42,763 bases of DNA from a virus: the IMG/VR virus record IMGVR_UViG_3300010883_008028, positions 1-42,763 of that record. One strand, 5' to 3'. Positions 1 through 42,763 of this stretch are shown here, piece after piece; the stretch's first letter is position 1; every line of letters begins with the position of its first letter. The notes under the pieces are model-generated. The model was given only the letters and a program-made list of their open reading frames with translations. It was not told the DNA's origin and ran no database searches. Made by a program: the position numbers and the translations under genes.

Positions 1-162
1 AAGGACAGGGTAAGTGCGGTTGGGCATTAGTTCTGTTCTTGAAGTTAATTGTGGGATTTAGTGGGTATAAGTGGTTATCCTAATCCTCGCGCAAGCTTCG
101 GCACGGCGCCAACACGCAGCGAAAATCAGGGAGCCAGAGGGAGTGAGGCGCCGCTTAAGCGG

Positions 163-342
163 TTAAGCTGCCCGCCGACAACTGGAGGTCTGGGCCTGAA
201 GAAACTCCTCTAGGAGATACCCTGCCTCTGCTGCTTCCAGTAGGGTCTCCCCGTTACATATCATACACTCGCCATCGGCATTGTCCATGATGTACTCTTG
301 GTAGTCATCGAACTGGTCTTCTGTCATATCGTTTATAAACAT
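163..342 (-). CDS. Small acidic hypothetical protein
   Basis: A 59-residue acidic protein with a CxxC pair in a DGECMICNGETL stretch, which could bind a metal or simply be structural. Marine myoviruses carry small proteins with a similar DGEC-IC-G core, but I know no function. I chose the ATG at 342 rather than the in-frame ATG at 354: a GAGAGAAAG purine tract lies just before 342, the same kind of ribosome-binding site seen in the other small early genes here. An early-type promoter on the same strand (371–399) lies just upstream, so the gene forms its own short divergent unit. A perfect palindrome, CCGCTTAAGCGG (151–162), abuts the stop codon. Confidence 0.6.
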   Translation of the reverse strand: MFINDMTEDQFDDYQEYIMDNADGECMICNGETLLEAAEAGYLLEEFLQAQTSSCRRAA

Positions 343-370
343 ACTTTCTCTCATTAGATTCTATACAGTG

Positions 371-399
371 ATCATGACATACTTGCTAGCAGATGTCAA
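371..399 (-). promoter_or_regulatory. Early-type promoter (minus strand)
   Basis: Read on the minus strand: TTGACA, 17-base spacer beginning TCTGCT, then CATGAT overlapping TGATCA. It matches the promoter family found upstream of most small early genes in this window and fires toward the gene ending at 163. Confidence 0.75.
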
Positions 400-468
400 C
401 ACTTATCTGCGGCTATCGGCACTTAAATATCACACTTATCTGCATATACAACTAAATGAAAATAACGC

Positions 469-497
469 TTGACAACTGCCGCTATTAGTGTTATACT
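469..497 (+). promoter_or_regulatory. Early-type promoter
   Basis: TTGACA at 469–474, a 17-base spacer starting ACTGCC, and TATACT at 492–497. It is divergent from the promoter at 371–399. No convincing open frame follows before the next promoter at 638, so it would give a short leader or small RNA or read through into the gene at 700. Confidence 0.7.
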
Positions 498-637
498 AGC
501 GTTGTCGCTTTAAAGGAAAGAACTAATTGCTGCTATAGCTACACTGCTGCTGACAGAGAGCAACAATTAAACATACAATTCCATCCAATTAAATCGTAAG
601 CCACTGATTCGTAAGGGATTAAAAGATCAATTAACCC
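498..637 (+). other. Gene-free stretch between two promoters; possible short RNA
   Basis: No ATG-started frame of note is present. It has an AAAGGAAAG tract (514–522) without a start codon in reach, an arm pair TTGCT…AGCAA, and just before the next promoter a stem AAGGG(a)TTAA / TTAACCCTT enclosing AAGATCAA. The last stem could end a transcript of about 130 bases but lacks a T tract. Near 597 a TAAGCCACTGAT word resembles the reverse complement of the repeats at 3561 and 3608. Confidence 0.25.
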
Positions 638-666
638 TTGACATTTGGTCGGTTATGTGTCATGAT
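638..666 (+). promoter_or_regulatory. Early-type promoter
   Basis: TTGACA at 638–643, 17-base spacer, CATGAT at 661–666 followed by CACT. The palindrome TGATCA overlaps the -10. It drives the gene at 700. Confidence 0.75.
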
Positions 667-699
667 CACTATGTAATCGAGATGAGAGATAGAGAGACA

Positions 700-858
700 A
701 TGGAATACATACTAAGAAACTGCGTTAACGACAACCAAGTTCAGACCCATATGACATGGCCCACACGAGTGGATGCCCTGAACTACGTCTGGGAGAACTT
801 TGAACGTGGAGTGGTGTGGGTCGATGCCAATGACCGCCCTGCTGTGTTGAACCACTGA
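700..858 (+). CDS. Small hypothetical early protein
   Basis: A 52-residue protein beginning MEYILRNCV, not recognised. An upstream in-frame ATG at 655 lies inside the promoter, before the expected transcription start near 673, so it cannot be the start. The ATG at 700 sits behind an AGAGATAGAGAGACA purine tract that matches the leaders of other early genes; ATG 682 is the only other option. The stop overlaps the next start (TGATG), so translation of the two is probably coupled. Confidence 0.55.
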   Translation: MEYILRNCVNDNQVQTHMTWPTRVDALNYVWENFERGVVWVDANDRPAVLNH

Positions 859-1142
859 TGGCATATGCACCGTTTGACGCGGGAATGCAAGTGGGCGAGT
901 TCAGAGAGAAGGACTTTGGCAACTTCTTTGAGTATGGCATGAACCCCGACTTGGAACAAGACTTCTGCCCCAATCTGCCTCACATAGTGTGGGTGGGTGG
1001 CATACAAGGCACTCAGCAGTATAGATATGCCTACGTCAGGAAGACCGTGGCTTACGTGGCCATTGATGAGAATGATGATGGTACGCCCCTGATAGAGAAG
1101 TGGCACATAAAGGGCCGTAAGGAATACAGCGAATATATTTAA
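858..1142 (+). CDS. Hypothetical early protein
   Basis: A 94-residue soluble protein that I do not recognise. The start overlaps the previous stop by one base, which argues that both are real and cotranslated from the promoter at 638. The middle is aromatic-rich (HIVWVGG, QQYRYAYVRKTVAYVAID), with alternating hydrophobic residues suggesting beta strands. The frame closes just before the next promoter at 1151, so the unit contains two genes. No catalytic motif is visible. Confidence 0.6.
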   Translation: MAYAPFDAGMQVGEFREKDFGNFFEYGMNPDLEQDFCPNLPHIVWVGGIQGTQQYRYAYVRKTVAYVAIDENDDGTPLIEKWHIKGRKEYSEYI

Positions 1143-1150
1143 AATAGTTC

Positions 1151-1179
1151 TTGACATCTGCTCCAATATGTGTCATGAT
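1151..1179 (+). promoter_or_regulatory. Early-type promoter
   Basis: TTGACA at 1151–1156, spacer of 17 starting TCTGCT, CATGAT at 1174–1179 overlapping TGATCA. The leader continues with the usual ATCAAGAGAAGGAAAG purine tract, but the ATG that follows is stopped after two codons (ATG GAT TGA). Confidence 0.75.
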
Positions 1180-1199
1180 CATTAAAGAAATCAAGAGAA

Positions 1200-1684
1200 G
1201 GAAAGCTAATGGATTGAGTACAACGTAAACCCCACAGACACCGTGACCTGTCACCTGTAATGACGGTAAATAATAGTTCACTAGGGGGTCGGAGATGATT
1301 ACAGGGAGCCACGCTGGCAATAGAACAATCCAACCCTTGGATGTTCCTCCCCCAGAAGGCCCATGACGAGAGGGACTGGCCTCGGTAAAAAGGTGGGGAG
1401 ATTCGGGGTAGTGTCACACGAGGTCAGGTCTCGGAGTGCGCGGCAGACCCTCTGTCACAATTGGGGTAGTGTCGGTGCCTTCAGAAAGCACCGATGCCCA
1501 CTAGTGGGTGGAGAGCAGCACCGATGCCAATAGCGGCCTATGCCAGCATAGCGAGGGGGCGTTACCTTACAGGCGCATCTGGCATCCCCCCATGTCTAAA
1601 TGCTTTAAAAGTTTTTCCCAGCCAACAGAAACCGCCACAGAATTTTTACGAAAAATCCAAGAATTTTTTACGGGATACAAATAA
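1200..1684 (+). ncRNA. Gene-free, hairpin-rich leader or candidate structured RNA
   Basis: About 480 bases downstream of a strong promoter hold no convincing protein. Instead there are many local stems: ATCCAA/TTGGAT with a CCC loop (near 1329), GGTCT/AGACC (near 1427), TCGGTGC/GCACCGA (1470s–1490s), a CCCACTAGTGGG palindrome (about 1498), CTATGC/GCATAG (near 1545) and a GGGGG/CCCCC closing pair (1556 to about 1590). Two direct repeats (GGGGTAGTGTC near 1393 and 1463; GCACCGATGCC near 1488 and 1518) are present. The stretch looks richer in G+C than its neighbours. It could be a free RNA or the 5' leader of the glycosyltransferase at 1685. No known family is claimed. Confidence 0.4.
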
Positions 1685-2755
1685 ATGACCCAAGCAACTT
1701 TGCTGCGTCCCCCACACGATAGCGTTGGTTCTCCTATATCTTCGGATACCTTCCCCCGTTCCTTCGACTGTGTGATTAACTTACAAGTGGCCGGCGGCAA
1801 GAATCGTTTCATGGAGAAGATGTTCGCTGGGGAGTTCAAAACGCAACACGTTCTGGTGTTCAATGCAGGCGAATCAGAGATGTGTAGAGAGTTTGAGTAT
1901 CACTCGACTGGCATGTGGTTCGCTAGTTACACTGAGGTTACTGGTGCGTTCACGATGGATAGATTCACACCATCGGCAGAGAATGTTCATGTAGTATCTT
2001 ATCCCTATATCTGGTTACAAGACCAACTCATACGACACGGTTCCAACAAAGAGCAGTTCACGCATTCGGTGTTTCAGGAGATTTTCAGCGTTGGCGCTCC
2101 GCGAGTTCTTTTTACCTATATGATGAGGCAACCTAAACCGCATCGTAGAATGATGTGGGACTTATTAGAAAAGGAAAATCTCGTTAACGAATTCTGTACG
2201 AATGCTGAGAAAGGAATCTGTCTTGATTTAAAAGATAATAAGATGAAAGACTCCGATGTTCTGGACAATACGGTTTATGCCGATGATGTCCAGCACCAAT
2301 CACATAGGTTTCCGCCTTGGTACTTTGACTGCCTAATTGATTTTATACCAGAGACCCATACATCTCAGATGTTCTTTACTGAGAAGACTTGGAGGGCATT
2401 TCTAGGCATGAGGGTTCCTATTATCATAGGAGCGCAGAACTGTATGAAGTCACTGACTGCGATAGGATTCCAGTTTCCCTCATATATCAAGTGGGATGAA
2501 TGGGATAACAAACAGCATGAATATGATCGTATCAAAGGCGCAATATCGGTTCTAAAAGAACTGAGACAAGAACAAGTCGCTGACCTCTGGAGATTATCCA
2601 GGCCTGAGAGGAAGCACAATTTTCAGCTTGCTCTATGCCTCGCGGGCAAATATCACCCACCATTCCAAGGTGAGGGGTTTGAAGATTACACCCATGTATA
2701 CGATTTTGCGAAAGGAATCGCTGATCACGCCAAAGAAAACCTAGATTTCTCTTGA
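1685..2755 (+). CDS. Putative glycosyltransferase (GT10-like C-terminal motif)
   Basis: A 356-residue soluble protein. Around residues 225–260 it has FFTEKTWRAFLGMRVP followed by IIIGAQ and later LTAIGFQFP. This is the same signature (E-K-T-x-[KR] … P-x-I/M-x-x-G … L-x-x-x-G-[FY]) as in the two larger proteins at 28325 and 30065. It resembles the nucleotide-sugar-binding region of GT10/fucosyltransferase-like and other GT-B enzymes, so sugar transfer is likely but donor and acceptor are unknown. Unlike its relatives it lies outside the long biosynthetic operon, alone behind the structured leader at 1200–1684. The ATG at 1685 follows ACGGGATACAAATAA; no better start exists. Confidence 0.55.
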   Translation: MTQATLLRPPHDSVGSPISSDTFPRSFDCVINLQVAGGKNRFMEKMFAGEFKTQHVLVFNAGESEMCREFEYHSTGMWFASYTEVTGAFTMDRFTPSAENVHVVSYPYIWLQDQLIRHGSNKEQFTHSVFQEIFSVGAPRVLFTYMMRQPKPHRRMMWDLLEKENLVNEFCTNAEKGICLDLKDNKMKDSDVLDNTVYADDVQHQSHRFPPWYFDCLIDFIPETHTSQMFFTEKTWRAFLGMRVPIIIGAQNCMKSLTAIGFQFPSYIKWDEWDNKQHEYDRIKGAISVLKELRQEQVADLWRLSRPERKHNFQLALCLAGKYHPPFQGEGFEDYTHVYDFAKGIADHAKENLDFS

Positions 2756-2780
2756 CATCTGCCCAGAACCTTGGTATGAT
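2752..2780 (+). promoter_or_regulatory. Early-type promoter
   Basis: TTGACA at 2752–2757 overlaps the last codons of the glycosyltransferase gene; the 17-base spacer begins TCTGCC and TATGAT lies at 2775–2780, followed by CATCAT. This is the copy with the best -10 in the group. Confidence 0.8.
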
Positions 2781-2817
2781 CATCATGTTGTTGTTTAAGA
2801 ATAGAAGGAAGTAAATC

Positions 2818-3060
2818 ATGGCTACACCTATCGAATACACGTTTCTAAAAGAAATCACAGTGTGGACAGAGGCCCCCAATACGCCCAACCATACATACAT
2901 ACTCAACCAGTACGGAAGGAACGTAGGGTATATCAAGACAGGCACTAAGGAAGAAATCATCTTCACCAAGCCGTCTGTACATTTCTCCAAGTCACACCGT
3001 AAGTTCATTACCCTAAAGAAGACTACTGAGTTACAGAGAGATTCATGGGAGTGCGCTTGA
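2818..3060 (+). CDS. Conserved phage hypothetical protein
   Basis: An 80-residue basic protein. Its pattern, K-E-[IV]-T-V-W near the start, then P-N-H-T-Y-x-L, then a Y-I-K-x-G-T strand and a C-terminal R-K-F-I-T-L-K, matches a small family I associate with T4-like marine phages; its function is unknown. The first gene after the promoter at 2752, with AGAAGGAAG as ribosome-binding site ahead of the ATG. Predicted mostly beta-stranded with no membrane segment. The next two genes overlap or abut it. Confidence 0.65.
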   Translation: MATPIEYTFLKEITVWTEAPNTPNHTYILNQYGRNVGYIKTGTKEEIIFTKPSVHFSKSHRKFITLKKTTELQRDSWECA

Positions 3061-3161
3061 AATGGATAACCGCGATGCTGGTATCGATGAGTCTCTGGTT
3101 AGTGGTGATAAAGACAGCAGCGGTACTACTGTCATTGTTCGTTACAGTGGAGGCCGTCTGA
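3045..3161 (+). CDS. Tiny hydrophobic protein overlapping its neighbours
   Basis: A 38-residue frame that starts inside the previous gene behind a good AGAGAG ribosome-binding site. It begins MGVRLKW and then is almost wholly hydrophobic with one membrane segment (about residues 10–36, ending TVEAV). It overlaps the frame at 3062–3253 for most of its length. Either this is the translated frame and the N-terminal half of the 3062 frame is a shadow, or both are used, or a -1 shift near GTC-TGA joins this segment to the second hydrophobic segment. I cannot choose from the sequence alone. Confidence 0.35.
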   Translation: MGVRLKWITAMLVSMSLWLVVIKTAAVLLSLFVTVEAV

Positions 3162-3253
3162 AGTGGGCGTTGTTCGCAGCAGGCGTTGTGGTGATCTACC
3201 TAACGGTGCTTGGAGTGATATTGGGACTTTTACTAAGATACGCGGTGGTATAG
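3062..3253 (+). CDS. Small single-pass membrane protein
   Basis: A 63-residue frame with a polar first half rich in Asp, Ser and Gly and one strong membrane segment at about residues 34–57, ending in an LLLRYAVV tail. A GGGAG tract lies about 10 bases before the ATG, and the next gene starts right after the stop, as expected for a packed early operon. The first half coincides with the hydrophobic frame at 3045–3161, which makes its composition suspect. Its role is unknown; phage proteins of this size and topology are often envelope-interacting. Confidence 0.5.
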   Translation: MDNRDAGIDESLVSGDKDSSGTTVIVRYSGGRLKWALFAAGVVVIYLTVLGVILGLLLRYAVV

Positions 3254-3559
3254 ATGCAGACATTTAATGGTTCAATGAAGTTCGATATGCATGGGCGGAG
3301 GCGTAAGACCAATGCTTGGAAGACCCGTTCCCCAGTGCGGCAAGCCGTGTTTAAACCCCTTGAGGCATCGCCTAATGTGCCCCGTGACGATCACCGTGAG
3401 AAGTACCCTTCCAAGAGTGATATGTCCACCAGCTACAGTTCTGGGTTGGATACATCGTTCAGGGTAGAGGAATCTAAGAAGTTCACCGTGGCACCTGCCT
3501 ATAACAAGGGTGCTTACCAAGTAATATCGCAGTCAGACGTAAAACACATTGGTCGGTAA
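3254..3559 (+). CDS. Conserved phage hypothetical protein (basic N-terminus)
   Basis: A 101-residue protein with a basic HGRRRKTNAWK motif near residues 13–23 and a Ser/Lys-rich, probably disordered centre. Small marine-phage proteins with an RRRKTxAWK motif are familiar to me as uncharacterised genes. The ATG at 3254 directly follows the previous stop; the ATG at 3275 (MKFDMHGRRRK) is an alternative start, and neither has a strong ribosome-binding site. Basic residues suggest nucleic-acid contact, but this is only inference. It is the last gene before the repeat and promoter cluster at 3561–3676. Confidence 0.55.
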   Translation: MQTFNGSMKFDMHGRRRKTNAWKTRSPVRQAVFKPLEASPNVPRDDHREKYPSKSDMSTSYSSGLDTSFRVEESKKFTVAPAYNKGAYQVISQSDVKHIGR

Positions 3560-3560
3560 A

Positions 3561-3587
3561 TAACTCCTTTAGTATCAATGGCTTACG
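3561..3587 (+). repeat. 27-bp direct repeat, copy 1
   Basis: Identical over 27 bases to 3608–3634; the core is CTTTAGTATCAATGGCTTACG. It lies in the gap after the gene ending at 3559. Confidence 0.85.
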
Positions 3588-3607
3588 AATTAATTTCATT
3601 TATTTTA

Positions 3608-3634
3608 TAACTCCTTTAGTATCAATGGCTTACG
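3608..3634 (+). repeat. 27-bp direct repeat, copy 2, next to a promoter
   Basis: Second perfect copy, ending 13 bases before the -35 of the promoter at 3648. CTCC near its start and GGAG just past its end could pair, so it may act as a stem in RNA or as a protein-binding site in DNA. A partial copy (TATCAATGGCTTA, 4243–4255) occupies the same place before the promoter at 4272. Confidence 0.85.
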
Positions 3635-3647
3635 GAGGCAGATAAAC

Positions 3648-3676
3648 TTGACATCTGCTCGAAAGTGTGTCATGAT
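3648..3676 (+). promoter_or_regulatory. Early-type promoter
   Basis: TTGACA at 3648–3653, spacer of 17 starting TCTGCT, CATGAT at 3671–3676 overlapping TGATCA. The leader carries AACTAAAGAGAGAAAG before the ATG at 3709. Confidence 0.8.
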
Positions 3677-3708
3677 CACTACATAAGATCAACTAAAGAG
3701 AGAAAGAT

Positions 3709-3993
3709 ATGACCGTTCAAAGAATCCAGAAAGTAGAAGACGTTAAACAGGCAATGATGACTATGACTCAAACCGAGTTGGACTACGTTATCCAGATTGC
3801 TCGTTCTATTAAGACTATCGCCGCTGAGGCAGTGTTCACCGTTGGGCAAGAAGTGATGGTCGTTCAAAAGACCAAAATGACCCCCGCCACCATCGTCAAG
3901 ATGAACCCCAAAAAGGCAGTGGTTAATATGAACTACGGACGCCGTGGAATGACCCGCGTTACAGTTCCTTATTCTATGTTGGAGGCAGCGTAA
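3709..3993 (+). CDS. Conserved phage protein with KOW/SH3-like C-terminal half
   Basis: A 94-residue protein. Residues 1–40 look helical (EDVKQAMMTMTQTELDYVIQIAR). The second half, VFTVGQEVMVVQKTKMTPATIVKMNPKKAVVN with the line closing in VPYSMLEAA, has the turn pattern of a KOW/SH3-like barrel, in which V-G-x-x-V…P-A-T-I-x-K-x-N is typical. Related small proteins are common in T4-like marine phages; such barrels often touch nucleic acid or ribosomal partners, but the role here is unknown. It has a clean AAGAGAGAAAGAT ribosome-binding site and overlaps the next gene by one base. Confidence 0.65.
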   Translation: MTVQRIQKVEDVKQAMMTMTQTELDYVIQIARSIKTIAAEAVFTVGQEVMVVQKTKMTPATIVKMNPKKAVVNMNYGRRGMTRVTVPYSMLEAA

Positions 3994-4220
3994 TGTACGC
4001 ACCACAGACCCACAACTACGCTGAGACCAGCGACTACAACCAAATGAAAGTCTACTACTACCATGTAGAACGTGACTTTTTCACCGATAAAATCGCATGG
4101 TTAGACCAAAATGCCAAGATCGACAGAGTTATTGTCGATTCGGAGAAGACGGCACAGGAAATTGACGCCGTTTTCACCAAGATATATGGACAAGCTCGCA
4201 CAATGATGTATTCAATTTGA
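3993..4220 (+). CDS. Hypothetical early protein
   Basis: A 75-residue soluble protein with a tyrosine-rich N-terminus (MKVYYYHVERDFF) and a helical C-terminus. Not recognised. The ATG overlaps the stop of the previous gene (TAATG), so the two are read as a pair from the promoter at 3648. The frame ends just before the repeat-plus-promoter element at 4243–4300. Confidence 0.6.
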   Translation: MYAPQTHNYAETSDYNQMKVYYYHVERDFFTDKIAWLDQNAKIDRVIVDSEKTAQEIDAVFTKIYGQARTMMYSI

Positions 4221-4242
4221 ACTATTTTCGCTTTCCCTTATA

Positions 4243-4255
4243 TATCAATGGCTTA
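4243..4255 (+). repeat. Partial third copy of the promoter-proximal repeat
   Basis: TATCAATGGCTTA is shared exactly with the 27-bp repeats at 3561 and 3608. The flank GGAGAGCAGATAATG before the -35 also parallels GGAGGCAGATAAA in copy 2, so the whole repeat–promoter module seems duplicated. Confidence 0.65.
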
Positions 4256-4271
4256 GGAGAGCAGATAATGC

Positions 4272-4300
4272 TTGACTTTTGCCCCATAGTATGTCATGAT
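4272..4300 (+). promoter_or_regulatory. Early-type promoter
   Basis: TTGACT at 4272–4277, 17-base spacer starting TTTGCC, CATGAT at 4295–4300 overlapping TGATCA. The leader AAGTAATCAAGAGAGAGAGAG is nearly the same as after other promoters of this set. It should drive 4333 through at least 6290. Confidence 0.8.
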
Positions 4301-4332
4301 CACTAAGTAATCAAGAGAGAGAGAGAAAAAAG

Positions 4333-4689
4333 ATGGCTTACGTTTCACAAGAAAACAAGAAAGAACTCGCAGTTGGTATCAAACAAGTGCTTAAGAAATA
4401 CAAAATTAAAGCTTCTATCGGTGTGTCTAATCATTCCACCCTAGTAGTAAATCTGAAGTCCGGTGTTATCGACTTCAAGAGGCAACAAGATCACTATCAG
4501 GTTAATCCATACCACATCGAGAGGCAGTGGACTGGCCAGGCAAAAGACTTCCTTATGGAATTGCTTGCCGCGATGAAAGGTGAGATGTGGTATGATAATT
4601 CAGACGCTATGACTGACTACTTTGACACTGCATTCTACACTGATATCAACATTGGTAAGTGGAACCAAAATTACGAGGTAACTGCATAA
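4333..4689 (+). CDS. Conserved phage hypothetical protein (118 aa)
   Basis: A 118-residue protein beginning MAYVSQENKKELA. The pattern of an N-terminal helix ending LKKYKIKASIGV, then H-S-T-L-V-V-N-L-K-S-G, a helix with FLMELLAAMKGE, then WYDNSDAMTDYFDTAFYTDINIG with a final GKWN, recurs in a widespread family of tailed-phage proteins that I know only as conserved hypotheticals. It is the first gene of the operon behind the promoter at 4272 and has a long GAGAGAGAGAAAAAAG tract upstream. The final TAA overlaps the next ATG. Confidence 0.75.
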   Translation: MAYVSQENKKELAVGIKQVLKKYKIKASIGVSNHSTLVVNLKSGVIDFKRQQDHYQVNPYHIERQWTGQAKDFLMELLAAMKGEMWYDNSDAMTDYFDTAFYTDINIGKWNQNYEVTA

Positions 4690-4928
4690 TGGATTGGAAT
4701 CTTGAAGGTAAATTAGTCAACGCCACATATTGTGGCATTGCAGTCGAGGGTTGGGTTAAAAGATCCTTCTCTCAGTACGGCGGGACGGTAGGGCATTTAA
4801 TTACCCTAACACAACCCGTTAAAATTCTTGACCGCGTTGAGCTTGAGGAGGGCGTGTTGATGATTGACCATACCGCGCTAACTCAAATTCGTGATAAGAG
4901 TGGTTTCTGTTCTTTGGCAGTTGGGTAA
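4689..4928 (+). CDS. Hypothetical protein (79 aa)
   Basis: A 79-residue protein beginning MDWNLEGK. I place the start at 4689, where ATG overlaps the previous TAA (TAATG), rather than at the upstream in-frame start 4659, which would overlap the neighbour by 31 bases. Alternating hydrophobic residues (HLITLTQPVKILDRVELEEGVLMID) suggest a small beta-rich fold. Function unknown. Confidence 0.6.
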   Translation: MDWNLEGKLVNATYCGIAVEGWVKRSFSQYGGTVGHLITLTQPVKILDRVELEEGVLMIDHTALTQIRDKSGFCSLAVG

Positions 4929-5410
4929 TGGATTTATCTTGCCGTGTAACCGGCGGAACTGAAGTACAAAAACATATCGCGTACACGACAATAGGTTTCT
5001 GTGTTCGCAAATTATTCCCCTCTATTAGAAAGCTTGACCTGAATATCTGCATCAAGAAGTTTAAGGCTGATGATGACGCGATTGGTTACTGTCAAGTGGA
5101 TACATGTGAACCCTTTGACTATGTAAGAACTAGTCCCAGACGTTTTAAAGTAGAGATATCAAAAGCCTTGGACTTGATGAGTTTCATAAGAGTGCTGTGC
5201 CACGAGATGGTACACGTTAAACAGTTTATCAAAGAAGAACTTACAGACACCGACTCCGGTCAATCTAAATGGAAGTCTAAGGTCTACAGTCACAACACCC
5301 CGTACATGGATTGCCCTTGGGAGAAAGAGGCATACAAGCAAGAAGACGCATTGTTATGGGAATGTTTACTGACTACACAAATTAATATATCGGGAGAGAA
5401 CAAAGAATGA
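4928..5410 (+). CDS. SprT-like/minimal zinc metalloprotease domain protein
   Basis: A 160-residue protein with a clear zincin motif, HEMVH at residues 92–96 (His92, Glu93, His96), inside a helix (IRVLCHEMVHVKQF). The third zinc ligand is probably Glu132 or Glu134 in the PWEKEAY segment, about 36 residues later, a spacing typical of small gluzincin/SprT-like domains found in phages. The expected activity is zinc-dependent proteolysis in the host cytoplasm; the substrate is unknown. The sequence before the motif is strand-rich, as in SprT folds. The start overlaps the previous stop (TAATG). Cysteines are frequent (five by eye in the first 95 residues), possibly structural. Confidence 0.7.
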   Translation: MDLSCRVTGGTEVQKHIAYTTIGFCVRKLFPSIRKLDLNICIKKFKADDDAIGYCQVDTCEPFDYVRTSPRRFKVEISKALDLMSFIRVLCHEMVHVKQFIKEELTDTDSGQSKWKSKVYSHNTPYMDCPWEKEAYKQEDALLWECLLTTQINISGENKE

Positions 5411-5583
5411 CTTTTATAAAAGTTGCAGTTGGAGTATTTTTAATAATGGGCGCTGTTGGCGGATTAGAAATGGACACGATGTCGATACCACAATCTTTGG
5501 TTTGGTGCATTATAGGGTTCGGTCTAGTCGGTTGGGCAATGCCGGAAATTTGTAGTGATGAAGAGAGTACATGGAATGATTAA
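5407..5583 (+). CDS. Small two-pass membrane protein
   Basis: A 58-residue protein (start MTFIKVAVGV, end ESTWND) whose ATG overlaps the protease stop (ATGA). It has two hydrophobic stretches, residues 5–21 and 31–45, separated by a short polar turn with Glu21 and Asp23. No homologue is recognised. Position in a packed operon, start overlap and composition support a real gene, perhaps acting in the host inner membrane. Confidence 0.6.
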   Translation: MTFIKVAVGVFLIMGAVGGLEMDTMSIPQSLVWCIIGFGLVGWAMPEICSDEESTWND

Positions 5584-5830
5584 ATTAAAATTGAGTGATG
5601 GTGATTCGCAACCAACGGTTATCGACTTAGATGGCCCATCGGGAAATGCTCGGTCTTTATTGGCAACTGCCGATACGACATTAACAAATAGTGGTATGCC
5701 GTTTGAAGAACGCCAATCCATTCTACGAGAAATGAAATGCGATGACTATGAACATCTAGTTGCCACCTTTGACAGTTACTTTGGCACTCTGTTTACATTA
5801 GAGACCAACCAAGAGGAACTTATACTATGA
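5576..5830 (+). CDS. Conserved phage hypothetical protein
   Basis: An 84-residue acidic protein starting MIKLKLSDG. The segment VIDLDGPSGNARSLLATAD followed by a helix and a DDYEHLVATFDSYFG segment recurs in a widely distributed tailed-phage family of unknown role. I prefer ATG 5576 to the in-frame start at 5555 because a GAAGAGAG tract lies at the right distance before 5576 and the overlap with the previous gene then shrinks to eight bases. Cotranscribed with the MazG-like gene that follows and overlaps it by four bases. Confidence 0.65.
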   Translation: MIKLKLSDGDSQPTVIDLDGPSGNARSLLATADTTLTNSGMPFEERQSILREMKCDDYEHLVATFDSYFGTLFTLETNQEELIL

Positions 5831-6144
5831 TTGAAACATACATTGATTTGATATCGATGTGGCACAGGGATAGGAATCTTATTGCCGGTGCTACCGACAA
5901 AGACCAGTTCTGTAAGTTGATACAAGAGTGTGGCGAGTTGTCCGATAACATCTGTAAGAAACAAGATGTGCGGGATGACATAGGCGACATAATTGTGGTA
6001 TTAATCAATATCGCTGTACGCAATGACATAACCATTGAAGAGTGTTTACGAGTTGCCTATGATGATATCAAAGACCGTAGGGGCACAATGGTCGATGGTG
6101 TATTTCTAAAAGATATGCCCCCACATGACAGGACGGCTCTATAA
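5827..6144 (+). CDS. MazG-like nucleotide pyrophosphohydrolase
   Basis: A 105-residue single-domain protein of the all-alpha NTP-PPase (MazG-like) superfamily. The acidic metal-binding pattern is visible: E-C-G-E-L-S-D near residues 38–44 and D-D-I-G-D at about 53–57, followed by a helix that ends in RRGTMVDGVFLKD. Such enzymes hydrolyse NTPs or dNTPs to the monophosphate and pyrophosphate; phage versions are thought to clean or rebalance nucleotide pools or alter (p)ppGpp signalling. Length is usual for the single-domain phage form. The four-base overlap (ATGA) with the upstream gene shows operon membership. Confidence 0.75.
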   Translation: MIETYIDLISMWHRDRNLIAGATDKDQFCKLIQECGELSDNICKKQDVRDDIGDIIVVLINIAVRNDITIEECLRVAYDDIKDRRGTMVDGVFLKDMPPHDRTAL

Positions 6145-6290
6145 TGAAACGAGTATATCGATTCAGCAATCAGTGGACTTACGAAAAGACCATTTATTTG
6201 TTGCCATCGATTTCAATATCTTTACATGAACATTGTTTGGATATTTCGTTTCTATGGTTCAAGTTCTACACATATAATACAACTAACTAA
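6144..6290 (+). CDS. Small hypothetical protein (48 aa)
   Basis: A 48-residue frame whose ATG overlaps the MazG-like stop (TAATG). It begins MKRVYRFSNQW and has an aromatic C-terminal strand segment (LDISFLWFKFYTY). The layout, aromatic residues and a L-D-[IV]-x-F-L-W-F element resemble tiny uncharacterised proteins of marine myoviruses. No function can be assigned. Confidence 0.55.
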   Translation: MKRVYRFSNQWTYEKTIYLLPSISISLHEHCLDISFLWFKFYTYNTTN

Positions 6291-6300
6291 GAAGTAGATT

Positions 6301-7497
6301 ATGAATTTTCCAAAATCAAAAGTTTCACCTAACATGAAAGAGGGATATGTCTTTGATATAAAAGGCATGGATAGATTTTATCAAAAGGATATTGCGGCTG
6401 TTTTACCAGTGATGGAAACCGGAATCGTACCCTTTCATCCGACTCTATATAAGAAATTAAAACATATTAGGGTCAAAAAATTACTGACACTAATCGAAAT
6501 GTCCGATGTCCAGAATGGTTCAACCTTTGGCATGACCCAGCAAGATAGACTGAGGGGTGTAAATAATGAGTTCAACGCAATAAATATAAGCATTTATAAT
6601 AATGGATATAAATTTCTACATCCAGCAATTGCCGTGTACTGGGAACCAAAATCTACACACGGTAAGTATGAAATAATAACAGGCCGAAGCCGATGTGATA
6701 GTTTGATGGGTTATCATTTTCAAAATTTGCCTGTTACTGTATATGAAAGAGTGCCTGGCTCTACAGATGCGGAAGTAAGGAGTGAACTTTCTGTATGTGG
6801 GCAATCATTTCAAATCCATGACCCCGCTGGAAAACCAGCCACTGATGATATATTTGCGGAAGTATGTAGAGCAATTGACAATGGATGGATTGGTAAAGAC
6901 CGCGAGGATATTCGAGAAAGAATCGCATCCTGTTGTGGTAACGGTGTGTTCACAAGTGACACCAGAGACAAACTCCTCTCTAGAGTTGAGAATACATACA
7001 ACCCAGATCAAAGAGTAATATCTTGGGGTGTTAGACAAGGGCTAAAGTCTCCGAAAAAGTGGGTTCAAGAAGAAGGTTATGCCGAACTGGAAACTGACAA
7101 GGTTAAGTATCATATATACACTACGGAGAATTTTCCTAAAACATGGGCATCTATTCAAAGTAAGTTAACGAAGGGAAAAGAAAATCGTATTTTAGTTCAT
7201 ACAGGTACACTAAATTCTTCTCTTGATTTGGCTGAATGTTTTCGTGATAGAGTAGAGACATTCAAGAAAAATTACACTGAAATGGTTGAATCTGTTGGTG
7301 TTAATTACTACGCTAAAACCAATGGACAGTATGATGAAAAAGGTGTTGGTAATGGTTTGCGATATGGTAACACTGTGCTCTATGGTGTGCTTCCCTGCTT
7401 AAGTTCGATACACGATTTAAGCAAAATAATACACTTTGATGCTAGTGGAAGAATGTTTCAAAATAAAGTAAAAAAAGACTTGACACTTGCTGCATAA
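6301..7497 (+). CDS. ParB/sulfiredoxin-fold-like protein
   Basis: A 398-residue protein. Residues 105–148 contain HPAIAVYWEP, then YEIITGRSRCDSLMGYHFQNLPVTVYE, which matches the ParB/Srx N-terminal layout (target strand, G-x-[RS]-R, helix, I-P-V-x-V strand). Phage proteins with this fold can be nucleases or nucleotide-binding switches, so DNA or nucleotide interaction is likely but not shown. The rest is a mixed alpha/beta region ending in a Gly/Tyr-rich part (residues 320–360) that I cannot assign. The last codons contain the -35 of the promoter at 7480. ATG at 6301 follows AACTAAGAAGTAGATT with a weak ribosome-binding site. Confidence 0.55.
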   Translation: MNFPKSKVSPNMKEGYVFDIKGMDRFYQKDIAAVLPVMETGIVPFHPTLYKKLKHIRVKKLLTLIEMSDVQNGSTFGMTQQDRLRGVNNEFNAINISIYNNGYKFLHPAIAVYWEPKSTHGKYEIITGRSRCDSLMGYHFQNLPVTVYERVPGSTDAEVRSELSVCGQSFQIHDPAGKPATDDIFAEVCRAIDNGWIGKDREDIRERIASCCGNGVFTSDTRDKLLSRVENTYNPDQRVISWGVRQGLKSPKKWVQEEGYAELETDKVKYHIYTTENFPKTWASIQSKLTKGKENRILVHTGTLNSSLDLAECFRDRVETFKKNYTEMVESVGVNYYAKTNGQYDEKGVGNGLRYGNTVLYGVLPCLSSIHDLSKIIHFDASGRMFQNKVKKDLTLAA

Positions 7498-7508
7498 AGT
7501 GTTATAAT
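7480..7508 (+). promoter_or_regulatory. Early-type promoter for an RNA locus
   Basis: TTGACA at 7480–7485, 17-base spacer starting CTTGCT, consensus TATAAT at 7503–7508 followed by GATCAC. It lies in the 3' end of the ParB-like gene and fires into the tRNA-like and structured region. Confidence 0.85.
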
Positions 7509-7542
7509 GATCACATCAACAACGGAAACAAGGAACTTCCGT

Positions 7543-7550
7543 TATAAATA
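7543..7550 (+). promoter_or_regulatory. T4-type late promoter motif
   Basis: A perfect TATAAATA, as recognised by the T4 gp55 late sigma. With the usual spacing, transcription would begin about 6 bases later, almost exactly at the 5' end of the tRNA-like sequence (7555). Confidence 0.55.
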
Positions 7551-7554
7551 GATT

Positions 7555-7623
7555 GCGGTGGACTGTATAGTACGATTCATTTCCAGTGAATTAGGTGAGG
7601 TGAGACTCCTCGACACCGCTCCA
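7555..7623 (+). tRNA. Degenerate tRNA-Gly(UCC) with reduced D-loop, CCA encoded
   Basis: Acceptor stem GCGGTG(G)/(A)CACCGC pairs at six of seven positions, with discriminator U and an encoded CCA (7621–7623), both normal for bacterial tRNA-Gly. The anticodon arm is perfect: ATTCA/TGAAT (7575–7579, 7587–7591) around TTTCCAG, anticodon TCC at 7582–7584. The T-stem TGAGG/CCTCG (7596–7600, 7608–7612) has five pairs, but its loop is TGAGACT instead of TTCRANY. The D region is only 13 bases (7562–7574) and could form just GTA/TAC around three bases, so the usual GG is missing. It is either a highly unusual tRNA or a tRNA-derived element. Confidence 0.6.
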
Positions 7624-7821
7624 TTATGAGGGGGATTAACATCGAGTCCTAGACAGGACTGTAATCCCAATGTAACCTCTAAACTGTCTCGCCGCTTTGG
7701 CGTTAAACCTAATAGGAGACCTGAGCAAGTCACTGGTATAGTACACCGAAAACCGCTACGTCATCCCACTCAACGGGTGCAAAGAGTGCTGGGGCAACCA
7801 CTCTATAAAAGGCCCCACCTA
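7624..7821 (+). ncRNA. Structured region with nested stems and an H-type pseudoknot
   Basis: No open frame. Nested stems: GGGATTA (7632–7638) with TAATCCC (7662–7668), enclosing AGTCCT/AGGACT (7645–7650, 7655–7660). Hairpin CGCC/GGCG at 7690–7702. Pseudoknot: AGAGTG (7783–7788) with CACTCT (7799–7804), interlocked with GGGGC (7791–7795) and GCCCC (7812–7816); loops of 2, 3 and 7 bases. A competing pairing of CACTC with GAGTG a little upstream is also possible, so a switch is conceivable. It follows the tRNA-like element in the same transcript and precedes the gene at 7880. Family not identified. Confidence 0.45.
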
Positions 7822-7847
7822 ATTTGTGTACGGTTAACCTTAGTTAA
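7822..7847 (+). repeat. Left imperfect inverted repeat flanking the gene at 7880
   Basis: Begins ATTTGTGTACG and continues GGTTAACCTTAGTTAA. Its reverse complement closely matches 8182–8209, including an 11-base perfect match. GTTAAC occurs twice within it, so it could also be a stem or operator. Confidence 0.7.
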
Positions 7848-7879
7848 CTTAATTTTAAGATAAGAAATAGGAATATATT

Positions 7880-8179
7880 ATGAGAAAAACTTCACAAGCA
7901 ACTAAGGTGATTTCAGCCTTGCAGAGTGCAGACTACACTGATAGTGGTCTCACTGCTAACGAAATGAAAAATAAGTTTGGCGTTTCCAACGCTCGGGCAT
8001 TAGTTACACAACTACGCCAGAACGGTTTCGCTGTTTACTTAAACAAAACCCCAGCATACGTTGACCGTAATGGTAATGAACGTAAAGGTGTCTCACGATA
8101 TCGCTTGGGAACTGCATCTCGCGCCGTTATCGCCGCTGGATATAAAGCCATCGCTGCTGGTTTAGTCGCCACTAGTTAG
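7880..8179 (+). CDS. Small winged-helix/HTH-like phage protein
   Basis: A 99-residue basic protein. Residues 1–50 carry a helix-turn-helix or winged-helix pattern (LTANEMKNKFGVSNARALVTQLRQNGFAVYLNK), the last part matching a wing (YVDRNGNERKGVSRYRLGT). It ends in an Ala/Gly-rich helix (SRAVIAAGYKAIAAGL). Related small proteins are widespread in tailed phages and presumed to bind DNA; no target is known. It has an AGGA ribosome-binding site eight bases before the ATG and a strong terminator at 8219. The inverted repeats on both sides (7822–7847, 8182–8209) could be its own operators or marks of a cassette. Confidence 0.7.
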   Translation: MRKTSQATKVISALQSADYTDSGLTANEMKNKFGVSNARALVTQLRQNGFAVYLNKTPAYVDRNGNERKGVSRYRLGTASRAVIAAGYKAIAAGLVATS

Positions 8180-8181
8180 GG

Positions 8182-8209
8182 CTAACTGAACGGTTAGTCG
8201 TACACAAAT
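8182..8209 (-). repeat. Right imperfect inverted repeat
   Basis: CGTACACAAAT at its end is the exact reverse complement of ATTTGTGTACG at 7822–7832, and the match continues imperfectly inward. A local CTAAC/GTTAG hairpin also forms here. Confidence 0.7.
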
Positions 8210-8218
8210 ACGGAGAGA

Positions 8219-8248
8219 GGGTTGCCCACACGGGTGACCCTTTTTTTT
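8219..8248 (+). terminator. Rho-independent terminator
   Basis: Nine-pair stem GGGTTGCCC/GGGTGACCC (two G·U pairs) around ACAC, followed directly by eight T residues. It ends the RNA-plus-HTH unit. Confidence 0.9.
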
Positions 8249-8274
8249 ATTAACTAAATTGGAGTTTTAAAGAC

Positions 8275-8457
8275 ATGGACGTAGGGATAGCACTGATAGC
8301 AATGTTGGTTGTGTTTATACTCGAGCCAGGCAATGAGAAGATTAATGCTTATTGTACATACGCAATTGAAACAAATGAATTTGAAAGTAGGAAGTTATGT
8401 TGGGACTACTATCACGAGTACCGTGAGGATATTCCAGATATCCCAGAACTAGATTAG
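8275..8457 (+). CDS. Small membrane-anchored protein
   Basis: A 60-residue protein with an N-terminal membrane segment (residues 3–17, VGIALIAMLVVFILE) and an acidic, aromatic tail with two cysteines (Cys27 and Cys42) ending in PDIPELD. The tail may face the periplasm and form a disulfide. A GGAG lies 11 bases ahead of the ATG. It follows a strong terminator without an obvious promoter of the early family. It converges with the minus-strand gene ending at 8504. Not recognised. Confidence 0.5.
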   Translation: MDVGIALIAMLVVFILEPGNEKINAYCTYAIETNEFESRKLCWDYYHEYREDIPDIPELD

Positions 8458-8503
8458 GCATACGGGTTTTAGGTCTTTTCCCCGTAACCAATAAAAGACA
8501 CCA

Positions 8504-8653
8504 TTAAGGGTTTCGTTTTTCTAACTCTTTCACCCTGTCCTCTAGATACTTTATATACTCTTCAACAATCTCACGTTCACATAACGTCTTACAACAAATA
8601 CTTATATGTTGTTTCGCCCGAACCTCTAATGATTTCTCCCCGCGTCTTGGCAT
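8504..8653 (-). CDS. Small charged helical protein (49 aa)
   Basis: A 49-residue minus-strand frame beginning MPRRGEKSLEVRAKQ, with a cysteine triplet region (SICCKTLC) and a C-terminal amphipathic, probably coiled-coil helix (EEYIKYLEDRVKELEKRNP). The heptad-like pattern and charge argue for a real protein. It is the last gene of the minus-strand late block, starting 16 bases after the stop of the membrane protein gene at 8670–9104. No family recognised. Confidence 0.6.
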   Translation of the reverse strand: MPRRGEKSLEVRAKQHISICCKTLCEREIVEEYIKYLEDRVKELEKRNP

Positions 8654-8654
8654 A

Positions 8655-8684
8655 CTATGATACTCCGAACTATGATACTCCGAA
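8655..8684. repeat. Tandem duplication of 15 bases
   Basis: The unit CTATGATACTCCGAA occurs twice in a row at the junction of two minus-strand genes. It includes the last codons and stop of the upstream gene, so duplication left an extra copy of the gene's end in the spacer. Confidence 0.8.
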
Positions 8685-9104
8685 CAATTTAAAGACCAAC
8701 CACAGACAAATTGGTAGAACGACTAACACACCTGTACCCCAAAGTAAACCAGTAAGAAGTAAGGCGAGGGTCTCTGCTTTCTTTCTCGCTTTGATTCTAA
8801 CCTCATTATCTCTGTTCTGTCTACACTGTACTTGGTAGTTCATCCAATCGGTGTGCATATCAGGACGGCCAGCATATATCATCCATTCCTTCAGCCACAC
8901 TTCTTGTTCTTTTATTTTTTCTAAGTGCATGAACGCTTCAAGTTCTGACCGGCCGCCGCCTTTGTTTGCCTTCTTAGCTATTGCTGACTTGTTGTCGAAA
9001 AATGAACTTGCTGCTTCTGCTACATCGTAAATCTCTTTACCATTTTCGAGAGCGCCTTTGATTACCTGAAATGCCGCATTACACGCGGCGAGTTCTGCTA
9101 TCAT
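8670..9104 (-). CDS. Late-block membrane protein, C-terminal anchor
   Basis: A 144-residue protein: N-terminal helices (MIAELAACNAAFQVIKGALENGKEIYDV), a Gly-Gly-Gly hinge near residue 50, a charged helical stretch (EKIKEQEVWLKEWMIYAGRPDMH) and a strong C-terminal membrane segment (about residues 118–139). I recall this architecture, including the KEQE-x-x-L-K-E-x-M-I-Y-x-G-R-P line, from uncharacterised marine myovirus proteins. Its place among minus-strand genes behind a late promoter suggests a virion or lysis-stage role. It is separated from the large gene upstream by 14 bases. Confidence 0.6.
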   Translation of the reverse strand: MIAELAACNAAFQVIKGALENGKEIYDVAEAASSFFDNKSAIAKKANKGGGRSELEAFMHLEKIKEQEVWLKEWMIYAGRPDMHTDWMNYQVQCRQNRDNEVRIKARKKAETLALLLTGLLWGTGVLVVLPICLWLVFKLFGVS

Positions 9105-9118
9105 TCAACTTATGACTC

Positions 9119-10522
9119 CTAACTTATTTTTACATAGTAGGATGATTGGTCAACATCCGAACTTGCGTATCTAAAAAGTTTTGTGATTAGGTCGTTCTGT
9201 TTTGAGATACTTGTACCAGTGTCTGCGAATGCATCTATGAACAGAAGACATATTGATTTTGAATTTCTAAAATTATCGCCTTGCGAATGAGATTCCCATT
9301 GTTGTAAGAATGTGTTTTCTGATACTAAGTCTTTTGATGGTTTACTTTTGGAATTATGTTTCTTGTAAAGTTCATATGCCTTAGAAGGCCACTTAACATC
9401 TGATTTGATTGATGCAAGAAGGGCTTTCTCTGAACCCTTACGGTTGAAAATATCATTGCCAAATACTTGTTTACAATAGAAGTCAACATTACCCCCACCG
9501 ATTTTACCACCAGCGGCCGCGCCGCCTTTAATCTCACCCTGCCATGATGTATCACCACCAAATGTTCTAAACTGTATCTCACCTTCACTTGTATCTAGGT
9601 AGATGTCTTGTGAAGCAAAGAAGTCTCCAGTTTTACCATACTTGAAATTCTTGTATGAATACTCTGACCTATTCAATAATGCTTTTGGTGTATTGAATTC
9701 TTTGGCGGTTGCACCACCACCCTTACCTATTTTCTTGAGTGATATACCCAGAAGTTTACCATCATTTGCGAGTTTTAATACTTCTGCATTTAATTCACCC
9801 CAACTACTAGTGCTTTTTGCTAAGGGCGTTTCTAGATTTCCAAATGTAGTTGCCCAGATGTCGCCGGGATTCCACTTGTCATGTGAAAATGAGCCCGGTG
9901 CTTGTGGGACTTCTGAATTTTTATCTATCTTATGGCACGCTGCTTTGGCATCATACAAACCAGACATGAATCTTGACCCCCTATGAAAATGTACACCACC
10001 ATTTTTGGTCATTTGTCTGCCATACTTTTCCCAAAGTTTATTTGCAGTCTTAATATAAACATCTGTTTCAACCCAATCAGCAGGCCCTTTATTTAAACAG
10101 TCTTCAAGTGATTTGTCTGTGTGGGCAAACCTCGATGACTCTTTAAGTTGTGCCGGAGATGCAGATTCGCATTTACCTTTCTTTACATTGAAAACATATG
10201 CACAGTAATAACACTGTAGACATTCTGTCAGTGCAGTATCAGCTGCGCCGCCACCAGAACCACCACCACCACCGAAATCCTTGTCTTTGAATATCTGTGA
10301 CCGTCTTGCCTCTGCCGTCTTATCTTGTTTGTTGGTATAGGTTAAAGTCTCAGTTCTTCTATCATAAGATAGGCCGACTACTTTTGTGCCGGACGCCGAT
10401 GACCCTATGACAAAAGGTTTTTTGTCCTTTATCTTTAGGTCGAATATGTCTAACCGTGTGTTACCGGCGTAATCGCCAGAGGAAGACTTTTTTCGCATTG
10501 CAGTCGATGATAGTGTAGCCAC
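9119..10522 (-). CDS. Large late hypothetical protein
   Basis: A 467-residue protein that I cannot assign. The first 75 residues look like a compact strand-rich domain (ending KTAEARRSQIF); then comes a glycine linker (GGGGGSGGGAA, about residues 84–94) and a Cys-rich patch (CLQCYYC, CES, DCL at about 99–145). The large C-terminal part includes FSHDKWNPGDIWATTFGN and a helix-rich end. The start is a GTG two bases after the stop of the preceding small gene; the N-terminus MATLSST supports it. Strand and neighbours make a virion-associated or internal protein likely. A linker joining two domains suggests an enzymatic cargo, but no catalytic motif is clear. Confidence 0.6.
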   Translation of the reverse strand: MATLSSTAMRKKSSSGDYAGNTRLDIFDLKIKDKKPFVIGSSASGTKVVGLSYDRRTETLTYTNKQDKTAEARRSQIFKDKDFGGGGGSGGGAADTALTECLQCYYCAYVFNVKKGKCESASPAQLKESSRFAHTDKSLEDCLNKGPADWVETDVYIKTANKLWEKYGRQMTKNGGVHFHRGSRFMSGLYDAKAACHKIDKNSEVPQAPGSFSHDKWNPGDIWATTFGNLETPLAKSTSSWGELNAEVLKLANDGKLLGISLKKIGKGGGATAKEFNTPKALLNRSEYSYKNFKYGKTGDFFASQDIYLDTSEGEIQFRTFGGDTSWQGEIKGGAAAGGKIGGGNVDFYCKQVFGNDIFNRKGSEKALLASIKSDVKWPSKAYELYKKHNSKSKPSKDLVSENTFLQQWESHSQGDNFRNSKSICLLFIDAFADTGTSISKQNDLITKLFRYASSDVDQSSYYVKIS

Positions 10523-10523
10523 T

Positions 10524-10664
10524 TTACCCGCCTTGTCCTCTATAAGATTTAAAAGACCGTTTTTTACTCTTATTCATCGATGCCATTTTTAATCGGCCTC
10601 GGCCTATTGACGTACCCTTCTTGTTGGTATCATCACGTTTGGTGAAAGTTGTTTTTGTTGCCAT
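10524..10664 (-). CDS. Small basic late protein (46 aa)
   Basis: A 46-residue, strongly basic protein starting MATKTTFTKRDD, with GTSIGRGRLKMASMNKSKKRS and ending YRGQGG. Tiny basic proteins with a T-K-R-D…M-N-K-S-[KR]-[KR]-[RS]-S-F-K-x-Y-R-G-Q-G pattern occur in several T4-like marine phages. The function is unknown; DNA contact or virion assembly is possible given the charge. It lies between two late genes with gaps of only one and two bases. Confidence 0.7.
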   Translation of the reverse strand: MATKTTFTKRDDTNKKGTSIGRGRLKMASMNKSKKRSFKSYRGQGG

Positions 10665-10666
10665 TG

Positions 10667-11137
10667 TTATTGCCCCGCCAATGGATTAGCTAACGCTTCT
10701 TCTATTTGATTTCGTATAGACTGTCGAATCTCAATCAGCTCTTTGCCAGTATCTCGTTCTAATTCGTAGAGTCTTTTATCTGAAGACCTCACATCCGAAA
10801 ACAACGATTGTAAATCTCCATCAATCCTATTTATAGACTCTTTTGAGAGGTCTACAACCGTTCTCATGGATGATACGGCACTACCGAACTCTGATGCCTG
10901 TGAGGTGATGGTAGTATTCTGTGATGCAATCCTTTCTTCTAGAACTGATATTCGTTCTTCTATGACCGACAAATCCGGTGCTTCATATGTACCGATTGCC
11001 TCCTTCATATCCTCGTAGGTTTTGTACACTTCAAAGGCGCCATATAACGCACCAATCATTGTACCTATGGCAAGAAGGGCCGAGAATGCCTTGCCACCTT
11101 TGAGTTTTACTCCGCCTACATCTAATTCTGTACTCAT
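10667..11137 (-). CDS. Late membrane-anchored coiled-coil protein
   Basis: A 156-residue protein with one membrane segment near the N-terminus (about residues 17–37, FSALLAIGTMIGALYGAFEVY) and a long coiled coil from residue 55 to 148 (repeated L-x-x-L/I heptads, e.g. VIEERISVLEERI). The topology is an inner-membrane anchor with an extended rod. Its start overlaps the stop of the secreted 719-residue protein by four bases. Together with its neighbours it may form an envelope-spanning or virion-associated assembly. Not assigned to a family. Confidence 0.6.
   Translation of the reverse strand: MSTELDVGGVKLKGGKAFSALLAIGTMIGALYGAFEVYKTYEDMKEAIGTYEAPDLSVIEERISVLEERIASQNTTITSQASEFGSAVSSMRTVVDLSKESINRIDGDLQSLFSDVRSSDKRLYELERDTGKELIEIRQSIRNQIEEALANPLAGQ
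10828..10835 (-). promoter_or_regulatory. Possible internal late promoter
   Basis: TATAAATAGG on the minus strand, the same ten bases as at the block's leading late promoter (14526) and at 40673. It would transcribe the genes at 10664 and below. It is inside a coding region, so chance is possible. Confidence 0.35.
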
Positions 11138-13293
11138 TTGTATTGACTCCTAATCATTTTACGGATAGTTCCGTGGTTGTCTCTGGATAGATTGTATATC
11201 AGTCTTGTATTGTCTTCAAGAACATTATTGTAAACTACCTCATTCATATCATAGAAATCGGAGTCCTGAAGGTCTGTATTGTAGTATGACCCCAAATCAA
11301 TTGAACTTTGTAGTGAGACTATCGCCAGTGTTTGTCCAGAAGCAACTTTATTGGAATTTTCCATCTTGTTTCTCGCCACTCTATCCGAAATGACCTCCGC
11401 CAGTGACCTCCTCGGCGGTTCTATTGTAGTTTGCACCGTGACTACTTCCACTGGGATTATTGTTATACCAGTAACCGGCGTCCCCGTGGAGACTAAATTC
11501 TGTTCAATCTGTGTTTGCGCCTGATCTGACTGTGATTCTACCTGTACTGATTCCGCTTCTACGGAATTATCAAAACTTTCAACTGTCATTCCACTCATAT
11601 CGGCAAAAATATCCGTATCGGCACTAAAAAATTGTTGAGATTGCATTGAGATGCTGTTACTGCCCGTATTTTGTTTCATATCCTGTACATTTTGAGCACT
11701 TTGTTCAATATATGAAACACTTTGAGACTCTGTAGTCTCGTTAGATCCGGTTGGGTTCTGATTTTGTTGTTGTTGCGACTGACCACCCCCACTTTGGCTG
11801 CCTTCCGATGACTTTTGACTCATGGTAACCGCAGATTTACTGATTGTCAATGCTTTTCTGGTCTGTGATGACGCAATTCTTGTTGCGAGCGGTGAACTTT
11901 TTGATTCCACTGGTCTATCTGCGGCAATTTCCTCCCTTTCGGCAATTTCAAATGGTTCTTCGACTATTTCATCAAATTCTTCTTCCCTTTCTATGGTATC
12001 CACCGGCAAATCCAAAACTCGGAACTCATCTATGAAGTCTATTTCATCAAACTGCTCTTCAAAGAGTTCTTCCTCAAACTGTTCCTCTTGTTCCTCTTGC
12101 AATTCTTCCTCAAACAACCGAAAGTCTTCCTCTACCTCTTCTATGTTTTCTCTAATCTCTTCCATGGCATCGGCTTGAAACTCTTCGATAATAATTTCTG
12201 GGAGTTCATCAAGGGGCACAGCGTAAAACTCTTCTCCGATGATAGAGATGAATTCATTATCGGATGGGGCAAAAATGTCAAAGGTTTCTTCACCCATATC
12301 GTTGTCGGGCCCTCCCGCGCTGAAGAATTGGTCGTTACCTCCTCCCATTCCTGTTGAATCATCAAATTCTGCAAATCCGAAATTGTCGGCGTCTTCGATG
12401 GTATTTCCATAAGATTCTTCCTCTTCAAATTGGTCTAATTGGTCTTCTATGAATGCTTCCGTGTACCCTATGCAATCTTGACTATATAAACTATCAAACT
12501 CACACTGCAATTCAGTGAACGCCTCATCATACCCACTACACTCAGCGGAGAAAAAGGAATCTGAGTCGCACTGTTGAGATAGGAAAGCTGCATCATAACC
12601 AGAACATGATTGGTCGGATAATGGGTCATAAGAACATACTAAGTTCCCCCCATCGAACCCCATGCCAACATCTCCATCGGATTGATAGATGTAATTGTTA
12701 TTGCCGTTGCCTTGATAGTAGTCGTGGGTAATATATTCTCCTTGCGATACATCTCCCATGACGCCTATGAAAACATCGTGATTGTCTATTCGCAAATCAC
12801 CATATTCCATTTGATAATTGCCGTCTGGAAAAATCTCTAGACTCACACTGTTTTCATTTTCATTGAAGTATTCTTCAAGTCGATGCCACCAGTATTTCGT
12901 GGAATTGGAATCTGTTTGGCTGAAGAATCCGCCATCTGTATCTTTCTGAATTATGTCAGTCCAGAATGGCGCGATAGCATAACTATATCGGTCTTGTTGA
13001 CTTGAAACTAGGTTCGCTATTTCCAGACCATCACAACACCATCCGAATTGATGGTTTAGGCCTGGCGTCAATGGGTTTCTGAACATAACTACACCATTGG
13101 CAAGCATCCACGAGTCCGTGAAGTTGACGCCATACAACGGGAATGTATGCCCCAGTGGTACATTGACGAATGAGTCATCTCCGATTGTGTGTGATGTGGC
13201 ATCCTCTGGCGGTGCCGTATAGTTATCAGCATACACATCTGAAGATAGGATGAACCCACATAACAGGAAAAGTATTTTTATTATTCTGAACAT
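11134..13293 (-). CDS. Large secreted late protein, nidogen-like N-terminus
   Basis: A 719-residue protein with a signal peptide (residues 1–22, cut after VYA). Residues 35–205 resemble a nidogen-type extracellular domain (YGVNFTDSWMLANGVVMFRNP, then IAPFWTDI). Then come three Cys repeats of form C-x-G-Y-[DT]-[AE]-A-F (about 225–285), an Asp/Glu-rich segment (380–450) with long Glu/Phe coils, a Gln-rich stretch (485–510), and a C-terminal region with ITIIPVEVVTVQT. Proteins of this build are recurrent in marine myoviruses. A fibre-like or envelope-surface role fits. It overlaps the next gene upstream and downstream by a few bases, so the three are cotranscribed. Confidence 0.6.
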   Translation of the reverse strand: MFRIIKILFLLCGFILSSDVYADNYTAPPEDATSHTIGDDSFVNVPLGHTFPLYGVNFTDSWMLANGVVMFRNPLTPGLNHQFGWCCDGLEIANLVSSQQDRYSYAIAPFWTDIIQKDTDGGFFSQTDSNSTKYWWHRLEEYFNENENSVSLEIFPDGNYQMEYGDLRIDNHDVFIGVMGDVSQGEYITHDYYQGNGNNNYIYQSDGDVGMGFDGGNLVCSYDPLSDQSCSGYDAAFLSQQCDSDSFFSAECSGYDEAFTELQCEFDSLYSQDCIGYTEAFIEDQLDQFEEEESYGNTIEDADNFGFAEFDDSTGMGGGNDQFFSAGGPDNDMGEETFDIFAPSDNEFISIIGEEFYAVPLDELPEIIIEEFQADAMEEIRENIEEVEEDFRLFEEELQEEQEEQFEEELFEEQFDEIDFIDEFRVLDLPVDTIEREEEFDEIVEEPFEIAEREEIAADRPVESKSSPLATRIASSQTRKALTISKSAVTMSQKSSEGSQSGGGQSQQQQNQNPTGSNETTESQSVSYIEQSAQNVQDMKQNTGSNSISMQSQQFFSADTDIFADMSGMTVESFDNSVEAESVQVESQSDQAQTQIEQNLVSTGTPVTGITIIPVEVVTVQTTIEPPRRSLAEVISDRVARNKMENSNKVASGQTLAIVSLQSSIDLGSYYNTDLQDSDFYDMNEVVYNNVLEDNTRLIYNLSRDNHGTIRKMIRSQYK

Positions 13294-14402
13294 ACCGATT
13301 CGTCAGGCCGTGAAGCGCAAAAGTCTGATTTGTTGTACACTTGGTATTCTACTTCATTGCCTTCCGCATCTTCGTACATGCCGGCAATATCATCCTTTTT
13401 CTCAAGGATGGATTCCATTGGTGCAAAAGCAGAGTTTAGATTCCATGCTTCCAAAGCCTCATCTCCAATCTTGCCCTTAAACGGACATGGTGTTCCTGCC
13501 ATTAACATTGCATCGAATACACGAACATCTTGACACATCATTGATACTGCTGCGACTTTCATACCCATGTCATACAATCCACGACTCAGTTTTATTCTTT
13601 CGCAATTTTCATCTCGCACTGTTTTACCAGCAGACAATCCAAATATTTGAGTTTGTACTGCACCACCGATACCCGTGGTACATAAATCCTGTGAATAAGA
13701 ACCACCTATGGTTGGTGCAATCGCACTGGGAGGCGGAGACTTTATGTCCTGTTCAATCTTTTGAGTAGAGTTGTTGGTGTTAACATTCTCGTTCTTGTTA
13801 TTTGAGTTGACATTTGAGTCACTCTTGCTCGTAGAGTTATTTGTATTGGTATTGTCGTTGGTGTTATTGTTCGTGTTGTCTGTGTTGGTATTGTTGTTTA
13901 TGTTACTGGTATTGTTACTGGTGCTATTTGAATTGACACTGCTGGTGTTGTTGTTGTTATTGTTTTGAGTAACATTCTGATTGATAGTTGAGTTACTTGT
14001 ATTGTTGTTCGTGTTACTGTTGTTACTAGTACTATTAACAGTGTTATTATTCGTATTGGTATTGGTGTTAGTATTGCTGCCAGTGTAGTTGGTATTGTTT
14101 GTATTGGAATTTGTATTGGTGCTATTACCAGTGTAGTTGGTAGTGTTGGTGTTAGAATTGGAGTTAGTGCTAGTGTTCGTATTTGTATTGGTGTTAGCAT
14201 TGGTATTCGTATTGGTATTTGTACCAGTGTAGTTAGTCGTATTATTGTTTGTGTTATTGTTGGTATTTGTGTTTGCTGTTGTGCTATCAACGGTGCTAGT
14301 TGACGTAGTGGTCACAGTGCTATCTGCACCATGTGCCGAATTTGATATTGTGGATAGTATCAATACGAGGCCAATGACAGGGGCCATATAATTAATTTTC
14401 AT
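13281..14402 (-). CDS. Secreted late protein with Asn/Thr repeat and conserved Cys-rich C-terminus
   Basis: A 373-residue protein with a signal peptide (1–25), an Asn/Thr/Ser low-complexity region (about 41–212, many N-x-T units and three NYTG elements), and a C-terminal domain from residue 223 (PPPSAIAPTIGG) carrying six or more cysteines (DLCTTGIGG, RDENCERIKLSR, SMMCQDVRVF, GTPCPFKGKIG). The C-terminal domain is the recognisable part; it recurs in marine T4-like phages without known function. The repeat is probably an extended, hydrophilic stalk. First gene of the minus-strand block, with TTGGAGA before the ATG and a late promoter 124 bases upstream. Confidence 0.7.
   Translation of the reverse strand: MKINYMAPVIGLVLILSTISNSAHGADSTVTTTSTSTVDSTTANTNTNNNTNNNTTNYTGTNTNTNTNANTNTNTNTSTNSNSNTNTTNYTGNSTNTNSNTNNTNYTGSNTNTNTNTNNNTVNSTSNNSNTNNNTSNSTINQNVTQNNNNNNTSSVNSNSTSNNTSNINNNTNTDNTNNNTNDNTNTNNSTSKSDSNVNSNNKNENVNTNNSTQKIEQDIKSPPPSAIAPTIGGSYSQDLCTTGIGGAVQTQIFGLSAGKTVRDENCERIKLSRGLYDMGMKVAAVSMMCQDVRVFDAMLMAGTPCPFKGKIGDEALEAWNLNSAFAPMESILEKKDDIAGMYEDAEGNEVEYQVYNKSDFCASRPDESVCSE
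13767..14282 (-). repeat. Low-complexity coding repeat (Asn/Thr)
   Basis: On the minus strand the DNA is a run of AAY/ACN codons (Asn, Thr) with Ser interspersed. Related hexanucleotide units (e.g. AATACC, AACACT) vary at the third position, so the bias is at protein level rather than a perfect microsatellite, but slippage could still change its length. Confidence 0.8.
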
Positions 14403-14472
14403 GTTTTCTCCAAGGGTTGCTGTGCAGAATCATCCCAAATCGGAAAATCACATAAATTAAATAATTTAATGC

Positions 14473-14501
14473 TTGACTTTCGCTCTCACTTCTGTTATAG
14501 T
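14473..14501 (+). promoter_or_regulatory. Early-type promoter leading the long biosynthetic operon
   Basis: TTGACT at 14473–14478, spacer of 17 starting TTCGCT, TATAGT at 14496–14501. It is the only member of the promoter family that I see between 7508 and 37285 on this strand, so it would serve the run of genes from 14592 to 36430. Confidence 0.7.
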
Positions 14502-14525
14502 ATACACTATGATATGTTATGTCCC

Positions 14526-14533
14526 TATTTATA
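14526..14533 (-). promoter_or_regulatory. T4-type late promoter for the minus-strand block
   Basis: TATAAATAGG on the minus strand, 124 bases before the start at 14402. A gp33/gp55-dependent late promoter is expected since gp33 is encoded at 39812. Confidence 0.65.
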
Positions 14534-14591
14534 ATAAAGTCCGTTTAAAACGCCTAAATAGTTAATGCCGATAGATTACAGGATTTTTTAG

Positions 14592-15293
14592 ATGAAACCC
14601 ACACCTTTGACATTACTAATAGGACAGACAATTGCCCAACTGTCCGTGATTCCGATGTTCTTCATCGGCACTACCACGACATGGATAATATGTGCCTTTA
14701 TGTACTTTGGGATAATGACGTTTGGTATCACGATGGGATATCACAGATATTGGAGTCATTATAGTTTTAAATGTTCCAAGACATTAGAGTATGTTATGAT
14801 GTTCTTTGCACATATTATGATGGTAGGGCCTGCGCTTGCATGGGTAGCACAACATAGAGAACACCATGACCATGCAGACACAGAGAAAGACCCACACTCG
14901 CCAAAGTATCGCGGATTCATTCGTTGTTACTATTCGCAAGTTATGTCTTTACCAAAAATGAAGTATGCGAAAGATTTGTTGAAAAATGATTTATGTAAAT
15001 TTCAACACCGAATGTACTGGCAGGCTTTGTTAGCATATGGTACTACTCTGTTTTTGCTTGACCCATTTGCAATAATATACGCTTGGTTGGCTCCTGCTGG
15101 ATTTGCCAAGTTGATAGGGTCATTTGTTTTTATCTATTCGCATCGAGGTGGAAAACCAAGAAGTGATTATTTGTTGGGTTTAGTGACATTTGGGGAAGGA
15201 TTCCACGAGAAACATCACGTTGAACCTTGGAGTTGGGATTTTCATCGATGGGATATTGGTGGAAAAATAATTAAGTTACTTAAACATGCTTAG
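14592..15293 (+). CDS. Fatty-acid (delta-9-type) desaturase
   Basis: A 233-residue integral membrane di-iron desaturase. The three histidine boxes are complete: HRYWSH (residues 51–56), HREHH (88–92) and GEGFHEKHH (202–209). Four hydrophobic segments lie at about 8–25, 30–50, 66–86 and 150–180. The family inserts a double bond in acyl-CoA or lipid acyl chains using O2 and an electron donor. At 233 residues it is shorter than most bacterial homologues, as phage forms often are. First gene of the long operon, with AGGA before the ATG. It may change host membrane fluidity or make an unsaturated acyl group for the pathway encoded downstream. Confidence 0.85.
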   Translation: MKPTPLTLLIGQTIAQLSVIPMFFIGTTTTWIICAFMYFGIMTFGITMGYHRYWSHYSFKCSKTLEYVMMFFAHIMMVGPALAWVAQHREHHDHADTEKDPHSPKYRGFIRCYYSQVMSLPKMKYAKDLLKNDLCKFQHRMYWQALLAYGTTLFLLDPFAIIYAWLAPAGFAKLIGSFVFIYSHRGGKPRSDYLLGLVTFGEGFHEKHHVEPWSWDFHRWDIGGKIIKLLKHA

Positions 15294-15984
15294 AAAAAGA
15301 AACTTACCTGCTTGCGCTAGAATACCAAATATGATGTTTGATATTGACCGCATGAAAGAAGAATTGGATATTATTGGTGACAAGTGGCAAAACATCTATG
15401 ATGCAAACCCAGGCATAACCAAGATACACGACCAAGGGTTCTTGTCTCAGATTTATAGTACACTACATGAGATACCTTTGATGTCAATGTCACCGGAAGA
15501 CATGTTACGAGCAGAAGATTTCAAGTTGGAAGACTTGGGTAAAACTAAGACAGAGAGAGTACGGAATAAAACTGCAAAGGGTGATAACTTACCACCGACT
15601 GCAAACGAAATGTTATGGGACTACCCACTAGAATCATACAAGGGGAGTTATTTTGAAGAGGCAATTAAATCGCACTTCAAGTCGGAAGTCTGTCGTGCAA
15701 GAATACACCTCCTAGAGCCAGGCAAGGATATCTCACCACATATTGATTATGACCCATCTTATGGGGTGCGTGTTATATGTCCAATATCGGGTACGGAAGG
15801 AACAACTAATTATTTTTGGTATAATGGGGAGAAACAGGAATTCAATTTGCCTGCTAATGGTTCGGTATATTTCTTAAACACTGGATTCAAACATTCCGTT
15901 GAGAATCGTGGTAGTGAAAATAGAATCGCATTGGTGTTTACTTTGAAAACCCAACAAGATATAGAATGTCTAGCTATACAATAG
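15286..15984 (+). CDS. 2OG-Fe(II) oxygenase, aspartyl/asparaginyl hydroxylase-like
   Basis: A 232-residue protein with a jelly-roll iron site: HID (His152, Asp154), a distal His203 (NTGFKHSVENRG) and the 2-oxoglutarate-binding Arg213 (ENRIALVF). These match aspartyl beta-hydroxylase-like dioxygenases, which hydroxylate an amino-acid or small-molecule C–H using O2 and 2-oxoglutarate. The N-terminal 100 residues are outside the core and may select the substrate. It overlaps the desaturase by eight bases and the GNAT gene by 19. A second, shorter oxygenase of the same type is encoded at 33365 in the same operon. Confidence 0.75.
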   Translation: MLRKRNLPACARIPNMMFDIDRMKEELDIIGDKWQNIYDANPGITKIHDQGFLSQIYSTLHEIPLMSMSPEDMLRAEDFKLEDLGKTKTERVRNKTAKGDNLPPTANEMLWDYPLESYKGSYFEEAIKSHFKSEVCRARIHLLEPGKDISPHIDYDPSYGVRVICPISGTEGTTNYFWYNGEKQEFNLPANGSVYFLNTGFKHSVENRGSENRIALVFTLKTQQDIECLAIQ

Positions 15985-16568
15985 AAACATATACAGATGA
16001 CAACCCACTAAGCAAATCGATTAAAAGAAACCAGATAAGACAATTCAGGGAACTCTCTTTCGTAGAGGGCAATGATAGTCTCTCTTATGACAAGTATGAC
16101 CCAGACTGTATAGATGGTGAGACTTGGATGGTTTATATTGATGATGAACTTGCATGTATCAGTGTTGTTGAGGCGAGTCACTATACAAGTGATAAAGAAG
16201 TATCTGCTAGGATATGCAGACTACACATCGCTAAACAATTCAGGCCTGCGTGGTTAGGTATTCCTATACTGCCATTGCAGATAGAATGGGCTAGACAACA
16301 TGGGTTTAAAGTGTTATACTTTACACATGACGTTAAGGCTAGGGCGATAAACGCCATGTACCAACACAAGAAGTTTGGTGGTGCAGTCACCCCGTTACAA
16401 AAAGAAATAAAAGAGATGTGGTATAGTGATTGGTATCGTTCATTGAAGACTGATGATAGATACCTTTTTCAAGTTGACCCTAATAGCAGTTTGCTACAAT
16501 ACATTTATTATTGGACATTGGAAGAGAATTTTACTTGGCATCCAAAGTCAAATATTATGGAGTTATAA
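15966..16568 (+). CDS. GNAT-like acyltransferase
   Basis: A 200-residue protein with a GNAT-type core at about residues 50–135: strand WMVYIDDELACISVVEAS, then the ARICRLHIAKQFRPAWLGIPILPLQIEWA region (beta 4 and the acyl-CoA-binding helix; the usual R/Q-x-x-G-x-G/A is only loosely kept), then KVLYFTHDVKARAINAMYQHKKFG, the typical late strand and helix. The expected role is transfer of an acetyl or other acyl group to an amine. The C-terminal 60 residues are an extension. It overlaps the oxygenase gene by 19 bases and is followed at one base by the methyltransferase. Confidence 0.6.
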   Translation: MSSYTIETYTDDNPLSKSIKRNQIRQFRELSFVEGNDSLSYDKYDPDCIDGETWMVYIDDELACISVVEASHYTSDKEVSARICRLHIAKQFRPAWLGIPILPLQIEWARQHGFKVLYFTHDVKARAINAMYQHKKFGGAVTPLQKEIKEMWYSDWYRSLKTDDRYLFQVDPNSSLLQYIYYWTLEENFTWHPKSNIMEL

Positions 16569-16569
16569 T

Positions 16570-17160
16570 ATGAATATTGAACATGAAACAGTATCACGGT
16601 GGTTTAACTATGTCAGGGCGAAAAATGATTCGCGGTTTACAGAATGTTTTTGGGATACCCAGTTAAAATCTAAAGCAGAGATAATCGACAACATACCACC
16701 CGACCTAAATGGTGACTATTATATCTTTGGTGGATGGTACGGTGTCCTTGCTCATTTAATCGATGACAATCTTATTACCCATGATATTTTTACGATAGAC
16801 ATCGACCCGAAATGCAAAAAGATTGGTGATACATTTTTCATCAGGCCATATATAACATATGTTACTGATGACATGTCAAAATACAAATACGAGAATGCTG
16901 ATGTTGTTATAAACACTAGTACGGAACATGTCTCACAAGAAGAGTATGATGATTGGTGGAACAACATTCCACGAGATACATTTTATGCAGTGCAGGGCAA
17001 TGACCTTGATATACCAGAACATATTCGACCATGCTTCACGCTCGAGGGATTTGAGATGAAGAATAGATGTACGAATATCACATTTAGTTCGGAGATGAAA
17101 CTGCCTGGCCCGAACAATACAACTTACACTCGATTCACCGTAATGGGATATAAATCATGA
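16570..17160 (+). CDS. SAM-dependent methyltransferase-like protein
   Basis: A 196-residue protein with a Rossmann-type order: YYIFGGWYGVLAHLI (SAM-binding glycine loop, about residues 49–63), FTIDIDPKCKKIG (acidic end of strand 2), VTDDMSKYKYENADVVINTSTEH (strand 4 with NTSTEH near 120–125) and strand-rich C-terminus. This fits a class I methyltransferase, substrate unknown. The ATG at 16570 follows the GNAT stop by one base; an upstream in-frame start at 16453 would overlap that gene by over 100 bases and is rejected. It overlaps the dehydrogenase gene by four bases. Confidence 0.6.
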   Translation: MNIEHETVSRWFNYVRAKNDSRFTECFWDTQLKSKAEIIDNIPPDLNGDYYIFGGWYGVLAHLIDDNLITHDIFTIDIDPKCKKIGDTFFIRPYITYVTDDMSKYKYENADVVINTSTEHVSQEEYDDWWNNIPRDTFYAVQGNDLDIPEHIRPCFTLEGFEMKNRCTNITFSSEMKLPGPNNTTYTRFTVMGYKS

Positions 17161-17954
17161 GCAACGTGGCGATAATTGGATATGGATTTTGTGGCAAGGC
17201 AACACATAAGATTCTAAAACAAGTAGAAACAATTAATAGAATACAAATACATGACCCGCAATGGCAGATGTATAAGAAACCCATTACTGATTGGAGGGGT
17301 ATAGACTATGCATTCATATGTGTGCCTACTCCGATAACTGATGGCGAACTCAAGTTTAATTATGGTCACATCCTAGATGCTACCGTGGAGATTCCAGAGG
17401 GTGTGCAAATTGTTATCCGCAGTACTGTTGGCCCAGAAGCATTGTCCCATACTTGGATTCACTGGCCAGAGTTTCTACGGGAAAGTCATTGGGAACAAGA
17501 TGCCGAGGATATGTCCATACCAATTATCCTTGGTGGACACATGAGCGCCGTAAAAAGCAACATGACATCAAAATCGCTCAAAGAAATGAGTGGGTGGTTT
17601 CCACACCGCGAAAGTGTAATTCTTACTGGTGCAAAAGAAGCCGCGATTTACAAGTTGTCTAGAAACGCTATGTTGGCCGCGAAGGTTGTCATGTGCAATT
17701 ATATACACAGTGTATGTAAGGAACAGAATTGTTCTTACAGTGAAGTTGCCAGTATGTTGTTGAACTTTGGTAACCTTGGTAATACTCATATGAGTGTGCC
17801 CGGCCCAGATGGCGAACATGGTTTTGGTGGTTCGTGTTTCCCGAAAGACATCTCGCATCTTGCTGGGTTGCAACTAGATTCAAGTCACTACGCGGTTGAT
17901 AATATTTTTGATGCGGTACTGGAGTGCAATGAGCGATATCGTAAAACTGTATAA
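17157..17954 (+). CDS. NDP-sugar (UDP-glucose/GDP-mannose) 6-dehydrogenase, short form
   Basis: A 265-residue member of the UDP-glucose/GDP-mannose dehydrogenase family. It has the NAD loop GYGFCG (8–13), CVPTP (55–59), the central-helix Lys166/Asn170 pair (KLSRN) and the catalytic loop GFGGSCFPKD with Cys227 and Asp231, so all catalytic residues are present. The C-terminal nucleotide-sugar-binding domain of full-length enzymes (over 400 residues) is missing. Such enzymes oxidise C6 of the sugar to a carboxylate in two steps. Without the last domain it might need a partner or have a different substrate. A second relative is at 31117. Overlaps the first radical SAM gene by 26 bases. Confidence 0.75.
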   Translation: MSNVAIIGYGFCGKATHKILKQVETINRIQIHDPQWQMYKKPITDWRGIDYAFICVPTPITDGELKFNYGHILDATVEIPEGVQIVIRSTVGPEALSHTWIHWPEFLRESHWEQDAEDMSIPIILGGHMSAVKSNMTSKSLKEMSGWFPHRESVILTGAKEAAIYKLSRNAMLAAKVVMCNYIHSVCKEQNCSYSEVASMLLNFGNLGNTHMSVPGPDGEHGFGGSCFPKDISHLAGLQLDSSHYAVDNIFDAVLECNERYRKTV

Positions 17955-19212
17955 AGATATTGCAGAAAGAAACAATGCAGTAGGTGATGGGTTTTGTGTT
18001 CTCAAGTGGTGGCACTTGGAAATGCATTTGGGTACTGGCAACTATCATTCTTGTTTTCATTGTCCCCAGCAGAATCTAAAACTCGGTGAAGACATACACA
18101 ACACCCTTCACAAAATGCAACAACGAAAAACTATGTTGAGGGGTGGGAGACCCGAAGAATGTTCTTATTGTTGGAAGGCGGAAGATGCGGGTGCTGTAAG
18201 CCCTAGAACAACTCTCTCTGCCATATACACTGAGATGCAACCAGACATAATAGAAACCACTGCGTCACTGGAGTGGGACGAATATGTTTATCCAAAATAT
18301 CTGGAGATGAGTTTTTCAAATACATGTCAGATGAAATGTTCTTACTGCGCCCCATCATTGAGTTCTACTCTGTTGAAAGAAATTAAAGACATGGGTGCGT
18401 ACCCATTGAAAGACCCAGAGAGTAGAGGTCAGTATGAGTTGAATGGCACGGAAGAACTTTATAAGGATGATAATAACCCCCTAGTCAAAAAGTTCTGGAG
18501 TTGGTTTGACACTGCTATAGAACATCTTGACACACTACGGATTACTGGTGGCGAACCCTTGTTACACAAAGGTATGTTTGATATGTTGGAGTACTTGAAG
18601 AATTCTCCGCATGATATAAACTTCCATGTAAACAGCAATCTATCAATATCAAACCGTAGAGTTAAACAGACATGCGACCTCCTACCATCAAAGTCTAAAG
18701 TGTATGCTAGTGTTGATACATATGGAAAACAGGCAGAGTGGATTCGACACGGGCTTGATTGGGAACTTTTTGAAGAGAATGTTCTAACGGTCATTGACCA
18801 CGGAATCCCAATTAGTTTTATGACAACATTTTGTCTTCTTAGTATACCTAACTTCAAAGACTTCTTGTACTATGTTATACAATTAAAAGACATAGGTGAT
18901 GTTAAGATAGACACCCCATTTATGACAAACCCACCTCATTTATCATGTCTTATAATGGATGATAAGATGCGGGATATGCTAGAGGACAGTTACCAATTTA
19001 TGGTAGAGAATAGTGAATTCAATGAAGCAGAAGTAATTAAATTTGAGAGAGTTCTTAAATGGGTTGACAATAATAGGTACACCGGAGAACGCCTAAATAG
19101 ACACAGGAGAGACTTTAAAACCTTTGTCGATGAACATGATAAACGCAGGGGTAGTAATTGGCACGATGCATTCCCCGAACTAAAATATTTTTATGAGTTA
19201 TGTGATGTCTGA
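17929..19212 (+). CDS. Radical SAM protein 1 (N-terminal twitch/SPASM-like, type A)
   Basis: A 427-residue radical SAM enzyme. The [4Fe–4S] motif is CQMKCSYC (Cys133, 137, 140) and GGEP (207–210) lines the SAM site. Before the core is a cysteine-rich region: C23-VLKWW…SC42-FHC45 and later ECSYCW, which resembles a SPASM/twitch auxiliary cluster placed N-terminally. Type A members (here, 19205, 20806) share C-x-x-K-W and S-C-x-H instead of C-x-x-P-W and C-C. The end has the RRGSNW..AFPEL pattern shared by the group. Start 17929 has TGGAG upstream; an in-frame ATG at 17896 is less likely. The substrate is unknown. Confidence 0.8.
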   Translation: MSDIVKLYKDIAERNNAVGDGFCVLKWWHLEMHLGTGNYHSCFHCPQQNLKLGEDIHNTLHKMQQRKTMLRGGRPEECSYCWKAEDAGAVSPRTTLSAIYTEMQPDIIETTASLEWDEYVYPKYLEMSFSNTCQMKCSYCAPSLSSTLLKEIKDMGAYPLKDPESRGQYELNGTEELYKDDNNPLVKKFWSWFDTAIEHLDTLRITGGEPLLHKGMFDMLEYLKNSPHDINFHVNSNLSISNRRVKQTCDLLPSKSKVYASVDTYGKQAEWIRHGLDWELFEENVLTVIDHGIPISFMTTFCLLSIPNFKDFLYYVIQLKDIGDVKIDTPFMTNPPHLSCLIMDDKMRDMLEDSYQFMVENSEFNEAEVIKFERVLKWVDNNRYTGERLNRHRRDFKTFVDEHDKRRGSNWHDAFPELKYFYELCDV

Positions 19213-20611
19213 GAATAAACCCAACGAATACTGGATGGAACAACTCAAAGAGAAACGAGAAAAGATTAATTCTATCTCGCCTTCTTTTTGTTCTGCTAAG
19301 TGGTTACAGACAACTTTGTATTTGCAGAATGGATACAATCATTCTTGTCACCACCCGTCACCACACAAAATCCCTGTTAAAGAAGTGTTGGAAAATCCAG
19401 CTGCTCTCCACAACAGCAACTATAAAAAACAACAAAGAATTAAAATGCTCAATGGTGAAAGACCCAAAGAGTGCGACTACTGTTGGAAGATAGAAGACCA
19501 AGGCAAAGACCATTACTCAGACCGACATTACAAAACTGCCGATTGGTGGTCGTGGGATAAAGTTGACCTTATCGCAACCAGTAATCCAACTGAAGATGTA
19601 TACCCATCATACCTAGAAGTATCATTTAGTAATGCGTGTAATTTTGCGTGTGCTTATTGTTCACCGGAAATCAGTTCTACTTGGATGAAAGATATCGAAG
19701 AGAACGGTGACTACCCAGTTAAGTTTGGTTCTGGTAACTTAGACTATTTGCGTTCAGTTGAAAAGTTCCCATACAAACACTCAGATGATAATCCATATGT
19801 TGATGCGTTTTGGAAATGGTTTCCAGAAGCCCTTCCCCACTTAAAGGTGTTTCGTGTTACTGGTGGTGAACCAACCATGAGTAAAGATGTTTGGAAAGTT
19901 CTGGATTACATATACGAAAATGCACAACCAGAACTGTCGATTGCAATCAATAGTAACCTTGGCACAGACCCTAGACTTATACAGAGGTTGATTGATGCAT
20001 GTAACAAACTAGAGGGCAAGGTTAAACAGATTGAGATATATACCAGTTGTGAGGCTATCGGTGAACAGGCTGAATACATTCGGGACGGGTTAGATTACAA
20101 TTACTGGATGGCTAATTGTGAACGGGTGTTATCAGAGACAAATGCCAATGTTGCTATTATGACAACATTAAATATTTTGAGTATGACAACATTCAATGAC
20201 TTCATCGAAGACATAATGAAACTAAGAATAACGTACAACAAGGATTTGGCGAACAATCGCATACCATTGAGTGTAAACTACTTGCGATTCCCCCCACACC
20301 TACAATGTACGTTGTTAGATATAGACACGAGAATATCTTATGCGAATCAATATGAACTCACGGCAAAGAGTTGGTTGAAGTATGACTCACCTGATAAATT
20401 TGCAAGAATATACTTGGAAGAATATGACCAGATACAGAGGTTCTGCGAATACTTGCGGGGAGAAGATAATACTGCTAAAAAATACAGGGCAGACTTTGTA
20501 AATTATATAAAAGCGTATGATATCAGAAGATCGAAAAACTTTAGCGAAACTTTCCCAGAATACACACATTTATTGGAGGAGTGGAATGTCCAAAAAATAC
20601 ATTCATGTTAA
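19205..20611 (+). CDS. Radical SAM protein 2 (type A)
   Basis: A 468-residue paralogue of the preceding gene. The core motif is CNFACAYC (Cys145, 149, 152) and VTGGEPTMS follows near residue 222. The N-terminal region has FCSAKW…NHSCHHPSPHK and ECDYCWKIED, hence a C-x-x-K-W/S-C-H-H auxiliary region. The C-terminus (RRSKNFSETFPEY) repeats the group's tail. The end of the core contains FPPHLQC, parallel to NPPHLSC in protein 1. An ATG at 19193 is an alternative start; neither has a clear ribosome-binding site, consistent with coupled translation from the previous gene, which it overlaps. Confidence 0.8.
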   Translation: MSENKPNEYWMEQLKEKREKINSISPSFCSAKWLQTTLYLQNGYNHSCHHPSPHKIPVKEVLENPAALHNSNYKKQQRIKMLNGERPKECDYCWKIEDQGKDHYSDRHYKTADWWSWDKVDLIATSNPTEDVYPSYLEVSFSNACNFACAYCSPEISSTWMKDIEENGDYPVKFGSGNLDYLRSVEKFPYKHSDDNPYVDAFWKWFPEALPHLKVFRVTGGEPTMSKDVWKVLDYIYENAQPELSIAINSNLGTDPRLIQRLIDACNKLEGKVKQIEIYTSCEAIGEQAEYIRDGLDYNYWMANCERVLSETNANVAIMTTLNILSMTTFNDFIEDIMKLRITYNKDLANNRIPLSVNYLRFPPHLQCTLLDIDTRISYANQYELTAKSWLKYDSPDKFARIYLEEYDQIQRFCEYLRGEDNTAKKYRADFVNYIKAYDIRRSKNFSETFPEYTHLLEEWNVQKIHSC

Positions 20612-20813
20612 TATGCATAAAATCCGTGCCAACAAAAAACATGGAACGGATGAACCTGTCCTTACAGTGAAGGAAGGTAGAAAAAATACTTATGGTCACA
20701 GGGTAAAGATACACGGGCCGAGTGAAGTTTTGTATGGTGGTAATGATAAACCGTTATTGCCATGCGGTGCAAGAGTTGTTATAATGACAGAAGCGGAGAT
20801 AGAGATTGAGTAA
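20586..20813 (+). CDS. Conserved small phage protein
   Basis: A 75-residue protein starting MSKKYIHVNMHKIRANKKHG and ending CGARVVIMTEAEIEIE. The order N-x-H-K-I-[RK]-x-N, D-[EP]-P-V-[IL]-T, Y-G-H-x-[VA]-x-I-x-G and P-L-x-C-G-A-R-V recurs in a small protein found across many tailed phages; its function is unknown. An excellent GGAGGAG ribosome-binding site supports the ATG at 20586 over an upstream in-frame start. It sits between two radical SAM genes, overlapping both, so it is expressed together with them. Given its wide distribution, it is not obviously part of their pathway. Confidence 0.75.
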   Translation: MSKKYIHVNMHKIRANKKHGTDEPVLTVKEGRKNTYGHRVKIHGPSEVLYGGNDKPLLPCGARVVIMTEAEIEIE

Positions 20814-22308
20814 CGAATTTGATTTAATTAAGTATCGAAAGGATATTCTGGATACTAAGTCAGAAAGTTTTTGCGGTGCTAAGTGGTATAATGCAACTAC
20901 ATGGTTGGGAAGTGGTACAACCGCTTCTTGTCATCACCCCCCAGCTCACAAAATTCCACTACATGAAATTGCAGTCAACCCATCTGCCATTCATAATACG
21001 CAACACAAGAAGGCGATGCGTAAGATGATGCAGAATGGAGAACGGCCTCGTGAATGTGAGTATTGCTGGAAGGTCGAAGATATGCCGACTGAAGCTGTTA
21101 GTGACCGTGTTTATAAATCAATCATTTATTCAAACGATGACTTGCAGAAGGCACAAGATGCCGACTTCAATGATAACACCTTGTTGAAGACTTTTGAGAT
21201 TGCATTTGACCGGACATGTAACCTTGCTTGTTCTTATTGTAATTCTAGTTTCTCCACTACATGGGCAAAGGACATTAAGAAGAATGGCCCGTACCAGAAT
21301 ATGGTATCCGATGGTGCTGCTGCATTTCAACACGATGGTGAGTGGGCAGACCCTTATGGAAAGAAACAAGAGAACCCTTATGTAACTGCTTTCTGGGATT
21401 GGTGGGATGATGGTCTTTCTAAGAGTCTAGAAGAATTGCGTGTTACTGGTGGCGAACCATTGATGTCTGACCAAGTGTGGAAACTTTTTGATTGGTTTCA
21501 AAAGAACCCATCCGATATGAGGTTTGCTGTTAATTCAAACTTGATTGCGAAACCAAGTATCATTGATAAGGTAATAGAAAAGTCTCACGGACTCAAACAC
21601 TTCCACCTATACACAAGTTGTGAGAGTACAGGCAAACAAGCCGAGTATATTCGGGATGGTCTTGATTATGATATGTGGTATAATAATGTAGTTCGATTGA
21701 TTAAAGAAGGTAACTGCGAAGGCATCAATATAATGATGACTGTCAATAGTCTGTGCCTATTTAATATTACCGATTTCCTAGAGGACGTATTTAAACTAAA
21801 AGAAATCAACCAGAGTAAGACACCCGTGTTCAGTGTTAACCTGTTGAGGTTTCCAAGTTTCCAGAGTCCACTGGCATTACCAGACCATATAAAGGATTAC
21901 CTCAGAAACAAACTATCCGATTGGTATGAAGATAACAAGGACAGGGATTACTGGCATGACTTTGAGAAGGCTAGTATTGAGAGGTTGATTGACTACTTAG
22001 AAGTTGTTGATGCACCACATAGACGGACTAGTGACAAGATGACTCTCTGGCGAGACTTCAAGACCTTCTACGCGCAATATGACACCCGCCGTGGTAAGAC
22101 TTTGGATGTATTTCCAGAAATCCTTACTGATTGGGTGGATACTATCCCCGACACCGTAACCGAACAAATCGTACAAATGGTGGATGGTGATAGTACCAGA
22201 CAGTACGACAATGACCCAGACTTGCAAAAGGTTGCAGATGAAGAGGGTTGGGTTTTGAAACCCGACAATAAAAACATCGATGAAGCACTAGGTGACTATG
22301 ACAAGTAG
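20806..22308 (+). CDS. Radical SAM protein 3 (type A)
   Basis: A 500-residue radical SAM enzyme and the longest of the set. Core CNLACSYC (Cys138, 142, 145), then VTGGEPLMSD. N-terminal auxiliary region: C23-GAKW…SC42-HHPPAHK and C84-EYC87-WKVED. It is closest to protein 2 (identical order of motifs, AIHNTQHKKAMRKM versus ALHNSNYKKQQRIKM). The C-terminal extension after DVFPEI (about residues 430–500) is acidic and absent from its relatives. The start is TTG at 20806, overlapping the previous stop, with GGAGA seven bases upstream; no ATG is near. Confidence 0.8.
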   Translation: MSNEFDLIKYRKDILDTKSESFCGAKWYNATTWLGSGTTASCHHPPAHKIPLHEIAVNPSAIHNTQHKKAMRKMMQNGERPRECEYCWKVEDMPTEAVSDRVYKSIIYSNDDLQKAQDADFNDNTLLKTFEIAFDRTCNLACSYCNSSFSTTWAKDIKKNGPYQNMVSDGAAAFQHDGEWADPYGKKQENPYVTAFWDWWDDGLSKSLEELRVTGGEPLMSDQVWKLFDWFQKNPSDMRFAVNSNLIAKPSIIDKVIEKSHGLKHFHLYTSCESTGKQAEYIRDGLDYDMWYNNVVRLIKEGNCEGINIMMTVNSLCLFNITDFLEDVFKLKEINQSKTPVFSVNLLRFPSFQSPLALPDHIKDYLRNKLSDWYEDNKDRDYWHDFEKASIERLIDYLEVVDAPHRRTSDKMTLWRDFKTFYAQYDTRRGKTLDVFPEILTDWVDTIPDTVTEQIVQMVDGDSTRQYDNDPDLQKVADEEGWVLKPDNKNIDEALGDYDK

Positions 22309-23614
22309 GCTCAACATTAACGGGTCTGGGTTTTGTACTGCGCCATGGACACACACTTACGTTTCTCCTCAAGGGGAGAGGCGACTGTGTTGTGCCAGTA
22401 GAGAAGAAGCTAAATTCCAAAAACAATATTTGGATAGTGGTACTAAGAAAGGCAAGTTTGAACCAGAGACATTAGAAGAACACTGGAACAGTGATTATAT
22501 GAAAGACATTCGCAAGAGAATGTTGGCCGGTGAAAAACTAAAAGAATGTGAAGTATGCAATGACCAAGTTTTAAATCTACATACTTACAGGAAGTATTTT
22601 ACTGAGACATTGTTTCCACACAAGGTGGAAGATATAATCGCCAATACTGCGATGGATGGCACTTATAGTGACCTCCCAGTTTCATATGACTACCGCATAT
22701 CTAATCTATGCAACTTTAAATGCCGCATGTGCGGAGAACAACTTTCGTCTAGTTGGGAGGCAGAGAAAAAGAAACATAATCTCATTGATGTTAAACAAGA
22801 CCCTTGGATGGAACCCACCAATAGAAAGAAGATAACCAATTTCCAAGAAGAAGTATTGGAAGTGGAATTGCAGAGGGCTGTTGATAATAAGACGATAGAA
22901 GAAATCTATTGGGTTGGCGGTGAACCATTGATGTGGGAACGTCATTGGACTATCATGCAACAGTTGGTAGACAATGGTCACTCGAAAAATGTCACCATCC
23001 GTTATAACACAAATCTGAGCCGTGTCAAGTATAAAGACTATAACTTGTGGGACATGTTGCCACACTTCAAGAATGTTAACATATGTGCCAGTATTGATGG
23101 TGCGTATGATGTCGGTGAATATATCAGAGATGGGTTGGTATGGAGTGAGTGGATAGAGAACTTTAAATCGGGTATGTTTCTCATTGACCAATTTGGTGAT
23201 GATGCATTGGTGCTTGATGTAACACTAACTACGCCGGGATTATTTCATCTCAAACAGATGTTTGATGTTGCTAGGTCACTTGATGTAAAATCGTACTTCA
23301 AGTTCACTTATGCATTCGACCCCAGTGTTGTCATGTCACCTTTCTGTTTACCTAAAAATATTCTTGAACCATTGGTAAATGATTTACTGGAATACATTGA
23401 ACCCAACCTAACATGGAAGACTAAGGTGTATAAAGAATCATTGGTGAGTCTAATAAATAGAGAGTCGTTTGATGAGCAATGGCCGAACTCATATAAAGAT
23501 GGACTTAAACGTGGTAAAGAGTTTCAAGTTTATCTAGATGATTTGAGAAATACTAAATTGAAATTCGTGGATACACTTCACGGAGATGCTGTGGATTGGT
23601 GGGATAGAATATGA
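22298..23614 (+). CDS. Radical SAM protein 4 (type B, N-terminal SPASM-like)
   Basis: A 438-residue radical SAM enzyme. The core motif is CNFKCRMC (Cys138, 142, 145) and WVGGEPLMWE follows. The N-terminus has GFCTAPWTHTYVSPQGERRLCC and KECEVCND, which is the SPASM-domain signature (C-x-x-P-W … G-x-x-x-x-C-C … C-x-x-C), but placed before the core. The mid-region CASIDGAYDVGEYIRDG matches the A-S-[IV]-D-[GT] strand seen in all family members. Start at ATG 22298 has AGGTGA upstream; GTG 22292 is in frame too. Gene overlap with protein 3 is 11 bases. Confidence 0.8.
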   Translation: MTSRLNINGSGFCTAPWTHTYVSPQGERRLCCASREEAKFQKQYLDSGTKKGKFEPETLEEHWNSDYMKDIRKRMLAGEKLKECEVCNDQVLNLHTYRKYFTETLFPHKVEDIIANTAMDGTYSDLPVSYDYRISNLCNFKCRMCGEQLSSSWEAEKKKHNLIDVKQDPWMEPTNRKKITNFQEEVLEVELQRAVDNKTIEEIYWVGGEPLMWERHWTIMQQLVDNGHSKNVTIRYNTNLSRVKYKDYNLWDMLPHFKNVNICASIDGAYDVGEYIRDGLVWSEWIENFKSGMFLIDQFGDDALVLDVTLTTPGLFHLKQMFDVARSLDVKSYFKFTYAFDPSVVMSPFCLPKNILEPLVNDLLEYIEPNLTWKTKVYKESLVSLINRESFDEQWPNSYKDGLKRGKEFQVYLDDLRNTKLKFVDTLHGDAVDWWDRI

Positions 23615-24843
23615 GTAAAACATTTTGTCCTTTGCCTTGGAATCACTTAGCAACCCATCCTCATGGGATATGCACCCTGTGTTGCGAATCAAACCAAGAC
23701 GATGGTATATCACAAGCCTTTAATGATACGAAGAATGATGCCTTCCGTAAAGCATTGACACTACAGACGGTTGAAGATTTCTCTGAGATTACAAACTCCG
23801 ATAGTTTTAGTAAAGTTAGATTGCAGATGCTCAATGGCGAAAAACCTATTGAGTGTAACAAGTGTTGGGATGCGGAAAGTGTAGGGAATAAAAGTAAACG
23901 GTATTACGAGAGTCGCCGACTTCCATTGACGTTGGAAGAGGCAATAGAAAATACAAATGATGATGGTACACTCAAGGAAGTTAACTATGAGTTTGTAGAA
24001 CTGCGACTAGGCAATCATTGTAATGTCCAGTGCCGAACATGCAATCCATATTCAAGTTCTCGTTGGTTAAAAGATTGGGATACGGTAAATCCAGAAAGAC
24101 GGTCTCTCCCAGAGTTTACGAGAGTAAGTAGTTTTAACTGGCCCTTGGATGAAGATTTCTGGACTAAGTTATTGGATAGAAGTGGTAACCTAAAGTGCCT
24201 GTATATCAATGGTGGTGAACCCTTTCTCATAGACAAACATTTTGCATTCTTAGAGACATTGGTTGAACGGGGAATCGCAAAGGATGTTGAGATAGTATAT
24301 TCTACCAACTGTACAATTATTAACCATTCATACGAAGACATATGGAAGAACTTTAGAAAGGTTCAGTTTATGTTATCGATTGATGACCTTGAAGAAAGGA
24401 ACGAGTACATCAGAACATACACCGCATGGGGAAAGGTGTTGTCGTTTGTTGAGTGGATGGATGAGATATGCGGCAAGTATGATAACTTGGATTATAACAT
24501 ATTACAAACGGTGTCGGTATATAACATTTTATACATCCCAGAGTTCTACGAATATTTCAAGGGGTTTCATATAAGTCACAACTTTGTAAATGACCCCGCT
24601 CACTTTGACCCGTTGATACTACCACGGGATGTGCAAGAAATAATTGTAGATAGAATCGGTGACCTTACAGATGATGTTGCGAATTACTTAAATGTGAAAA
24701 GAAAACAAGGGGACATTTCGGTTGCTAATCTTTCGCCACTGCAAACCTTTTTTGAAAAGACCAGAACTATGGACACAATGAAAAAGACTTCATTTGAGGA
24801 TACGTTCCCAGAACTTTATGAGTTGATAAAAAATTATGAGTGA
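23611..24843 (+). CDS. Radical SAM protein 5 (type B)
   Basis: A 410-residue radical SAM enzyme. SPASM-like N-terminus: C6-PLPWNHLATHPHG, C24-C25, and C82-NKC85-W. Core CNVQCRTC (Cys137, 141, 144) and INGGEPFLID near residue 200. The later strand reads MLSIDDLEERNEYIR where others have ASIDG. The C-terminal tail DTFPELYELI keeps the group pattern. It overlaps protein 4 by four bases (ATGA) and protein 6 by eight. The N-terminal region aligns position by position with proteins 6 and 7. Confidence 0.8.
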   Translation: MSKTFCPLPWNHLATHPHGICTLCCESNQDDGISQAFNDTKNDAFRKALTLQTVEDFSEITNSDSFSKVRLQMLNGEKPIECNKCWDAESVGNKSKRYYESRRLPLTLEEAIENTNDDGTLKEVNYEFVELRLGNHCNVQCRTCNPYSSSRWLKDWDTVNPERRSLPEFTRVSSFNWPLDEDFWTKLLDRSGNLKCLYINGGEPFLIDKHFAFLETLVERGIAKDVEIVYSTNCTIINHSYEDIWKNFRKVQFMLSIDDLEERNEYIRTYTAWGKVLSFVEWMDEICGKYDNLDYNILQTVSVYNILYIPEFYEYFKGFHISHNFVNDPAHFDPLILPRDVQEIIVDRIGDLTDDVANYLNVKRKQGDISVANLSPLQTFFEKTRTMDTMKKTSFEDTFPELYELIKNYE

Positions 24844-26056
24844 TAGAAAGAATATATGTATGTTGCCGTGGGTTCATCTACACACATGGCCGAATGGAAA
24901 TGTCTACCCGTGTTGTTTAACCCCAATGGAACATATTGCTGGCAATCTGAACGAGAATAGTTTGGAAGAGATATACAACAGTGATTTAATAAAAGACATT
25001 CGGGTTAAGATGATAGATGATGAAAGACCAGAACCCTGTAATCGATGTTACCACCATGAAGATGCTGGTGGCATGTCAATGCGACATAGAGCAAACACTA
25101 GTTGGTCTAAATACGAACACATGATTGATGAGACCAAAGAGGACGGTACGGTAGAAGAAATGAAACTACCATACTGGGACTTTAGGTTTTCTAATATCTG
25201 CAATTTCAAATGTCGTAGTTGTGGCCCTCAGTTGAGTACTGGTTGGTATCCTGATATTAAGAAGATTGCTGTCATGGAAACTGGTAGGTCTTTCCTACCC
25301 GATGATATTCCAAAGAACAATAAGTTTGATTTGTGGGAACAGATAGAACCATACTTTGAAGATGTCGAAGAGATATACTTTGCCGGCGGCGAACCTCTTA
25401 TAATGGAAGAACACTATCGCATTCTAAAAAAACTTGATTCGATGGGGAGACATGATGTTTTGTTGCGATACAATACAAACTTCAGTGAGATGCGATATAA
25501 AGATTTGCATGTGTTGGAGTTCTGGCCCAAGTTTAAAAATGTAGAAGTTGGTGCAAGTATTGACGGCATGGGCGAGGAGGGTGAGTTCATCCGCAGTGGA
25601 TTTAGTTGGCAACAATTTAAAGACAACAGAACTAAAATGAAACAGACATGCCCTCATGTAAACTTTTATGTGAGTAGTACAATCAGTATTCAGAATGCCT
25701 ATCATATAGTGCCATTCCACCATACACTTGTTGAGGGTGGATGGATTGATAGTTATAATTCGTTCAATGTTAACATTGTCACCGAACCAAACCATCTTGA
25801 TATAAGAATTTTACCACAACATCATAAAGTTAAATTAGAGAAACTTTACCAAGAACACATTGACATGTTATCCGATGTAGGTGATTGGTCTGCAAAACAG
25901 GGGTTCGATAGTTTGAAAAACCATTTGATGCAAGATATCGAAACTGCCGGAGAACATCTTGAAGTGTTCAAATACAAGATGAAACAAGTTGACAAGATAC
26001 GAGAAGAAAACTTTTCGGAAACTTTCCCAGAGATGAGTGATTTGTATGGGCTTTAA
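24836..26056 (+). CDS. Radical SAM protein 6 (type B)
   Basis: A 406-residue radical SAM enzyme. N-terminal SPASM-like block: C8-MLPWVHLHTWPNGNVYPCC (to Cys27), a GNLNENSLEEIYNSD segment typical of SPASM domains, and C68-NRC71. Core CNFKCRSC (Cys122, 126, 129), then FAGGEPLIMEEH. The SIDGMGEEGEFIRSG strand and the NFSETFPEM tail match the group. It is the clearest case in the cluster of a full SPASM-type consensus located ahead of the core. It overlaps the unknown gene at 26046 by 11 bases. Confidence 0.82.
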   Translation: MSDRKNICMLPWVHLHTWPNGNVYPCCLTPMEHIAGNLNENSLEEIYNSDLIKDIRVKMIDDERPEPCNRCYHHEDAGGMSMRHRANTSWSKYEHMIDETKEDGTVEEMKLPYWDFRFSNICNFKCRSCGPQLSTGWYPDIKKIAVMETGRSFLPDDIPKNNKFDLWEQIEPYFEDVEEIYFAGGEPLIMEEHYRILKKLDSMGRHDVLLRYNTNFSEMRYKDLHVLEFWPKFKNVEVGASIDGMGEEGEFIRSGFSWQQFKDNRTKMKQTCPHVNFYVSSTISIQNAYHIVPFHHTLVEGGWIDSYNSFNVNIVTEPNHLDIRILPQHHKVKLEKLYQEHIDMLSDVGDWSAKQGFDSLKNHLMQDIETAGEHLEVFKYKMKQVDKIREENFSETFPEMSDLYGL

Positions 26057-27209
26057 AGAAACCAAGACACGGGACGCTGATGATTATTTCTTTGACGAAA
26101 GTTACTCTGCTGATAGTTTTTTGATGTCAGCAAAACCGATGTTAAATAAGATTATTGTGATTCGGTTATGTAATTCAAGGGATAGTAGTGTAGAACCATT
26201 TGATATGAAAATACAACTAGATGATAATCCAGCTGTTGATTTGTGGTATCAGAGATTTAAATATGAGTTAAAGTCGGAAGCCTTTTTCAGAAAAGAACAT
26301 GTGTTTATGGGTGAGAGTACTCTCACTACAGAGGAAATGATTGGTCGGGTCAATACCACATTAGACCATATATCCAAGTTTGACTTTGTTGCCGAACAGT
26401 GGTCACGGTGGCATGACTTTGTTGCTGCAGACCAGACAAATGTTATTGACCACCCCATCAGTGAGAACCCAGACATATCCGTTAGATTGACAATGGAAGA
26501 TTTTGCGGGTGGCAATGATAACAAAAAAATGAATATTGTTCATAACTACTTCCCCCTTCTTAGCGGCCCGGCCCTCAAAACCGCCGCATATATGTACATA
26601 GCTACAGATAGTATTAAGGCGAGTATCATGCGTTTGAACTTAGAGGTTCACGAACTCCATACTACCTTACAGAATGATAGTGATGCGCCGGAAGACTTTA
26701 ATATGCATCTCAATATATCATGGCAACGGGCTCCAAAACATCTACCGTCATTGCCAGATTGTTTCAATGAATTGTTTACACCATACAATAAGTTTGGTGA
26801 TGTGCTGTTGGGGTTTCCACAAGTTGGCAAGACTCACATAGAGGCATACGCAGAAGAAGACGAAGAATTAGAAGATGAACACATCGAACCTATTAAGTTT
26901 TTAGCCGGAGACATGTTAATAAGATTATCAACTGATATGGATGATAATTGGGTGGATGGATTTCATGCGTGGTTGGTTGAACAGGGATTAGACCCAAATG
27001 ACCCAGCTGGAAGATATGGGTTTGCGAAACTTGGTCGGGTTGTAGACTGTGATTTGGAATATGTGCGTAACAGTATATCGGGTAAGTATGATGACATAGA
27101 TAAGATAACTATTACAGACCCACTCGCCGGAGATGAAGAATATCACTACCCATATAGTAGATTTGATGATAATTACAAGGAGAAGTTTTTGGAGTATTTA
27201 AATGACTGA
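26046..27209 (+). CDS. Unknown protein embedded among the radical SAM genes
   Basis: A 387-residue protein without cysteine motifs, signal peptide or membrane segments; I do not recognise it. Features: an acidic N-terminus, VHNYFPLLSGPALKTAAYMYIATDSIKASIMRLNLEVHELH in the middle, FNMHLNISWQ, a loop GFPQVGKTHIEAYAEEDEELEDEH (the GKT is not in a Walker A context), and WVDGFHAWLVEQGLDPNDPAGRYG. I used ATG 26046; a GTG at 26037 is in frame. Placed between radical SAM genes 6 and 7 with overlaps on both sides (11 and 8 bases), it could be a partner, scaffold or substrate-handling protein. Confidence 0.65.
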   Translation: MGFKETKTRDADDYFFDESYSADSFLMSAKPMLNKIIVIRLCNSRDSSVEPFDMKIQLDDNPAVDLWYQRFKYELKSEAFFRKEHVFMGESTLTTEEMIGRVNTTLDHISKFDFVAEQWSRWHDFVAADQTNVIDHPISENPDISVRLTMEDFAGGNDNKKMNIVHNYFPLLSGPALKTAAYMYIATDSIKASIMRLNLEVHELHTTLQNDSDAPEDFNMHLNISWQRAPKHLPSLPDCFNELFTPYNKFGDVLLGFPQVGKTHIEAYAEEDEELEDEHIEPIKFLAGDMLIRLSTDMDDNWVDGFHAWLVEQGLDPNDPAGRYGFAKLGRVVDCDLEYVRNSISGKYDDIDKITITDPLAGDEEYHYPYSRFDDNYKEKFLEYLND

Positions 27210-28386
27210 TACGATATGCGTGTTGCCTTGGGTACATACCGAATTCACTACAGACGGAACATCAAACCCATGTTGTTTGTATCGCGCTGAACCAATGGGA
27301 GATTTGAAATCGGAGAATTTCCTAGATGTTTGGAATGGGGAAAACTATACCAATCTAAGAAAAGAATTTCTTGCAGGGGGGAAACCAAAAGGTTGTTCTC
27401 AGTGCTGGGAAGGTGAAGAAGCTGGATATCAATCAAAACGATTGCAGGACAATAAACGGTTTGCAAAACAGTTTGATGAAATAACGGAAACTCGGAACTT
27501 TATTGCTACCGATACACCAAAGTATCTTGACTTGAAATTTGGTACTCTGTGTAATCTGAAGTGCCGAACATGCGGCAGTATTAATAGTTCAAATTGGCAA
27601 ACTGATGAGAAGAAGTTATATGGTAGAATTCTAAACAAAAAAGACCCATTGTGGATTGTTAAAAATCCAACGGTGTGGGATGAACTGTTTGAAATTATGC
27701 CATTGGTGGAACAAATGGATTTCACAGGTGGTGAACCATTTATGATAGCAGAACACTTTGACTTGTTGCGAAGAGTTGTGGAGTCTGGCCATGCCCATCA
27801 TGTATCGTTGCATTATAACACAAATGGAACTATTCGCCCATCACAAGAGATATTCGATTTATGGGAACAGTTTAAGTCGTGTGAAATAATGTTTAGTCTC
27901 GATGGAATATATGAGAAATTTGAATACATGCGCCACCCAGCAAAATGGGATGAAGTCTGGAACAATTACAACCACTTCAAATCGATAGATTGGATGCATG
28001 TACAAGTTTGTCATACGGTAAGTATTTACAATGTTTATTACTTAGAAGAGTTTATAGAAAAGTTTGGCAGAGAAAACATATACCTTAACTTGTTGCATTT
28101 CCCTAGGGCCTATTGCGTTAGGAATATGCCAGATAAAGTGAAAGAACGGGTTGCTCAGAGACTTATAAATATCCCTGACATGGAAGACATAATTTCTTTT
28201 ATGAATCAAGAACCACATTACGATAAATTAGACCTTGGGTTTTTGTCCGTGACTGAAAAACTGGACGAAATAAGAAGTGAAAATTTCAGTGAATGCTTTT
28301 CAGAATTTTATAGGATATTGGTAGATGGCGGAATCAACGAAGAACCTTGGGTCGTTAGAGAATACTTTAGACCAGTTAGTCAGTGA
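27202..28386 (+). CDS. Radical SAM protein 7 (type B)
   Basis: A 394-residue radical SAM enzyme. N-terminal SPASM-like block C6-VLPWVHTEFTTDG…NPC24-C25, followed by GDLKSENFLDVWNGENYTNLR, the usual SPASM helix, and C65-SQC68-W. Core CNLKCRTC (Cys117, 121, 124); FTGGEPFMIAEH near residue 175. The mid-strand is MFSLDGIYEKFEYMRHP. The tail SENFSECFSEFY matches the family. The last 62 bases overlap the start of the glycosyltransferase-like gene. This is the end of the tandem array. Confidence 0.82.
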   Translation: MTDTICVLPWVHTEFTTDGTSNPCCLYRAEPMGDLKSENFLDVWNGENYTNLRKEFLAGGKPKGCSQCWEGEEAGYQSKRLQDNKRFAKQFDEITETRNFIATDTPKYLDLKFGTLCNLKCRTCGSINSSNWQTDEKKLYGRILNKKDPLWIVKNPTVWDELFEIMPLVEQMDFTGGEPFMIAEHFDLLRRVVESGHAHHVSLHYNTNGTIRPSQEIFDLWEQFKSCEIMFSLDGIYEKFEYMRHPAKWDEVWNNYNHFKSIDWMHVQVCHTVSIYNVYYLEEFIEKFGRENIYLNLLHFPRAYCVRNMPDKVKERVAQRLINIPDMEDIISFMNQEPHYDKLDLGFLSVTEKLDEIRSENFSECFSEFYRILVDGGINEEPWVVREYFRPVSQ

Positions 28387-30064
28387 GGTTTCTGGCCTCA
28401 GAAGTGAACTGGCAGATTTAAAAAGAATCAACACCAGTGTCTTGAATAAACATTTGGTGCGGAAGGGGGCTGAGAGAGAACAACATTATATCTTCTTTGA
28501 TAAGGTGAGTCAACAGTATGATCTCAACGATTCGATGTCATGGCCTGCGTGTAATGGTTCTGCCCATCCAGCATCAAATGGCGTTTTTGAAAACATCACT
28601 AACGTCATTGGTCATTATCAAAACGTAGACTGGCCTTTCAAAGTATGTGATATTTCAACTTTCGCTCCACCCAGCAGACACAAAGAAACCAATAATCTTT
28701 ACTTCTTAGAGCCCCAGTTTATATTTACTGAGGCTTGGTCAGATTGTCTTGCAACGCTTTCGCCCGATGTAGTGGGATACCTACAAAACAGGCAAATGGC
28801 ATTAGTACTGTGGTTTCCGCACGAAGGAATGAATTTTTATACTGGATTTAACGCCGTGGGTTGGATGCACCAGTTCCACTTGCAGATGAAGGAACAAAAT
28901 TTAGAAAATTGCATTGCGTATTTTGTGTTTGGTGACCTTGAGTGCCAACGCAATTATGACGAGTGGTTCAAACACCAAGGTGCCGGACGGACAGATTTCC
29001 GATTTGAAAGGGTAATTTCTTATGACTATTTTCACAGGGAGTATTGGACTGAGTACGCAGAAAGAACTGGAATCTTTATAAACAGAACCCACAATATAGA
29101 TTACATGTCGGCCGAAGCTTATGGTAACTCTGAACTTATCGGTGCATTTAATGACTCTGTGTGTATTCCATACGAACACTTTGACCCACAGTTGTTAATA
29201 CAATCGCCAAACCCTTCAATTCAGAAGTCATATGAAGGATGCCAAACAGATGAGGTTCTCGCGGGAGTTCCACATGGCCACGAAAAGACAAAAGACTTGG
29301 TGTGTTTGAATGCACGACCAAGGTCACATAGACCGGCCCTTGTTTCTGAATTGCATAGGTTGGGATATAACAATGATAATTCTTATGTGAGTTACCTTAA
29401 TAGAACTGATATATCACCTACCCTCGACACTTCAGAACATCCAGTAGAGAATCCTTGGAAAGAAATGATGTACAATGGAAGTGATATAACACAATTCACT
29501 GCCAGAAATAATGGATCCTTTGTTTGTTTTCTATCACACGATGTTCAAATTGAATATGTGTATAAATTCTGGTTGAATAGAGACACTGTTATTGCAGACG
29601 CATCGACTGCACAGGTTACCCAAGATGACAGGTTAATGACTACGAGTATGTACAAGGATTCGTTTTTCAGTCTTGTGTCAGAAACACTTTTCAGCGATGA
29701 CCCACATTCGTTGTTCATCACAGAGAAAACATATAAATGTATTGCTTACAGACACCCATTCATGGTTGTTGGTAGTGTGGGTACACTGCGATACCTTAGA
29801 CATCTTGGTTATGAAACCTTCCCAGAAATGTTTGATGAAAGTTATGATAATGAACGTGACCCCAAGAAACGGTTTGCTATCATTGTTAGCAACCTAGAAC
29901 AATGGCATCAATTAACGCACGAAGAAAAGGTCGAGAAGTACAATAGTGTTAGACCTAAACTGTTACGCAACTTTCAACTATTTAAAAACTCGATTGGGAC
30001 ATTTGAACGGGATACGGTAAACGTGTTGGGTCAGTTGTCCTCTCACGGTGTTGAGATTCATTAG
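28325..30064 (+). CDS. Glycosyltransferase-like protein with N-terminal coiled coil
   Basis: A 579-residue protein. Residues 8–45 form a coiled coil (LENTLDQLVSEVSGLRSELADLK), which supports the ATG at 28325 despite a 62-base overlap with the radical SAM gene. The middle (80–330) is mixed alpha/beta with LVLWFPHEGMNFYTGFNAVGW. Residues 470–520 carry the shared motif SETLF…FITEKTYKCIAYRHPFMVVGSVG…LRHLGYETFPEMF, also in 30065 and 1685, resembling the sugar-nucleotide-binding half of GT-B enzymes of the GT10/exostosin type. Sugar donor and acceptor are unknown. The coiled coil could hold it in a complex. Confidence 0.55.
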   Translation: MAESTKNLGSLENTLDQLVSEVSGLRSELADLKRINTSVLNKHLVRKGAEREQHYIFFDKVSQQYDLNDSMSWPACNGSAHPASNGVFENITNVIGHYQNVDWPFKVCDISTFAPPSRHKETNNLYFLEPQFIFTEAWSDCLATLSPDVVGYLQNRQMALVLWFPHEGMNFYTGFNAVGWMHQFHLQMKEQNLENCIAYFVFGDLECQRNYDEWFKHQGAGRTDFRFERVISYDYFHREYWTEYAERTGIFINRTHNIDYMSAEAYGNSELIGAFNDSVCIPYEHFDPQLLIQSPNPSIQKSYEGCQTDEVLAGVPHGHEKTKDLVCLNARPRSHRPALVSELHRLGYNNDNSYVSYLNRTDISPTLDTSEHPVENPWKEMMYNGSDITQFTARNNGSFVCFLSHDVQIEYVYKFWLNRDTVIADASTAQVTQDDRLMTTSMYKDSFFSLVSETLFSDDPHSLFITEKTYKCIAYRHPFMVVGSVGTLRYLRHLGYETFPEMFDESYDNERDPKKRFAIIVSNLEQWHQLTHEEKVEKYNSVRPKLLRNFQLFKNSIGTFERDTVNVLGQLSSHGVEIH

Positions 30065-31120
30065 GTGTCTAGGTATTGGTCTAAGGGGGCAGATATAAAA
30101 AGTGGTAGCGTTCATATCACGGAATTTGAACGTGTGTTTGTTAAAGAATTACAACTACAAATGCCAAGTGATTGCGTTTTGGTAAATTCTACATGGTTTT
30201 CTCTCCCAGAAAATGTAGAAGATATGAAACGATGGTTAAGTCCCATGATAGATACAGATGGGCCTTTTCATCCAAAAGTGTTATTGTACTCTGGCATGGA
30301 TTGGGAAAATGAGACATGCGTGGATACAGCGAGACAGGCGCATCTGTGGTTGCGAAAACACTTTCAAGTAATTGACATTGGTAATACTGGTAAAGGTCAT
30401 TATTTTAGTTTCTGGATGTCTTTTATTCACAAACACCTTGACACCTTCTTTGATCCGTGTTATACTGAGATACCACGGATCAGGAAATACTTCATGTGTT
30501 TGAATCACCAACCGCATGCTCACCGCATCCAATTGCTTAATCTATTTCACCGAATCGGTTGGTTTAGGAAGGCCATTATTTCTGCTGTGATACCACACGA
30601 GGAATATGATTTTCCAAATCCTGTCATCCTCAAGGAAAACAGAGACCCCCGTATCATGGAGAAAGCCATGCCTTGGGAGATTGTCAACGAGAACCACCTA
30701 GCGAATGATATCATTTCTCTTGGTGATCCTATTTACTGGAACTCTCATTTTTGTACCGTTATCACGGAGAGTGTTTTGCACAGTGATGTGTTTTTGAGTG
30801 AAAAGACTTTTAAACCAATGATAGGATTGAGACCGTTTATTATTTATGGTGATGTTGGGATAAATGCGAAACTCAAGGAACTTGGGTTCGATACGTTTGA
30901 AGACTTATTCCCGTTATCGCATAGAACAGACTTCAACATCCCTAGTGACCGCCACATGTTCATTAAAGATGACCTCCTAAATCTAATGAATAAATATACC
31001 ATTGAAGATTTAGAGGAGTTGTATCATAGTTTGGAAGACAGGTTAATGCATAACAGAAAACGAGTTCTTGAGGTTATAAATGAGAACTACACAGCAATCA
31101 CGGAGATTAGTAAATTATGA
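30065..31120 (+). CDS. Glycosyltransferase-like protein (no coiled coil)
   Basis: A 351-residue paralogue of the C-terminal part of the preceding protein. The motif block is ITESVLHSDVFLSEKTFKPMIGLRPFIIYGDVG…LKELGFDTFEDLFP at about residues 235–285; upstream is YFMCLNHQPHAHRIQLLNLFHRIG, comparable to VCLNARPRSHRPALVSELHRLG in the neighbour. The order N-x-R/Q-P-x-x-H-R…EKT is thus conserved in both. The start is GTG immediately after the previous stop codon. The product probably transfers a sugar in the same pathway. It overlaps the dehydrogenase gene by four bases. Confidence 0.55.
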   Translation: MSRYWSKGADIKSGSVHITEFERVFVKELQLQMPSDCVLVNSTWFSLPENVEDMKRWLSPMIDTDGPFHPKVLLYSGMDWENETCVDTARQAHLWLRKHFQVIDIGNTGKGHYFSFWMSFIHKHLDTFFDPCYTEIPRIRKYFMCLNHQPHAHRIQLLNLFHRIGWFRKAIISAVIPHEEYDFPNPVILKENRDPRIMEKAMPWEIVNENHLANDIISLGDPIYWNSHFCTVITESVLHSDVFLSEKTFKPMIGLRPFIIYGDVGINAKLKELGFDTFEDLFPLSHRTDFNIPSDRHMFIKDDLLNLMNKYTIEDLEELYHSLEDRLMHNRKRVLEVINENYTAITEISKL

Positions 31121-32259
31121 CAAAAATTGGTTTTATTGGGTTTGGAAAACTGGGCAAACCTTGCGCTGAGGTCATTGCAAAAAAAGGTTTCTCGGTTGAT
31201 GTTTATGACACATCAGATGTTACTAGTCAGTGGTGTACTGTCACCGATTCAATTGAAGCGTGTGTCAAAGATAAGACATTTGTTTTTGTGGCAGTACCTA
31301 CTCCGCATGACCCAGCTTACGATGGTTCAACGCCAACAAATCATTTGCCGCCTAAAGATTTTAATTATGATACCGTAAAAGAAGTTGTTGCAGAAGCAAA
31401 CGCGCATATGTACGACTACCAGACGTTGGTTCTCATTAGTACCGTATTGCCTGGCACTGTTAGACGAGAGGTAGTTCCTCTTATTACAAATACCAAGTTT
31501 ATTTACAACCCATACTTGATTGCTATGGGAACTGTTGCGTGGGATATGGTAAATCCAGAAATGGTAATGATAGGCACAGAAGATGGGCTAGAGTCACCAG
31601 AATCACACGAACTCATGTACTTCTATAATCAGATTATGGAAAATGAACCCAGATATGAAGTGGGTACTTGGGATGAGTGTGAGTGTATTAAGGTGTTCTA
31701 TAATACATTCATTAGTGCCAAGATTGGTCTTGTAAATATGATACAGGATGTTGCAGAAAGACAGGGTAACATTAATGTTGATGTTGTTGCCAATGCCTTG
31801 CGAGATAGTGGTCAAAGAATCATGGGCCCAAGTTATATGAAGCCTGGAATGGGTGATGGTGGTGCTTGTCACCCGCGAGATAATATCGCACTTAGGCACA
31901 TGGCGCAAGAATTGAATTTGGGGTATGACCTATTTGCTGAAATAATGAAAGCCAGAGATATACAAGCACAGAATATGGCCAACGCGATTACCAAACATGG
32001 AAATAGAATTGCCTTTACTTCAGACTCATATAAACCAGATGTACCATACACAAATGGTAGTTATAGTTTATTAGTACAGTTTTATGTATCATCGCAGAGG
32101 AAACATTGGGTGGTTACTATGAACGATAGTCCAGATGTTATAGTAAAGGTACACGCAACCGATATCATACCAGAGGATTTCGCAGGAATCATATTTGACC
32201 CTTGGAGAACCGAATCTGGTGAAAATGTAATTCGATACGGAGACACTAGAAATGGATAA
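31117..32259 (+). CDS. NDP-sugar 6-dehydrogenase, second paralogue
   Basis: A 380-residue member of the UDP-glucose/GDP-mannose dehydrogenase family. NAD loop GFGKLG (8–13), VAVPTP (58–63), ISTVLPGT (108–114), Lys192/Asn196 in KVFYN, and the catalytic loop GMGDGGACHPRDN with Cys251 and Asp255. The loop reads GGACHPRD in place of the usual GGSCFPKD, so lysine is replaced by arginine. A short C-terminal domain (300–380) is present but is shorter than in typical enzymes. Together with 17157 the phage carries two divergent copies; they may act on different sugars or as a pair. Confidence 0.75.
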   Translation: MTKIGFIGFGKLGKPCAEVIAKKGFSVDVYDTSDVTSQWCTVTDSIEACVKDKTFVFVAVPTPHDPAYDGSTPTNHLPPKDFNYDTVKEVVAEANAHMYDYQTLVLISTVLPGTVRREVVPLITNTKFIYNPYLIAMGTVAWDMVNPEMVMIGTEDGLESPESHELMYFYNQIMENEPRYEVGTWDECECIKVFYNTFISAKIGLVNMIQDVAERQGNINVDVVANALRDSGQRIMGPSYMKPGMGDGGACHPRDNIALRHMAQELNLGYDLFAEIMKARDIQAQNMANAITKHGNRIAFTSDSYKPDVPYTNGSYSLLVQFYVSSQRKHWVVTMNDSPDVIVKVHATDIIPEDFAGIIFDPWRTESGENVIRYGDTRNG

Positions 32260-32407
32260 AGAACAGAAATCTTGGCATCAAAAAAACATCGATGAACAGA
32301 AAGATATTGCCTCTAAAAGAGAAGCCGTAGAGAAAGCAAAGAAGGAGAAGGAACTAGACCGCAAATTGAAAAAGATGCGAGAACGAGACCCCTTTATTTA
32401 TGACTAG
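32252..32407 (+). CDS. Small charged helical protein (51 aa)
   Basis: A 51-residue protein beginning MDKEQKSWHQKNID with a long run of Lys/Glu-rich helix (REAVEKAKKEKELDRKLKKM) and an aromatic end, RDPFIYD. It overlaps both neighbours by eight bases (ATGGATAA and ATGACTAG), a layout expected of a true operon gene. It has no cysteine. It could be an adaptor, or the helix might be a leader-like tail; I cannot assign a role. Confidence 0.6.
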   Translation: MDKEQKSWHQKNIDEQKDIASKREAVEKAKKEKELDRKLKKMRERDPFIYD

Positions 32408-33365
32408 ATTAGTTGGATATGGATGTTCTAATACTGCCGGTGATGAGTTAACAGACCACTTGATTCTTAAAACAACTGCACAAAAACTGGATATGGTCAA
32501 GAGAGAAATCGGGGGTGATAGGAACCTCGAGCGTTTGTTTCTGCATCAGTCGCAGCCAGGCGGCAGCGTCCAGACGGTATGGGAATACCTGTACCACCAC
32601 TTTGGGTTTCAATATGACCCCCGTTTAGACGGAATGGGTATCACTGACCCATACGCCTGGCAGTCAGTTGATACCGCTGATGATTGGGCATCTAAGTTCC
32701 CAATGCAAGTGGAACCCTATAGTCGTTCTTTGACTTGGGTTAGACATTTAGCTGAACATGGCGGATACACCCAATATATGAACAGGGGTCAAGGTGGCGG
32801 TTCGGTGGAAATGTGTCTTTATTATTTACAAACAGACCTAATGAGTGGAGCGGTGAATCCGGCAGAAGACAAGATTGTCGTGCAAGTACCACACCCATAC
32901 AGGTGGTTGGGTATGGACTTTGATGGAGACACATACACCATCCGCCCCGATGACTTAATGTATAAGACTCCGCTTGACCCCAAACAACCAGACGAATTGA
33001 ACTTCTATACGGTAAGTTATAGATACTGCACTGCACTCAAACATCTGAAAATGTTGGGTGCCGAGTTATTCTTTATACATCAATCACCACAAGCACTAAG
33101 AAGGGATGTGCTAGAAGACAATCCGGTTGGGTTGAGCAGTGGCCCATACTCCGGCAGTTTGCCATATCGTTTGGTACAACATCAATGGGAGTGGGTATTT
33201 GATAATGCGGTTGATTATAATAAGGATCTGCCAACCGCAGATATCAGTGGCAACTCAGCACGAGGCGCTGAGGGAAGCGTACATGGATTTGATCATTATA
33301 TTGCCGAGTTGCAGAAAGAAATTGGGATGAGTTTATCACAGATGCCTCAGCTGAGGGCGGTATAG
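32400..33365 (+). CDS. SGNH/GDSL hydrolase-like protein 1
   Basis: A 321-residue protein starting with a strand and GYGCSNTAGDE (residues 6–16), which fits block I of SGNH hydrolases (G-[DC]-S) with Ser10 as nucleophile. MNRGQGGGSVEM (about 127–138) fits the Asn/Gly blocks; VHGFDHY near residue 300 may provide the catalytic Asp/His. Members deacylate or transfer acyl groups on sugars, peptides and lipids. A related protein is at 35268. ATG 32400 overlaps the stop of the 51-residue gene. Confidence 0.6.
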   Translation: MTRLVGYGCSNTAGDELTDHLILKTTAQKLDMVKREIGGDRNLERLFLHQSQPGGSVQTVWEYLYHHFGFQYDPRLDGMGITDPYAWQSVDTADDWASKFPMQVEPYSRSLTWVRHLAEHGGYTQYMNRGQGGGSVEMCLYYLQTDLMSGAVNPAEDKIVVQVPHPYRWLGMDFDGDTYTIRPDDLMYKTPLDPKQPDELNFYTVSYRYCTALKHLKMLGAELFFIHQSPQALRRDVLEDNPVGLSSGPYSGSLPYRLVQHQWEWVFDNAVDYNKDLPTADISGNSARGAEGSVHGFDHYIAELQKEIGMSLSQMPQLRAV

Positions 33366-33856
33366 TGAACCACTTTGTTATTGATGCTAAACTGACAGAA
33401 GACCAAAAGGAAACATTGGGGCATCTCGCTAAGAAACACGAACAAGAGTTTCATTTACACAAGGATAAAACGGGTATAGACTACACCCACTTAGATATTA
33501 TGATACTCAATGATAACCCTGTTGCCGACAAAGTGGCAGAACAGTTTAGTGTCAAACCGAATAGGGTTAGTCTGATGAGGGTAGCTCCCAATGCTACAAT
33601 AGTACCTCATGTAGATGGAAAAGATTATCAACGACTGTCTGCTATCGTGTTCCCTATTTTACCTGTCATGGAAGACTTCACTCCAACGTCTTTCTACCAT
33701 GCTGGTAATGGGAATAAAAAATATTCACATTCATCTGAGTGTTATGCTTTTGATACCCAACAAATGCATGGCGTTGAAAATAATGATAACTATAGACTCT
33801 CGCTCCAACTTTGGTACGATATGTCACTGACTGAATTGAAGAAGATGATTATATGA
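33365..33856 (+). CDS. 2OG-Fe(II) oxygenase-like protein 2
   Basis: A 163-residue jelly-roll protein. HVD (His82, Asp84), a distal His135 (MHGVENN) and Arg144 (YRLSLQLW) complete an aspartyl/asparaginyl hydroxylase-like iron and 2-oxoglutarate site. It is shorter than the oxygenase at 15286 and lacks its N-terminal region. The start is GTG overlapping the previous TAG by one base. Probable role: hydroxylation of a pathway intermediate, maybe preparing a hydroxyl for the carbamoyltransferase that directly follows. Confidence 0.7.
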   Translation: MNHFVIDAKLTEDQKETLGHLAKKHEQEFHLHKDKTGIDYTHLDIMILNDNPVADKVAEQFSVKPNRVSLMRVAPNATIVPHVDGKDYQRLSAIVFPILPVMEDFTPTSFYHAGNGNKKYSHSSECYAFDTQQMHGVENNDNYRLSLQLWYDMSLTELKKMII

Positions 33857-35280
33857 TACAATGGGGAATTAGTGCTGGTACACACGATGCGTCTATATCA
33901 GTAATACAAAATAACAAAATACTCTTTGCTTCTCACAGTGAGAGGTTTAGTGGTATAAAGAATGATGCCTTTCTTAACCCATCAATAGTAGATTATGCTT
34001 TACAATACGGCGAACCCGCCGAAATATGTTGGTACGAGAACCCATACTTGAAGGCCGCGAGAAAAATATATGCCGGTCAGAAACGAGTATGGTTTAATCC
34101 CAGAGAATACCTCAAGAAGTTTGGTTTGACTGCGCCTGTAGTTTATGCCACCCACCACCAATCACACGCCGCTGGCGGTTACTACACCTCGCCGTTTCCC
34201 TCTGCGGCGACTCTAGTGATGGATGCCATAGGTGAGTTCACTACATCTTCTATATGGGGTGATGGGTTGAAAAAACTATGGAGTTCTTCATACCCACGTT
34301 CCGTTGGATTGTTCTATTCTGCAATGACCGCGAGGATTGGTCTCAAACCAAACGAAGACGAATATATTCTTATGGGTATGTCTGCTTATGGTGACCCTTG
34401 GAGATTCTTTGATTCAATCAAGGCCGAGATATGTGATGCCAAGTCTTTGCATCGTGGATGTATGTGGTGGAACCCAGACTTAAAGGAAGAAGATTATTTT
34501 GATGTCGCTGCAGCCACTCAGATGATATATGAACTGATATTTAGAAAGATGCTTGAAGAGACACAGAAGTTAACTCGAAACTCCAATTTAGTTTTTTCTG
34601 GTGGATGTGCTTTGAATTGTTTGGCTAACCGACACATACGCCAGTATTTTGACAACCATTGGATTATGCCTAATCCCGGCGATGCTGGGTCTAGTATTGG
34701 TGCAGTAGCTGCTCGCAACAAAACTCGGATAGAGTGGGATACGCCTTATCTTGGATATGATATAAAAGGGGCATATCCAATCGATGATATGTTACGGGAA
34801 TTGAAAGACAACAAGATAGTCGGTGTTGCGAATGGCAAAGCTGAGTTTGGCCCAAGGTCGTTGGGTAATCGTAGTCTTCTTGCAGACCCCCGTGGGCAGG
34901 AGATGAAAGTTCTTGTTAACAAGATAAAGAAGAGACAGGAGTTCAGACCATTTGCGCCAGTGATACTACAGGAAGATGTGCATAAATATTTCAAAGTTAA
35001 CAGGAGATTTAAATCACCATACATGCAAGAAATAGTTGAATGCAGGAACCCAGAATTATTTCCTGCTATCGTACACAAGGATGGTACTAGTAGGATACAG
35101 ACGGTAAACTCAGAACAACACAGTGGATTGGCACAACTTTTGAGAAGGTGGAAGGCGGAAGGTAATCACCCAATCCTCTTGAACACGAGTCTAAATATTA
35201 AAGGACAACCAATGGTTAATACTGAGGTTGATGGGAAAGAATTTACAGAAAAGTATGGAGTTAAAGTGTGCGTAGGATAA
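33853..35280 (+). CDS. O-carbamoyltransferase (NodU/CmcH/TobZ family)
   Basis: A 475-residue enzyme with both domains of the family: an N-terminal ASKHA/Kae1-like domain with WGISAGTHDASISV (4–17) and the metal-binding HHQSHA (101–106), LVFSGGCALNC (247–256), NPGDAGSSIGAV (274–284), and a C-terminal YrdC-like domain with EFGPRSLGNRSLLADPR (331–347), RPFAP and HPILLNTSLNIKGQP. The family makes carbamoyl-adenylate from carbamoyl phosphate and ATP and transfers the carbamoyl group to a hydroxyl of a sugar or antibiotic. It is somewhat shorter than typical members (about 550 residues). Overlaps the oxygenase by four bases and the SGNH gene by 13. Confidence 0.88.
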   Translation: MIQWGISAGTHDASISVIQNNKILFASHSERFSGIKNDAFLNPSIVDYALQYGEPAEICWYENPYLKAARKIYAGQKRVWFNPREYLKKFGLTAPVVYATHHQSHAAGGYYTSPFPSAATLVMDAIGEFTTSSIWGDGLKKLWSSSYPRSVGLFYSAMTARIGLKPNEDEYILMGMSAYGDPWRFFDSIKAEICDAKSLHRGCMWWNPDLKEEDYFDVAAATQMIYELIFRKMLEETQKLTRNSNLVFSGGCALNCLANRHIRQYFDNHWIMPNPGDAGSSIGAVAARNKTRIEWDTPYLGYDIKGAYPIDDMLRELKDNKIVGVANGKAEFGPRSLGNRSLLADPRGQEMKVLVNKIKKRQEFRPFAPVILQEDVHKYFKVNRRFKSPYMQEIVECRNPELFPAIVHKDGTSRIQTVNSEQHSGLAQLLRRWKAEGNHPILLNTSLNIKGQPMVNTEVDGKEFTEKYGVKVCVG

Positions 35281-36134
35281 AATATCATGGAGGTGAACAG
35301 ATTGAGGTAGATGCTTTGCATTTTTATGGGTGTTCATATGTTGCAGGGCAAGAGTTATTGGACAGTGAAATACCAGACCCAATGCAGATTAGTGATAAGG
35401 AGATGGCACTTCAGCCGGGCGAGAAACAGGCCGACTATTATAGGAGAAGACTTCAACGAGAGTTGCAATGGATTAAAAAAATTAAGTTGGAAAAACAACA
35501 GGCATGGCCTGCTCATATGTGTGAGGTATTGAAGGTGATGTGTTTTAATCATGCATCACACGGTTCTTCAATGACGCAGATGAAGGCGAATATTGTACAA
35601 CATATTATGGAAGACAAGTATGACAAGGAAACGGAAGCTATAGTTGTTGGGTTGACTGCCATCGACAGAGAAATGGTTTGGGCTTCCGAAGAGAACCAAG
35701 TAAATGGATCGGGTAGGATTGGTATGGCTAGGAGTATGGTAGTAGCTCTAAATTATGAGAGGGCAGGTTATCAAGACTTTTCTAGAACCTACATTCAGTT
35801 GAAGACGGACTTTCACAATCTTTGGAATTATATGCATGAACTTTGGAATATAATTAATATATGCGAAATGAATGGAGTGAGGGTTTACTTTGTGCCTATG
35901 TTGTATCCATTCAACCTAACGTGGTATTCAAAATCATATGATATAGATATAATCAACCCAGAATACCATGAACAGCTGCAATTCCTAGAATCAAAAATAG
36001 ATAAGTATGTCTTAGAAGGGATGAAAGTTGACCCTCTAGGGGCCAACATAATATCGCAATTGCCAAGGGGCCACCCATGCGCCGAAAGTCACAAAAGATA
36101 TGGCGTTAAGGTCGGTAACAAGTTAGCACTATGA
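35268..36134 (+). CDS. SGNH/GDSL hydrolase-like protein 2
   Basis: A 288-residue protein with a strand followed by YGCSYVAGQEL (residues 20–30, Ser23 as nucleophile), FNHASHGSSMTQM (93–105) as the Asn/Gly block, and RGHPCAESHKRYG near the end, which provides the G-H-P…H catalytic-histidine block. This is a good overall match to SGNH hydrolases of phages. Start is GTG at 35268 with GGAG seven bases upstream, in the carbamoyltransferase end. An acyl transfer or esterase step on the pathway product is likely; the acyl donor is unknown. Confidence 0.6.
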   Translation: MRRIKYHGGEQIEVDALHFYGCSYVAGQELLDSEIPDPMQISDKEMALQPGEKQADYYRRRLQRELQWIKKIKLEKQQAWPAHMCEVLKVMCFNHASHGSSMTQMKANIVQHIMEDKYDKETEAIVVGLTAIDREMVWASEENQVNGSGRIGMARSMVVALNYERAGYQDFSRTYIQLKTDFHNLWNYMHELWNIINICEMNGVRVYFVPMLYPFNLTWYSKSYDIDIINPEYHEQLQFLESKIDKYVLEGMKVDPLGANIISQLPRGHPCAESHKRYGVKVGNKLAL

Positions 36135-36430
36135 CCAATAATATAATTAAGTTCCCCACGAAACTAAAGTGGGAACCAACTGGATATAGAATAAACCTAT
36201 ACACGGAAGAGGATATCTACATAGTTCTTTTATGTCTTAACATATCCGATGATCTAGATGACCCCAAGAAATGGGTTAGGAAAGATCTACGCACTCTAGA
36301 ACCAGAATTCGTCATAGGCAAAATGGACGAATGTTTGGACAACCAAGTATTATCCGAAAAAATCAAAAAAACCATTCGTAGAATCATGTCCTCAGCCGAG
36401 GTCGTGCCTTTGTCTGCGCTTTACAACTAG
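36131..36430 (+). CDS. Hypothetical protein ending the long operon
   Basis: A 99-residue protein starting MTNNIIKFPTKLKW, a start style (T-N-x-I-I-K-F-P) common in small phage proteins of unknown role. It has a helical second half with SEKIKKTIRRIMSS. It overlaps the SGNH gene by four bases (ATGA). A possible weak terminator follows at 36445. Confidence 0.6.
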   Translation: MTNNIIKFPTKLKWEPTGYRINLYTEEDIYIVLLCLNISDDLDDPKKWVRKDLRTLEPEFVIGKMDECLDNQVLSEKIKKTIRRIMSSAEVVPLSALYN

Positions 36431-36444
36431 GGAGAGTCTATGTA

Positions 36445-36473
36445 ATCACACTCTTTGTGATGGAGTATTTTTT
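36445..36473 (+). terminator. Possible weak terminator at the end of the long operon
   Basis: ATCACA/TGTGAT stem around CTCTT, followed after GGAGTA by six T residues. An alternative stem ACTC/GAGT ends closer to the T run. This also argues against starting the PhoH gene upstream at 36457. Confidence 0.4.
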
Positions 36474-36501
36474 CAACCAACCATCTAGAGGAACACCACA
36501 C

Positions 36502-37269
36502 ATGGCAAGACGCAAAACAAACCCCAACCTTACCGTAATTGAGAATTATAATTCCGATGCCCAAACGGTAAAACAAAAATCAACACTAAAAATGCGGGTT
36601 GATGATTTAGTCACAATTGATGCACTCACTGAAACACAAGGACTGTTTTTATCTGAGTATACACGAGATGCCAAGGCGATGTTATTACATGGATGCGCTG
36701 GAACAGGTAAGACATATATTGCACTGTACAGAGCTTTAGAAGAAGTTTTAACGCGAGGAAATCCATACAAGAAAGTAGTTATAATCCGTTCTGCGGTTCC
36801 GTCCAGAGAGATAGGACACCTGCCAGGCGATGAAACGGAAAAGACGGCAGTCTACATGCAACCTTATATCGACATGTGTGCCGACTTATTCCCCACCAAA
36901 CAACAAGCATTCCAGAGATTAATCGAACAAAAACATATTGATTGGATGATAACCTCTTTTGTCAGGGGTATTACATTGGACAATGCAGTAATCATTGTCG
37001 ATGAATGCCAGAATATGAATGATATGGAGATTAACTCAATTATCACCCGCGTAGGCCACAACAGTAAAATCATATTTTGCGGTGATTTTCGACAGACTGA
37101 CCTATACAAACGAGGCGATATGAGTGGATTGCAGAAATTCATGATAATTGCTGATAATATGCCCTCTTTTCGGACATTTGAGTTCGGGACAGATGATATC
37201 GTGAGATCTGACCTAGTAAAAGAGTATCTGATTGCATTAATTAAATACGAGGAGGAATATGGGACATAA
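36502..37269 (+). CDS. phoH: PhoH-like ATPase
   Basis: A 255-residue P-loop ATPase. Walker A GCAGTGKT (residues 64–71), IIRSAVPSREIGHLPGDETEK (typical PhoH segment, around 95–115), Walker B VIIVDECQN, and FCGDFRQTD. PhoH-like proteins are among the most common auxiliary genes of marine phages; their role (RNA metabolism or phosphate-stress response) is unsettled. Start chosen at ATG 36502, which has AGAGGA nine bases upstream and gives the MARRKTNPN start; an in-frame upstream start at 36457 lies in the terminator-like hairpin. Confidence 0.9.
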   Translation: MARRKTNPNLTVIENYNSDAQTVKQKSTLKMRVDDLVTIDALTETQGLFLSEYTRDAKAMLLHGCAGTGKTYIALYRALEEVLTRGNPYKKVVIIRSAVPSREIGHLPGDETEKTAVYMQPYIDMCADLFPTKQQAFQRLIEQKHIDWMITSFVRGITLDNAVIIVDECQNMNDMEINSIITRVGHNSKIIFCGDFRQTDLYKRGDMSGLQKFMIIADNMPSFRTFEFGTDDIVRSDLVKEYLIALIKYEEEYGT

Positions 37270-37284
37270 AAGGCGAAAAAAGAC

Positions 37285-37313
37285 TTGACAACTGCCTGAA
37301 TAGCTGTTATAAT
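37285..37313 (+). promoter_or_regulatory. Early-type promoter
   Basis: TTGACA at 37285–37290, spacer of 17 starting ACTGCC, TATAAT at 37308–37313. It drives the exonuclease gene, whose leader carries AGAGAAAGAGAG. Confidence 0.85.
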
Positions 37314-37341
37314 GGGTACATAAATTAGAGAAAGAGAGATT

Positions 37342-38010
37342 ATGTTTACCCATATTACTGAAAAGCACACCTTCCCCCGTCTGATACGGGAGACCCATGA
37401 CGGGAAAAGGTGTTATATGACGGACTCCGGTGATAGATACCCTTCTATCACCACCGTTTTAGGCCATAAGACTGCGCCCTCTATACAGAAGTGGCGCAAA
37501 TATGTCGGAGAAGAAGAGGCGGATAAGATATCCCGCCAGGCTTCAGTTCGCGGCACAAAAATTCATGCTCTGTGCGAGGATTATGTCCTCAATCAAAGAA
37601 CCGAAGTCACCCAACGAAATAGAATGTCTATTGTAGAACTCCAAATGTTTAAGGACATGAAGACCTACATCGACAGGGTTGACAATATCCATTGCGTGGA
37701 ACAATTCCTATACAGTGACCATCTACGGTTGGCTGGACAGGCAGACCTTATCGCTGAATTTGATGGTAAACTATCCATCATTGACTTTAAGACATCTGGT
37801 AAGATAAAAAAGAAATCTTATATCAAGAGTTACTTTGCTCAGTGTGCTGGTTATGCCATCATGTTTGAGGAAAGAACAGGCATTCCTATTGACCAATCAG
37901 TGATTATCATTGGGGTTGCTAATGAAGACCCACAATTGTTCGTAGAAAAACGTGATAACTATACAGACTATTTGTTAGAATGTAGAGATTATTATGAAGA
38001 AACTGCTTGA
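37342..38010 (+). CDS. PD-(D/E)XK exonuclease, MGME1-like
   Basis: A 222-residue nuclease. Residues 45–75 (KWRKYVGEEEADKISRQASVRGTKIHALCEDYV) match the N-terminal motif with the helix preceding the core; GQADLIAEFDGKLSIIDFKTS (about 133–153) is the catalytic PD-(D/E)XK core with Asp, Asp and K, and YFAQCAGYAIMFEE is the following helix with the conserved Gln. It resembles phage exonucleases related to mitochondrial MGME1 and RecB/Cas4 nucleases. Likely role is DNA processing in replication, recombination or host DNA breakdown. GAGAGAAAGAGAG precedes the ATG. The last codons contain the -35 of the tmRNA promoter. Confidence 0.8.
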   Translation: MFTHITEKHTFPRLIRETHDGKRCYMTDSGDRYPSITTVLGHKTAPSIQKWRKYVGEEEADKISRQASVRGTKIHALCEDYVLNQRTEVTQRNRMSIVELQMFKDMKTYIDRVDNIHCVEQFLYSDHLRLAGQADLIAEFDGKLSIIDFKTSGKIKKKSYIKSYFAQCAGYAIMFEERTGIPIDQSVIIIGVANEDPQLFVEKRDNYTDYLLECRDYYEETA

Positions 38011-38035
38011 CATTTGCTTGGATATGAGGTATTAT
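38007..38035 (+). promoter_or_regulatory. Early-type promoter of the tmRNA
   Basis: TTGACA at 38007–38012 overlapping the exonuclease stop, 17-base spacer starting TTTGCT, TATTAT at 38030–38035. Transcription would start near 38042, at the acceptor piece of the permuted tmRNA. Confidence 0.8.
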
Positions 38036-38039
38036 ACCT

Positions 38040-38047
38040 TATAAATA
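38040..38047 (+). promoter_or_regulatory. T4-type late promoter motif before the tmRNA
   Basis: Perfect TATAAATA just behind the early promoter's -10. Late transcription would begin near 38053, still before the acceptor domain (T-arm at 38087). The same pairing of early and late promoters occurs at the other RNA locus (7480 and 7543). Confidence 0.5.
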
Positions 38048-38312
38048 ACTAACACTCGATGAAACAAGTCGAACGGTCATCAAGACGGGAGTGCGAATCT
38101 CCCCGCCTCCACCATAAGGGCATTTGTAAGTCACAATGGTGTCCTTATGATGGGGGCGAATAGGTATCGATTGGGGCTAATTAGGTGCGTGGAGAGTTCG
38201 GTGAGGAAGCTACCGTGAACGCAACAAAACTATAAATGCAGAAGATAACTTTGCACATGAGAATTACGCTTTAGCGGCGTAGTCGCTCGGGGTTCTTGAG
38301 ACAGTTCCTAGC
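38042..38312 (+). ncRNA. ssrA: tmRNA, circularly permuted (two-piece)
   Basis: Acceptor piece first: T-arm GGGAG/CTCCC (38087–38091, 38099–38103) with loop TGCGAAT, acceptor strand CGCCTCC (38104–38110), discriminator A and CCA (38112–38114). An intervening segment (38115–38151) folds as a hairpin (ATAAGG/CCTTAT). The coding piece starts with GGGGGCG (38152–38158), which pairs with CGCCTCC (one G·U). Then come ATCGATTGGGG (tmRNA 5' domain, compare TTCGACGGG), a pseudoknot-like region, and the tag frame 38238–38282: AEDNFAHENYALAA, stop TAG. The layout matches the permuted tmRNA genes of alphaproteobacteria, whose precursor is cut into two RNAs. It would rescue stalled ribosomes or tag proteins during infection. 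Confidence 0.88.
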
Positions 38313-38333
38313 AACAGAATACTGTTTCTTTTT
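38313..38333 (+). terminator. Probable terminator after the tmRNA
   Basis: AACAG/CTGTT stem around AATA, followed by TCTTTTTAT. The hairpin is short but the T tract is good; it separates the tmRNA from the hydrolase gene. Confidence 0.6.
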
Positions 38334-38357
38334 ATCTCCCTAAGAGAAGGATAAAAA

Positions 38358-38918
38358 ATGAATCTGTTTTTAAGTAACATAGTACTTGCATCACTTTCAT
38401 TATGGCCTGTTACTGCAACACAGACAAGTGTTGAAGAGGTAGTTCAACAAGAGATTACTTTAAGTCCCGAAACAGAAATTGTTTTAGACAAGAAGGAAAT
38501 CAATTGTCTTGCAGTTAACATGTATCACGAGGCTAGAGGAGAAAGTACTGAGGGACAACTCGCAGTGGCTTTCGTGACTCTCAACCGAATGGAGAGTAAA
38601 TCTTATCCCGATTCGGTTTGCGGAGTTGTTTATCAAGGTAGACACAAACCTTCTTGGAAGGATGAGGCAATACTGGTTCCTATAAGATGGAGGTGTCAGT
38701 TCAGTTGGTACTGTGATGGCAAACCAGACATTGTACGCGACACAGATTTGTTTAATGAAATGGTGCATTTGTCAATTGATGTTTGGCGGGGAAGACACGA
38801 AGATATGACAGGCGGAAGTTTGTTCTATCATGCTGATTATGTACAACCATCATGGGCAAAAAGTATGGTAATGGTAACACAAATAGATAGACACATGTTT
38901 TATAGAATGGCAAACTAA
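38358..38918 (+). CDS. SleB-family cell wall hydrolase
   Basis: A 186-residue protein with an N-terminal signal-like segment (residues 1–20, MNLFLSNIVLASLSLWPVTA) and a SleB domain from about residue 50: NCLAVNMYHEARGESTEGQLAVAFVTLNR, where the Glu of YHEARGE is the presumed catalytic acid, then QFSWYCDG and GGSLFYHADYVQPSW. SleB-like enzymes cleave the glycan backbone of peptidoglycan; in phages they act in lysis or entry. Export through a signal peptide would suit a lysis role. An AAGAGAAGGA tract precedes the ATG. The next gene starts after one base. Confidence 0.85.
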   Translation: MNLFLSNIVLASLSLWPVTATQTSVEEVVQQEITLSPETEIVLDKKEINCLAVNMYHEARGESTEGQLAVAFVTLNRMESKSYPDSVCGVVYQGRHKPSWKDEAILVPIRWRCQFSWYCDGKPDIVRDTDLFNEMVHLSIDVWRGRHEDMTGGSLFYHADYVQPSWAKSMVMVTQIDRHMFYRMAN

Positions 38919-38919
38919 A

Positions 38920-39837
38920 ATGGATGAAGCTCATAACTTTATAGTTACAGGTGGATGCGGATTTATCGGTTCGCATTTGGTAGAGGCATTGGTCTTACAC
39001 GGACAGAATGTTTTAGTAATCGATGATATGCGTAAAGGTGATTACAAGATAGACTACAAGAATGTAGAGTATCTCCACCAAGATGTTGCCACTGCAATCC
39101 CGATAGGAAAATACGATGCAGTATTTCATTTAGCTGCAACACCCAGAATTCGTTATTCTCAAACAGACCCCTTTGGTACAATTACAAATAACATTAATTC
39201 AACTATGGTAGTTGCCGAGTATGCGAGAAGAGAAGGAATCCCCTTGTTTTTCGCTGCCTCTTCTAGTACCCAGTTTGTTCACCACCAATCAAACCCATAC
39301 ACGTTCTCCAAGACTGTCAGTGAGGAAATCTTACAACTATACCATGAACAATATGGTCTTGATTATCACATGATGTTTTTCTATAATGTGTATGGGCCAA
39401 GAGAGGCTGACTACGGTGAGTACAGTACCGTTGTTCGGGCATTTAAGAAATGCGTGGAAACCGGAAAACCGCTCAGGGTATTTGGTAGTGGTAATAAAAC
39501 ACGCGACTTCACACATATCCATGATGTTGTAGATGGTATGATAAAACTGTTGACCACAAAGAACAAACCAAGAGAAGTCCATTTTGGTTCTGGAAACCCT
39601 CACAGTATACTGGAGATTGCAAACGCATTTAACCACTCCAAGATACACGAGTTTGATAAGCCAGGCGAGGCAGAGGCGACAGAGTGTTTGAGTCCTTATA
39701 TCGAATCTCAGTATGACGTTATTCGATATATTGAGAATTGGAAGAATGATTTTGATGAAGAAAAGATTTTAAGAAATATAGATAACGAATTTAATAATGT
39801 GGATGAGAAGTATGCCAAAATTGATAGTAGACAATGA
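38920..39837 (+). CDS. NAD-dependent sugar epimerase/dehydratase (extended SDR)
   Basis: A 305-residue extended SDR. NAD motif TGGCGFIGSH (residues 10–19), HLAATPRI (70–77), SSS at 113–115, and the catalytic YTFSK (Tyr and Lys, 127–131), followed by YNVYGPRE and FTHIHDVVDGM. It belongs to the UDP-glucose 4-epimerase/dehydratase type acting on sugar nucleotides. It may supply a sugar for the glycosyltransferases encoded further left. It has no good ribosome-binding site and follows the hydrolase by one base, so translation is likely coupled. It overlaps the gp33 gene at its end. Confidence 0.82.
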   Translation: MDEAHNFIVTGGCGFIGSHLVEALVLHGQNVLVIDDMRKGDYKIDYKNVEYLHQDVATAIPIGKYDAVFHLAATPRIRYSQTDPFGTITNNINSTMVVAEYARREGIPLFFAASSSTQFVHHQSNPYTFSKTVSEEILQLYHEQYGLDYHMMFFYNVYGPREADYGEYSTVVRAFKKCVETGKPLRVFGSGNKTRDFTHIHDVVDGMIKLLTTKNKPREVHFGSGNPHSILEIANAFNHSKIHEFDKPGEAEATECLSPYIESQYDVIRYIENWKNDFDEEKILRNIDNEFNNVDEKYAKIDSRQ

Positions 39838-40102
39838 TATGCAAAAGACCGAAACAGTAAGTGACCAATTCCTTATTACTAAGGAGTTTAAGAGTTCCTC
39901 CGATTTTTCCCAACATATAGAAAAGAAAGCCGTCAGTGGTGGAAACTATATTGATGTTCTCGTAGAGTATTGTACGAAGAATGGAATAGAAATCGAGAGT
40001 GTTAAGAAACTCCTTACTGCCTCCCTGAAAGAAAAAATCAAAGCAGAAGCAATAGACCTCAATTTGGTCAAAGGTGAGAAGTCCTGTAAGTTGCCACTGT
40101 GA
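39812..40102 (+). CDS. 33: Late transcription coactivator, T4 gp33-like
   Basis: A 96-residue acidic/helical protein. The block QFLITKEFKSSSDFSQHIEKKA…YIDVLVEYCTKNGIEIESVKKLLTASLKEKIKAEAIDLNL matches the marine-myovirus form of gp33, which links the sliding clamp to late RNA polymerase. Its place directly before gp59 and gp32 is the T4 order. The start is uncertain: 39797, 39812 and 39839 are in-frame ATGs; 39812 has GGATGAGAAG just before it and 39839 lies right after the epimerase stop. The gene's presence fits the TATAAATA late promoters. Confidence 0.72.
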   Translation: MPKLIVDNDMQKTETVSDQFLITKEFKSSSDFSQHIEKKAVSGGNYIDVLVEYCTKNGIEIESVKKLLTASLKEKIKAEAIDLNLVKGEKSCKLPL

Positions 40103-40677
40103 TGGAACCCTTTGAAGTTTACAAACTGTACCTTGCTATTAAACTTCACTTCACTACCAAGTCGTATGATGTAGTAAAGTACAAGGGGAAAGTCAGAGTC
40201 AAACAAGAAACCTTTCAGAAACGCAAAGACATGGTTTCCATAAAGAAGTTGGCTAGGGATTATAAACGCGAAGAGATTATTGATTTCTTAGTGGCTAATT
40301 TTGTCTCTGGTGAAAGATGGGGTGGAATGTTCGATGTAGGGGCATCCAAACGATACGAAGATTGGAAGATAAAAAAGACACAACGGGAATATCTTTTCAA
40401 GGGAGATGTTTCAAAGATACTACTGGAGATGGAGATACAGAAAGTTTCGCCTTTTTATGAAATAAATGGAAAACAGGGCTTGACTTTTCGTCTGTACTAT
40501 GGTAGAATGATCAACATTGAGACTCTTGTTATATTAGATAAGATTTTCAATTTTGTAGGGGAGACTGACGATATTTTATTAGAAGATGTTGTACTACTAG
40601 TGAAGAAGTATCGTCCGTTTCTAAGAGTGACTGACACTATGCGTGAAGTCGCAAAACAGCTTGCTCAACCTGTATAA
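40102..40677 (+). CDS. 59: Loader of DNA helicase, T4 gp59-like
   Basis: A 191-residue protein. The N-terminus VYKLYLAIKLHFTTKSYDVVKYKGKVRVKQETFQKRKD parallels T4 gp59 (VYKLYLMIKQH, KYDVIKYN, QKRRD). The C-terminal helices are more divergent. gp59 loads the gp41 helicase on gp32-coated forks and on recombination intermediates. Start at ATG 40102 overlaps the gp33 stop (TGATG); an in-frame GTG lies three bases upstream. Length is close to that of T4 gp59 (217 residues). Its end contains a promoter at 40480 for the genes downstream. Confidence 0.82.
   Translation: MEPFEVYKLYLAIKLHFTTKSYDVVKYKGKVRVKQETFQKRKDMVSIKKLARDYKREEIIDFLVANFVSGERWGGMFDVGASKRYEDWKIKKTQREYLFKGDVSKILLEMEIQKVSPFYEINGKQGLTFRLYYGRMINIETLVILDKIFNFVGETDDILLEDVVLLVKKYRPFLRVTDTMREVAKQLAQPV
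40480..40508 (+). promoter_or_regulatory. Internal early-type promoter upstream of gp32
   Basis: TTGACT at 40480–40485, 17-base spacer starting TTTCGT, TAGAAT at 40503–40508 followed by GATC. It lies inside the gp59 gene and is close to the 14473 promoter in its -35 region. Confidence 0.6.
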
Positions 40678-40680
40678 ATA
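40673..40680 (+). promoter_or_regulatory. Possible late promoter motif
   Basis: TATAAATAGG over the gp59 stop codon, the same ten bases as the minus-strand late promoter at 14526. A transcript from it would start near 40687, past the ribosome-binding site of the next gene, so it would more usefully serve gp32. Confidence 0.4.
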
Positions 40681-40692
40681 GGAGTGTACATT

Positions 40693-40878
40693 ATGATGAG
40701 TGAGTCAAATATTTCCAACGATAGAGATAGACGTATTAGGAGAGTTCCTAGTGATAATAAAACTAGACTTGACAAATACAAACATCTTATCTATGATGAG
40801 GAGGTATATGAGTCTGATGAATTCATGGATGATTTAGACAAAAAAAGTAAAATACAACGCAAACAGAAACCAAACTAA
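40693..40878 (+). CDS. Small acidic/basic protein between gp59 and gp32
   Basis: A 61-residue charged protein starting MMSESNISNDRDRRIRR, with EEVYESDEFMDDLDKKSKIQRKQKPN at the end. I do not recognise it. GGAG at 40681–40684 supports the ATG at 40693; an upstream in-frame GTG at 40684 lies within the ribosome-binding site. The charge pattern suggests a disordered partner of replication proteins. A TTGACA-N17-TATGAT element lies inside it (40769). Confidence 0.6.
   Translation: MMSESNISNDRDRRIRRVPSDNKTRLDKYKHLIYDEEVYESDEFMDDLDKKSKIQRKQKPN
40769..40797 (+). promoter_or_regulatory. Possible second promoter for gp32
   Basis: TTGACA at 40769–40774, 17-base spacer, TATGAT at 40792–40797. It fits the -35/-10 spacing exactly but lacks the YTGC element after the -35, so it may be a chance match in the coding sequence. 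Confidence 0.4.
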
Positions 40879-40879
40879 C

Positions 40880-40892
40880 GGGGATGCTCCCC
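40880..40892 (+). promoter_or_regulatory. Hairpin in the gp32 leader
   Basis: GGGGA/TCCCC around TGC, 32 bases before the gp32 ATG. T4 gene 32 is autoregulated through its leader, so this stem may have a comparable role; alternatively it is an RNA-processing site. There is no T tract, so it is not a standard terminator. Confidence 0.4.
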
Positions 40893-40923
40893 AACACAAT
40901 GCATACTACGGAGAACAAATAAT

Positions 40924-41847
40924 ATGTCATTTAATTCAATAGAAGATCTACGCAAGTCGCGTGGCAACATGGACACTCTCATGTCTCAAGTCGAGAAGAT
41001 GTCTGCTACCAATACTCAGTCGAAAGACGATGGTAACGAATGGAAACCAACGGTTGACCAAGCTGGCAATGGGTACGCTGTAATCCGATTCCTGCCTCCA
41101 GCAAAAGGTGAAGAAATTTACTGGGCAAGACTCTGGACACATGGATTCCAAGGGCCAACGGGTAAGTGGTATATCGAAAACTCTCTTACAACACTACAAC
41201 AACAAGACCCTGTTTCTGAATTGAACAGTGAATTGTGGAATAGTGGTGTTGAGTCTAATAAGGATGTTGCTCGTAAACAAAAACGCCGACAGTCTTTCTA
41301 TTCCAACATTGTTGTTGTGAAAGATCCTTCCAACCCTGCGAACGAAGGTAATGTTTATCTTTATCGTTATGGTAAGAAAATCTTTGATAAGATTCAAGAC
41401 TTATTGAAACCCGAATTTGAAGACGAGACTCCAGTAAATCCTTTTGATTTCTGGGAAGGTCGTAACTTTAAACTGAAGATTCGCCAAGTTGAAGGATTCC
41501 GAAACTATGACAAGTCAGAGTTCGAGCAAAACGCATCGCCAGTCGCTGCTGATGATGCGATAGAAGCATTGTGGGCAAATCAAAACTCTCTCCAAGAGAT
41601 TGTTGACCCTGCCAACTTCAAGTCTTATGATGAACTCAAGACTAAGTTGAACATGGTTCTTCATGGTGCAAGTCGCGTCCCACCCACTATTGCCTCTCAA
41701 ACAGGTGATATTGAGGATGACATATTTGCACAGAAGACAGTCATGCCGACTGCTGAAACATCTGTAGTATCGAATGTTTTAGATAGTGGTAAGACTGATG
41801 ATGATGATGCAATGTCCTACTTTGCGAAACTCGCTGACGATAGTTAA
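40924..41847 (+). CDS. 32: Single-stranded DNA-binding protein, T4 gp32-like
   Basis: A 307-residue ssDNA-binding protein. The basic N-terminal arm (LRKSRGNMDTLMSQVEKM), the OB-fold core (GYAVIRFLPPAKGEEIYWARLWTHGFQGPTGKWYIENSLTTL; KQKRRQSFYSNIVVVKDPSNPANEGNVYLYRYGKKIFDKI; NPFDFWEGRNFKLK) and the acidic C-terminal tail (DDDDAMSYFAKLADDS) correspond to T4 gp32. The zinc-coordinating cysteines of T4 gp32 are absent; no cysteine is seen in this protein, so the subdomain must be held otherwise, as in other marine relatives. It coats ssDNA in replication, recombination and repair. A terminator follows at 41870. Confidence 0.92.
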   Translation: MSFNSIEDLRKSRGNMDTLMSQVEKMSATNTQSKDDGNEWKPTVDQAGNGYAVIRFLPPAKGEEIYWARLWTHGFQGPTGKWYIENSLTTLQQQDPVSELNSELWNSGVESNKDVARKQKRRQSFYSNIVVVKDPSNPANEGNVYLYRYGKKIFDKIQDLLKPEFEDETPVNPFDFWEGRNFKLKIRQVEGFRNYDKSEFEQNASPVAADDAIEALWANQNSLQEIVDPANFKSYDELKTKLNMVLHGASRVPPTIASQTGDIEDDIFAQKTVMPTAETSVVSNVLDSGKTDDDDAMSYFAKLADDS

Positions 41848-41869
41848 TATCTAGTGGTGTAATGCTATT

Positions 41870-41905
41870 GGGGGGCGTCCATAAATATAGGGCGTCCCCT
41901 TTTTT
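41870..41905 (+). terminator. Rho-independent terminator after gp32
   Basis: Seven-pair stem GGGGGCG/CGTCCCC (one G·T) with a further CC/GG pair inside, followed by six T residues (41900–41905). The loop contains CATAAATA, close to a late promoter. Confidence 0.88.
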
Positions 41906-41917
41906 ATGTGGTAAATT

Positions 41918-42763
41918 ATGGATGTAATTATATTCGGCGGCCAGTTAGAAGACATCGCTGGGTCAATAGATAAGAAATTCGATTCTAAGAACATATCAAT
42001 TAGACGGTCTTCTGGCGGGCATAAGATTGCCACGTTTCTGCGGCAGAATGGATATGAAGTCGATGTAGTAGATTATGTCCACCGATGGACAATAGAACAA
42101 CTCAAAGAGTATCTTGAACCAAGGGCAAAGACATGTAAGTTTTTTGGTTTTGGTTCAACATTCTTTTTAGACAGCCCCATTGTTATGGAACTGATTGCGT
42201 GGTTGAAAAAAGAATACCCACACATACCACTCGTAGCTGGCAGTCAAAATGATAGTATGCGTAGTCTCAATGTAGATTGGTATATCTATGGTTACGGCGA
42301 ATATGCCATATTGGAATTGTTGAAACACTTTGAGGGTGGGCCAGAACCTACTCACATACTCAATACAATAAATGCATACACCAAGTACAAGTCTTATCCC
42401 AAAGATGATTTAACAGTAACTTACCAAGAGAATGATTTCATACAACCCAGAGAAATAACTTTGATAGAGTTTGCTCGTGGATGTAAGTTCAAATGTAAGT
42501 TTTGTAGTTTTCCTATTCTGGGGGTGAAGGGTGATTACTCAAGAACCGCGCAGAGTGTTTATGATGAGATGTCAGAGAACTATGACAAGTGGGGTACTGA
42601 ACATTATATTGTGTTGGACGAAACCTTCAATGATAGCAGCGAGAAGATTCAGAAGTTTGCTGATGTCATAGAGAAACTTCCCTTCCAACCAAAGATGACT
42701 GCCTATATCAGAGGAGATTTGATTGCCTCTAAACCAAGGGATTGGGACAACCTAATACGAATG
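41918..42763 (+). CDS. B12-binding-like radical SAM protein (cut by the right edge)
   Basis: At least 282 residues, open to the end of the window. The N-terminal part (about 1–145) resembles the cobalamin-binding Rossmann domain of B12-type radical SAM enzymes (MDVIIFGGQ, helix KIATFLRQNGYEVDVVDY, VAGSQ, IYGYGEYAILELL), but the D-x-H-x-x-G cobalamin motif is not seen. The core motif is CKFKCKFC (Cys189, 193, 196) with FARG before it, then DETFNDSSEKI. It is not a close relative of the seven proteins at 17929–28386 because it lacks their N-terminal SPASM-like region. It is separated from gp32 by a strong terminator, so it starts a new unit. Confidence 0.8.
   Translation, partial: MDVIIFGGQLEDIAGSIDKKFDSKNISIRRSSGGHKIATFLRQNGYEVDVVDYVHRWTIEQLKEYLEPRAKTCKFFGFGSTFFLDSPIVMELIAWLKKEYPHIPLVAGSQNDSMRSLNVDWYIYGYGEYAILELLKHFEGGPEPTHILNTINAYTKYKSYPKDDLTVTYQENDFIQPREITLIEFARGCKFKCKFCSFPILGVKGDYSRTAQSVYDEMSENYDKWGTEHYIVLDETFNDSSEKIQKFADVIEKLPFQPKMTAYIRGDLIASKPRDWDNLIRM

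Follow-up and report, generated by a model that had tools for sequence, protein, structure and literature searches.

A conserved, non-standard tRNA-Gly gene in a marine phage, with a D-loop/T-loop elbow that is likely rewired

The window analyzed here is the entire IMG/VR viral record IMGVR_UViG_3300010883_008028, a stretch of 42,763 bases from a marine, bacteria-infecting virus. The virus was placed among the T4-like phages because the window encodes a gp32-type protein, a gp59-type protein and a late-transcription coactivator. A sigma-70-type promoter (TTGACA-17-TATAAT, 12 of 12 letters matching, with TG preceding the second hexamer) lies on the plus strand at 7480–7508 and is one of two perfect 12-letter matches in the whole window. 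It is followed, on the same strand, by a tRNA-Gly(UCC)-like gene with an encoded CCA (7555–7623), a second conserved non-coding RNA directly downstream (7624–7835) and the gene of a small winged-helix-like protein (7880–8179). The tRNA-Gly gene was recognized from its letters, by ARAGORN with adjusted settings, by covariation and from five relatives. Elsewhere in the window, the stretch 1200–1680, which follows an early-type promoter, has no good open reading frame and may contain a further structured RNA, and a motif around tatcaatggctta is repeated between early genes at 3559–3640 and 4214–4260. At 17896–28386 and 14592–36134, the window also encodes a row of radical SAM/SPASM proteins together with UDP-sugar dehydrogenases, a desaturase, a hydroxylase and a carbamoyltransferase; genes resembling this row, as judged by eye, are present at 785–5362 of locus L037.

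The 5′ strand of the acceptor stem, GCGGTGG (7555–7561), faces 7613–7619, and only six of the seven acceptor pairs form because the seventh is a G.A mismatch that is conserved in all relatives. Thirteen bases (ACTGTATAGTACG), among which GG is absent, separate acceptor base 7 from the anticodon stem and contain a reduced D arm at 7562–7571, predicted as the hairpin ACU-GUAU-AGU with three pairs and a 4-base loop that includes AU. The anticodon arm (7575–7591, ATTCA-TTTCCAG-TGAAT) presents the loop UUUCCAG with the anticodon UCC at 7582–7584, and the T arm (7596–7612, TGAGG-TGAGACT-CCTCG) begins with a U.G pair and carries the loop UGAGACU at 7601–7607, which supplies G55 and A56. The discriminator U73 and the encoded CCA occupy 7620–7623. 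The 7-base anticodon loop, U33 and the anticodon UCC are those of an elongator cloverleaf, and the canonical elbow letters, G18 and G19 of the D-loop and U55 and C56 of the T-loop, are absent. A preliminary description of this DNA had reported a tRNA-Gly(UCC)-like gene lacking the D-loop GG and the T-loop TTC, and this is confirmed; its account of the stems, U73 and CCA holds except for the seventh acceptor pair and the first T-stem pair.

Run over the window with default settings, ARAGORN made no call at 7555–7623 and reported only a permuted tmRNA, and the Rfam tRNA model gave no match in the region 7450–7900 at E values up to 10. In mitochondrial mode or with the threshold lowered to 40%, ARAGORN called tRNA-Gly(tcc) at exactly 7555–7623, drawing an alternative D hairpin with the loop UAG; at 40%, two further places were also called. 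The folding energy is unremarkable (z −0.85; 36 of 200 shuffles equalled or bettered it). The gene stands above chance because it is conserved, being found at the same place in one relative and in four more contigs with covarying helices.

The first relative, contig L002, was reached through an 85% identical homologue of the 7880–8179 protein; the corresponding position in L002 is occupied by a tRNA 76% identical to that of the window. When letters of both tRNAs were used for scanning, five viral contigs were returned, L002 among them. All six contigs, the window included, share the gene order promoter, tRNA-Gly, second RNA, and a perfect sigma-70-type promoter precedes tRNA-Gly in all five relatives. 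Scanning by the letters of the second RNA alone led to the identical five contigs and no other; thus, the presence of the tRNA there is independent of the T-loop search. A model search of the whole records scored the five relatives at 100.9–101.4 and 91.2 bits. Among a further 34 records, whose homologues of the 7880–8179 protein are more distant, no strong tRNA match was obtained (best E 0.08). No named phage showed similarity to 7400–7900 of the window, the protein upstream of tRNA-Gly had no similarity in phages or IMG/VR, and an exact 18-base pattern from the window tRNA matched nothing else. With the promoter-tRNA-RNA stretch of a relative as the query, only weak matches of 27–38 bases were obtained, all within its first 52 bases. 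A chance cloverleaf is ruled out by the conservation in the relatives.

The covariation alignment has six rows representing four distinct sequences. In this alignment, 97.4% of the stem cells pair. Both bases have changed in five of the pairs, of which the D hairpin contributes one and the anticodon and T stems two each. The covariation score was reached by none of 500 shuffles, and controls with slid partners dropped to 32–47% paired. The D hairpin ACU-GUAU-AGU/ACG-GUAUU-CGU has 100% of its cells paired versus 91.7% for the alternative GUA-UAG-UAC; two of the four distinct sequences have G-C for its third pair, which is U-A in the window. The comparison shows, on thin covariation, a D arm predicted to be cut to a three-pair hairpin. 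There is no variation in acceptor letters 1–4, 6 and 7 and their partners, in the anticodon loop UUUCCA, in U73 or in CCA, and the T-loop UGARACU is common to all relatives; two of the four distinct sequences have A.C at 27-43. GlyRS recognizes its tRNA through the identity letters G1-C72, C2-G71, G3-C70, U73, C35 and C36, and all of these are invariant in the six aligned sequences. The locus thus encodes a conserved, non-standard phage tRNA-Gly, in line with the first account of it, that has kept its glycine identity letters in every relative. Random decay of the acceptor stem or anticodon in relatives, which that account had named as the mark of a pseudogene, was looked for and is absent, as judged from the covariation and the fixed letters. 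A decaying pseudogene might well be missed by default ARAGORN and Rfam, as this gene is, but would hardly accumulate compensatory changes in three helices around an invariant acceptor end; we reject it on the covariation as extremely improbable.

To our knowledge, contact of G18 and G19 with the T-loop is near-universal in bacterial tRNAs. The canonical elbow, as passages of PMC4810234 describe it, consists of a G18–Psi55 contact and a G19-C56 pair. We examined this region in a wider sample by running ARAGORN on 136 loci (1.79 Mb), which produced 391 tRNA genes, 233 of them distinct; five members read by hand were added and two tRNAs with 8-base T-loops removed, leaving 236 tRNAs from a non-random set of loci whose rows are not independent. 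T-loop letters 55-56 go with a particular D-loop pair. Of 204 tRNAs with UC, 203 have GG; all 17 with GC have AG (14 of these rows being from the single contig L070), all 7 with UU have GA, and 7 of the 8 with GA have AU (five of the eight D-loops being delimited by hand). The exception among the UC tRNAs is in L021, where the loop agcttgata has no GG. Shuffling letters within loops gave P values of 0.0018, 0.021 and 0.011, with rows treated as independent. AG, GA and AU occur by accident in 142, 67 and 59 of the 204 canonical D-loops, so the pattern is firmer in the missing GG. The T-loop letters predict the D-loop pair as would be expected if 19-56 were always a Watson-Crick pair (G-C, A-U or U-A) and 18-55 either G.U or A.G.

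In the window tRNA-Gly, G55 and A56 are certain and AU is in the D-loop only under the better-supported hairpin. The preliminary description had taken the D–T contact as lost. Given that altered T-loops go with matching D-loop changes, the contact is more likely to be rewired: A18.G55 and U19-A56 probably replace G18.Psi55 and G19-C56, as the pattern across the 236 tRNAs suggests. With its elbow pairs re-lettered in this way, the tRNA would keep the L shape using different bases. The same swapped elbow is found in three phage tRNA-Met genes (L016 7038–7112, L020 9458–9530 and L032 7835–7909), which have the D-loop AGUAGNA and the T-loop UGCAA. Seven tRNAs likewise show a matched 19-56 change, with UUU in the T-loop and GA in the D-loop (tRNA-Arg ACG in L016, L021 and L032, tRNA-Phe and tRNA-Ile in L117, and the T5 tRNA-Ile in L078). 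No description of matched elbow changes in phage tRNAs was recognized in a literature search that covered few subscription journals. Altered D- and T-loops have reportedly been studied in the Steinberg laboratory.

Relaxed scans identified the G55A56 type of T-loop in tRNA-Gly(UCC) of five further lineages (L049, L058/L063, L061, L051/L055 and L070), of which L063 is Pseudaminobacter salicylatoxidans. The T-loop letters of these distant matches were fixed by the search pattern and are uninformative on conservation, and their model scores (27–44 bits) are inflated by the pattern letters; we relied for this reason on stems outside the patterns. Reading of the stems discarded 8 of 18, 7 of 9, 6 of 16 and 4 of 14 pattern matches in four scans as non-tRNA. 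In the five lineages, whose stems lay mostly outside the search pattern, the acceptor stem (7/7) and the anticodon stem (5/5) are complete everywhere, and the T stem is complete in four and 3/4 in L051. The D-loop GG is absent from all five, with the D region forming no part of the search pattern; AU is also missing from the L049 D-loop, AGCACCA. Some of the distant members may be decayed, given the six-base anticodon loop of L061 and the broken outer T stem of L051. The L070 member comes from a 5.4-kb contig labelled Opitutaceae that contains an array of 17 tRNAs (2827–5307), 14 of them with a G55 C56 T-loop and a D-loop AG, together with two tRNA-Met that have GG and UUC.

The RNA downstream of the phage tRNA-Gly is probably structured, 7 of 52 predicted pairs being changed on both sides between the window and L037–L041. 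It had no Rfam match in the window or in L038, and a T-box assignment was dropped by eye. On the minus strand of L063, an RNA closed by a long stem (3535–3689, fold z −2.09) lies directly downstream of the tRNA-like gene; its possible likeness to the second RNA was not supported by blastn. That tRNA-Gly and the second RNA are always together in the six contigs could mean that the tRNA is mainly a processing or stability module, at which RNase P and 3′ cleavage free the second RNA while decoding is secondary. Such a module would have no need of fixed glycine identity letters or a fixed anticodon loop, and no homologue of the second RNA was seen in the five further lineages, L063 alone being compared; we regard this explanation as quite unlikely.

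The permuted tmRNA of the window (38022–38373, tag AEDNFAHENYALAA) bears on the elbow as well. RF04321 scored above cut-off in four of six related records. The window tmRNA has UAGG in its D part and the T-loop UGCGAAU, also with G55, and the T-loops of two relatives are UGCGAUU and UGCAAAU. In the Rfam consensus lines, alphaproteobacterial tmRNA (RF01849) has UAGG and the T-loop GGCgGUA, where the permuted RF04321 has UGG and UUCGAUU, which is the same A18/G55 swap; unlike the window tRNA-Gly, this molecule is a tmRNA without an anticodon arm. As the swap appears both in tmRNA consensus lines and in the window tmRNA, the A18/G55 elbow is likely to be usable in living bacteria. A broader proposal, unlikely in our estimate, is that a second elbow code, A18.G55 with a re-lettered 19-56 pair, operates in phages and other mobile elements, both in their tRNA sets and in the permuted tmRNA of the phage. 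These RNAs would decode normally and yet go unseen by host elbow-readers such as defence nucleases and Psi55 or decay enzymes, and the window tRNA-Gly would be the most reduced member.

A narrower role against host enzymes would be a resistant tRNA supply, in which the host cleaves tRNA-Gly and the phage version, with its altered elbow or D arm, escapes cutting and still translates. Parts of PMC11555353 report that infection in the face of tRNA-cutting defences is rescued when phage tRNAs are expressed from strong promoters, and the perfect consensus promoter before tRNA-Gly in the window and its relatives would suit this role. According to sections of PMC12409363, AriB contacts D-loop bases and its cutting is impaired by a D-loop change. 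However, no defence that cuts tRNA-Gly was identified in this analysis, and no single nuclease explains an elbow pattern that extends to phage tRNA-Met, Arg and Ile and to the 17-tRNA array. We consider the resistant supply unlikely. An altered elbow could also shift the choice of partners, so that the molecule would act as a decoy binding a host tRNA-handling protein without translation; retention of the complete charging and decoding letters and of an encoded CCA makes this very improbable.

The explanation that we favour, with modest confidence, is a working early phage tRNA-Gly(UCC), shrunken in its D arm and with its elbow pairs swapped, that is charged by the host GlyRS and used on GGA and GGG codons. 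Transcription would start from the consensus sigma-70-type promoter. Charging by the host GlyRS is probable because the known identity letters are invariant, and the tRNA may then help the reading of GGA and GGG in a phage of higher AT content. In four records, GGA makes up 24–31% of the Gly codons and AGA 38–57% of the Arg codons (54–57% in the three relatives counted). A canonical tRNA-Arg(UCU) lies directly upstream of tRNA-Gly in L040, and this neighbour together with the AGA share fits codon compensation. Counting against a working tRNA are the three-pair D arm, far below the size seen in cellular tRNAs, and the main Gly codon, which is GGT rather than GGA. If the matched re-lettering is true, phage tRNAs are natural elbow double mutants, providing ready-made variants for tests of defence and modification enzymes. 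It would also follow that phage tRNAs are undercounted and that a gene should not be scored as a pseudogene because its elbow is non-canonical.

Among known systems, the non-proteinogenic tRNA-Gly species of staphylococci are similar in two respects: as passages of PMC4052509 give them, they lack GG at 18-19 and have A51-U63, both as in the window. This likeness, together with the large radical SAM/SPASM gene cluster, would suit a non-ribosomal role of the kind raised in the preliminary description. In this role, the tRNA would be a glycine donor that, once charged, is passed over by EF-Tu and the ribosome and serves a tRNA-dependent transferase, as happens in staphylococcal peptidoglycan synthesis. 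However, the window has U49.G65 in place of the staphylococcal A49-U65 noted in the same source; A51-U63 holds in three of the four distinct sequences with U-A in the fourth, and 51-63 is G-C or C-G in other members. No FemAB-type partner was found: FemAB (PF02388), Lant_dehydr_N and Acetyltransf_6 had no match in the six records, which are possibly fragments and whose hosts might supply the enzyme, and no shared transferase emerged from the 40 window proteins and the three families in relatives. The D-loop change is, moreover, probably matched by the T-loop in the window. We judge the donor role improbable and retain the decoding tRNA as the favoured reading. T5 (AY543070, by its annotation) also encodes a tRNA-Gly(UCC) within a phage tRNA set; relative to this canonical tRNA, the window gene lacks the D-loop GG and the T-loop UUC and has a D arm of three pairs. 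The T5 RNA1, RNA2 and RNA3 are, by annotation, tRNA-like stable RNAs without an assigned function that lie beside phage tRNAs, and the window tRNA-Gly differs from them in keeping the glycine letters and the anticodon. Metazoan mitochondrial tRNAs also have reduced arms, and a number of them miss the canonical elbow, as stated in portions of PMC4810234; unlike these, the tRNA-Gly with its reduced D arm described here belongs to a bacterial phage and retains both the T arm and a T-loop, which are conserved.
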